A DNA stretch of 64,000 nt, taken from positions 496,001 through 560,000 of the forward strand of contig NW_024881833.1 in NCBI RefSeq assembly GCF_019059575.1, written 5' to 3'. This DNA comes from Amphibalanus amphitrite (lineage: Eukaryota; Arthropoda; Thecostraca; Balanomorpha; Balanidae). The translations under genes were made by a program, and so were the position numbers. The notes under the pieces are model-generated. The model made no database searches, had not been told where the DNA came from, and saw only the letters and a list, made by a program, of their open reading frames with translations. Below are positions 1 to 64,000 of this stretch, one piece after another (within the stretch, counting starts at the first letter, position 1; each line of letters starts with the position of its first letter).

Positions 1-714
1 CTACTTATATGTACAAAGGAACGTTGTCATGAAACGGCGGTAATTTCAATTAAAATCTACATTTTTTCTTTAAAAATTATACGTAAAATACTCAACGGCC
101 CTTGCACCCTAGTTTGATAAATATGATAACCTTATGCTAGTTCATCCACAAATATAGATCTGGCCTCACAGTTGTCATGGGTATGGTTCAAAATATTGAA
201 CGTAATCGCTATCCCTCTGTCCTTTGTATTGCGATCCGTAATGTTCCCTGTGTGGGACTTATGACGGTGATATCAAGAACAAATTATGGCAAATCATGTG
301 ATCAATGATAATTGTCTCTTATCTACGTAAACGCTACTTTGATTGCAAATAAAGGCACATATACATTGTTACAATATCTATTTCCGTGTTCATCCAGACA
401 GCAAGCTCGAGGAGCACCCTGTTCGTGGGTAATCGTTTGGCAATAATAAACGTAAGGGCTTATACCGCAAGCGATCAGCGCCACGTCGCAGACACTGCGA
501 ACCCGTTCACCTGGGATCCAGGTCATGCATTCAATGACTCGTCGGCGTTCTGTATATTGACCGGGTGCTGCCATAACACGTCATGTGAGTCGGGGAGGAT
601 CTTAGCCATGTACCTGGTGACGTTTTCCGAGTGCCGATCAATAGTCAAAGTGCGGGGTGCGGCCAGCGGGCAGGGGCAGCCGGGGCTGGTCGGTGGGTAG
701 GTGCGGGAGCTCAC

Positions 715-1284
715 CTCAATCACGAGAGTGCTGGTGTACTCGGTAGTGTCGTACTGCCAAGTACTGCAGGACATCGTGGCGTTGGTATCTGGAACTATGG
801 CGTCTATGGGCTGGGAGAACACCAGACACTGGGACTTGACTCTTTCACCGTCCTGCGAAGAAAAAACGTTAACATTCAGCTTTACACTGGAATGTCAATA
901 GTCACATTGAAAGTTTGTTCAGATGAATTAGCTTCAAATTGAAGTAAGAAAAATGCTAATACACGCATCAATGTCCTTCGTTTTACTTGCTATTTTTAGG
1001 GTCATCAACCATTTTTTGAATAGTCATCATACCCTGAGTTCGTGCGGCACTCCGAGGGCTCGCCACTGGCGCGGGGTGCAGCGGGTGTCACCACTGGTGC
1101 TGCTGGTGTCGGCGCAGTGGTGCCCCGGGGGCGGCGCGCACCAGTGCTCGGTGGCCGGCGCCAGGAACACCACCGACAGGATCTGCCAAGCGCAGAGCAC
1201 TCCTGACAGCGAGAGCAGCACCGACTGCCGCACCTGCCAGCGACCGATACCTCCCAGCGTGCGCACCACCTCGTCCTCCGACAT
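715..1284 (-). CDS. SLC22-family organic ion/solute transporter, first two coding exons (partial)
   Basis: Major facilitator superfamily transporter of the SLC22 (organic cation/anion/carnitine) type, expected in the plasma membrane. Exon 1 (1284-1033, 84 residues) starts MSEDEVVRTLGGIGRWQ and runs into a first membrane segment (residues about 20-41) ending in FLAPATEHWC. This is the family's usual N-terminus: a short cytosolic start, TM1, then 'F..A...HWC'. The donor after codon 84 is GTATGA. Exon 2 (852-715, 46 residues, phase 0) follows a clear pyrimidine tract plus CAG and carries CSTWQYDTTEYTSTLVIE, matching the conserved extracellular 'C..W.YD...+.ST+V.E' signature; its donor is GTGAGC. 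The remaining TM segments lie beyond the left edge; I could not place a third exon between 1 and 714 with confidence. The substrate cannot be read from this part. Family assignment is firm, subfamily unknown. Confidence 0.82.
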
Positions 1285-4200
1285 GGTCCTGGAACAGAGG
1301 TCACCGCAGACATCATCAAAGCGGTCAGGAGCCTACAGCAGACAGACACACAGAAGTTGTTCTCTGGTCACTGCCATTGGTAATGGTTGGAATACAGCAG
1401 AGCTTTCTGGGTAACCAGCATCAGACACTTATGATGTCTCGGCAGTCATCAGACAGCGGTTGTTTTTTGACCATATCAACAGATCATATCAACAAACAAT
1501 GCTAGATTATAGTAACGGTATAGAGCATGAAGTCAATCGACTGGACATACGACAGGCTTTGTTTGGTAAATATCGCCGTGTCTTGTAGCGCCGCGCTGCT
1601 AAGATGACACTGGGGACATCGGCATCACCCCGGTCGGTATTTATATCCGGATGTCACTGACTAATGGCGATCCTCTCAGTGACCCGACACGGCTCTGAGC
1701 ACACTCAGGGTCAAAGACCAGCCAACACCCACGGCCACTGACGTCAGGCGGGCTCAGAGGGCTGTCTGTCGGTCGGAGGGAACCTGATCCAGTACTGGTG
1801 TCTTCTGGCACAGATATTCAGATTGGCACACCGCACACACAACACAAAGCGCGGAGTCCACACAGCTCACCGCGACCCGAGCCCCACCGCCCCGCGACCC
1901 GAGCCCCACCGACCCCGCCGCCCGCCGCCCGCCGACTGACCCACGCCGGTAGTGTGACCTCGACCCCAGGTCACCGGTCACTGTAACCACTGACTGATAC
2001 GTGTCGCCAGATCGTCAGACTGGCTAAATAAATCCGAACGCACCAGAACTCGATTCGGGCCGCTCCGGAATGGGCCGTGGATTGTCACTCATTGCGGAGC
2101 GCACTCCACTATAGGCAAGGCGCCAGCGGCTAGTCGGCATTCTCTTCTCCGTGCCATCACTGACTAACACGCACAGAACCTCACACCGGAATGGGGGCTA
2201 GCTGCATCCCTTCGATGTATTGTTTTACACGAAAAAGTAATGAAAATCCTATGAAAATAAGAGCACGTAAGAAATGTGATAACTATACAAATTAATACGC
2301 AACCTATCGCACCACGTAGAAAGTGAGTCACGCCGCTGGACACAAATTTTAGTAGAAAGACATTTTCCAATGCTTGTGTAAATCCTTCAAGTTTCAAGCA
2401 GATCGCGTGTGAATGCAGTGGCAGATAGGTCGAAAAAATTCGAACGACAAGCAAGCTAACAAGCCAGCGAACAAACTATCATAGAGGCAGAAAGAAGAAC
2501 TGATGGACGGTGAATCAGAATGGAAAAAATAAATATTTCTTTAGATAGAAAGATAAATGCTAGGCAGAAGATAAGAAGATAGATTAATAGCAGAAAGACA
2601 GGTATTTTGCATGTTACAATCAGAAGGCGCAAAATAACCTGATGAGACGCATTTTTACAAACTAGCAATAATCTTAAAACAATCTAAGAGCTCAGAGATA
2701 TCAGAATCGATACCAGATATCAGAAAACACCCAATCTGATAACTTATCCACCTTGAGCCACGTTGCCCCGTGACTGGGACGGTTGTGGCGCCCACCTTGT
2801 CCGCGGTGCCGGCTGTGACTCGGCTCTGACCGTCTCTGTGGCGACACGCCCGTCTCTGTCGCCGTCTGCCGCGACACGTCCCGCTCTCCGCGCTGCTTTG
2901 TTGACAACGCCACCGACGCTGCTGAGGGGGGGGGGGGGGGGTCACGGGAGGCAGCAGGTCAGCCGGTACGGACCAGCTGATGCGAGCTCGTCGTCTCGCC
3001 CGGCAGCTGGGAGGGCGCCAGCGCGGCCACCCTCGGGCGCCCTCGGCCGCCGCCGGGTCGATGCAGGGGCGCCTGCGCCCAGAGCCGGCGAGCAGCGGGC
3101 GCTCGCGTGACCGGCGACCTGCCAGCCTCTCTCTCCCTCTCTCCCGGCGGAGAGGCAGAGGCTGGGAGCATCAGTGATGCACCGCACACAAACAGTCTTG
3201 TTAGATAGGGGGACGGGATTTGCCTGAATTGCTATTACCATGCCATTGCTGAAAACAATGACAATATGATGGACGCAACATATACTTATATTGAGCATGT
3301 TATGTTATGATAAAATCACTAGTCACACGCCCTTCATATTGATACGTTTTTACTACATAGCAACGGGTGTTTGTTGATCATCCATAATACAGATTTGGTC
3401 AAATTAGGTTCAGTGTGTCTCTTAGTAGCTATCAGCTAGGGTTGCACTAATTGCTTAATGCTTATATGCCTGCTTTGTCATATTATCAGAGAGTATCATC
3501 GATTAAAACACTGAAATAAATTCATAAAAGATATTTGCTGTAAAAGAGATTAGGTGCAGATTTGGTCAAATTAGGTGCACTCGCCGGATAGCCCGTCGTG
3601 AAAACGGCTAATATGATCTGTGAGGTATATAAGTACATGCTTCTAAATATGCTTCTTTACTGTGCAGGTATATAACTATTGACAAATAGCTATTGACAGC
3701 CATATTTTATATCGTAAAGTGTCTGCCACGCTAACGGTTCTTGAAAGTGAATTACTATTCCTCCGTGCTGCAACATAGGGTGTAAAATGTTCAAGTCGAA
3801 AAAAATCAAATTGATATAACAGCACATGGCAGAGCTGGACCCCGACGTAGAGCCAACTGTGTAATCCAGATGAAACCGGAACAAACCGGCTGAGTAAATG
3901 AGTCTGGCTTGCAGCCGTTCGGGGAAGTTTTCACATCATGCAGAAACGGTGATCTAAGGTGCAACACGTTATCTTTGTTTATCTTTCCGCCCATCGTGTC
4001 GGCGCTCGTTCCATGCGGCGAGGCAGCTGCCAGCAGTCGGCAGCCATGCATTGACAGAACAGAGAAAGGTCGTGGGGTCAGTGTCCTGCAGCACAGGGGG
4101 CTGAGGAGAGCGGAGACAGCCGTTACCAGGCCAGGGACCCAGAGACCTCCTGTCCTCTCAGACGACTGTGAGCTCACTGTGCCTTATTTTATCCGTATAA

Positions 4201-4990
4201 TGTGCACACAGGATACACAGATGATGCAAGCTATATTTGTCACTATAATTAGTACAAATACCACAGCAATAAATGAGGCGATAAAAGCACACATAAGAGG
4301 GTTAGCTGGGCTCATTTCTTGTACAGTTCTCGTAGAAACTAATGCATTCAAGATAGTGGACTAAGGTAATGTGGCTAGACATTCTGAAGAGAGCAGAGAC
4401 AGGCAAGCCCGGTCAGCGAATAGCAAAAGGCCTGTCTGTAAGAATCGACACTCGACAGTATGGTTTACGCGCAACGAACTGTTCATCTTATCATCCGACA
4501 TGAAGCAAGCATAGTAACGAAGCTTGCTCGAGTCCCAGTGCACTCAATCCCCACGCTATAGCCATACCGAAAACAAACCTTATTAGAGTATCGTAGAGAC
4601 CGGCAGTTCTGCAGGTATAATAGTTAAGTAATTAACTATTATACTTAACTATTATACTTAACTGCAGGTATTATAGTTAAGTAATTTCGATTTGTAGCAG
4701 GTTTCTTGCAGCAGAAAGCACGTGTTATTGAGAACTGAAGCAAAAATAAATCAGGAGAAAATGGATCCTTTCGAATCAATGTGACTTTATTTTTCGGCAT
4801 TACACCTGAAAGTCCCTTAAACATTAAATTCTTTGTTTTCCTCAAACGTACAGTCTTATCGAAAATCCATCGGAAATCTTCGACATATTTTCAAATAAAT
4901 GTAGCCATTTCATTTCCTAAACACTATAGCATCGTCATGACTGTCTAAACACGCCCTGTGATTAATCTTTGCTCATAAAGGCAGCACAGC
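1285..4990. other. Intergenic region, no gene supported
   Basis: This stretch separates the SLC22 gene (minus) from the coiled-coil gene (plus), so it should hold both promoters. Two GC/CpG-rich patches (about 1560-2000 and 2740-3190) resemble promoter or 5' UTR sequence. Open frames there are proline/arginine-rich artefacts of base composition. A 16-base G run lies at 2926-2941. A 20-bp segment (CAGATTTGGTCAAATTAGGT) occurs at 3390 and again near 3557, a minor direct repeat. No conserved protein or RNA gene was recognised. Confidence 0.5.
4609..4685. repeat. AT-rich hairpin cluster
   Basis: Alternating copies of TATAATAGTTAAGTAAT and its complement (TTAACTATTATACTTAAC) occur four times in 77 bp, so the segment can fold into several alternative hairpins. 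It lies about 300 bp upstream of the coiled-coil gene start. No known family or function is implied. Confidence 0.6.
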
Positions 4991-7900
4991 ATGAGTTGTC
5001 GCTATAAAGGCAAAAAGAGTCCAAATGACTTTGCTCGACTGCACCAAAAGCTGGCCAAAATTGAAAAGGACCTCCAAGATGCTGCATCAAACGTGACAAG
5101 GGCAGACCCTCGTGATGAAGAAATGTCCGTTGACACCATGCTTAGGGAGAAGGTGAGCTGTGCGCTTTGCTTTGCTCGTTTACCTAAATGATGTTTCTGT
5201 AAAATGTATTCCTGTCAACGTGTCTTTGTGTGCCGCTGAACAAGAATGGGTTAAGAGTAGTTGGAGGTGGACAGGTTTGAAGGATGTCAACCAGCTTAGC
5301 AACTAACTACTGCTCAAACGAGCTAGCCATACCTATGAAGCATCAGGACAGTCAAAGTGATCATGCCTGAGGAAAGTTTGTAGGAATGCATTAAATCGTC
5401 CTTTGCCCACTGACACACCGTGACACAGGGCCAAAGTCTACCGTCCTCGTATCTGACACCAATCGTGGTGTGTGTACGGCAGCGGAGCATGGAGGAGCGC
5501 CTGGACCAGATGCAGTCGGAGCTGGAGCGACTCGAGTGTTACGCCGCCGACGGCACGTCCGATTACGGCCGGGAGCCGTTCAGAACGTCGTCACCCGGAG
5601 AGCTGGCCAAACCGCGCTCCCGACCGGCCAAGGTAGTGATGGCGACTGACGCAGGTGCACTACTCTCAGGTCAGATACCTGCCGCGCTCCCGACCGGCCA
5701 AGGTAGCGGCTGTGACTTGTGCAGGTAGCCTGGCACCACTTTCACGTCAGATACCTGCCGTTCGGGGTCAGGCCGGGTATAGCAGGTCAGACCTAATCGA
5801 GCGTAAGTTTTGCCCGAGTATAACGTAGGAGAAATATATCCTCATTTCCTGCGGTCTTCCACAGTAGTTTTCAGGAGACGTCTGCCTTAGAATGAGCAAA
5901 TCAGCTGTTCCTTACGCCACTAACTAGGCCGTTCAGGTGTGAGATGCCCTGCGAATCTCACGGTGACTAGAGCGGCACAGTACGGGCCGTGGGCGCGGTA
6001 TTGGCCTTGGTGAGATAGCGCGACACAGCCAGCGTTCATGGGCACACCCAGCGCCAGGTGTGCTTTTCTCAGCCCCCCGATGTTTGAACAGATAGACGCA
6101 ACGATCGCACAGGGAGCACGTGTTATATACGCACGAGTCAACATGTGATGCAAAAAAGAACTATTGGTTTTGCCGAAGGTTGGGATTTCAACCACTCGTA
6201 GCATGTCAAAGTAGATAAGCGGAAATATTATACAACCTACGTATGTATGTATGTAGGCATTACCATCATCGACAATGCACACGTGGCGTAGCGTGGCAAT
6301 TATACAGTCCATGTAATGTCTGTGATTGTAATTACAAAACAGTGCAAGGGAGCTGGCACAAAACAGACTGAAGTTCAGACACGTGCGCTGTGCAGCATTG
6401 ATGACTGTTAGACTGTTACTGGCAAAGTACAATCGACTTTCCAATGTTATTCACTGTGTGATGCGATGTCGTGTTTCAGCGGAGTCGGGCCGCGCCTCCC
6501 CGCCGCCGCTCCGCTGACACCTGCCGCTGTCGCTGCAATAGTTTCTTCTCCAGCACACGGAGCCAGGTAAGGAAAGAAACGAAAGAGAACATTATCGAAA
6601 AAGAAAAGTGTTATAGAAAGCTCGTTTACTAAATGACATATGCAATATGCATTAAAAAGCGGGGAACGATTTATTTAATCACGCTAAGCGAGGGTTAGCA
6701 TGAAATAAGATTGAACCATGTTGTTTTCGTTTCAGCCGGCGTTTGAGTCTGACCGTCAGCTACAGCAGCTACAGCAGGACCTAGCCGAGGCCACCGGACA
6801 AAAACAAACCATGCAAGAGAGGATCTACGAGCTGGAGGAAACGCAGAAACAAAACGAAAACGACCAGGAGGTTAGCGGAATCGCACAGTCGCCAATTATG
6901 CACCAGTTCATGATATGCGCGAGACTATGCACACTGGCGGATCCTGGGGGGGGTCCACGGGGTCATGACCCCCCCCAAAAGGTCTGAGAGGGTCATTTGA
7001 CCCCCCCCAAAAGCCGAAGACCTAAATGCGCTATAGACGCCGTCTTGCATGCTCAAAATCACCTGTCAAACACTTCTGAGCTAATACCTTTGTTTTTCTG
7101 GATCGTGTTGCGTGAAAAGGCGTATTGAAGACCAGAATCTTACTCGTTTTTGTCTCAACCGTGCGAGCACCAGGGGATGATCCAGGAAAACTCCAAGGGG
7201 ATGGTCATGAATTTAATTCGTGGTGCCCCTACCTATACGCAAAATTAAAAACTCAACGGATTTCGGTCACTTAATTTTGGTGATGTCCTATTTTCATTTT
7301 TTATTTTGTTTGTTTTACTTTTAGTGCCCCTGGGCCCTGGCAGGTCAAAATCACGTCTGAGGCGAAAGAAATTCACGGGAATCCCAAAAATCACGTCAGG
7401 ACATTCAGGGCCCTCTGACCAGCCTGACAGCTAGGGCCCTTCTTACTTCCTGGGGCCTCCAGTGAATAACCGCTAGTGTCTGTGTCTGACCGCTAGGGCC
7501 CCTCTGACTCCTCAGTAGGTAGGAGGCCCTCTGTAGAGGAGGTCCTCTGTAGAAAGGAGGCCCTCAGTAGAGAGGAGGCCCCCTGTAGAGAGGAGACCCC
7601 TTTAAAGAGGAGGCCCTCTGTAGAGAGGAGACCTGCTGTAGAGAGAAGGCTCTATGTAGAGAGGAGGCCCTGTGTAGAGAGGAGGCCCTCTGTGGAAAGG
7701 AGACCGCCTGAATGCAGAAGGCCCTCTGAAGAGTGGAGACCCGCTGTAGAGAAGAGGCCCTCTGAAGAAAGGAGGCCCTCTGTAGAGAAGAGGCCCTCTG
7801 AAGAGAGGAGGCCCTTTGCAGAGATGAGGTCCTCTGGCTCTTTGAAGAGAGGAGGCCCTCTGTAAAGGAGGCCCTCTTAAAGGGAGAGACCCTCAGTAGA

Positions 7901-10104
7901 GAGGAAGCCCTCTGTAGAGAGGAGGCCCTGTAGCTTCTGTAGTTAAGAGGCCCTGTGAAAAGAGGAGGCCCGCAGTAGAGATCGGTGGTCCTCTGTAGAG
8001 AGGAGGCCCCCTCTGTGTTTTGACAAATGTTTTTGCAAATTTTTCGCGGCGCTTCGCGCCGCCGATTTATGTACATACGTACAGGTCAATACGAAATCTT
8101 GACTGTAATTACATAAACCAACCGTGTCAAATTGAATCAGAATTCATATGTGTGCTGTAAAGGAACTCCGGCTTGTACTGCAATGCTAAAAGGGTGGTAA
8201 AATTTGTGTTTTGGAGCTGTGTTTCGACACATTCTTTTGCAAATTTTCTCGGCGCTTCGCGCCGCCGATTTATACACCAATCAATAAGAGAGAAATAACA
8301 GTGACTGTAATAACACCAACCGTGTCAAATTGAATCGGAATTCATATGTGTACTGTGAAGGAACTCCGGCTTGTACTAGCATGCTAAAAAGGTTGTAATA
8401 TTTGTGTTTTAGAGCTGTGTTTTGACAACTTTTTTTTGCAAATTTTTGCGGCGCTTCGCGCCGCCGATTCATACACAGGTCAATAAGAGAGATCGTGACT
8501 GTATGCTACTATTTACTAATGCATTAGGCTAAAAGTGAGGTAACTATATCTACTTCTGGGTTTTTAAGTCGGTCGACCCGCCTCCCCCCCCCCCCCAGTA
8601 AAAAATCCGTGGCGACGCTCCTATATAGGTGGGTTTCACTAACTAAAACTACTGAGCCGAGTGACTTACGATAAAACTTCATCTTATAAACGACGAAGAT
8701 CAAATGTCATTTTTTGATCTCGACATACTCGCTCCCTACCCCCCCCCCCCCCCCCCGGTCGTCAGAATTCATTCACCAGACCTGGTATGTCGGCCGACTG
8801 GTGACCCCCCCCAAAACGACCCCCTAGATCCGCCCTTGACTATGCATTTGTGATTATTCTTGCGATCAGATGTTCGTTGTGTTTTTCTAGACTATCTCAC
8901 TAACAGTCTCGTTAGTTCAAGTGACTCCTTAACCAGTGCTCGTTCCAGCATTTTAGTTTTTTTTTTATTATGAAGTGCACGATAATCGAGTCATTTGCAT
9001 CCAAGAGCATCGCAATTGACTGAGCTCAAAACACCTTTTTTCGTTGACCCTAAATCAATACTTAATGAAGCAAACAATAACAGCTCCATCGACAACTCGA
9101 CCTATGCCCCGTTTTCAGGAGATCCGCAGTATGCTGGAGCAGGAGCGGGAGCGGATGGAGCAGATGGAGCAGGAGAACGGCGACCTGCGGGAGACGATCC
9201 AGCGACTGGAGCTGGACCTCTCCAACCTGCCCGTCGGCGACTGCGGCATGATGCGCGAGGCCTCCGTCCAGATCACGCAGCTGCTGCAGACGCTCAACGA
9301 GGACATGGTCAAGGCGCCCGAGCTCTGCACGCGACTACGGATGGCCGCACAGCAGGTCAGAGCCGGGCGCTGCGCGGATGGTGTCTGTGAGCCATATAGC
9401 TCTGTGTAACCGACAGCACAACACGTTAGATAGTCCTAGTGGAGTTAAAAATGATCTCTTCATAAACAATACAATATCGTCCATATTATCAGACTCTCTA
9501 GCATCATGTCATCATTGAAATGTGTCGTTTGTCTCTCAGCTCCTCTGCCCGCTGTCCTGCCCCGCAGATAATTGACGTGGAGAAGCGGTGCGCCAACGAG
9601 CGGGGCGCCCGCTCCATGGACCAGCAGGAGGTGCAGTTTCTGCGCAACGAGAACCAGCGCTTGCGCGAGGTGGCGTTCCGAGCTAACCTGAGCGCCTTCC
9701 AGGCCACCGTCTCCGTCCCGCAGGCGCAGATGATGGGCATGCCCATGTACGGCATGCCCGGTCAGATGCAGCCGGGCATGGCTCCCGGTATGGGTATGGG
9801 TATGGGTATCGGCGCGGCGCCCAGCTACATTGACCCGTACGCCGGCGGGTTCGGCGCCCAGAGCATGGGCGCCACCCAGCAGCCGCGCAAGAGCGTCTTC
9901 CAGCGAGTGTTTGGCAAGAAGGAGTCGGTGGACCCGGGCCCGGCGACGCTGCAGTTCCAGGACGGCAGCACGGTGCAGTTCGACCCGGCCATGACCATGC
10001 AGCAGCAGCGGCTCTCGATGGCGCTGCAGGAGCCGGCAGAGGACGGCACCAAACGACTGGCCATGCTGAACCAGGACAAACGCAGGGGCTGCTGCCCGCG
10101 CTGA
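4991..10104 (+). CDS. Six-exon coiled-coil protein with Met/Gly-rich segment, unrecognised
   Basis: Exons are 4991-5152, 5483-5632, 6480-6566, 6736-6870, 9119-9355 and 9568-10104. All junctions are GT-AG and all are phase 0, giving 435 residues. The protein begins MSCRYKGKKSPNDFARLHQK. Residues about 13-35, 55-75, 137-215 and 258-295 show heptad-like Leu/Glu/Gln/Arg patterns of coiled coils. Residues about 105-133 form an Arg/Cys/Ser-rich linker. Residues about 312-340 are Met/Gly/Pro-rich (MGMPMYGMPG type), and the C-terminus ends in basic-Cys-Cys (RRGCCPR), a possible lipidation site. I do not recognise the family. Consistent phase and good splice sites argue for a real gene. The first ATG is chosen because it opens exon 1; no upstream in-frame extension was examined beyond the exon. 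Intron 4 carries a hAT-like insertion (6932-8838). Confidence 0.72.
5611..5760 (+). repeat. 70-bp tandem duplication containing the exon-2 splice donor
   Basis: The last bases of exon 2 plus its donor (CGCTCCCGACCGGCCAAGGT) occur at 5613-5634 and again 70 bp downstream (5683-5704), with the following GTCAGATACCTGCCG also repeated. The second copy offers an identical donor. Since 70 is not a multiple of three, using it would add 70 bases and shift frame relative to exon 3. Confidence 0.8.
7530..8010. repeat. About 20-bp minisatellite inside the hAT-like element
   Basis: Roughly twenty imperfect copies of GTAGAGAGGAGGCCCTCT, with drift in length and base content. It is open on the minus strand only because of the repeat (LQRASS-type peptide), so it is not called as coding. 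Confidence 0.85.
8020..8500. repeat. Three tandem copies of a ~200-bp unit with GC hairpin
   Basis: Each unit contains the hairpin GGCGCTTCGCGCC (8048, 8251 and 8450, spacing 203 and 199 bp) followed by CCGATTTAT and a shared AT-rich body (AACCGTGTCAAATTGAATC, GGAACTCCGGCTTGTACT). It lies inside the hAT-like element. A related hairpin (GGCGGCGCTGCGCGCCGATT) appears at about 25510 inside a different hAT-like element. Confidence 0.85.
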
Positions 10105-10991
10105 GCGAGCGCACCGGGGATGGAACATATCTACTGCGGAACGGGGAAACGGATGGGAACCGGAGACAAAACGTGCAGGAAACTGAAAATGTCACTCTGT
10201 GTTTATAGTTTACATTTTATCTGTACCAGATTGTCCAGCATATCAGACGTCCCAGAATACAAATTGAAAGTATTTATGTCATTATGTTATGCATAATCCT
10301 TTGAATGTGTTAAGTTTGAAGCATATTCTGTTACTTTATGGTGCATTGTTTTCTGTTTCTTTCCCATTGCAATTGTAATGCAAAGTACTGCAAATATAGA
10401 AACTGCAGTAAATTGTCATTCTGAGTAAAAACTGAACTGGTAGGATCTACGCAAAACGGTTCTTATGTCATAATGGCGATATAATTAGTTGTCGGGAAAA
10501 TCATCGAAAAATTATGCGAATTTCATTCTTCAAGAACTATGGAGATAATGGCCGTAGCAAATTAGTAGCCGGGGTTCATAGAGAGGTGTATTACAATTCA
10601 TTGCCTTTAGAGTGTATTGCAATTGACTGTGACGGGCCTCACAGAAGTGCAGAATAGAATATAAAGCGGGTCATAGTTTTCTATGCCGCACATCTTTCTG
10701 TTTCAAGAGTCGAGAGCGCAGAGTTGAGTGCTTTATTCTCTAACATATCACTAGCAGTAAACCATACAAAAAAGCGTCTCCAAGATAAGAGACGGACAGA
10801 GCCCATACAAAAAGTATCGCGGCTGGCTCGGTCGCCACGAGCAGCGGATCTGCGTCAGCGCATCCCGTTGTTATCGGGGGTGCACGGGCTGGGACTGGCA
10901 CACCTGGGCCGCTGGCGAGGGTCACACCACTCCGGCCACCGTGCAGTCAGTCTGAACACCGCCCGGCGGTCACATCGCAGCGACAGCCACC
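10105..10991. other. Intergenic: 3' end of coiled-coil gene and 5' region of lipase gene
   Basis: AT-rich sequence after the stop is presumably 3' UTR. No canonical AATAAA was seen close to the stop. The second half contains a TATA-like box and presumably the lipase 5' UTR. No other gene was recognised. Confidence 0.5.
10660..10666 (+). promoter_or_regulatory. Possible TATA box of the lipase gene
   Basis: TATAAAG lies about 330 bp upstream of the lipase start codon. A start site near 10690 would give a roughly 300-base 5' UTR. This is a motif match only. Confidence 0.3.
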
Positions 10992-13900
10992 ATGGGATCC
11001 ACGGCACTCGGCCTCTGTGGCCTCCTGCTCTGCATCGGGGTGGCCCGCGCCGGTGAGTAGATCGAGAATCAGATGATCAGATGGTAGGACATGCTATCTG
11101 CAAGGTTATATCTTGACGAGACTAGTGCGTGGAAGTGGAAGTGTTATGGAGGGCCTTAGTTCTCTGTATAAGTACGGCAATATCTGTCACATATTGACGG
11201 CCGCGGACGTCACCAGACGACGTGTGTTACGAGGATGTGGGCTGCTTTACGACCGACTATCCGTGGTCCGATGCCAAACGGCCGATGCCCAACCTGCCCG
11301 AGCCGCCTGCGAACGTCGGCACCCGGCTCCTGCTTCACACCAGGTGACACATCAGGACATGCTAAAAATTTATTTTAGTATGTAACGCTACTTAAGTATT
11401 TTCGCATTTACATACCTAAAATTTATTGCAAGCTGTCTTAAAATTCTTTGCATTCAGTGAGGTTGGACTCGTAACAATAAGCATCTCAACAACAGGTTTC
11501 CTGGGACTTAAAAGTCATCTTAAATACTTTTACTCAGGTTGATAAATTAATGGTGTACTTTTCAGAGTCTCAAGAGTAAAGCCTGTATTTTTTATTTAAA
11601 TGATGGCAAATATTTCGACTCCCATTGAGGAGCCTTTTCCAATGCGACATTACATGGAATAGTAAACGACTAGGGTGACCCGCGTGCTCCGCAACGCGAA
11701 AAGGGATATTTTCGATCGGCGGGTGTTCGGTTGTTCTTGTGTCGGTTGGGTTATCTATCCATTTCGGTCGATTGCTTTTTGACGGCTAAACGTTTTGGTT
11801 TGTGGAAAAAATATCCTAATAATATAAGAATAACCAGTAACCTCATATTATAAATCAGAAATAGGAGCCAAAAGGTTATATTTAAAGTTATCGAATATTT
11901 CGCTCCTGGAGCTTCGTCAGCGATAATTACAGAAAAACTTAAGCTTTTTTTTTTAAAGCTTTTTAAGAAGGAAAAAATATCCACCGCATCGAGGTGCCCG
12001 TGTCTGATAAGCATGCTTTCCACTTCAGAATCTGTCAAATGTGCTTTATAATTTAGGCGCGTAGTTTTATGACAAATTAAAGGCGTAGATAATTTTCACT
12101 AAAAATCGTTTTGCAGAGGTTTGAAACATTTATATTTTTTAGAATACTGTTGCTTGTCATGCAAACGTGATGATTGGATCTTGGAGAGAATTGAATGCTC
12201 TTTCCAATGATAGCATTTTCAATTGTCAAACGTATCAGGTTAAGCAGCAAAATCCGTGTAATTATTTAGTGGCACATTTTGGACAAATACCATTTAATTC
12301 AGCGATTTTTTCCACATTGTTTTTGATCAATTAGCTTTTCACAATTTTTCCATGAGAGACGGTACATTTTTATTGCTAATAGGCGCTGTTTCAACTCATT
12401 CCGTCTGACGATCACCTGAAATTAATATAAATTCCAAAATCCGTCCAAAACGTCCATTTTTCAAAAGAAAGTGTCCTCCCCGGTGCACGTGGCGCGTGCC
12501 AACCCCTGCACCGCACACCATTCGATAGCCCGTTCGATTCTCTACACGATGCTGTTTTCCCCGTACCGGTCGGGCCCACGGTTACCGAGATATTGCACCG
12601 GGACCGGACCCGTGTCGGGCAAATTTGGCTGTTTTCGCCCGTTTTTGCCAGCCGATTAATACATGTAAAGTCTATGACGCGAATTTGCACTTTTTGGGCA
12701 CGCGCCACGCGCTCGCTATCGATCCGATCGAGCTGAGACCCATCAAAGGCACGTTGTCCATCCTTGTTCTATGAGTTGCGCAAACTTCAGCGCGGTAGGT
12801 GCAACGGTGTGACCTGTAACCCGCGCTACGCAGCACCATGTCGCGACCTTCGTAATAGACAGAAACTACGTCACCTCAAATAGTAATATAGACAAGCGGC
12901 TGCGCCACTTGCTTTGCTGCGTGGTAGGAAAAAATTGCGGCACCAGCCAATTTGCTTTCGAATGGTGTTTGATTCATGTCGATGTGTTGTCTAGAAGCAT
13001 AGATATGGACGGAAATGTGAAGAGAATTTAAAAAAGAACTGTTCTGAGGGCGTTGTTGGATGAAATTTGGGTGATACGGGGTCAATACGGGTCAAAGGGG
13101 TCAGCCCCGGTCACTTTGGGTCAGGCCAGGTCACATAGGTCACCTCTCGTCCAGCTGGGATCAGCCCGGGCCACTGTTCTGCTTTTGCCTCCACCACTAC
13201 CCTACCCCTACCCCTACCACTTCCCCTACCCCTACCACTACCCCTACCACTACCCCTAGCACTACCCCTACCACTACCCCTACCACTACCACTACCCCTA
13301 CCCCTACCCCTACCACTACCACTACCCCTACCCCTACCACTACTACTACCCCTACTACTATCCCTACCACTACACCTACCACTACCCCTACTACTACCGC
13401 TACCGCTACCACTACCACTACCCCTACTACTACTCCTACTCCTACCACTACCCCTACCCCTACCCCTACCCCTACCACTACACTACCCCTACCATACCCC
13501 TACCACTACCACTACCACTACCCCTACCCCTACCCCTACCAACACCGCCGGGTCATGTCAGGTCACAGAATAATTGGATTCAATCAGTACTAAAATAGTA
13601 GACTTAAAGTGTTCCCAGCCCTGCCCCTATCCGTGCCATTCCATTACGCTTAATCGTATTTGTCGGAAATGGCGCTTTGTGGCATATGTGGCGCATTGCG
13701 ACAAACGCGGCGCATTTTCACCCGGCGATTGAGCATGCATCCTGGCACCAAATTGCACCCCTATCGGACCGTATTTGACAAAGCTGTGCGATTTGCGACG
13801 AAGATGGAGCCTTGGGACAAATGTGACGCATTGCGGCAAACGCGGTGCATTTATATAGTTGTATTACAAACTCTTCCCATTGAACCAAAATCAGCATATT

Positions 13901-16900
13901 CTCTGGCCATTTTTTTATTCAAATTAAAAACTTGCCCATCCGCCAATGCGAGGCACCCGCCACCGATCGGCATGCATTTAGCTCACAAAGTTTGTCGACC
14001 CCGGCTCTCAATGAAGATCTACGAACCGATCAAAATTTCTTTGGCGTTCTTCCAGCGCGCGCCACGCGCAAACCGTGCACCCCACCGACTGCAGACCCAG
14101 CAAAGGCACACGCCCGAAGCGTCGTCTACGCGGTGCGCAAGTTTCAGCCACCTCCTCGCAACCGTTTGACCTCCACGCGCCGATAACTGACCCCATGTCA
14201 CCGAAAATTTCACCAAAACTGCGAACTGCAATATATTGGGGAGACCAAGTGCGGACACACAAACAGACAGACAGACGGATTCTGTTCGAATAGTAAGTTA
14301 GATGCAGACAGTGCAAAGAACTATTCGAAGACAGTGCGAAGAACGTTTACTATTCCATGTAATTTCGCATTGAAAAAGGCTCCTCAATGGGGGTCGAAAT
14401 ATTTGCCATCATTTAAATAAAAAATACAGGCTTTTCTCTTGAGACTCTGAAAGTATACCATTAACAGGTTTCCTGTAAAGATTAACCAGTGCACTGTTGT
14501 GATAAATGCGATTTAATGTTTGTGATGTTGCTCTGCAGAAACGCTGGCGAGAAGGAAGTGTTCTACAACAGTGATGATCTGGGAGACTTTGACCCCTCGC
14601 GGAAGACGGTGATCATGACCCACGGATTTAACGACGCTGGTGATACATCGTTCCTGGTCGAGTCCAAGGATCTCCTGCTCAAGAAGGTGCGCCACATCGC
14701 CATGAAAGAAAATGTGTTACTCGAGTGTAAATTTCTTGACATTTTGTGCGAGATTCATTAAAATAGCAAAACTTTGTTGTTATATAGTTTAGTTTCGATG
14801 TAGCGTGCATAGAAATAGAAGAATACTATGCTTGATGTTTGTAGCGGTACCTATTCTCTCTGGCCAGGCTCCTCTGACTCTCTTTGCCTTCTCTCTGTGC
14901 CAGGGCGACTACAACGTGGTGATTGTGGACTGGCGGGACGGCGCCAGCATCCCGTACCTGCAGGCCACGGCCAACACGCAGCTGGTGGGACGGCAGATCG
15001 CCCTGCTTGTCAACAAGATGATCAGCGCCGGCGCCTCGGCCGCCGACTTCCACCTGGCCGGCCACTCGCTCGGAGCGCACATCTGCGGATACGCCGGCAA
15101 CGGCATCGAGGGCCTCGGCCGCATCACAGGTGCAGGGGCGATCCTAGATCGGCGGTCGCCAACAAGCAACTTTGTGGATATCGTGGTGATGTAGCTTGTG
15201 CGATTAAGTTTTAAAAACAACGGTTAAAGTTCCGGTCTCTCCGTTTTCACAATCCATGCAATGCAAGCGATGTCCAATAAAGTTGTTTGGCCTTCATCGT
15301 AGTTAATTAATAAATGTCTCGTTCGTGGTTATATTCATAAGTGTCCACCCGGCTCAGCCCTTTGAGCCGTTGTGTGCTCGTGCGCCAGGTCTGGACCCCG
15401 CCGAGCCATACTTTGAGGACACGGATGTGATTGTGCACCTGGACCCGACTGACGCCCAGTACGTGGACATCATCCACTCGGACGGCCGCAGCATGGCCTT
15501 CCTCGGCGCCGGCTTCACTAAGGTCAGAGAGCGCACGGTATCCGGTGGGACAGTAAATAGGCAGAGATCTGGGGTTCTTGTTGTTGAATGCTGATACCTA
15601 TCACAAATGTTCCGGTTTCTACTCTCAGTGATCACTGTTTCAGGCCAACGGCCACGTGGATTTCTTCCCCAACGACGGCAAGAACCAGCCGGGCTGCGGT
15701 GACCTGGACGCCGAGATCGAGGGCCTCATCTGGGATCTGGAGACTCTCGACTTTGTTGGTACGATCAGTGGTGGATTTTTAAGCATTCATCTTTTCACAG
15801 CCGTGAAATATTGCGTTGGATGTTGCAAAAATTGTTCTAGTTTGTTGATACCGCCATGATAACGCAAGGCCTTCAACTATTTTTCCCCAAATAATTAATG
15901 CCTAAGGCAAAGGACTGCCGCAAAAGGCTGAACCTATGAATCTTTAACAAAATTTACTTGTGCTTAAACGGTGCCACCTCACTTCTCTAGTCTAACGAGG
16001 GCCTCGTCTCCTCTCGAGCAGCGGCGGCCGGCCTGCTTGGCTGCTCTCACGCCCGCTCGCACCAGATTTTCGTCGAGTCTCTCCGGGAGCAGAGCTGCAG
16101 CTTCCTGGCCTTCCAGTGCTCGGACTACGACGAGTACCTGGCGGGCACCTGCCAGACCATGAACACCCCGACGCTGGGCCTGATTGGGCTGGAGAATATC
16201 GATATGAACCTGAACGGCTCCTACTACCTGCAAACCACGGCCGTCAACGAGGCGCTCTGCGGTTAGTGAGACAGCCAGCCACATTTACAGTCTGCTTCCT
16301 ATTTGTAAAACATAATGGATTAGAGTGTAATATACTTGCCTAATTATTTTTATGCTTACGCACGTTTGTAATGTTTTCAGTCAACTACTACGAGCTGACG
16401 GTGGAGCTGAACTCTGACCAGGAGGATACCGTCGGCAACATGGTGATTGTGCTCAACGGAGAGCTGGGCTCTACTGACCGACTGCCCGCATGGAGGTGAG
16501 AACAAGGCACATTTTACGTTACTTAAATGGTAAAAAGAGCTGCTAGAAGCTCCTAGCTTTATGTGTTCAATGATTTCGTCAAAATAAACAGTCGTTCGTG
16601 TTGTTTGCTACGCTCCGATCAGCCGCCCCTTTTCTCAACATCCCTCACTCCTTTGCACTCCTCCGCCATTTTTACCCCTCACATCTCCTCCCTCCCCTCA
16701 CTGTTCTGGCCTCAGTGACCCTTTGGTTCTCACTGTCCCTCACCGTTCTGCCCTCTTCCACAGCGACCACGTGGACCTGACTGCCGGCGCCGAGCGGCGC
16801 ACCACCATCCACACGCCTGTCTCTCTGGGCGCGCTGACCTCCGTCGACGTCACCTACCACGACCACCACGGCACTGAGCAGAAGACGCTCAGCGCCGCCG

Positions 16901-17010
16901 CCCTGCGCGTCAGCACGGCCAACCGCAGCCTGCAGGTGTCCACTCAGAGGTTCTGCTACACCGGCCCGCCGGTCACCGACAAGGCCACAGTCACCTACCA
17001 GGCCTGCTAG
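10992..17010 (+). CDS. Secreted lipase of the pancreatic lipase family, complete
   Basis: Hydrolyses acyl esters of glycerolipids outside the cell. Exons: 10992-11052, 11217-11343, 14539-14686, 14904-15129, 15389-15522, 15644-15758, 16022-16261, 16381-16495 and 16764-17010. Phases match throughout and give 470 residues, close to pancreatic lipases (about 465). Residues 1-20 are a signal peptide. The mature start ([17 protein letters not shown]) matches the family's N-terminus. Catalytic residues by family alignment: Ser167 in GHSLG, Asp190 in GLDPAEP, His280 in GCSH. The lid loop between Cys250 and Cys278 is 27 residues, slightly longer than in vertebrate pancreatic lipase, so a regulated lid is likely. 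Residues about 350-470 form the PLAT/C2-like domain. Donor 3 (GTGCGC) is weak, and the acceptor of exon 7 could be three bases upstream. Intron 2 holds a 2.9-kb transposon. Triglyceride versus phospholipid preference cannot be decided. Confidence 0.93.
11551..14460. mobile_element. Long-TIR DNA element (2.9 kb) with TTAA at both ends, lipase intron 2
   Basis: About 120 bp at the left end (from TGGTGTACTTTTCAGAG, through ATGATGGCAAATATTTCGAC, to GGAATAGTAAACG) is repeated inverted at the right end with only a handful of differences. TTAA stands just outside each end (11547-11550 and 14461-14464), consistent with a TTAA target duplication as in piggyBac-like elements, although TTAA could also be part of the repeat. 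No transposase was recognised. The interior carries a C-rich simple-repeat array. The family is uncertain. Confidence 0.8.
13190..13545. repeat. (CCCCTA/CCACTA)n array
   Basis: About 350 bp of interspersed CCCCTAC and CCACTAC units. The minus strand reads GTAGGGG repeatedly, so it is G-quadruplex-prone and resembles degenerate telomere repeat. It lies inside the 11551-14460 element. The valine/glycine frame on the minus strand is an artefact. Confidence 0.9.
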
Positions 17011-17619
17011 AGACATCGAGGGCGACAAAGTCGGGATACAGTATGTGGAATGGCATAGTTTTGCTTGTAAATAAACTAGAACGAAGAATGACTGATGATC
17101 ACTGGCCAAGGCATGTTGCTAATGATGCATGACGGAGCCGTGCGATAAAATGCAGGTTTCCAGTAATTTGTCCACCAGCGCCATGCACATAAATTTGTGG
17201 ATGCCTTAGAATCTAAGAACTCCGAATGATTGTTACGCATCTGTCCGTGCTTCATAGACGGACTGGAGCGTCTGTGCCGCAATATCTCCGTGCATTGCGG
17301 AACAGCCTAACATCGCCGCAAGCAGAGTGGGCACTGTGGACTGTGGAGCTTACATAAAAGATTATGCAATAGGCACATAGGCAGGTCGCAGGTTTCAATA
17401 TTCACACGCTGTAGATGTGATGGTGACAAAAACAGCAGATAATTTTCGCCGTTGCATTTCTGCTCATTGAGAGCTACAAAAAGCAATAGTTGAGACCATT
17501 CAGTCTGAGGTGATCATGCATTTCTAGGCTAAGATTAATCTAGGGTCTTGTCCTGATTCTGCCCTGGTTCAAGGCTTGATCTTGGCTGTGAATATATCAT
17601 TACTACGCAAAAAAGACGG
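17011..17619. other. Intergenic between convergent lipase and CFAP157 3' ends
   Basis: Apart from the lipase polyadenylation signal nothing is recognised here. It should contain both 3' UTRs. Confidence 0.5.
17069..17074 (+). promoter_or_regulatory. Polyadenylation signal of the lipase gene
   Basis: AATAAA lies 59 bp after the lipase stop codon. Confidence 0.65.
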
Positions 17620-18981
17620 TCACTGGTCGCGGAACTCGGCCGCCACCTCCTCCAGCTCCCGGATGAGGCTGTCCGTCCTCTTCAGTCGGAGGGCACCGTC
17701 ACCGCCGGGGGTGATGCCTAGCGCGCCGGTGCGCAGGCTGCGCGGCAGCTGGTTGACGGGCGGTGGCGGCAGCGGCCGCAGCCGGTGCTGCTGGTCGCGC
17801 AGAGCTGCTGTAGTCAGCACGGTCAGCAGCTGTTCGAGCAGGCCACGCCGCGGCTCGCCGCCGGTGCCGGCCGGCGTCACGGCCAGCGCGCGGCGCACCA
17901 CGCTGCCGGCGTGTGTGACCACCGTCTGGAGGCGCGCGCGCAGCTCGGTCTCCTGCTGGAGCTCCTCAGAGAGCCGTTCGACCAGCAGCGCCTGCTCGGT
18001 GCGCACCACGGCCGCCTCCTCCAGCAGGCCCTGCTGCTGCGACAGGCGCGCCTCCAGCTTCCTGACGCGGCACTGCTGCTGCTCCAGCTGGCCGGCCACC
18101 TGGCTGTGCTGCTGCACCTCCTCCGTCAGCGCCCGGTTCCGGTCCTGCAGCCGCGCCAGCTCCTGCTCGTGCCGGCGCGTGGCGCTCACCAGCGACTGTT
18201 CGCTCCATTCCAGCGAGCTCAGCACGCGGCCGTTCTCCACCGCCCTGGCGCGCAGTGACGCGTTGTCCGAGTCGAGGTGGCGCGCTTTATCGGCGATCAG
18301 GGCCATCTGCGCGGTCAGACAGATGTTCTCGCGCAGTGTGCGGTGGGTGGTCTGGTTGACCCGCTGCCGGGTGGCCTCCTGGAACGCCTGCGCCACGGTG
18401 GCGATGTTTTTGACGCAGTCCTTCTGCAGCTGGTCGCTGTCGATGACGCGCTGCCGGTTGGCCTGGTAGACACGCTCCTCGGCGTCCTGTCGCTGCTGCT
18501 CCAACTGCTGCTCCAGCTCGCTCTTCTCGGCGAACAGCTTCTCCCGCATCCGGCGGAACTCTTCTAGGGAGGTCAGCTTGGTGGTCAGCATCTGCACCTC
18601 GGCGGTCAGCTCCGACTGCATGCGCTTCATGTCGCCCTCCAGTTTGTCCTTCATCTCTCGACACTCCTGCTGCTCCTGGTTGCGGATGGCGTCCAGACCC
18701 TCCAGCCGCTCCGTCAGCTCGACCAGCTCGTCACGCTTCTGTTCCAGGCGCAGTTTCAGGAAGCTGATGACGTCAGCTAGGTCCGTCGACAGCTGATTGT
18801 AGCGGTTCGAGAGGTCTGTGTTGGATTCCTCCAGGGTTGCACATTTTGAGCGGCAGCGCTCCAGCTTTTCTGTGAGGTCCTTCACAGTGATTTCGAACAT
18901 CTCTTTTGTGACCTCAGTCATGTCCTTCTCTTTCTTTTCCTTCTTCTTACCCTTCTTTCCCTTCTTACCTTTCTTCCCCAT
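17620..18981 (-). CDS. CFAP157: Cilia- and flagella-associated protein 157 homologue, intronless
   Basis: Coiled-coil protein of ciliary basal bodies and sperm flagella. One uninterrupted frame of 453 residues. The start chosen is the ATG at 18981 (MGKKGKKGKK, Lys-rich as in relatives); a longer in-frame TTG extension is rejected. Family landmarks: the sequence near residue 130-140 TTKLTSLEEFR (human TENIILGGKLAALEEFR region), then residues near 190-225 containing IATVAQAFQEATRQR, NQTTHRTLREN and LTAQMAL, matching the conserved 'VANEFH..T..R..ETT+RAI+EN...T.QMA'. The middle third is a Leu/Gln/Arg/Glu-rich coiled coil. Near the C-terminus GLLEQLLTVL and LPRSLRTGALG fit the human 'MLQQLLVML...LPRTGSL' segment. 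It is intronless while all neighbours are split. An RFX X-box lies upstream. Identification is by remembered motifs, not a search. Confidence 0.85.
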   Translation of the reverse strand: MGKKGKKGKKGKKKEKKEKDMTEVTKEMFEITVKDLTEKLERCRSKCATLEESNTDLSNRYNQLSTDLADVISFLKLRLEQKRDELVELTERLEGLDAIRNQEQQECREMKDKLEGDMKRMQSELTAEVQMLTTKLTSLEEFRRMREKLFAEKSELEQQLEQQRQDAEERVYQANRQRVIDSDQLQKDCVKNIATVAQAFQEATRQRVNQTTHRTLRENICLTAQMALIADKARHLDSDNASLRARAVENGRVLSSLEWSEQSLVSATRRHEQELARLQDRNRALTEEVQQHSQVAGQLEQQQCRVRKLEARLSQQQGLLEEAAVVRTEQALLVERLSEELQQETELRARLQTVVTHAGSVVRRALAVTPAGTGGEPRRGLLEQLLTVLTTAALRDQQHRLRPLPPPPVNQLPRSLRTGALGITPGGDGALRLKRTDSLIRELEEVAAEFRDQ

Positions 18982-19711
18982 CTTGATCGGCAAGCGAGTT
19001 AAATTTCGTTTAGCTTCTGTTCTCTATTACTGCTATTCACGTCGTCCAGAGCCTCAATCACAATGAATTTTAAGCGATTAGCGCTGGTCTTTACAACTCA
19101 CACGGTTATTTAGCAATTACCAGATAGTTATTCATACTACAAAGACCTTTCACTAGTATGCACTATCACGACGGTACCATACGACACTGCGCGTCCAGTT
19201 TTGTTGCCCAGGTCACGTGGCTCCGCTGCTAATCTATCGTCTCCATGGAAACTGTTGATCGGTCACAGCTGAAGCGCCTGGCGCTGGCTACTCACGCTGT
19301 TATTATGAAAACATCACAATGGTAATATATTTGACAGTATTGGTGGCACAAATGACTACAGATTGTTGAAAATATCTACAAATAATTTAAGCAATTTAAC
19401 TCAAATTTTCAATTGTTTCATTACACGCATAATGTCAATCGATAAACTTCAGGCAAAGTACTCGTATGATCGAAATCAGCTAGCTATAAATCTGATGAAA
19501 GTTGTTTTATCCGCGGACAACGTTGGAGTGTTTTGACAAGTGATTTTGAAGTGCGTCACATTTTGTTGTGATTTATCACCATTGTTTTTCGTTTATTTCA
19601 AGCGATCGCTAATTCTCGTGAATAAGGTGTTCACTAAACCCCAAAAAGCAATGCACCCAACTTTTCAAACCTTTCTTCAAGTGCCTAATTGCAGTCGAAA
19701 CGGGGTAAATC
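18982..19711. other. Divergent intergenic region (CFAP157 / disordered-protein gene)
   Basis: About 730 bp, AT-rich away from the X-box, with no coding signal. It probably holds promoters for both flanking genes. GTTGCCCAGGTCACGTGG near 19204 adds an E-box-like CACGTG. Confidence 0.45.
19239..19252 (-). promoter_or_regulatory. RFX X-box in the CFAP157 5' region
   Basis: GTCTCCATGGAAAC fits the RFX-factor X-box consensus GTHNYYATRRNAAC at every position and is nearly palindromic. It lies 258 bp upstream of the CFAP157 start codon, the usual place for X-boxes of ciliary genes. It is also upstream of the divergent plus-strand gene, so it may serve both. Occupancy is inferred. Confidence 0.65.
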
Positions 19712-22700
19712 ATGCGTAGGTAAGATACTGGCTCAATTCTGATTTCTCAGTCGAATTTCAGAATTTAGATTTATAAGTGACTTAGTAAAATCGAGAGGAA
19801 ATAGCATTGGAGGTAGATGTATGTAAGTACATGGCATTGAACACATTGAACACACATTGAAAGCCATACAATGCTGCGACATGTGCTGTGCACAATAATA
19901 CTCGTATAGTCTCGCACATTTTAGATCACCGTTGGTGATGACTTACATTTATCTGTTAAATATTCCGGAGAGACGAGTCCTTTATATTAGAAATTGAATT
20001 ATGAAGACGAGTCTGGTCATAACACGGGTATTGATGAGGTCTTATTACGACGAGATACTGGGTCGATGAAGGAGGAAGGCGGTCCGTACCTATCCAAGCT
20101 TCATTACGAGCGCAATCTCAGCGCTCGATACCTTTCATCAGCCCTCATCCCAGACAGGCCGGGAGAGGAGCCGAGACAGTGTGTCTACAGGGGTCCAAGA
20201 GGAAGCGTCTGATAGGAGAGCACCTGAGCGCCAGTCAGAGCCTCCAGGACAGTCTGATAGGGAGCGCCTGGGAAGCGGATCAGCACCTCCTACCGTCTGG
20301 CAGGCAGCAATACTGGGAGAAGAGCTACCGTCCCGCGGTCGAGGGATGGCAGCTATGTTTAAGGAGACAGAACTTTGGTTCAAAAGCCTGAGGAAGCAAG
20401 ATCAGCCTACTAGCAAACAGAAACGGTGAGATTGTGTCAATTGCTTAGGTTTAATTAGGAAAATAGTTTACTTACCGAATGCGAATCGATTGGTGACACT
20501 AAAGAGCACTCATTATTTAGAGAAGTGAACTTTTTTAGCCTTCCAGGCGGTGGGGGGGGGCAATTTTTTGCCCCCCCTTTAGTTTTTTCGATATATCTCG
20601 AGAACCGCTGCGCCGATCGTCACCAAACTTTCAGTACCCTCCCGTGAGCAGCTAGCACACATGGTGACCAAAAATTTTTCCAAAGGCTACGATAGGTTGG
20701 CCGCTAATGACGTCAGAGTGACGTCATTTTTGCCATTTTCGACCCAAAAAAAGGTTTCGCGGGAAGAGCTGTCAGGCCTACAGCTTTAGAGATACAGAAA
20801 AATGTTTTAGACGTAAAAGGTGTGGAATTAAAAGAGCTACAAAACTGCTATTTCGGTTTTTCGAATTTTTTGGATTTTGACCCTCAAAAATCAAAAAATA
20901 GATTTTTTGAATATAATAGCCAAAAAATCCAAAAAGTTTTTTGAATTTCAAAAAAAAACCGGAATATATGTGATAGCCCCTACCGCCTTCTATCTACATA
21001 CCAAATTTGAGATCGATACCTCTTTTTTTGGCCAAGTTATAGCGAAAAAACTGTTCAAAATTGATGACGTCAAATTTTCAAACTCAATTTTTAGCAATTC
21101 TAGACCTCGTAGCGCAAAACAAAGACCACCATTAGACTCCCCGTGACGAGCTGCATCGAATCGATACCCATTTTATGCAAAAATATCAACTTTGAAATTT
21201 GACCTTTTTTGACCTGACCTTGACCTGACCTCCACCAGAAAGTGACCTAAATCGTACCTGATGGTCTTATAACCAACACCATTGAGTTGGAAATGAAAAA
21301 CTGGCCATAAAACATGCATCGCATAACCTTAGTAAAGTTGGGCTCATGTGGTGACCCTTGGTGACCTTTGGTGACCTGACCTGTGACCTGACCTGGTATG
21401 ACCAGTGACCTCTAATAGCAACATATGTACTAGACAACTGGCGCCTTATCGCTGATTTTCGACAAAATGCGTTTTACTCGGTGTTATAGCGCTTTCCCTA
21501 GAAGCCCCGTGAACGGTGAAACATTTTATCTTTGACCTGACCTGTGACGTCATCAGTGACCCCGAGGTCAATGAAATTTGGTTTCCCTCGACAAATTTGA
21601 CAGGGCTATCGAACGCCGTTTGAATTTTCCGGATCCGTCCAGTAGTTTCGGAGATACGGGGGGGGCAAAAAAGTGCCCCCCCCCCACCGCGCGGAAGGTG
21701 GCTGGTAGGCCCACCGCCTGCCGGGTTAGAGCGGATTAGACGGGAAAGGCAAATCCTATTTATAACACTTATGCAGGTAATAACAAGGTGGGTACAGGTT
21801 TAACTACTTCATAATGTACCCGTTTTCAGGAAGTGCTGGTCGCTCTCACGCTCCCTGCCGGAGCTCGCGTGTGACCCATCGGACGTGGCCAGGACCCGCC
21901 AGAGCTCCCAGGAGAGCCGCCTTCGACGTCGGTATGGTGCCGCCCTTCCGTCAGATACAGAGTGAAATTACGAGGCTTATTGGATGAAAATGTGCACGGT
22001 GATGCTTAATTAATTGCCCCTCCACTACCTGAGTTCGTTTGACATGAGATAAAAAGATTGTGTGGTTTGAGCATGAAAAATTCTAGCCATTTGACTCAAG
22101 AGGTAGTAGGTACTTTATGATCGGAATTTTATGATAAATAAGCTCTTGATTACTTGTTGTCAGCAGCGAGGTAAAATGTTAAACAATATTGACATCCTGT
22201 TTATGTTAACATACACGAAGCCATACAATGCTGCACTAAGTCATGCATGCATTTAGTCGATCCTGTGAACTGCATTTTTATAGAAGTTGTATATTAGGTG
22301 TTATATTTGAGGTTATTCAGACAGGTTGCTCTCTGTTTCCGATGTGCCCTCTGTGCCGTGCCACAGGACGGTGCAGGTCCAGCGCCACCTGGAGGCCCTA
22401 GTTGAGCAGAGTCGCCGCCAGACGGCTCTGCTGCTGCGCCGCCAGCAGAGAGCCACCGCCGTCCAGAGGTTCCTTCGGCAGCCCATCGCCGCCCCGCGTG
22501 AGTTATTCTCGTCATTGGAATCACTGTCATTATTTGAAGGTACCTACCAAATGGAACCTATTCACTTTAGATTTGCTTCACCTGACTTCACCTGTTAGGG
22601 GAGAATCTCTCTGTTGGTGATCATGGCAAATAATTGAATGAATAAAATAAACCAATATCCAGTGTCCTATATCACCATTCTAATACTTGCATGTCCTATA

Positions 22701-25700
22701 GTGTACGGCCCTCCAGGTATTTAGTGGTTGGTTGCCAACATCACAATAAGCGATCTGCATTGATGAATACGTCTAATGGCTGTTGAAAACCATTGCTGAA
22801 GTGTGTGCACGAACCCTCTTCTCATTTCTATTGAGTCATTTTATAGGAGTGTCTCTGTCATTCAAAGTTATTACATCAAAAGGACATATAGGCTTAGGCT
22901 AACCAACCACCCTTTTGCTGGAGGGCCGTACATACATTGCTCGCGAGTCGTGAGGCTATCGCACGATCGACGGTAGTTCGCAGTTAAGATGGCAATCACC
23001 ACCGGCGCCTGAGTACAAACTATGCCGCATGAGGGAAGTAGATCCAACTGCAGACTCACTGAGTCAGACTGCAACCGCTTGATGCAGCAGCCGTCTGCGC
23101 CTCAATGTAGAGTGTGCCGCATTACTGCTAGTAATTCAATCTGCGGCCGCTAGATGGCAACCGCAATCTGCGCCTCAATGTAGACTGTACCGCATGGCCA
23201 TGAGAAGTTACATATGCGGCCGCCAGATGGCAGTAGCCATCATCGCCTAAATGTGGTATGTGCCGCATTTTAGTAGTAGTTGTATCAATGGCCGCTAGAT
23301 GGCAGAAGCATCCGGCGCCTGAATGTAGACTGTGCCGCATACACGGTAGAAGTTCAATCTGCGGCCGCTAGATGGCAGGAGCATCCAGCGCCTGGATGTA
23401 GACTGTTCCGCATTACTCAGGTGACCGCGGCGAAAGACGAGAGGGCAGACGTTTGCTGCCGACAGGGGCGTCGCCGACGGGGGGGTCGGGGGGGTCGTGA
23501 CCCCCCCACTCTTGAAAACTGGGGGTGTCGACCCCCCCACTTTTTGCGATGTTGAGTATGCTTTTTTAGCTTTTATGTCAGTGAAGCAGGCGTCAGCAAC
23601 ACCAACAAATACATCAGATTCAGAATCTCTTCAAGAGCTCCCTAAAGCTAATTAGCCAATTAGCTAAAGGTCAATTAGCTGTGGGCGGGGAACACCAGCA
23701 CAACAATGTTTTTAAGTAGCCCCCATTCTAGTACCTTTTTATCCCTCAATGGATTGGACGCGCCAAAACTGCCCCGAGCGTTCGTCTGATCGTTTAAAAA
23801 AAAAAATGGTCGCAGTCGATTCGTCGGATCAGTACCCGTAACTACAAAACTACAAACTAGCCTCAGCCCCATGGCTACCATCATACCTAGCTGTACAGTG
23901 CACATGTAGGGGAAAGGGAGTCAGATGGAACCGTCTCGGGCTTTCGCAAAGAAGTCGCGCAAAAAGGAGCCGATTGCAACAAAACTTCCGGTGCGCTCGA
24001 GTTAATCAACTACTTAAAAATAAATCGATATCCCTGATTCAAATAAAGATGACCTTAGTTCACTTTTTCATAACATGCTTTTAATTTATAGGGTAGTTTT
24101 TGGAGCTGATTTTGAACTTAGCGCCCATCTGAGCATTTAAGAAGTAGTTGTGTTGCTTATAACATGTTAGGAAGCAATCGGTGGTGGTCATCCACTTTTA
24201 GGTAGGTACTGGTCGATCTGACCTGACCTGATCTACCCCAAATGCATGGAGTCATCATCTTCGTTCAAAACTAAGATAACATTCGTAATCAGAACCTCGA
24301 AAAACCATCACAACTTACATTCGTTAAACCTAACCTAACCTAACCTAACCTAACCTAACCTAACCTAACCTAACCTAACCTAACCTAACCTAACCTAATT
24401 AAGTTCTAGCAGGTCCCGAGTTTCTCTACTTATTGGCGATGACCTGAGTCCTGCGATGACCCGAAACCTTGTAAATGGGTATCATCGGCTTTCTCTCGTC
24501 ACGGGCAGCATGCTCTTTTTTCCGAAAACCTCTAGAACGATCAGGGGTCGAAAGCATACCTCAGCGTTACTTTAGTAGGTATACGTTATACGTTAGCGAC
24601 TGGGAAACCACCAATAGAAGGGCTACAGTGAAGCAGAAAACATATTCGATAGCTCTTTTAACGCTCTTTCGCTAGCTTCGCGTTAGATTTCATCTCAGGT
24701 CTATGTTTGGCCCATAAGAAGGCAAACAGCTAACTGGACAGATTCTGCCGAAACATCTGCTTTGCAATAACTTTAGATTCCGTGAATTTGTATGGTATGT
24801 ACATAGGTTGTCTTGTCACCACCGTGTTGATCTCTTTGAGACGCGTCACATGAGTTAAAATTTGACCATTCAGAATTAACGTTAAAACGACCTCAGGTCA
24901 ACGTTATGTCCTGATCGAAAAAGGACCTCCTGCTGCATATGAATGGATCCGTGTTGTTGAGCTGAACAGTGAACACCTTCCAGGTGCTGTCATCGCTCTA
25001 CCGCGTCTTCGTCAAAAGTTGTAGAAAAAAAAAAAAATGCTGGTGGCCCTCGATGGACATTTCCACTAATGACCTTTCGAGTCATCACTCGCCATAAGTT
25101 GCACCCTGTCCCTGGCAACGATGAGCTGATTTGTCATGGCTCCAAAGATATTTTGTGTTTCTGACGAACTTTTTCAAAGCAGGAGGCATTCGTACTTTTT
25201 CTAATTTCTCATTATTTTCTAATGATGAGGTCACGTATTTGACCTGCCTTCAGATCATAGATGTAAATCCCCAGTTAGAATCATGAATTGCTGACACGTA
25301 TAACCCCATACATTAGGTATACACTATACAGTGTACCAAATTTCGAAGTTATGGGAGAAAAGCTACAAGAATGACGAGAGGGGAAAGTTTTAAAGAGGCA
25401 TACCGTATAACTGAACTTGACATGGCGACCTGACCAAGTGACCAGTGATAATTTTTACGCAAGTGATGTAGGTAGGTATACCTACCTAATAGGTTATACC
25501 AAATTTGGCGGCGCTGCGCGCCGATTTGTTACACGCGCACACACACACATACGCACGCACAAAACTGGGAAGTGTGGCAAAAAAACCCTACCCATCGGGT
25601 GAAGACTAGAAACCCGACCCCCCCCCCACTCAAAAATCCGTGGCGACGCCCCTGGCTGCCGATTTGCAGTAGCGGCGGAACACCTTCATTTAAGGGGGGG

Positions 25701-28700
25701 GGGGGCACTGCCTAATTTTGGTCCCATTCTTTCCATGCAACGCCCATAGGGCTAACGTTAAAATGCCAAAATGAAAAGGGGACACGGTGCCCCGGTGCCC
25801 TCCCCGTTCCGTCGCCTATGCGGCGATTTGTGCGAGTAGTTTGTTATAATACCGTGCAATTATTACGGTAGCACTGAACATTGACTCCGTCATTACATGA
25901 ATATTCGATTTTTGTTGCCGTTCGTCATGACTTGTATTTGAATCACTGATCGTCATGAGAGTGGAAGAAAAATCGATTCCCGATGGTTGTCCTGCTGAAG
26001 ATCAGCGTAAAAAAAAACAGCTACGACGAGCATTGCTTAAGTCATTGCTCAAGCAGTCACACATTAAGGAGCACTGAAGGGTGTCCCAGAAGTCTTGAAA
26101 CTTTTTTATTTTTGTCGTGTGACCTTGCTATGCCACCGATTAAGGCAAATGACGCCTCAAACGAAAGAAAATGAACTGAAATTTTGTATTTTCATGCGTA
26201 GAGCACCACTTTAGTCAGGTGGCCCCCGTTGTGAGTCGCACAAGATTGAGCACGAGAGATCACGTTCTTCGCTGCCGCCAAGATCTCCCGGTTTGCGAAA
26301 CACCGGTGTCGCCATGCCCGTTTCTGGTCAGCTTCAGAGCCTTATTTCATGAAGCGAGCCAGCCGCCAGGAAACAGAGTATTGGATCTCCGAGAAAACAT
26401 TAGCAACATAATGATTTACTGATCAGAAAGTCTCCTGACATGTTTGCACGCATCCATTACGGAAATAAGGCTCAGCTGCTTGAGCACGCTAAGCAACAGC
26501 CCGTTGTAATCCTTTGATTCGTCGCATTATTATGGGGCTAAAACAAATATCAACCCGTCGGAAATATATGTCGCTAATATTATGTCCCTCGCTTCAGGGA
26601 ATAAGACTCTGAAGCTGACAAGAAACGGGCATGGCAACACCGGTGTTTCGCAAACCGGGAGATCTTGGCGGCAGCGAAGAACGTGATCTCTCGTGCTCAA
26701 TCTTGTGCGACTCACAACGGGGGCCACCTGACTAAAGGGTGCTCTACGCATGAAAATACAAAATTTCAGTTCTTTCTCTTTCGTTTGAGGCATGATTCGC
26801 CTTAATCGGTGGCATAGCAAGGTCACACGACAAAAATAAAAAAGCTTCAAGACTTCTGGGACACTGTATATAAGAGATGAGTTTATTCAAGCTCATGTTC
26901 AATGCCCGTCAGTCGTCACAAAATTCATCGGTTTTAGGGGCCAGGACGACATAACGAACTTCCGCAAAGCTCGTCAAGGAGAGGCGAGCCAACGAAAAAG
27001 CGCAATCTCGATTCACTCGGACTTATGTTTTACCTGCTATAGTGATTACCCATGTTGCTGTTTTCAGAGTTTACATGTGAGAACACGGAACAAGGAGATA
27101 CCTGGTAAGAGGCGTATTTTTTGCATACACATTACAGAATCCTTGAGATAAGATTTTATTCAATAAGCATACCTATACTCTGTTCCGTTTCAAGTTTGCA
27201 GCCGAAGTGCCCTGCTGAAAGAAGTGCGTGATTTCTGTACATACAGCTCTTACATTTTAAGACGCGAATTCTTGAGCGGAGGAGCGACCTGCCGAAGAAA
27301 CTCCAACTGCAAGCTTGATATGGAACAGACTATAGTACCTACGTTGGGGCTAAAATTGAGTAACTTTAATGTGCTTCTACTCTGTAGTTGGGTCATGTCC
27401 AACACTGCAACCACCAGGCATTTAACACTGTTCACATCTATATGATACAAAAAGTAAAGGAGGATTCGAGTTTCGTGTGGAGCCTGTCACTACTATTATT
27501 CCACCACCGTCTCGCCCCACTGTGCCGTTCTGCTGTGACAGCCGGACTACTGTGCTGCGTTTCAGCTGTCCGCTGACGGGCCCGTGCGGCTGCCGCGCCA
27601 CCAGCGACCCCTCTGCTGAGCGGCTGGCGTGGCGACAGAGCGACCCCGACCTCTGCCGAGAGAGGACCTACCCGGGACTACCGTGCCGCGTGCCGTGCTG
27701 CGAGCCGTTCTACACGCAGCAGGCGGCGGCAGAGAACCACCGCTATCCGTGGCGAGGAGCGGCACAGAATCACGGTCCTACTCAGCAGCGCATAACGCCG
27801 AACTGTGACTCCTTGCCATTAGAGCTGAGCCAACACTACAGTCCTTCTCAGGGCGGAGTGGAGCAGAGCTCCAGGCCTCAACAGGGAGTGGCGAGATATT
27901 ATAGTCACCCGCATCAGGACATCTCACCGAGTCATGCCTCTCCACGACCCAGCACACCATATAAACCTAACCTCTCCCAGCAGGAAAGCTTCCACCCTTC
28001 ACACCAAGAAGGCATCTCCAACCACGGCTCCACGCAAAAGGGTGCTGCACAAAACCAAAATCCCTTTATGCAAGCATTCGGCACCACCCAGCGATTTTGT
28101 GGGTTAGCTCAGCAGCCAAAGGCGGAGACTGACGATCACCAAACCACTGCACAGACAGCTGCTCCAATGCGCGTTTGTTTCAAGCAACCACCAGAAAGTG
28201 ATGTTCAACAAAACCGTCCAGTAGCGTCGGTACAACAGACAGCACAGACTAACGAAAACCTGCAGCGGGACGCCCCAACTGCTGGAATCCTGCAGCAGAA
28301 CGCCCCAACAGCCGGAGTCCTGCAGCAAGACTCCCCAACTACCGGGATCCTGCAGCCGAAAGACCGGCCACGGCCGCCACCACATCCGGACAAGAAGGTT
28401 CAGCGGCGTGCATCAAAAGTTACATTTGATCCTATAGTGGTTCTCAAAATGGACAAAAACAGAGTGGAAGCATTACCAGAGGTAGCTGAACATGATGCAA
28501 ATGAGATTTGCAATGCCAGATCACAAACTAGTGAACGTCAACTCATTTCTAAATCAGCTGAAAACACAAAGCCCACAACAACGAAACAAAAAGTGTTCAC
28601 GGTGACATCAGTCATAAATAAAACTCGAACAGATCAGGGCCATCAGAGCGAGGAGACATCAGGAAACGATCCAAGCTTATTCCCAGAATGCAGAAAACGT

Positions 28701-30905
28701 ACAGAGATGACCATCCAGCGCGAACAAGGCATGGGAAAGAGTCTCCAGGACATAGCGGAGCACGAACTTCAAGTCAAGATTTCAACTCAGCAGCCGACAG
28801 CAGACGATGGTGAGAATCAGTCTCCTTCATTCGATCATAACGACCAGGAGTGCTGCCAAGATGTGGACGCAGCAGCCAAGCTGTCAGTGGTGGGTCACCA
28901 ATGCCGTATGAGCCCGCGTAGCCCTGCTAAGAAGATTAATGCAGTAAAGTCAGGAAAAATTAATGCCTTTGAAGACAACAAATCGTCGAATGCTGTTCCT
29001 CCAAACAACATATGTCAACAATCAGAAGAAACAGGGAAATCTGAAAGTGCAAAATCTGCAATGTCAAGCGGTCAAAATCAAACGTCAAAATGCATATATG
29101 AAGAGAAAAAGGATAAATACTTTCAAACTTCGCCTTTAAAAGATAGAGCATCCAGCCTTTCTGTCAGCAGCGCCACGGGTTTTCATCCACAAGACACGAT
29201 GGGATGCTGTAACGAACCGTTTATGCCAGCGCCTTCGAAGGAAAATGTGTTTCCTAATGACCAGGCATCCGATGCCGCGCAGAGTATTCACAGCGATAAA
29301 ATGGGCCAGACTCCCACTGTGGGATGTGATGCATCGCGACAAAATATTGTAGACGCAAACGAAAGACTTGCACCGAAGGAAGAGACCTTGACGAATACTG
29401 CTAAAGATGATCAGAAAGCATTCTTCATTGATATTACCACTGGTGAAAGTTGCACAATTGAATCTCTGTCATCTGATTCGTCCCGTTTCCGAGGCAACCG
29501 AACGCTATTCCTTCGACAGCTACTCAGTCAACAGAAAATGGAGGAAGCTGAACACAAACCAAAGACAAAGTCTCCACGACCAGCCCGCAGACGATCGGCT
29601 AGTCAGGGCAGAGTAGAAAATGTCGAGAGGGGGATGGACGCCCGTCTTCATAAGGCCAGTAAAACGATACAGCATTTGCCATTACTACAAAGTGGAGAGC
29701 GTACCGAAGTGCCATTCGTTGTACCAGCTCAGCCATCGGCACATTTTGACCTCAGATGCTACCGAAACCATGACTGCGCAGGCGAACTGCATGGGTCACC
29801 GCAGATGAGAGGGAGACGTAATGCCACTGAAAGGCAAAACTATATAGCGCACTGGAAAGGAAGTAACATTTGCAGAGCTCAGAGCTGTAGCATGGCCCCT
29901 CAACCCTTGCTGCAACTTGAGACCAAGCTCGACGCAGGTCACCACGCTTCGCCAGTCGACGGTTGGACACGTCGATGTCTCTCAGGTCAAAACCAATGCG
30001 TTAGGTCGGATGCCGATGACCATGCAGGCGCGTCTTGTGCTCCACAAGCCCATACCAGCCATAGCCACGTGATGAACGAGGACTGTGTTCATTCAGTATC
30101 GACGATCACAAAGTATGAAACACCGTGGTGTTCTTGGTCCAGCTCATGCGATCCTAAAGAAAGAATTGCTCAGCACCACGGCTCTGAGCCATCAGATCGT
30201 AGTCTTGAGAAGTCCTCTAGACACGTTTCGGCCAGTGATGCCGAGGTCCAAGAGATGTTAACGTTCGGACAAGCTGATGGGGAATCACAGCCAGGAACAG
30301 ATTCGTTGCATACAGTCACAATACAGACTCCCCTCACTATTGATGAATCTCGTGCAGAAATAAGGGGTCCACATCGTTATAATGGCCCTCTATCGAAGAA
30401 TCCCTATGCCGATCACTCAAAAGAGTTCGTGTCCTTGCCTGACGCTCAGCAGCTCCTAAGCACAGAGGAACGAGCGGAAGATGAAACAAGCCGGCAAAGG
30501 ATGACTCTCGGACCCACGACTCTCCTGACAATGGATGAAACCACTTCACAGATGGATCAGACTGGCTCTTGGCTTCAGGACACCGCGATCTCCAATACAT
30601 CGCCACTTGAAGAATCTAGAGCCTCCAACCTTTTCAGCCAAACGCAGCCACGCGACCAAAAACGTTCTGGAGCCAGTAAAGGAAAACCGAGGGTCTCCCT
30701 GCTGGGCCGGGGGCAGGGGGTCACATCTAGAGGTCTTCCCTCCGCAGACGCGAAGAACTGGACGAGTGTGACGCTGGTGTCACCGCAGAACATGGAGATG
30801 ACGTTCTCTCTGAGCACACATCTGCCCGACATCAGCGACCGACGCGGCCAGAGCCGACCACGTCAGCGGGCCAGCCGCGAGGACAGCGTGAGTTTCAGTC
30901 CCTGA
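19712..30905 (+). CDS. Large uncharacterised, mostly disordered protein
   Basis: Not recognised. Exons supported by splice sites and matching phase: 20180-20425, 21830-21931, 22367-22497 (Arg/Gln/Leu coiled coil: QVQRHLEALVEQSRRQTALL), 27068-27104, a small one near 27202-27223, and a giant exon from about 27471 or 27568 to 30905. A possible first exon is ATGCGTAG|GTAAGA at 19712-19719; it joins in phase to 20180, but that acceptor is weak, and a start at the internal ATG 20346 (MAAMFKETELWF) is the alternative. The entry to the giant exon is unresolved. The giant exon is open for over 1,100 codons: Gln/Ser/Pro/His-rich, low hydrophobicity, three imperfect repeats of 'QQ(N/D)(A/S)PT(A/T)G(I/V)LQ', a Cys-rich start (PFCCDSR, GPCGCRATS). 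It ends PLFSFSP-like (SVSFSP) or is spliced by a good GTGAGT at 30888 onto a short exon at 31216. The long open length shows it is coding; function is unknown. Confidence 0.6.
20539..21712. mobile_element. Non-autonomous element with G-run inverted ends (1.2 kb)
   Basis: The left end CCTTCCAGGCGGTGGGGGGG runs into GGCAATTTTTTGCC. The right end near 21660-21698 is its inverted counterpart (GGGGCAAAAAAGTGCCCC, then CCCACCGCGCGGAAGG); another CCCACCGCCTG at 21709 also pairs with the left CAGGCGGTGGG. No clear target duplication was found, so the exact right end and family are open. The interior is rich in TGACCT and TGACCTTGACC. It lies in an intron of the disordered-protein gene. Confidence 0.65.
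22702..22932. mobile_element. Short MITE (231 bp) with inverted ends
   Basis: TGTACGGCCCTCCAG and TTAGTGGTTGGTTG at the left are matched by AACCAACCAC and CTGGAGGGCCGTACA at the right. It is non-coding, in an intron. The target duplication is unclear (possibly TA), so no superfamily is named. Confidence 0.7.
22970..23430. repeat. 73-bp tandem array with CTCF-like motif in each unit
   Basis: About six units, the first two degenerate. The four better ones carry GGCCGCTAGATGGCAR at 23145, 23218 (with CCAGATGGCAG), 23290 and 23363, spaced 73, 72 and 73 bp, plus a shared TGTAGACTGTGCCGCAT. The motif fits the insulator-protein CTCF core (CCnCYAGRKGGCRS). Binding is inferred. The array is in the longest intron of the disordered-protein gene, and a hAT-like element is inserted just beyond it. 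Confidence 0.75.
23463..25654. mobile_element. hAT-like non-autonomous transposon (2.2 kb), perfect ends
   Basis: The ends CAGGGGCGTCGCC and GGCGACGCCCCTG are perfect 13-bp inverted repeats. They are flanked by the exact 8-bp duplication GCTGCCGA (23455-23462 and 25655-25662). Both the CAGGG start and the 8-bp duplication are hAT hallmarks. No transposase frame was found. The interior includes sequence related to the piggyBac-like MITE at 37020 (about 23930-24620: GGTATCATCGGCTT, CTCTCGTCACGGGCA, GATCAGGGG), an interstitial telomere-repeat tract and the GC hairpin also seen at 8048. A right end of the same type, degraded, is at about 8580-8625. Confidence 0.92.
24325..24399. repeat. Interstitial telomere repeat (CCTAA)n
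   Basis: About 14 uninterrupted copies of CCTAA, the complement of the arthropod telomere repeat TTAGG, inside the hAT-like element. This is the main lineage clue in the window. There is no sign of a chromosome end. Confidence 0.95.
25666..25822. mobile_element. Possible short hAT-like MITE
   Basis: CAGTAGCGGCGGAAC at the left and GTTCCGTCGCCTATG at the right are imperfect inverted ends around a G-run and C-run interior. The flanks share CGATTTG but the ends do not line up cleanly with an 8-bp duplication, hence the low confidence. Confidence 0.35.
26081..26864. mobile_element. Fold-back element, ~275-bp arms, mariner/Tc1-like remnant
   Basis: About 275 bp from GTGTCCCAGAAGTCTTGAAA (26081) onward reappears inverted, ending GACTTCTGGGACAC at 26864, with high identity and small indels. 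The arms are separated by about 235 bp. Reading outward from the centre, each arm encodes a short peptide (EILAAAKNVISRAQSCATHNGGHL) reminiscent of the C-terminal 'R...CI..GGHFE' of mariner/Tc1 transposases. That similarity is from memory and weak. Both arms lack most of a transposase. Confidence 0.65.
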
Positions 30906-32123
30906 GCTGTCCTTGTAGCTGAGCACAACAGAACTCACAGTATACCTACTCTCATTAAAACATTTATGTGAAGGCAGTCCCATCAACATAATTCCAAATG
31001 GAAATGTTGACTGATTCGCGTTGCAGAGTTTCACAAATGACAGAAAGACAGAGATTATTGGCATCCGCCCCACAATAGCATTGCAGTTATATTGAGTCAT
31101 TGAGGTGAACGATATCTACAAAACTGTTTATCTATTCCGTGTGATAACCATGCAACCACGTTCCTACACCCTCAACCGAAAGGCCGACAATTTACTCTGT
31201 GTCACTGTGCTTCAGGGCCTGGGAGATCCCGCCACCCCATCGCAGCACCGATGAGTCACACGATGTCGCGTCTGAAAGTTTCGCGCGGGAAAGATCTGGT
31301 TACAGGAGCACCATCGAACGTCGCCAGCCCCACCGCCGAGCGTGAACCAGACGGCAGACCTGTGTCGTTCTCGTGGTGTTCTTTCCTACAGCTATCAGCT
31401 GCCTGCAGTGCAGTGTCCCGTGATGTGAGTGAAGATTGCTAGCTTTGCGCTACTGTCGTTCACAGCTAATGCCGTCCACGACTAGTACTATAGGGTTACC
31501 ATTATCGACAAATGAGAGCAGGAAAACAATGAATTGGGGAAATATAAAATGAGAGCGTTAACAAATTGAAAGACGAATGGAAGACTAGACGATGTAACAT
31601 GTTTTATTGTGGTGTGAAAGTGTATACAAATATGTCGTGAATCTTCGGCAAAGGGGCAGCATTGGACCAGATTGGCGCTGTGGACTTGTTCGTCAAAATT
31701 GTCAGTAACACTCACTAGGTCGATGTTATCCATTCGATCGGTATGTCAGGTTTAGCACTCACAAAGAACTGATTTCCAACCGCAAACATAATAAACGACA
31801 ATGACCGGTGTATTTCAGTGTCCAGGGGTCTGTGTAAAAACTGACTTTCAAGAAACAAGACAACGTGACCACTTCGAAATCAGGCAAACAAATGCTGCGG
31901 CGTCACTCACAGTCCAAAGAGCACGGAAGAGCCTGACACCAGTCGCAGCGCGGGAACTGACCGTCCGTGTGGTAATGTGGTCAGCCGATGGCCAATTCGG
32001 GTAGTACACACACTGCTTGCCAATGGTGATCGCGTCGACACGTGAACAACCCTCCCCACAAGACACTGCAACATCTCCCAGAGTTCACAATAGCGCGACT
32101 CCACCCAGTGGAGGTAGACCAGC
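30906..32123. other. Intergenic between disordered-protein gene and SRRM1 (convergent)
   Basis: A possible last exon of the plus-strand gene follows a TTCAG at 31216; in the phase set by the donor at 30888 it would add GLGDPATPSQHR and stop at 31254. AATAAA on the minus strand at 31603-31608 is a plausible SRRM1 polyadenylation signal, about 520 bp after its stop. Nothing else is recognised. Confidence 0.45.
31603..31608 (-). promoter_or_regulatory. Probable SRRM1 polyadenylation signal
   Basis: AATAAA on the minus strand, about 516 bp downstream of the SRRM1 stop codon. Confidence 0.45.
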
Positions 32124-35100
32124 TCACTCCTCACTATCGTCCGACGAGGAGCCCTCGTCAGACTCGCTGGCCGATTCATGTTTCTGTCCTTTGCTCTTCA
32201 TAGAGCGCAACGCTTTTTCACGGAGTTTCTTCTCCAACTCCTCCAGATTCCCTTCATCACTTGACGACGAATCCGCATCGTCGTCGTCGTCGCTATCACC
32301 CCGTCTCGACTTCCGACTGCTTTTTTGTTTGGGCCTTTCTTCTTTATCATCCTCTTCATCGTCATCACTCTCATCGCTTTCGCTGTCATCTCGACGGCGA
32401 CGCTTTTCCTTCTTACGCTTCTTGGCTTTATCTTTCTTTTTCTTTGCTCTCCGTTTTTCTTCTTCGGAGTCCTGTAAAGTAAAAAATGGGAATAAATCAC
32501 ACATGACACGCACATCGGCATCGCACATGAAATGTTTGCCCAACCAGTAGGCATGAGGCTCCAGGGTGATTAAGCGTACTTTACACAGACATGACATTCC
32601 GTGTTAGGGGTTCAGGGACGTAATGACAGTGTAGCCATGACGCCCCCATGAACAATTTCAATAGACAATCATATATCCCACCTCTTCCTCGGATTCGCTT
32701 TCGTCCGTGCTGGGCTTCCTGCGTTTCCTACTTCTGCGTTTCTTCTCCACCTCCTCTTCTTCCTCGTCTTCCTCCTCACTGGAGCTTTCCTCCTCCTCTG
32801 AGCTACTGGACACTTCCTTCTTCTTCTTCTTGCGCCTGGGCTTCCTATCCTCCTCTGACTCCGCGCTGGATGCGCTGGCCGACGACTCTTCTGACTCGCT
32901 CTCCTCGCCTGAGGAGCTGGACGAGGGCTCCGGCTCGCGGCGGGATGACGGCGCCGGCCGCCGACTGGTGGCCGGGGGTGGCGGAGACTCCCCGCGCCGC
33001 CCGGCACGCTGTGAACGGACTGGCGCCGGAGCAGCCACACGCTCCCTGCTCTCGCGGCGGGGCGGTGACCTGTAGACACAGTGATAAAGTGAGGTGACGG
33101 TTAGGCTAGAGAGATTTTGTGGATAAATCCATAAAGGAACAGACGAGCAGTAATAACAACACAGAAAGAAACCGGCAGCGCAGAGAGACAGAAAAGCTGT
33201 AGAGTGACCCACCATACAATGAAAGGGATGATGAGGTAAGGCAGAGACGTTGTACTCAAAACGAAGATAAATAAGTGTAGCATACAACAATAAACAGCAA
33301 CAATGCAAAAAGTGAAAAGTAACATCAAGAAAGACCGGCGAGGCCGATACATGACGGAATCAAGCAGCCTACCTCCTGCGCGGTGACCGACGCCTCGGAG
33401 ACCGCTCCCTGTCTCTGCGGACCAGCGGCTCGCGGTCGCGCTCCTTGTCTCGCCGGTCGCGTCGGTCCCTGTCGCGATCGCCGTCGCGGTCTCTCTCCCG
33501 GTCGAGGTCCCGGTCCCTGACGCGCCGGTCGCGGTCTCTGTCTCGCTCGCGGTCCCTGTCCCTGTCGCGATCTCGGTCTCTCTCGCGCTCCCGGTCCCGC
33601 TCCCGAGGCCGCCGATCCCGGTCGTAGGACCCGGATCGGTTGCGGCGACGTTCTCGGGAGCGAGATCTGTCCCGGCCACTCCTCGAGCGATCGTGCTTCT
33701 GAAACCAAGGAAAGAGCGTGAGCGGCTTGGCATTCACATACCACACATGGTGAAAACTCAGCTAAAACAGCACACACTTTCATTGCAAAAAATATGGGCT
33801 TACATCAAACGAGTTTTCACAATAGTATCTGTTACATATAAAATGCATAGTTACCTAGTCTAAAACTCATGCGTACCTTTTCGAGCTCAACATCTGATTC
33901 TTTATTTGAACGATACTTCCTCTTCTTTTGAATGGTGTCCTCCTTCTTCTTTATTTCAAAGTCGTCGGATTTCTTCGAGTCTGACTCCGGTTCCACCTTG
34001 ACAGCCTCTGCTTTCACGTTTGACTTTTCCTTTCCATCTTTCGTGGCATCCTGCTTGTCAGCGGCTTCCGTTGGCGCATCGGTAGACCTACGAATTTAAA
34101 CAAGGTGGCATCGCGTCAACAGTGTCGACTCTTGAAAGGCTTTACGACTATATTGCACTATTTCGCATGTTTTTCGACCCGATACGAATATAAATTTATC
34201 TACCTAAAGAATAATACTGCATAGTAAAGCAAACAATAGCACATCGCAGCAAGACAAAAATAAGACTAACACAAGCATCCATTTCTCACCTATCATTTTC
34301 AGACGCTGCCGCTTCCTTTCGGGCTAGAGAGGCAGCAACCTCAGCCGCCTGAGCGACGGCCGCCTCCATAGTCGCAGCATGTGCGGTCGAGCCGTTGGTG
34401 GGTTCGGTGGCGCCCTGTTCGGGCACCTGCTCATCAGACCGGGCGGCGCCGTCGCCCGAGCCCCGCTCTCGGCGCGGCGAGCGGCTGCGGCTCTTGCTCC
34501 GGGAGCGCCGCCGCCGCCGCCCGCTCCGCTCCCGGGACCGCGAGCGAGACTGACGTCGGGCGTGACTGACATTGAGCTCCTTCTCGACACGCTCGCGCTC
34601 AGCCTCCACCTGCCGGCGGATGTCCTGCTCCAGGCGTGCCTGGTCCTCCTAAAATGACGATAAACAATGGGACGTTCGCGTATCGTTAATATCATGTATG
34701 CATAGCTCATCAACACAACCACTTTCACAGCTTGCGTGCACCAATGATAGCAGTCCGATTGAAATATACGTACATTTCGTCGCCGGATCTCTTCCTTCTT
34801 TTGTTCGATGAAACTGTCAGGAATGCCACTTGGATTCATGGTCGCTGAACTGAGCAGTCCCCAAAGCTCATGCAGGAAAACACGAGCATTTTTGCCGTTG
34901 AGGAACCCTGTCAAGTTGATCTGCATCTTCTTTGGATCTGGGTTCTGAAAGCAAGCAACAAGTCTGAACTGGACACAACATTTACAATGCACCGTGAAGA
35001 TACCCGAAACTAAATGGCTTGGACGATCGCTAAGCCAGCCATTTCAACATCGTTAGAAAATGTTAGCTGCTTAGCATCAGCGGATCGGTATTATGCTTTA

Positions 35101-38100
35101 GAGGCTTTATATATCTTTGCAACAAAGAAAACGTTCGATAAACGACCTACTCTGCTCGGAAGCTTCATCCCTTCACCCTGATATTGACTATAATCAGCAC
35201 GGCTTCGTCACGTCTTATTGGAGCTAACCTATAGACAAAATGCGAACAAACAAAGATATATGATTTAGTAGCGATGGAAGTTAATAACTTATACAATATA
35301 TACTGAGGTATATGCTTACTAAATACTTGTATACTAAAGCAAGTATCAAAGAAAAAGCTACTGGTGCATCAGGGTGACCGTCATGTCACGAGCTATGTGT
35401 TAAACCAGAGACGTAAGAATAGTTTAGCTTATAAAACCTCCGCAGTGAAAGGCCGAATTACACTGAAACTTGGCGCATCGGTGGGCACCTACAATGTTTT
35501 CCATTTACTGATTTTTATAGGTAATAAGAAATACAGCAATCAAAGACCACAGCCTTATTTTAAAAGGTTCAAGCAAACTCGAAAGCGGCACTGATCAGTT
35601 CAACACTTATGAGAGAACCCTCCATCAAGAGTACCCTTTCTTCCAGCTGGTTGAAGACAAACTCAATGACGACGTCATCTTCGATGCCCAACAGCTGCGT
35701 GATCCGCTGGGTGATCCACGGCTTCAGAACATCAAGCTTCACGCGGGTCATGTCGACCTGAAAGGAATATGGTGGGATGCGTGTTACATACACGCCATGA
35801 CATCAGCGTGGAAGCACCCATCGGATTTAAACAATAAGACCGCCAGTTTAGATATTGCAAACTCAGGCTAATGGATTCAACATTCAGGCTAGCGGGTTGT
35901 GTTCAACACACTACAGAAATGTCTTATGATGGCGCATGATGGCCTTTGAAGGGACTTTAACATATAATGAAAAGATACATTTCGGATATGCCTAACATGA
36001 CATTGAGTCAACAAAATTATATTTATTTTTAACATTCCACATGTATGCAAAGCAACACAACAACAAGTGGCAGCACTAGCAGAAAAGTAAGTTGACGGTG
36101 AGCGTTATTATTTTATTCAGCAAGTAACGCACCTCCGAAATTACCGACGTGTTGAATGTTACAGGCATCTGAACTAGCAATCAGTTGAACAGTCTGTTAC
36201 GTTACCTATGTACGGCCTTACCTGGGTCGGCACTAGAGTGTGTCATCGCTCAACTCGACCGCGGTACAACTAGTCGGCCCCAGGATGAAAATGAGAATAG
36301 ACCAGTAAAACATTGACCAAAGGACGTGGCTTCACACCACCATCGCAACTAACACTTCACGTGATAAAATACACATTACAGTTTCAAGGGAACATGTCTA
36401 ATTGATTTATGTTAATCCATTTCTGATAAGATGCTGGGACCTGACCAATGAATAAACACCACTGTAGAGGACGCACGTTGGCAGGAAATTCAAGGAGTGC
36501 AAAACAGGAAAGAAACAAATTGTGAAGTTTCTGTACAGTCATATAGCTATCCAATAAGACTGTGAACGCTGATGACATACATATCTAATGCATTAACACA
36601 ATGACCGTTCACTGTTCTTTGCTTCCAAAGCATCAATAAATGCTTTCTTATAGCTATATCATTATTAGGACGTTTCGTAGCTAATGCGCATCACAAATGT
36701 TGGTACTGCACTAGCATAGCACACCATCATCCATATTAAATTAAATACGATAGAGAACTTTATAAAATACGTTTCTCATAAACATCAAACATTTCCGGTC
36801 CAGAGTCCCACCATCAAACTGATCATTAGACCGAAGGGTAGCGTTGATTGAGCACTGTTTAAACCCAAAAACATAAAGAGGGATACTGTTATTACCAGTT
36901 GTCTGCTGGGAACACACAAATATAAATATTATGTGTCTGTGTTTCCAAAATCAAGTGTACCTACTACCTTTAAAAGGTTTTAAAACAGTCGTTGAGTGGT
37001 AATAATGAATAAACCTTAACCCTCGTCCGTATGGGGGGGGGGGGGGCGAACGGAATAACTCGCGTAAAAAGCGGCCGATCGCGACGAAACATTCAGTACC
37101 CTCGAGTCAATCAATTTCACACCTACTCTGAAAATGTCATGACCCTGATCCAAATGACCTTTGACCTGTGACCTATTTCTTGAGGCCATGTTTGACTGGA
37201 ATCGCGATTCGGCGTATATCGGCTTGCATCAGCCGCGCGTTTGCAGTCTTTTCGTGGTTTCAAGCGTTGAAACATGCGATATGATGTTGGTCCCATGCAT
37301 TAGGGTGGGTGTCAAGGTCACCTGAAGGTCAGGTCAAGTCATTGACCTCGGCTCACTTTTTCGAGTTTTACATGTTTCTAGGCTAGTTTTTGGAGCTGAA
37401 TTCGAATTTGGCAACCATTTGAACATTTACGAAGTAGTTTTGGTGCCTTCGTTACATGCCACGAAGCTGTCAGAGGCGGTTGACACCTACTACGAATACC
37501 CGGCAGGACCCCTACTGGTTGACCTGACCTGACCCGACCTGGCCTAAATGCATGAAGAAATCATCTGTGATCAAAACTAACATGATATTCGTGATCAGCA
37601 CCCCAAAAAACATAAAAGCCACACATTACAACTTCCTAACAGGTCCCGATTTTCCTGGCTCTTGGGTCATTGAAGGAAGGTCAACAAATGACCTAGGACC
37701 TTGAAATTGGGAATCATCGGCTTCCTCTCGTCACGGGCAACACGCTCGTTTTTTCCGCGAAACTCTATCTCGATCAGGGGCTAAACGGCAAGGGGGGAGG
37801 ATCCAACGGACCCCCCTTATACGTTCGCGGCTGGAAAAAAACACCAATACGGGCGAGGGTTAATCCTCCATAATGTCACCACTCTGCAAAATGTGATACA
37901 GGAGGACAAAGTAGTACTGATTTTACTGCAAGACCATATTTTGAGACTAAATGAGATTGGGCACAAGACTTAAGCTTTGCAAGGGTTGAACTAAGTTGTG
38001 CTAAAAAAAGAATAATAATGCTTATAATCCATTTAAAGACCATGGCTTAACACAAACACAAGCTTTTGAATAAACTTTTTGAATGAATACACACAAATTT

Positions 38101-39539
38101 GAATGACTGGAAAACCAAGGAATGCTAAGTCAAATGACAGAAAAAGTCAATTTTCTATGCTGGGTAAGTGTACTATAATTTTATGTGCATATCATTCATG
38201 AAAAATAATATGCAAGTGAAGCAATAAGTCTCCACACAGATGACAACTTTTGCCTATCATTTGTTTTACTACAACTACATGCTCAAATTTGGGAGCTGGC
38301 ACAGGTCTACTTTGAGGTTTAGTGCCCTTTTTGATAAACAATGATATGACTTATGCTATCAATGAACTTTTCTCCACTGACCATCAACTTACTACAACCT
38401 GAGATTGTTGACATACAAAATTTGTATCCTTCTTTTCATTTTTGGCACCACTGATTGATGCTGTCTGGATGGTGAAAGGTTGTTTCAATAGGGTGATGGG
38501 AGAGTTTGGAGACCAAAAACACAGACAACAAAAACAAAAGCACTGAAAACTGTAGGTACCTTCTTTGTTAGGTTATCTGAGAACCTCATTTGCTTCATCA
38601 TTTTCTTTTCCTTGTCGCTGAAGCGGTTGTCCTGCTCAGCAGATGTACCCTGAAAAAGGAAAACAGTAGGGGCATGCCCCACTGTTAGCACCTGCTTTTA
38701 TCCATCATGTGCACTCACCACCACAAGCTAACTATAAAAAATGCAACACAAAGGACTGAATGAGAGGTGGAATGACATTACCACTAGAATTTGATCATCT
38801 ACCTGCTCATTAAATGTCTTCCTGATAATGCTTTGGCATAATAACACACAACAGAAGAATAGCAAATATCATGACATAAAAATGAAAAGAAACATTCAAT
38901 CAATAATGACAGAAGGATGAATCAAAACTGCTGCCCTTTCTATGCTGAATAGATGGCATTGAAAGGTGCAATCCAGTGAAGGTAAGCTGCTGAAATAGGG
39001 CAACAATCACAACAACAACAAAAAAGGCAGTCATGGTCATTACCTACTGTGCAGCAAAGCAAAATTATATCCATGACCTTCAAAGGCACATAAATGAGTT
39101 CACTTGATAGGTATTTCAAAGAAAAAAAGATAAAACAAAAATGCAAACACTTGTGAGAACACCAATATTATCATAGTTGCAGAACTCTGCCATCAGGGGT
39201 TGGGGTGCTCACGCTCAAGTGACCTCAACCATTCACATCAGTGGCAGTTAGGGCTTCAGTACCCCTATAGTGTTACCATGTAGATACCAAAACTTTGCAA
39301 TCCTGCACTTATCATCTATCCATTATTGTGCAACCTTATTTGAAATAATGGTGGAAACACAGGTTGAAACTTGAAACTGAGCACACCAATCGAATAGGTA
39401 CCAAAAAACATATTTTAAAAAACTTTACACGGCATCCATTTACTGATAAACCTGTGGAAATTATTATCTAATTCATAAAGGCATGCACCAAATAAAAAGG
39501 CTTAACAACTCTCACCCGGAAAAAGCCTGCGTCTGCCAT
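32124..39539 (-). CDS. SRRM1: Serine/arginine repetitive matrix protein 1, complete
   Basis: Nuclear co-activator of pre-mRNA splicing that binds RNA through its PWI domain and bridges SR proteins. Exons on the minus strand: 39539-39516, 38649-38560, 35757-35635, 34944-34774, 34648-34290, 34087-33877, 33698-33373, 33069-32682 and 32471-32124. All phases agree; the product is 679 residues. Residues 1-38 (MADAGFFRGTSAEQDNRF) match the vertebrate protein almost residue for residue. The PWI domain (about 27-126) contains LKPWITQRITQLLG and INLTGFLNGKNARVF. After it come RS blocks (about 165-200), a long RD/RE alternating block (about 330-430), Lys/Glu/Ser-rich acidic stretches, and the conserved C-terminal motif LEELEKKLREKALRSM seen in vertebrates as DDLERHLREKALRSM. 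It is shorter than human (about 900) because fewer RS/P repeats are present. Intron 2 holds a piggyBac-like MITE. Confidence 0.95.
37020..37859. mobile_element. piggyBac-like MITE (840 bp) in SRRM1 intron 2
   Basis: Starts CCCTCGTCCGTATGG and ends CCAATACGGGCGAGGG, an inverted pair of about 14-16 bp, with TTAA directly outside both ends (37016-37019 and 37860-37863). CCC...GGG ends in TTAA are the piggyBac hallmark. There is no transposase. The interior has TGACCT-rich stretches. Diverged relatives lie inside the hAT-like elements at 23463 and 41516. Confidence 0.88.
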
Positions 39540-39756
39540 CTCTCCCTTTGAACGAGGCTACGACGAGGCTGAAGCAGTAAAAATGAAAAGCTGGAGCCGC
39601 AGAGGCGGTAAGCTTGAGCTTTGATCTTCAGTGAGCGACTGCTAACTACGGCACTCCCCTCTGAACCATTCTTTCTCAAGAATCACAGTGAAGCGGTACG
39701 TTAGACACTCATCTCATCTTATGGAAAAAAATAAAGCAAATTTTCTTTTTGAACTG
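39540..39756. other. SRRM1 upstream region
   Basis: Only about 217 bp separate the SRRM1 start codon from the first block of the duplicated repeat region. The start codon has a good context (GGGAGAGATGG). No TATA box was seen. Confidence 0.4.
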
Positions 39757-41090
39757 CCAAGCCTAGGTGATTTATTTTCATAATAAGCATGTCATGCTCT
39801 ATCTATACGTTCATAAAGTTGGCTTCAAATTCGGATTCGGATTCCAGCACCACATTCGTGGAAAAAATGACAAAAACGGACCCCTCAGATTCGATTTAAA
39901 TTAACAGGATAGATAGAGCAGGACATGCTTATTATGAAAATAAATCACCTAGGCTTGGCACCCCCTAGGAACTGAGGAATCTTAGGTCAAAGTTCAAGGT
40001 CATTCTCGGCGGACCCTTTGGATTCTCGTAAAAATTGGTACAAATATAGTCCATGAAGAGCTGATTTCAAAAATATCAGTTTCTTACTTTGGCAAGCAGC
40101 ACGAACTGATATATAGTAGGTCAAAGGTCAGAATCAAGGTCACGTATGTGTAATACAGGAAGTGGAAGTGATCACGTGGCCAGGTGAGAAAGGAGGACCC
40201 CTTAGATTTCAATAATTTTTTGTTTAATGATGCAACCAATGTTGGAAATGCTACTGCTGGTTTTTCTTGTTTTGGCAAGGTCAAACTACGGAGAAATAAC
40301 GGGTCAAAGGTCAAGGTCATTTTTAGCGGACCCTTTCGATTCACATATAAATTTTTATCCCAATACAATTTTTAATGCTGGTTATTATTCTGCGTATTGT
40401 TAGGTTTGGCAGGTCTTAAATTATTTTAAAATATTTAAATAATTTTACCTTCAATTCACCTATCCCAACATGGCTACCGTGCGAGCACCTATCAACACCT
40501 TGATGAAAATAACAAACCGAAAATCTGAGAAACGCGATTTGACCTTGGACGTGCCCCGCGTGCCAGTGCACTGGCTTTAGGGGTGCTGAAGAACTTGATT
40601 TGGTGGGTATAGTGTGTTTTGGTGTGGGTTATTGTAATTTTAATGTATTGCACGTTGCCTGATTTGCGACACAACTTACAAAATTGAAATAGCAGTCGTA
40701 AGTAGTGTCAGTGTCGCAGGTTGACCTTGCCTTGGGGAATACCGAATAGGTCACAGATCATCGGGGTCATTGTCTCGAAATTTACGTGGTACATGTAAAA
40801 TTGTTTGAACTTGAGACCCTGAAAATTTTGTTGCAATCCGTTGATGCTAATGCAAGTTATAGAGCTTGAACTGACAGGTCTATGAGGCCTCCATCCATGC
40901 CAGCGAGGCAGCAAGAGTGTTGAAAATGGTCCATAATATGCAATTTCACATTAATTGGGGCATTCAGGAATTGGAAGTAGCCTAACACCATTCCAGCAAC
41001 TACTGGCGAATCCAGAAAGGCGGTCTTGGACGCTGCAAGGGTCATCCCCCAAAAATTCTCCCGATTCCAAAAACGTGTCCCAGATGACCC
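39757..41090. repeat. N1 block, first copy
   Basis: Single-copy-looking sequence that recurs inverted at 55709-56826 and direct at 57096-58262, with high identity (for example GTTGCTGGAATGGTGTTAGG and its complement). Its outer edge folds back: CAAGCCTAGGTGATTTATTT at 39757 pairs with AAATAAATCACCTAGGCTTG near 39940. It contains several TCAAGGTCA sequences. Short frames present are shared among copies but look like repeat by-products. Confidence 0.85.
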
Positions 41091-43244
41091 CCATGACCTC
41101 CAATGAGCTCTGCGATGACCCCAAGTTGACCTTTTTGACCTGACGTGTCCCAGATGACCTCCATGACCTTCAATTGAGCTCTGATGACTCCAAGCTGACC
41201 TCTGTGACCTGATATGTCCCAGATGACCTCCAATTGAGCTCTTTGATGATCCTAAGCTGACCTCTGTGACCTTATAAGTTATATGTCCCAGATGACCTCC
41301 AATTGAGCTCACTGATGACCCCCAAGTTGACCTCTGTGACCTGACGTGTCCCATATGACCTCTACGATCTCTAAGTGACCTCTCTGATGACCTTAAGCTG
41401 ACCTCTGTGACCTGACGTGTCCCAGATGACCTCCGTGACCTCCAATTGAGCTCTGATGACTCCAAGCTGACCTCTGTGACCTGGTATGTCCCAGATGACC
41501 TCCAATTGAGCTCTTCACTGGCGGATCCAGGGGGGGGCCACCGGGGCCATGGCCCCCCCCCAAAAGCCTGAAAGGGGGGGCCAACATATCTTTTGGCCCC
41601 CCCCAAAACGCTTGAAGAAAAATTAATGTGAGATGGTTGCGTAGTAGATACCTACTAGAATCAGCAGCGTGATTCAATAGCGTAGAGAAAGTCAGGGGTG
41701 CGGAAACTACTTTCAGACTGGGGGGGGGGGGGCACACCATAATAGAGATCAACCTAGGGTCCCCCCAAATCTAGTTTCTCACCGGTTTTAGGCCACTTAT
41801 TTTTCATCTCTTGGCTTTTTCAGCAAAAAAAGAAAACATTTGCAAAAAGGGCGGTATTCCGTCTGAAAGTTGTGGTGGCACCGCCCCCCACTGGTGGATT
41901 CAGGGAGGGGGCCACCGGGGCCATGGCCCCCCAAAAGCCTGAAAGGGGGGCCAACATATCTTTTGGCCCCCCTCCCAAAACGCTTGATGAAAAATTAATG
42001 TGAGAAGGTTGCGTAGTAGATACCTAAAAGTTAGAATCACCGGCGTGATTCAATAGCGTAGAGAAACTCAGGGGTGCGGGAACTACTTTCAGACTGGGGG
42101 GGGGGGGCACACCATAACAGAGATCAACCTAGGGTCCCCCCGAATCTAGTTTTCTCACCGGTTTTGGGCCACTTATTTTTCATCCCTTGGCTTTTTTCAA
42201 CAAAAAAAGAAAACATTTGCAAAAATGGGGTATTCCGTCTGAAAGTTGTGGGGGCACCGCCCCCACGGCCCCATAGTTGGGGGGTGGGCAAGCTGTCCCC
42301 ACTGCCCCGGTTCCCGCGCCTATGGAGAAACTACCTGGTTTACTAGCTTCCTTCATAAAGTGTCGTCATGTCTTGTCGTCACCCGAGAAGGTCTTATTGC
42401 ATACATATCGATTGAACTGTCAAGTTAACAAACTTGCTCTGGCAGCCTGACCTGACATGACCCGGCAATTTTTCATTCACGGAATATGCGCAATAATTTT
42501 TTAGGAACACTCACTGAGTTGGCGTTGAAAAGCTTGTTTTGTTTGGTAATTGTACAAGAAGCATATCAGGGACCTTTTTGTCCCTTCCCGTGAAACGGTA
42601 AAAGACTTATTTCGGTCAGAGCTCAGGCCAATCTCTAAGGGGTCAGTCGGGTCACTTATTTCTTAAAAGGGTCCTTACGGCATCCAAGGACCAATTCCGG
42701 CTTTTGAGTGCACCACATCAGCATTTGATGCTGCGACAGATGGTGAAATATGAATATATGTTACAGGCCGTATGAAAATTGTCCGTTTGCAAACGGCCTG
42801 GCCCAGTCAGGGCATATGAAACAGCCTGAAAACACCGGCCGTTTGCAAACCATGACCTGAAATATCAGACCGTTTGAAAACGGCCTAGTTAGTTTCGACC
42901 TAGCGGATCCAGGGGGGCCACGGGGTCATGCCCCCAAGCCTGAAAGGGGGCAACATGTATTTTGACCCCCCAAAACACTTAAGAAATATGAATGTGAGCA
43001 GTAGCGTAGTAGGTAGAAACTACCGTATCATTAAAAATATGTGAGCTTGAGTGTTGGTCTCGTCTTCACCCAAGCAGTTCTTATTGCATACTTTACCTCT
43101 CGATCGACGCGTGAAGTTATCGTGTAAGTTATCATGAATCCGATCGCGACGAAACTTTAGCACCCTCATGTTGACAAAGTCTGAAAATTTCATGACCCTG
43201 ACCCAAGTGACCTTTGACCTGTGGCCTATTTCTCGAGACTATCC

Positions 43245-43399
43245 GTGCGTTCGGAGAGCATGGAATATTCACCGTCCCCTGGAATATTCCCCGTGCCGCG
43301 TTCGGAGGCGTATCTCTCTGAACGGCCAATCTCCGGGAATGTTCCGCGCGCATGGAGTATTCCACGGATTCCACGTGGAATGTGCCTCTCCGAACGCAC
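43245..43399. mobile_element. 155-bp MITE nested in piggyBac-like sequence
   Basis: GTGCGTTCGGAGAG at the left and CTCTCCGAACGCAC at the right are perfect 14-bp inverted ends. Comparison with 37160-37200 shows the host sequence continuing across the insertion (CTATTTCT..GAG... resumes as CCATGTTTG). Confidence 0.8.
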
Positions 43400-43947
43400 C
43401 ATATGTTTGGCCATGTTTGAGGCCATGTTTGGCCGGAATCGCGATTCCGCGTATGTCGGCTCACATTATCCGCTCGTTTACAGTCTTTTCGTGGTTTAAA
43501 ACGCTCAAACATGTGAAATGATGTTGGTCCCAACCATTGTGGTAGGTGTCAATGTCACCTTAGGGTCAAGTCAGGTCATTGACCTTTGATGACCTCGGTG
43601 CACTTTTCCGAGTTTAACATGTTTCTAGGATAGTTTCGTTTAGCTGATTTTGAATTTAGCATTTAGCAACCATTTGAACATTTACGAAGTAGTTTTGATG
43701 CCTTCGTATCATGTTACGTAGCTGCCAGTGGTAGTCGGACACCTGCTACACGGACGCCCATAAGTACTGGTTGACCTGGTTGACCTGACCTGGCCTGCCC
43801 CGACATGGCCTAAAGGCATGAAGACATCATCTATGATCCAAACTAACATGAAATTCGTGATCAGCACAAAAAAATCTATTACAGCCTTACTTTAGGAGGT
43901 TCTGACAGGCCCTGATTTTCCCGTCTTTTGGGTCTGTGACCTGACCT

Positions 43948-44100
43948 GGGCGGTGTTTCACGGCACGCTGCCAGCGCTGTTGGCACTTTTGGTTTCCATG
44001 GAGACATCAACTAGCCTATACCTACAACACTACCGAAGGTTGACCTTAGCTCGCGGAATGCGCTGGCAGCGGCTGGCAGCGCGACCGTGAAACACCGCCC
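43948..44100. mobile_element. 153-bp MITE nested in piggyBac-like sequence
   Basis: GGGCGGTGTTTCACGG and GCTGCCAGCGC at the left pair with GCGCTGGCAGC and CCGTGAAACACCGCCC at the right. The surrounding sequence aligns with about 37660-37700 of the SRRM1 MITE without this insert. Confidence 0.8.
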
Positions 44101-47100
44101 TGGAAGGTCAAACAATGACCAAGGACCTTAAAATCGGGTATCATCGGCTTCCTCTCGTCACTCACAGGCAACACACTCGTTTTTTTCCGCGAGCTCTAGC
44201 TTGATCAGGGGCCGAACGGCAGAGAGGTTCAACCGACACCTCCCAGCCCGCGAAGGCTGCGCCAAGCACCGACCCGGAGCGGTGGTCGACAAAAGCAATT
44301 TGAAGTGTTTTCAAAGTAATATTAAGGCACGGGTTGAGTGGGCTACCATTTCTCTCTCTATTTTTTTTTTAATTAAAAAAAAAAATTATCGTTTCAGGGC
44401 TGTGACGAAAAATAAGTGGCCTAAATCCGATGAGAAAACAGGATTTGGGGGTACCCTAGGTTTGGCTCCTTGCACGAGTTGGCCCCCCCCAAAACGCAAG
44501 TCTGGATCCGCCAGTGGAGCTCTTTGATGATCCTAAGCTGACCTCTGTGACCTGACGTGTCCCAGATGACCCTCAGTTGAGCTCTGTGATGACCCCAGTC
44601 CCCAAGTTGACCTCTGTGACTTGACGTGTCCCATATGACCTCTGTGACCTCAAGTGACTTCTCTGATGACTCCAAGCTGATCTCTGTGACCTGACATGTC
44701 CCAGATGACCTCCAATTGAGGTCTCTGATAAGCCCAAGCTGACCTCTGTGACCTGACATGTCCCATATGACCTCTGTGACCTCTAAGTGACCTCCCTCAT
44801 GACCCCAAGTTGACCTGTGTGACCTGACGTGTCCCATATGACCTCTGCGACCTCTAAGTGATCGCTCTGATTACCCCAAGCTGACCTCTGTGACCTGACG
44901 TGTCCAAGATGACCCCCATGACCTTTAATCGAGCTCTGTGATGACCCAAGTTGACCTCTGTGACTTGACATGTCCCAGATGACCTCCGTAACCTCCAATT
45001 GGGCTCTTTGATGACCCCAAGCTGACCTCTGTGACCTGACGTGTCCCAGATGACCCTCAATTGAGCTCTGTGATGACCCCAAGTTGACCTCTGTGACTTG
45101 ACGTGTCCCATATGACCTCTGTGACATCAAGTGACCTCTCTGATGACTCCAAGCTGATCTCTGTGACCTGACATGTCCCAGATGACCTCCAATTGAGCTC
45201 TCTGATAACCCCAAGCTGACCTATGTGACCTGACATGTCCCATATGACCTCTGTGACCTCTAAGTGACCTCCCTCATGACCCCAAGCTGACCTGTGTGAC
45301 CTGACGTGTCCCATTAGACCTCTGTGACCTCTAAGTGACCTCTCTCATGACCCCAAGCTGACCTGTGCGACCTGACGTGTCCCAGATGACCTCCGTGACC
45401 TCCAATTGAGCTCTTTGATGATCCTAAGCTGACCTCTGTGACCTGACGTGTCCCAGATGACCCTCAGTTGAGCTCTGTGATGACCCCAAGTTGACCTCTG
45501 TGACTTGACGTGTCCCATATGACCTCTTTGACCTCAAGTGACCTCTCTGATGACTCCAAGCTGATCTCTGTGACCTGGCATGTCCCAGATGACCTCAACT
45601 TGAGGTCTCTGATAAGCCCAAGCTGACCTCTGTGACCTGACATGTCCCATATGACCTCTGTGACCTCTAAGTGACCTCCCTCATGACCCCAAGTTGACCT
45701 GTGTGACCTGACGTGTCCCATATGACCTCTGCGACCTCTAAGTGATCGCTCTGATTACCCCAAGCTGACCTCTGTGACCTGACGTGTCCAAGATGACCCC
45801 CATGACCTTTAATCGAGCTCTGTGATGACCCAAGTTGACCTCTGTGACTTGACATGTCCCAGATGACCTCCGTAACCTCCAATTGGGCTCTTTGATGACC
45901 CCAAGCTGACCTCTGTGACCTGACGTGTCCCAGATGACCCTCAATTGAGCTCTGTGATGACCCCAAGTTGACCTCTGTGACTTGACGTGTCCCATATGAC
46001 CTCTGTGACATCAAGTGACCTCTCTGATGACTCCAAGCTGACCTCTGTGACTTGACATGTCCCATATGACCTCTGTGACCTCTAAGTGACCTCCCTCATG
46101 ACCCCAAGTTGACCTGTGTGACCTGACGTGTCCCATATGACCTCTGCGACCTCTAAGTGATCGCTCTGATTACCCCAAGCTGACCTCTGTGACCTGACGT
46201 GTCCAAGATGACCCCCATGACCTTTAATCGAGCTCTGTGATGACCCAAGTTGATCTCTGTGACCTGACATGTCCCAGATGACCTCCGTAACCTCCAATTG
46301 GGCTATTTGATGACCCCAAGCTGACCTCTGTGACCTGACGTGTCCCAGATGACCCTCAATTGAGCTCTGTGATGACCCCAAGTTGACCTCTGTGACTTGA
46401 CGTGTCCCATATGACCTCTGTGACATCAAGTGACCTCTCTGATGACTCCAAGCTGACCTCTGTGACTTGACATGTCCCATATGACCTCTGTGACCTCTAA
46501 GTGACCTCCCTCATGACCCCAAGTTGACCTGTGTGACCTGACGTGTCCCATATGACCTCTGCGACCTCTAAGTGATCGCTCTGATTACCCCCAAGCTGAC
46601 CTCTGTGACCTGACGTGTCCAAGATGACCCCCATGACCTTTAATCGAGCTCTGTGATGACCCAAGTTGACCTCTGTGACTTGACATGTCCCAGATGACCT
46701 CCGTAACCTCCAATTGGGCTCTTTGATGACCCCAAGCTGACCTCTGTGACCTGACGTGTCTCAGATGACCCTCAATTGAGCTCTGTGATGACCCCAAGTT
46801 GACCTCTGTGACTTGACCTGTCCCATATGACCTCTGTGACATCAAGTGACCTCTCTGATGACTCCAAGCTGATCTCTGTGACCTGACATGTCCCAGATGA
46901 CCTCCAATTGAGCTCTCTGATAACCCCAAGCTGACCTATGTGACCTGACATGTCCCATATGACCTCTGTGACCTCTAAGTGACCTCCCTCATGACCCCAA
47001 GCTGACCTGTGTGACCTGACGTGTCCCAGATGACCTCCGTGACCTCCAATTGAGCTCTGATGACTCCAATCTGACCTCTGTGACCTGATATGTCCCAGAT

Positions 47101-48183
47101 GACCTCCAATTGAGCTCACTGATGACCCCAAGTTGACCTCTGTGACCTGACGTGTCCCATATGACCTCTACGACCTCTAAGTGATCTCTCTGATTACCCC
47201 AAGCTGACCTCTGTGACCTGACGTGTCCAAGATGACCCCCATGACCTTCAATCGAGCTCTGTGATGACCCAAGCTGACCTCTGTGAACTGACGTGTCCCA
47301 TATGACCTCTGCGACCTCTAAGTGACCTCTCTGATGACCTTAAGCTGACCTCTGTGACCTGATGTGTCCCAGATGACCTCCGTGACCTCCAATTGAGCTC
47401 TGATGACTCCAAGCTGACCTCTGTGACCTGATATGTCCTAGATGACCTCCAATTGAGCTCTTTGATGATCCTAAGCTGACCTCTGTAACCTGACGTGTCC
47501 CAGATGACCCTCAGTTGAGCTCTGTGATGACCCCAAGTTGACCTCTGTGACTTGACGTGTCCCATATGACCTCTGTGACCTCAAGTGACATCTCTGATGA
47601 CTCCAACCTGATCTCTGTGACCTGACATGTCCCAGATGACCTCCAATTCAGGTCTCTGATAACCCCAAGTTGACCTCTGTGACTTGACGTGTCCCATATG
47701 ACCTCTATGACCTCAAGTGACCTCTCTGATGACTCCAAGCTGATCTCTGTGACCTGACATGTCCCAGATGACCTCCAATTCAGGTCTCTGATAACCCCAA
47801 GCTGACCTCTGTGACCTGACATGTCCCATGTGACCTCGGTGACCTCTAAGTGACCTCCCTCATGACCCCAAGTTGACCTGTGTGACCTGACGTGTCCCAT
47901 ATGACCTCTGCGACCTCTAAGTGATCTCTCTGATTACCCCAAGCTGACCTCTGTGACCTGACGTGTCCAAGATGACCCCCATGACCTTCAATCGAGCTCT
48001 GTGATGACCCAAGCTGACCTCTGTGACTTGACATGTCCCAGATGACCTCCGTAACCTCCAATTAGGCTCTTTGATGACCCCAAGCTGACCTCTGTGACCT
48101 GACGTGTCCCAGAAGGGCCCTAATTGAGCTCTGCGATGACCATAAGTTGACCTTTGTGACCTGACGTGTCCCAGATGACCCCC

Positions 48184-48290
<107 letters not shown>

Positions 48291-48383
48291 CACGTGCCGG
48301 TGTCGCGGATCCTATAGGCAAATTTTGTACATACCAGTGTTGATCCCAAGTCTCTGACCGGACATGTATTTTCCTTCCCGCAG

Positions 48384-48640
48384 GATGCCGGCGGCGGCGA
48401 CGACAGTGCGCCGGCGCACATCTCTATGGAGGTGGACGGCGACCCGTGGGCGACCGCCGCTGCCGCGGTTTGCTACAGGTGGCCATGGCCACTAATCTGT
48501 TGGAGGAGGCGCCCCCGGCACAGGTCCCAACCGCCGGAGACGCGGCAGAGACGGGGCAGTGGGCTGGCTTCCAGTCGCAATACGACTCGGTCGTGACAGC
48601 GTCTCAGTGCACAGGAGCCGCGGCTGTGGACGATTGTTGA
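48384..48640 (+). CDS. Terminal exon of an unrecognised gene, copy 1
   Basis: A good acceptor (TTTTCCTTCCCGCAG) precedes 48384 and AATAAA lies at 49430, so this looks like a last coding exon with 3' UTR. The frame closing at 48640 reads through the whole exon and ends VAMATNLLEEAPPAQVP...GQWAGFQSQYDS...VDDC. A second frame at the 5' part reads DAGGGDDSAPAHISMEVDGD and stops earlier. Comparison with the copy at 62780 shows changes mostly silent in the first frame downstream of about 48477 (four of six), favouring it there. GQWAGFQ resembles WxxF sorting/adaptin-binding motifs, which is only a hint. Upstream exons are not visible; the satellite would lie in the preceding intron. Confidence 0.5.
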
Positions 48641-49429
48641 GAGATGGCGCGGGGCACCGATAGAAGCTTGTCTGCTGGAGATCAAATCCTGTCTTAGTGC
48701 CGCGTTGCCCCGTGTCCGTGATGATCTTTTAAGGCCGAGCTAGCTACACTAAGCGTGACCGTCCAGGAAACTAGAAAGCACCCACGTGTACTGCGTGTTC
48801 GTGCTCACTGGATTCCCTTGATACCGGCTTCTACGATTATCCATATTTTCCTTGAGCTACCGTATGCCCACGCAAGCGTGATAACGAGCGAGTACCATGC
48901 CGATAATACGATATGTATGAACAAGAATATCTTGTGATTGAAATTGCACAGCCATGCACTACCGAAGTTCATCGCTGAAATTGCATCTAGACCTGTGTAA
49001 TTTCTTACTAACAGTAAGAAGCTCGACAGTAGTTCCGGTAGCAGACAGTATGTAGACTACTTGTGTCTTGTAGACAGTAGAGCTCGTCTTGACGGCGAAA
49101 TGTCATTGTCCAATTTTTCACTGTCCGGCGACCGCGGGATGACATTAACACTGTATGTCACGCCGTGCACATTATGAGCTGACCTTTCCGTGACCTCTCA
49201 CTGGTAGCCCGCTACATAGCCATGAGGGGTCGTTGTGTCTGTCGTTAGGCGTCCCGGCCGGTCCGCCGGTCTCCGGCTGTCTGGGTGACGAACGGCGTCG
49301 GTGGCGACCCCGCTCAGGACGCACCAGCCGCTGGCTCTCCAGCAGACGGCGCACGACCTGGGTGTTACCCGTTACCATTATCCATTATCCATTAGCAATC
49401 CACATGTGCCTATGTCTGTTTTCGTTGTG

Positions 49430-49435
49430 AATAAA
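49430..49435 (+). promoter_or_regulatory. Polyadenylation signal of the E exon, copy 1
   Basis: AATAAA about 790 bp after the exon's stop codon. It is conserved in copy 2 at 63838-63843. Confidence 0.6.
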
Positions 49436-49440
49436 TGTTT

Positions 49441-49831
49441 GCCTTGACAAGCGAGTTGAAACATCTTTCAATCGCCCAGTGTCATTCGATGCAATACCCG
49501 ATTACATGCCGTCGAAAAGCAAAAAGATTATCTCACTCCACGCTGGGGCTCCTAGATTTTCGCGCCTGATGGGGGAGGGGCTGAACCGTGAACCCCCCAG
49601 TGAAGGGGCTGAACAGCCCCCCATCCCCTCGATTTCAACTCAGCTCCTTGACTAGATACGTGTGTTGGTAGTATTAGAACGAGTATTAGAACTCTACCTG
49701 AGACGAGGCCACTTGAAGTACCTGGTGCCCTCACCCTGCTGACCTTAAAAGACACGAGCCTAAACTTTTAGTGTAGCACAGATGCATGCTAAGGCGTGCC
49801 AAAGAACGGCGGCGCTACCGTCTGATCGCTT
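49441..49831. other. Intergenic between convergent E exon and HADHA exon
   Basis: Non-coding. It holds a G-run/C-run pair near 49570-49625 (GGGGGAGGGGCTGAACCG and AGCCCCCCATCCCC). The part to about 49600 is repeated in the second direct copy at the right edge. Confidence 0.5.
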
Positions 49832-50183
49832 TCAAAATGACCTCACTCTATTTCTCGTCAAAAACTGTAGCTTGATCACCAGGGTTCTATATTTACTTTG
49901 AAACTGAACACGCCCAGCGCTGGCACACACGCGGAGCGGCTTCACATGCGTATACACTCGGTCATCACATGTGGGCATTACACGAGGCCCGGCCGAACAG
50001 AACTTGGTGCCGCTAGCGGCCTGGTAGTGCACGGTCAGGCACGGCTCGAAGCCGACGGCAAAGCGCTCCATGTCCTTGACTAGCTGTGCGGGACCGATGC
50101 GGTCCACGAAGCGGAAAGGTCCGCCGGTGAGTGGCGGGAAGCCGAGACCCAACACGCTGGCTTCGAGGTCGCCACGTCGAGAC
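49832..50183 (-). CDS. HADHA: Trifunctional enzyme subunit alpha, last coding exon
   Basis: Mitochondrial enoyl-CoA hydratase/3-hydroxyacyl-CoA dehydrogenase of fatty-acid beta-oxidation; only its C-terminus is here. The exon follows TTTTGACAG at 50184 and encodes GDLEASVLGLGFPPLTGGPF, then RFVDRIGPAQLV and FEPC, which correspond to the family's 'LGLGFPP..GGPFRFVD..GA' and 'F.PC' near the C-terminus. Beyond that the frame runs about 60 residues further than usual before TGA at 49832, so either the tail is extended or a downstream intron was missed. No upstream HADHA exon is recognisable to the right, where sequence soon changes into the inverted repeat arm at 50843. The gene may be cut by the rearrangement, or the rest lies far away. 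Confidence 0.75.
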
Positions 50184-50347
50184 CTGTCAAAATGCGGTGC
50201 ACTTAAGGCCTACAACAGATTTACTGAGGCAACCACAATCACCAGTCAGGAGTCAGGTAAATGGTGGCAATAAGATTCATATAAATAGATTAACAGCCTA
50301 AAATCAGCAAACATCCGTCTCTAGAAAACCAGCAGCACGTGACGTAC

Positions 50348-50750
50348 CGCTAGTAGCCCTGTAGTGCTCGCAGCAGCGTCAAGCTCTCCTGGCGCCGAGA
50401 GCGCAGACGGCGTCACGTGGCTCCCGCAGCTGCCATCCAACACCAGGGGGCAGGCGCCGTCCAGGGCCACCGCCAGCTGCTGCAGTTGGGTCAGCAGCTC
50501 GGCCTCCCAGCGCGGCCGGCGCAGGGTCGGCGGACACAGCGACAGCGCGCCGTCAGCCAGCGGCTCCAGCCGGGTCAGCGCCGGCAGGCCCTCGGGCGGC
50601 AGCTCGCGGCGCAGTCTCCTCGGCGGCGGCACTGAGATCGCGCACGGCGCGCTGCAGCACTGAGAACTGGTGGAACGACGGGTGGAACCAGTCACGCGCG
50701 CGGACGGCACACAGCGCAACGAACTCGCCCGGAAAACGCACACTGTCACA
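50348..50750 (-). CDS. Possible exon(s), unrecognised, GC-rich
   Basis: Two overlapping frames look protein-like: VRFPGEFVALCAVRARDWF (about 50741-50640) and, one base shifted, RRELPPEGLPALTRLEPLAD through LTQLQQLAVALDG to TTGLLA (about 50650-50348), ending at a donor GTACGT. The change of frame means either an unseen intron or a damaged exon. Its phase does not fit the HADHA exon 164 bp downstream, so it may belong to another gene. Family not recognised. Confidence 0.3.
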
Positions 50751-50842
50751 CGGTGCATATCCGTCACTTTATTCGACGGGCGCGTCCTCACATCCGAGAA
50801 CCGACTGGCGTTCACTGTCAGAAGTTCGTGACAGATTAGTGG

Positions 50843-51046
50843 CCATGGCCACCTGTAGCAAACCGCGGCAGCGGCGGTCGCCCACGGGTCGCCGTGTCCA
50901 CCTCCATAGAGATGTGCGCCGGCACACTGTCGTCGCCGCCGCCGGCATCCTGCGGGAAGGAAAAATACATGTCCGGTCAGAGACTGGGGATCAACATTGG
51001 TATGTACAAATTTTGCCTATAGGATCCACGACACCGGCACGTGAAG
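50843..51046 (-). repeat. Inverted partial copy of the E exon block
   Basis: Inverse of 48291-48495: GGCCATGGCCACCTGTAGC at 50843, through the exon and its acceptor, to GCACGTGAAGAG before the (AG)n tract. It carries a 2-base insertion within the coding part (GTGGACACGGCGAC instead of GTGGACGGCGAC) and one other change. It ends abruptly, so it lacks the stop codon and 3' UTR. Confidence 0.9.
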
Positions 51047-55708
<4,662 letters not shown>

Positions 55709-56826
55709 ACACGTTTTTGGAATCGGGAGAATTTTTGGGGGATGACCCTTGCAGCGTCCAAGACCGCCTTTCTGGATTCGCCAGTAGTTGCTGGAATGGT
55801 GTTAGGCTACTTCCAATTCCTGAATGCCCCAATTAATGTGAAATTGCATATTATGGACCATTTTCAACACTCTTGCTGCCTCGCTGGCATGGATGGAGGC
55901 CTCATAGACCTGTCAGTTCAAGCTCTATAACTTGCATTAGCATCAACGGATTGCAACAAAATTTTCAGGGTCTCAAGTTCAAACAATTTTACATGTACCA
56001 CGTAAATTTCGAGACAATGACCCCGATGATCTGTGACCTATTCGGTGTTCCCCAAGGCAAGGTCAACCTGCGACACTGACACTACTTACGACTGCTATTT
56101 CAATTTTGTAAGTTGAGTCGCAAATCAGGCAACGTGCAATTCATTAAAATTACAATAACCCACACCAAAACACACTATACCCACCAAATCAAGTTCTTCA
56201 GCACCCCTAAAGCCAGTGCACTGGCACGGGGCACGTCCAAGGTCAAATCGCGTTTCTCAGATTTTCGGTTTGTTATTTTCATCAAGGTGTTGATAGGTGC
56301 TCGCACGGTAGCCATGTTGGGATAGGTGAATTGAAGGTTAAATTATTTAAATATTTTAAAATAATTTAAGACCTGCCAAACCTAACAATACGCAGAATAA
56401 TAACCAGCATTAAAAATTGTATTAGGATAAAAATTTATATGTGAATCGAAAGGGTCCGCTAAAAATGACCTTGACCTTTGACCCGTCATTTCTCCGTAGT
56501 TTGACCTTGCCAAAACAAGAAAAACCAGCAGTAGCATCTCCAACATTGGTTGCATCATTAAGCAAAAAATTTTAGAAATCTAAGGGGTCCTTCTTTCTCA
56601 CCTGGCCACGTGGTCACTTCCACTTCCTGTATTACACATACGTGACCTTGATTCTGACCTTTGACCTACTATATATCAGTTCGTGCTGCTTGCCAAAGTA
56701 AGAAACTGATATTTTTGAAATCAGCTCTTCATGGACTATAGTTGTACCAATTTTTACGAGAATCCAAAGGGTCCGCCGAGAATGACCTTGAACTTTGACC
56801 TAAGATTCCTCAGTTCCTAGGGGGTA
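55709..56826. repeat. N1 block, inverted copy
   Basis: Inverse of 39962-41070, nearly identical (for example TTCTGGATTCGCCAGTAGTT). It ends at CCTAGGGGG, where the left copy continues into its fold-back edge. Confidence 0.9.
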
Positions 56827-56869
56827 AAGCACTGCAAAATTTGTTGATGCAAATGGTGCTAACCCCGCG

Positions 56870-57095
56870 TACGTTCATAAAGTTGGCTTCAAATTCGGAT
56901 TCGGATTCCAGCACCACACTCGTGGAAAAAATGACAAAAACGGACCCCTCAGAATCGATTTAAATTTACAGGATACGTTCGTTCATAAAGTTGTTCATAA
57001 AGTTGGCTTCAAATTCGGATTCGGATTCCAGCACCACACTCGTGGAAAAAATGACAAAAACGGACCCCTCAGAATCGATTTAAATTTACAGGATA
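56870..57095. repeat. Tandem duplication at the N1/N1 junction
   Basis: GTTCATAAAGTTGGCTTCAA through CGATTTAAATTTACAGGATA occurs twice in a row about 120 bp apart, where the inverted N1 meets the third N1. In the first N1 (39806-39905) it occurs once. Confidence 0.9.
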
Positions 57096-58262
57096 GATAG
57101 AGCATGACATGCTTATTATATAAATAAATCACCTAGGCTTGGCACCCCCTAAGAACTGAGGAATCTTAGGTCAAAGTTCAAGGTCATTTTTGGCGGACCC
57201 TTTGGATTCCCGTAAAAATTGGTACAGCTATAGCTTATGAAGAGCTGATTTCAAAAATATCAGTTTCTTACTTTGGCAAGCAGCATGAACTGATATATAG
57301 TAGGTCAAAGGTCAGAATCAAGGTCACGTATGTGTAATACAGGAAGTGGAAGTGACCACGTGGCCAGGTGAGAAAGGAGGACCCCTTAGATTTCAATAAT
57401 TTTTTGCTCAATGATGCAACCGATGCTGGAGATGCTAATGCTGGTTTTTCTTGTTTTGGCAAGGTCAAACTACGGAGAAATGACGGGTCAAAGGTCAAGG
57501 TCATTTTTAGCGGACCCTTTCGATTCACATATAGATTTTTATCCCAATACAATTTTTGATGCTGGTCATTATTCTACTTATTGTTAGGTTTGGCAGGTCT
57601 TAAATTATTTTAAAATATTTAAATAATCTAACCTCTAATTCACCTATCCCAACATGGCTACCGTGCGAGCACCTATCAAAACCTTGATGAAAATAACAAA
57701 CCGAAAATCTGAGAAACGCGATTTGACCTTGGACGTGCCCCGTGCCAGTGCACTGGCCTTAGGGGTGCTGAAGGACTTGATTTGGTAGGTATAGTGTGTT
57801 TTTGTGTGGGTTATTGTAATTTTAATGTATTGCATGTTGCCTGATTTACGACACAACTTACAAAATTGAAGTAGCAGTCGTAAGTAGTGTCAGTGTCGCA
57901 AGTTGACCTTGCCTTGGGGAATACCGAATAGGTCACAGGTCATTCGGGTCATTGTCTCAAAATTTACGTGGTACGTGTAAAATTGTTTGAGCTTGAGATT
58001 CTGAAAATTTTGTTGCAATCCGTTGATGCTAATGCAAGTTATAGAGCTTGAACTGACAGGTCGTATATGAGGCCTCCATCCACGCCAGCGAGGCAGCAAG
58101 AGTGTTGAAAATGGTCCATAATATGCTATTTCACATTTATTGGGGTATTCAGGAATTGGAAGTAGCCTAACACCATTCCAGCAACTACTGGCGAATCCAG
58201 AAAGGCGGTCTTGGACGTTGCAAGGGTCATCCCCCCAAAATTCTCCTGATTCCAAAAACGTG
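57096..58262. repeat. N1 block, third copy (direct)
   Basis: Same orientation as the first copy (39905-41070), with scattered substitutions and small indels, e.g. GGTATTCAGGAATTGGAAGT against GGCATTCAGGAATTGGAAGT. Confidence 0.9.
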
Positions 58263-61200
58263 TCCCAGTCCCAGATGACCCCCATGACCTCCAATGAGCT
58301 CTGCGATGACCCCAAGTTGACCTTTTTGACCTGACGTGTCCCAGATGACCTCCGTGACCTCCAGTTTAGCTCTGATAACTCTAAGCTGACCTCTGTGACC
58401 TGGCATGTCCCAGATGACCTCCATTTGAGCTCTGTGATGACCCCAACTTGACCTCTGGGACCTCACGTGTCCCATATGACCTCTGTAACCACTAAGTGAT
58501 CTCTCTGATGACCCCAAGCTGAACTCTGTGACCTGACATGTCCCAGAAGACCCCCAGTTGAGCTCTGTGATGACCATAAGTTAACCTCTGTGACCTGATG
58601 TGCCCCCAAGTTGCCCTTTGTGACCGACGTGTCTCAGCTGCCTCAGTGGTCTCCAATTGAGCTCTGTGATGACCCCAAGTTGACATCGGTCTGTGACCTG
58701 ACGTGTCTCATATGACCTCTGTAACCTCTATGTGACCTCTATGATGACCCCAAGTTGACCTCTGTGAGCTGATGTGTCCCAGATGACCCCCATGATCTCC
58801 AACAGAGCTCTGTGATGACCCCAAGTTGACCTCTGTTACCTAATGTGTCCGAGATGACCTCCTTAACCTCCAATTGAGCTCTCTGATGACTCCAAGCTGA
58901 CCTCTGTGACCTTAGGTGTCCCAGATGACCTCCAATTGAGCTCTCTGATAACCCCAAGTTGACCTCTGTGACCTGACATGTCCCATATGACCTCTGTGAC
59001 CTCTAAGTGACCTCTCTGATGACTCCAAGTTGACTTATGTGACCTGACGTGTCTAAGATGACCCCCATGACCTTCAATCGAGCTCTATGATGACCCCAAG
59101 TTGACCTTTTTGACCTGACGTGTCCCAGATGACCTCCGTGACCTCCAGTTTAGCTCTGATAACTCCAAGCTGACCTCTGTGACCTGACGTGTCCCATATG
59201 ACTTCTGTGACCTCTAAGTGACTTCTCTGATGACCCCAAGCTGACCTCTGTGACCTGACGTGTCCCAGATGACCCCCATGACCTTCAATCGAGCTCTGTG
59301 ATGACCCAAGTTGACCTCTGTGACTTGATGTGTCCGAAATAACCTCCGCAACCTCCAATTGAGCTCTTTGATGATCCTAAGCTGACCTCTGTGACCTGAC
59401 GTGTCCCAGATGACCCTCAATTGAGCTCTGTGATGACCCCAAGGCCCAAGTTGACCTCTGTGAGTTGACCTGTCCCATATGACCTCTGTGACCTCAAGTG
59501 ACCTCTCTGGATATTCCAAGCTGATCTCTGTGACATGACATGTCCCAGATGACCTCCAATTGAGCTCTCTGATAACCCCAAGTTGACCTCTCTGACCTGA
59601 CATGTCCCATATGACCTCTGTGACCTCTAAGTGACCTCTCTCATGACCCCAAGCTGACCTATGTGACCTGACGTGTCCCAAATGACCTCCGTGACCTCCA
59701 ATTGAGCTCTGATGACTCCAAGCTGACCTTTGTGACCTGATATGTCCCAGATGACCTCCAATTGAGCTCACTGATGACCCCAAATTGACCTCTGTGACCT
59801 GACGTGTCCAAGATGACCCCCTTGACCTTCAATCGAGCTCTATGATGACCCAAGTTGACCTCTGTGACTTGACTTGTCCGAGATGACCTCCGTAACCTCC
59901 AATTGAGTTCTTTGATGATCCTAAGCTGACCTCTGTGACCTGACGTGTTCCAGATGACCTCCAATTGAGCTCTGTGATGACCCCAAGTTGACCTCTGTGA
60001 CTTCACGTGTCCCATATGACCTCTGTGACCTCTAAGTGACCTCCCTCATGACCCCAAGTTGACCTGTGTGACCTGACGTGTCCCAGATGACCTCCGTGAC
60101 CTCCAGTTGAGATCTGATGACTCCAAGCTGACTTCTGTATCCTGATATGTCCCAGATGACCTCCAATTGAGCTCACTGATGACCCCAAGTTGACCTCTGT
60201 GACCTGACGTGTCCCATATGACCTCTGCGACCTCTAAGTGACCTCTCTGATGACCTTAAGCTGACCTCTGTGACCTGACGTGTCCGAGATGACCTCCGTG
60301 ACCTTCAATTGAGCTCTGATGACTCCAAGCTGACCTCTGTGACCCGATATGTCTCAGATGATCTCCAATTGAGCTCACTGATGACCCCAAGTTGACCTCT
60401 GTGACCTGACGTGTCCCATATGACCTCTGCGACCTCTAAGTAACTTCTCTGATGACCCCAAGCGCACCTCTGTGACCTGACCTGTCCCAGATGACCCCCA
60501 TGACCTTCAATTGAGCTCTGTGTTGACCCAAGTGGACCTCTGTAACTTGATTTGTCCGAGATGCCTCCGTAACCTCCTATTGAGCTCTTTAATGATCCTA
60601 AGCTGACCTTTGTAACCCAGATGACCCTCAATTGAGCTCTGTGATGACCCCAAGTTGACCTCTGTGACTTCACGTGTCCCATATGACCTCTGTGACCTCA
60701 AGTGACCTCTCTGATGACTCCAAGCTGATCTCTGTGACCTGACATGTCCCAGATGACCTCCAATTGAGCTCTCTGATAACCCCAAGTTGACCTCTGTGAC
60801 CTGACATGTCCCATATGACCTCTGTGACCTCTAAGTGACCTCCCTCATGACCCCAAGTTGACCTGTGTGACCTGACGTGTCCCATATGACCTCTGTGACC
60901 TCTAGATGACCTCTCTGATGACCCCAAGCTGACCTCTGTGACCTGACGTGTCCAAGATGACCCCCATGACCTTCAATCGAGCTCTGTGATGACCCAAGTT
61001 GACCTCTGTGACTTGACGTGTCCCAGATGACTTCTGTAACCTCCAATTGAGCTCTTTGATGATCCCAAGCAACCTCTGTGACCTGACGTGTCCCAGAAGA
61101 CCCCCAATTGAGCTCTGTGATGACTATAAGTTAACCCCTGTGTCCTGACGTGCCCCCAAGTTGCCATTGTGACCGACGTGTCTCAGATGACCCCCATGAC

Positions 61201-62591
61201 CTTCAATCGAGCTCTATGGTGACCCCAAGTTGACCTCTGTGACCTGACGTGTCCCATATGACCTCTGCGACCTCTAAGTAACTTCTCTGATGACCCCAAG
61301 CGCACCTCTGTGACCTGACCTGTCCCAGATGACCCCCATGACCTTCAATTGAGCTCTGTGTTGACCCAAGTGGACCTCTGTAACTTGATTTGTCCGAGAT
61401 GCCTCCGTAACCTCCAATTGAGCTCTTTAATGATCCTAAGCTGACCTTTGTAACCCAGATGACCCTCAATTGAGCTCTGTGATGACCCCAAGTTGACCTC
61501 TGTGACTTCACGTGTCCCATATGACCTCTGTGACCTCAAGTGACCTCTCTGATGACTCCAAGCTGATCTCTGTGACCTGACATGTCCCAGATGACCTCCA
61601 ATTGAGCTCTCTGATAACCCCAAGTTGACCTCTGTGACCTGACATGTCCCATATGACCTCTGTGACCTCTAAGTGACCTCCCTCATGACCCCAAGTTGAC
61701 CTGTGTGACCTGACGTGTCCCATATGACCTCTGTGACCTCTAGATGACCTCTCTGATGACCCCAAGCTTACCTCTGTGACCTGACGTGTCCCAGATGACC
61801 CCATGACCTTCAATCGAGCTCTGTGATGACCCAAGTTGACCTCTGTGACTTGACGTGTCCCAGATGACTTCTGTAACCTCCAATTGAGCTCTTTGATGAT
61901 CCCAAGCTGACCTCTGTGACCTGACGTGTCCCAGAAGACCCCCAATTGAGCTCTGTGATGACTATAAGTTGACCCCTGTGTCCTGACGTGCCCCCAAGTT
62001 GCCATTGTGACCGACGTGTCTCAGATGACCCCCATGACCTTCAATCGAGCTCTATGGTGACCCCAACTTGACATCTGTGACCTGACGTGTCCCATATGAC
62101 CTCTGTAACCTCTACGTGACCTCTCTGATGACCCCCAAGCTGACCTCTGTGAGCTGACGTGTCCCAGATGACCCCCATGATCTCCAACAGAGCTCTGTGA
62201 TGACCCCAAGTTGACCTCTGTGACCTGACGTGTCCCATATGACCTCTGCGACCTCTAAGTGACCTCTCTGATGACCCCAAGCTGACCTATGTGACCTGAC
62301 GTGTCCAAGATGACCCCTTGACCTTCAATCGAGCTATATGATGACCCAAGTTGACCTCTGTGACTTGACTTGTCCGAGATGACCTCCGTAACCTCCAATT
62401 GAGTTCTTTGATGATCCTAAGCTGACCTCTGTGACCTGACGTGTTCCAGATGACCTCCAATTGAGCTCTGTGATGACCCCAAGTTGACCTCTGTGACTTG
62501 ACGTGTCCCATATGACCTCTGTGACCTCTAAGTGACCTCTCTGATGACTCCAAGTTGACCTTTGTGACCTGACGTGTCCCAGATGACCCCC

Positions 62592-62592
<1 letters not shown>
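58263..62592. repeat. TGACCT satellite, third array (minus orientation)
   Basis: Same unit as the first array but more diverged, with more frequent variants (TGATGTGTCC, TGACCTTTTTGACC). It contains its own about 840-bp internal duplication (60305-60780 against 61203-61620 are almost identical). There is no transposon insertion. Confidence 0.95.
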
Positions 62593-62680
<88 letters not shown>

Positions 62681-62686
62681 TCTCTT
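62593..62686. repeat. (TC)n tract at third satellite/E boundary
   Basis: About 90 bp of TC with one G interruption, in the same position as the tract at 48187. Confidence 0.97.
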
Positions 62687-62779
62687 CACGTGCCGGTGTC
62701 GCGGATCCTATAGGCAAATTTTGTACATCCAGTGTTGATCCCAAGTCTCTGACCGGACATGTATTTTTCCTTCCCTTAG

Positions 62780-63036
62780 GATGCCGGCGGCGGCGACGAC
62801 AGTGCGCCGGCGCACATCTCTATGGAGGTGGACGGCGACCCGTGGGCGACCGCCGCTGCTGCGGTTTGCTTCAGGTGGCAATGGCCACTAACCTGTTGGA
62901 GGAGACGCCCCCGGCACAGGTCCCAACCGCCGGAGACGCGGCAGAGACCGGGCAGTGGGCTGGCTTCCAGTCGCAATACGACGCGGTCGTGACAGCGTCT
63001 CAGTGCACAGGAGCCGCGGCTGTGGACGATTGTTGA
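62780..63036 (+). CDS. Terminal exon of an unrecognised gene, copy 2
   Basis: Counterpart of 48384-48640, equal in length (257 bp). The acceptor is still AG (CCTTCCCTTAG). In the frame that closes at 63036, differences from copy 1 are Arg to Cys, Ala to Thr and Ser to Ala, plus four silent changes; there is no stop or indel. The polyadenylation signal is kept. Which copy, if either, is the functional last exon cannot be told here. Confidence 0.5.
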
Positions 63037-63837
63037 GAGACGGCGCGGGGCACCGATAGAAGCTTGTCTGCTGGAGATCAAATCCTGTCTGCTGGTGGTA
63101 TATAATGCCGCGTAGCCCCGTGTCCGTGATGATCTTTTAAGGCCGAGCTGGCTACACTAAGCGTGACCGTCCAGGAAACTAGAAAGCACCCACGTGTACT
63201 GCGTGTTCGTGCTCACTGGATTCCCTTGATACCGGCTTCTACGATTATCCAGATTTTCCTTGAGCTACCGTATGCCCACGCAAGCGTGATAACGAGCGAG
63301 TACCATGCCGATAATATGATATGTATGAACAAGAATATCTTGTGATTGAAATTGCACAGCCATGCACTACCGAAGTTCATCGCTGAAATTGCATCTAGAC
63401 CTGTGTAATTTCTTACTAACAGTAAGAAGCTCGACAGTAGTTTCGGTAGCAGAAAGTATGTAGACTACTTGTGTCTTGTAGACAGTAGAGCTCGTCTTGA
63501 CGGCGAAATGTTATTGTCCAATTTTTCACTGTCCGGCGACCGCGGGATGACATTAACACTGTATGTCACGCCGTGCACATTATGAGCTGACCTTTCCGTG
63601 ACCTCTCACTGGTAGCCCGCTACATAGCCATGAGGGGTCGCTGAGTCTGTCGTTAGGCGTCCCGGCCGGTCCGCCGGTCTCCGGCTGTCTGGGTGACGAA
63701 CGGCGTCGGTGGCGACCCCGCTCAGGACGCACCAGCCGCTGGCTCTCCAGCAGACGGCGCACCACCTGGGTGTTACCCGTTGCCATTATCCATTATCCAT
63801 TAGCAATCCACATGTGCCTATGTCTGTTTTCGTTGTG

Positions 63838-63843
63838 AATAAA
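63838..63843 (+). promoter_or_regulatory. Polyadenylation signal of the E exon, copy 2
   Basis: AATAAA at the same relative position as 49430-49435. Confidence 0.6.
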
Positions 63844-64000
63844 TGTTTGCCTTGACAAGCGAGTTGAAACATTTTTCAATCGCCCAGTGTCATTCGATGC
63901 AATGCCCGATCACATGCCGTCGGAAAGGTTATCTCACTCCACGCTGGCCGGGCTCCTAGATTTTCGCGCCTGATGGGGGAGGGGCTGAACCGTGAACCCC

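What the first reader, a model, noticed from the sequence alone, without database searches (positions are those of the whole stretch)
39757..64000. Three-part inverted and direct segmental duplication built from gene end, microsatellite and satellite
The order N1-satellite-TC-E, spacer, inverted E-AG-satellite-N1, then N1-satellite-TC-E again makes a large palindrome-like structure (arms about 9 and 6 kb, spacer about 2.3 kb) followed by a direct copy displaced by about 14.4 kb. Such a design can arise by template switching or breakage-fusion and is unstable. An assembly artefact (haplotig or misjoined inverted contig) must also be considered. Sequence differences between copies (2-base insertion, hAT-like insertion, tandem duplication at 56870) argue that these are real, separate copies.
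Basis: seen in the sequence. Interest (0 to 1): 0.75.

Follow-up and report, generated by a model that had tools for sequence, protein, structure and literature searches.

The report
Two adjacent giant foldback transposon copies
The large mirror-image repeat is not a one-off chromosome rearrangement but two neighbouring copies of a big jumping DNA element whose ends are made of satellite repeats and whose middle carries scraps of host genes; such foldback elements are a known kind, though this family is unusually long and looks recently mobile.

Summary
It is one and a half copies (A, and the left half of B) of a dispersed foldback-type DNA transposon. The order terminus–N1–71-bp satellite–(TC)n–E–centre–E'–(AG)n–satellite–N1'–terminus recurs across this 807-Mb genome. 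Nineteen elements (B and 18 others; 13–32 kb, nested inserts included) have both termini (ACGTTCATAAAGTTGG...). Of these 19, 14 have an exact 9-bp target-site duplication, one an exact 8-bp one, two (C209 and B) 9 bp with one mismatch; one is doubtful and one has none. Control: 0 of 342 mispaired flanks within one mismatch. For 5 of 13 sites tested, the uninterrupted empty site was found. Two pairs of copies have 100% identical outer arms (2.5 kb) at different sites, so movement was recent. A's two arms group with each other, and so do B's, so B is not a copy of A made in place. The centre carries fragments of host sequence: the C-terminus of HADHA and part of an uncharacterised ORF. No transposase was found in what could be read; it is presumably mobilised in trans, most likely by a Mutator/Rehavkus-type enzyme (inferred). 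A new member of a known kind, with unusual features.

The parts
39755..39806 (-). 52-bp inverted copy of A 39909-39960, joined directly to A's left terminus; corresponds to the stretch that should follow the point where A's right arm stops (56825), break points abutting within 1 bp
39807..39960 (+). Element A, left terminal segment T (starts ACGTTCATAAAGTTGG)
39961..41072 (+). Element A, N1 part of left arm
41073..41515 (+). Element A, 71-bp-period satellite, first piece
41516..44516 (.). Nested hAT-type insertion (ends CACTGGCGGATCCAG; 8-bp duplication GAGCTCTT at 41508-41515 and 44517-44524)
   Evidence: ends read by eye
44517..48184 (+). Element A, satellite, second piece
48187..48289 (+). 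(TC)n
48290..48500 (+). E, inner 211 bp of the left arm
48501..50830 (.). Centre of A (an internally deleted form of the about 3.8-kb centre of C323/C628)
49991..50209 (-). Captured fragment encoding the C-terminus of HADHA (trifunctional enzyme alpha)
50403..50804 (-). Fragment shared with a 475-codon open frame at C414 (match C414:255662-256328)
50831..51044 (-). E', inner part of the right arm
51045..51201 (-). (AG)n
51208..55714 (-). Right-arm satellite of A
55715..56825 (-). N1' of A; right arm stops here, 154 bp short of a terminus
56862..56870 (+). Left target-site duplication of B (ACCCCGCGT; right partner ACCCCACGT at C336:567617-567625)
56871..57144 (+). Element B left terminus, with an extra partial copy of T (tandem duplication 56873-57095)
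57145..58257 (+). Element B, N1
58268..62594 (+). Element B, satellite
62595..62685 (+). (TC)n of B
62686..62896 (+). E of B
62897..64000 (.). Centre of B, cut by the window edge; the element continues to C336:567616

Best explanation
A and B are two independent insertions of one apparently non-autonomous foldback-type DNA transposon family. Long inverted arms, made of a unique outer part, a satellite array and a dinucleotide run, flank a centre that holds captured sequence. A transposase supplied in trans, most likely of the Mutator/Rehavkus type because of the 9-bp duplication, cuts at ACGTTC and inserts the element with a 9-bp staggered cut. B landed 45 bp beyond the truncated right end of A, which gives the impression of a three-part segmental duplication. 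Shown: element boundaries, duplications, empty sites, near-identical copies at different sites, captured fragments. Inferred: the kind of transposase, excision followed by partial gap repair, and satellite repeats as transposase-binding or length-variable arm modules.
For: The terminus occurs 45 times in the genome at up to 2 mismatches against 1 for the backward-read control; 38 of the 45 are the two ends of 19 elements. Duplications: 14 of 19 exact 9 bp, 1 exact 8 bp, 2 with one mismatch, 1 doubtful, 1 none; control 0 of 342 (flanks also). Empty sites found for 5 of 13 joined flanks (13 of the 19 elements tried) at 98-100% across the join. C607/C23 and C1588/C900 arms 100% identical (gap columns ignored) with different flanks. 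Arms tree: the two arms of an element group together in 6 of 7 lineages. The satellite rows listed (a capped list; 31 of 314 candidates scored) all lie on contigs that carry the element. The HADHA-like fragment is in 22 element copies.
Against: No transposase was found. Of the 111 MULE-domain matches listed (150 of 204 candidates scored), none is on the 21 contigs that carry the element (by eye), and the 8 MULE loci fetched share no sequence with it. A itself has no duplication and lacks its right terminus. No empty site for the A-B locus was found (40 of 1169 candidates scored). Of the 19 elements, 2 lack a convincing duplication (C1494, C1784).
Confidence: 0.93

Rival explanations
1. Local segmental duplication: an inverted duplication by template switching or breakage-fusion, then a direct copy 14.4 kb away.
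For: Large inverted and direct repeats are really there.
Against: The same unit with the same termini, most with 9-bp duplications, occurs as 18 other elements. Arms of A group together (support 0.999) and arms of B group together (1.0), so B is not a copy of A made in place. B has its own duplication.
Confidence: 0.03
2. Assembly artefact: haplotig or inverted misjoin.
For: No read data could be examined. A's right end is abnormal and no empty A-B site was found.
Against: A and B left arms differ by about 4.5%. The architecture recurs in many contigs with duplications and empty sites. An artefact could at most affect the 45-bp A/B junction or A's permuted ends.
Confidence: 0.04
3. Foldback element of another superfamily (for example P/Galileo-like or an unknown transposase), not Mutator/Rehavkus.
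For: Foldback structure has arisen in several superfamilies (Tm1 paper, passages). No MULE domain among the listed matches on element-bearing contigs.
Against: The 9-bp duplication fits MULE/Rehavkus/FB (passages); Galileo copies are described with 7-bp flanking sequences (passage on chimeric copies).
Confidence: 0.25

Closest known systems
Rehavkus elements (Rehavkus-1_TC of Tribolium; Mutator-related)
   Same: 9-bp duplication; satellite repeats inside the inverted termini (164-bp satellite in a 9.5-kb element); several about 95% identical copies (passages).
   Different: Here 13-32 kb, a 71-bp-period satellite, no transposase found; the PHD-finger transposase of Rehavkus was not searched for.
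Tetris (Drosophila virilis) foldback transposon
   Same: Apparently non-autonomous; inverted arms with internal tandem repeats; variable centre without apparent coding capacity; 8-10-bp duplications (passages).
   Different: No sequence comparison made; this family also has a (TC)n run and an E block, and carries captured gene fragments.
Tm1 (Mutator/Foldback, root-knot nematodes)
   Same: Composite inverted repeats with variable numbers of tandem units, a purine-rich stretch at the inner end of the tandem units, 8-10-bp (mostly 9-bp) duplications in 45 of 53 copies, non-autonomous forms (passages).
   Different: Tm1 units are about 14 bp; a Tm1 form encoding a putative transposase is known; arms here are kilobases long.
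Pack-TIR / Ssk-FB4 (animal Pack-MULE)
   Same: Multicopy inverted-repeat element carrying host gene sequence between FB/MULE-like arms (abstract and passages).
   Different: Here two different fragments in a satellite-armed element; expression was not examined.
Galileo (P superfamily)
   Same: Long, internally repetitive inverted repeats; two-arm and solo-arm copies (passages).
   Different: Duplication length 9 bp here; the Galileo passages mention 7-bp flanks.

Membership tests
Foldback (FB) transposons as a structural class | Long inverted repeats containing tandem repeats, flanking a variable centre | tested here: met
Foldback (FB) transposons as a structural class | Dispersed copies with target-site duplications | tested here: met
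   17 of 19 with an 8-9-bp duplication at no more than one mismatch, control 0 of 342; empty sites 5 of 13
Mutator/MULE superfamily | 8-11-bp, usually 9-bp, duplication | tested here: met
Mutator/MULE superfamily | MULE-type DDE transposase encoded by autonomous members with the same ends | tested here: inconclusive
Rehavkus | Satellite or minisatellite in the termini and 9-bp duplication | tested here: met
   features taken from passages
Rehavkus | PHD-finger transposase | not tested
   no Rehavkus transposase sequence was at hand; no PHD search was run
Pack-MULE / Pack-TIR | Host gene fragments between the inverted repeats, parent present elsewhere | tested here: met
   HADHA C-terminus; for the fragment shared with the C414 open frame the parent's status as a gene is not shown
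Segmental duplication by template switching | Copies unique to the locus and derived from one another | tested here: not met

The most novel reading that the evidence does not exclude
The family carries a record of how foldback elements are made. Three one-ended fragments, probably two events (the first 127-128, 36 and 30 bp of the terminus), sit alone between perfect 9-bp duplications, and A looks like a circularly permuted copy. If these are products of excision with one-sided, aborted gap repair, and of reinsertion of a circle, then gap repair with template switching would explain in one process the arm-to-arm homogenisation, the variable satellite arms and the captured host gene pieces of an element several times larger than usual MULEs.
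Probability: 0.25. Interest if true: 0.6.

Novelty: new member of a known kind. Interest (0 to 1): 0.4.

Why it matters
It turns an alarming 'unstable palindrome' into a datable transposon family. The family is large for its kind: 13-32 kb between termini, nested inserts included, against 1.9-10 kb for complete MULEs in the arthropod survey whose passages were read. It seems recently mobile despite its size, carries satellite DNA and host gene scraps about the genome, and has left short one-ended fragments that make the gap-repair idea of foldback and Pack-TIR formation testable. A survey of 100 animal reference genomes reported no Pack-MULE in them, and described one foldback-type Pack-MULE family in fly populations (passages), so another multicopy animal example would be useful.

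Tried and rejected
Segmental duplication and misassembly: see rivals. A gene in the centre: three frames of the C323/C628 centre (301, 199 and 129 codons) gave no Pfam family above its cut-off, the only row being DUF7330 at E 0.053, below its cut-off. The 129-codon frame is the HADHA piece; the 301-codon frame had only PDB rows at E 1.2 and 1.3 and overlaps the fragment shared with C414. The C414 frame (474 residues searched) has no Pfam row at E up to 1 and no PDB row at E up to 0.1, so calling it a host gene rests only on its long open frame and on being the one listed match to that part of the centre outside element contigs (40 of 153 candidates scored). MULE partner: not found. Terminus search for autonomous copies with another interior: only three short solo fragments. 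Empty site of A plus B: not found. Comparison of C323 with C628 to find their outer ends was inconclusive. One search failed on a wrong reference format. For the tree I left out the C417 and C961 left arms that were.
Full report
Observation. The repeats described are in the sequence at the stated places. Element A reads, left to right: terminus 39807-39960, N1 39961-41072, satellite (period 71) to 48184, (TC)n 48187-48289, E 48290-48500, centre 48501-50830, E' 50831-51044, (AG)n 51045-51201, satellite 51208-55714, N1' 55715-56825. Element B starts at 56871 and is cut by the window edge; on the contig its mirror arm ends at C336:567616. The 'direct third part' is thus the left half of a second full element, centre included.

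It is a dispersed family. A 1-kb probe over satellite, E and centre, a T-N1 probe and a centre probe find the same unit on other contigs (each scored only part of its candidates, so counts are lower bounds). A pattern search with the 20-base terminus (up to 2 mismatches) gives 45 sites against 1 for the pattern read backwards: 38 are the paired ends of 19 elements (B among them), one is A's left end, two are extra terminal copies inside B and C1084, three are solo fragments (C614, C314, C1025) and one (C1, 2 mismatches) is probably chance. Distances between paired ends run from 13.0 kb (C607) to 31.9 kb (C370), nested inserts included (coordinates). C323 and C628 carry a related unit (same satellite, E and centre, partial N1) in which the terminus was not found.

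It transposes. Of the 19 elements, 14 are flanked by an exact 9-bp duplication, C23 by an exact 8-bp one, C209 and B by 9 bp with one mismatch; C1494 has three mismatches in nine (a shared CGCTATT could be read) and C1784 has none. Among 342 mispaired left and right flanks none came within one mismatch and the best had three (sequences also). I joined the flanks of 13 of the 19 elements with one duplication copy and searched the genome: 5 of 13 joined sites (C607, C1588, C900, C134, C1471) are found uninterrupted at 98-100% elsewhere. C607 and C134 give many rows, so they lie in another repeat; C1588 gives one row (C1336, 100%), C900 and C1471 two each. That search scored 40 of 4133 candidates, so the other 8 sites are untested rather than negative. 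C607/C23 and C1588/C900 are 100% identical over both outer arms (about 1.26 kb each, gap columns ignored) yet have different flanks and duplications; C134/C493 are 99.84%. These are recent moves.

A and B are independent elements. In a tree of 23 arms the two arms of one element group together in 6 of the 7 lineages for which I had both (A 0.999, B 1.0, C209 0.987, C540 0.973, C607/C23 0.978, C1588/C900 0.966); C134/C493 is the exception. By identity alone the two arms are each other's closest outside the clone pair in 5 of 7 (not C134, not C1588). A left and right are 98.8% alike, B left and right 99.2%, A and B left arms 95.5%. A local duplication of A to give B would give the opposite. Grouping of arms within elements also suggests that arms are homogenised, or renewed from one another, during repair or transposition (inferred).

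Two oddities. First, A has no right terminus: N1' stops at 56825, and the 52 bp that should follow are found, in the right orientation and with one mismatch, immediately outside A's left terminus (39755-39806), the two break points abutting to within 1 bp. The simplest reading is a circular permutation, that is, a joined-end form opened 154 bp inside and reinserted without a duplication; this is inferred and rests on one copy. Second, three solo fragments start exactly at the terminus and stop after 127-128, 36 and 30 bp, each followed by a perfect 9-bp duplication. C314 and C1025 share the same duplication and lie in similar GC-rich repetitive flanks, so they are probably one event. One-sided, aborted gap repair after excision is the ordinary explanation; one-ended insertion is the alternative.

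Cargo. The centre (3.8 kb between the E blocks in C323; 2.3 kb in A) has no transposase signature in the frames tested. A 129-codon frame matches the C-terminus of fatty acid oxidation complex subunit alpha (best E 2.5e-10) and of mitochondrial trifunctional enzyme subunit alpha, HADHA (E 1.2e-7; the gene name is recalled). The search with 77 residues of it found 28 places: 22 in element copies, then C156 and C297, then four shorter ones at C751, C469, C596 and C973. C297 reads as an ordinary HADHA C-terminus up to its stop, C156 as one with an altered end. Another part (A: 50403-50804) is 85-89% identical to C414:255662-256328, inside a 475-codon open frame of unknown function; residues about 231-462 of that frame are represented, in pieces, in 7 of the 8 centres searched, B having no match. 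This is Pack-MULE-like capture. The title's 'gene end' may be the HADHA piece.

Placement. By structure it is a foldback transposon. By duplication length and satellite-bearing termini it is nearest to Rehavkus and Mutator-type foldbacks: Rehavkus-1_TC (PMC10218199, passages), Rehavkus traits in a study of MULE evolution (PMC6446971, passages), Tm1 (PMC3169594, passages), Tetris (PMC4079207, passages), Ssk-FB4 (PMC8277862, abstract and passages). Membership in the Mutator superfamily is not proven: 111 MULE-domain matches are listed for the genome but none on the 21 contigs that carry the element, and the eight MULE loci fetched share no sequence with it. In the passages read, complete arthropod MULEs span 1.9-10 kb (PMC13359780) and a review says that none of the plant Pack-MULEs of one 2004 study exceeded 7 kb (PMC6431247); this family is longer. 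I made four literature searches on these topics and one on gap repair; only the abstracts and passages named were read.

Verdict: real, ordinary in kind, notable in size, cargo and the traces it leaves.

Noticed in passing
41073-41515, 44508-48184, 51208-55714, 58268-62592: The satellite is dense in AGGTCA/TGACCT: 545 in 12,952 bp (42 per kb, against 2.3 per kb in the rest of the window), with 152 occurrences of two such sites as direct repeats 3 bases apart. This is the half-site of nuclear receptors (recalled); it could equally be a transposase-binding repeat.
   Followed up: partly
C614:236201-236328, C314:536075-536110, C1025:196338-196367 (L067, L103, L104): Solo terminal fragments of 127-128, 36 and 30 bp, each between perfect 9-bp duplications.
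   Followed up: partly
C336:567617 onward: The DNA right of B belongs to a repeat with many 94-97% copies whose matches begin close to B's insertion point.
   Followed up: no
C323:228714-242282, C628:240486-255643: Related elements with the same satellite, E and centre but only partial, 82-98% N1 pieces; terminus not found in them.
   Followed up: partly
24327-24398: (AACCT)14, a perfect interstitial run of an arthropod-type telomere motif (the motif's meaning is recalled).
   Followed up: no
13200-13540: Hexamer array (CCCTAC)57.
   Followed up: no
C973:13412-13818, C596, C469, C751: Four other places hold an 85% identical 407-bp stretch of the HADHA-containing centre, possibly pseudogene copies spread by another repeat.
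   Followed up: partly
C336:565536-566898: An insertion of about 1.36 kb interrupts N1' of element B.
   Followed up: no
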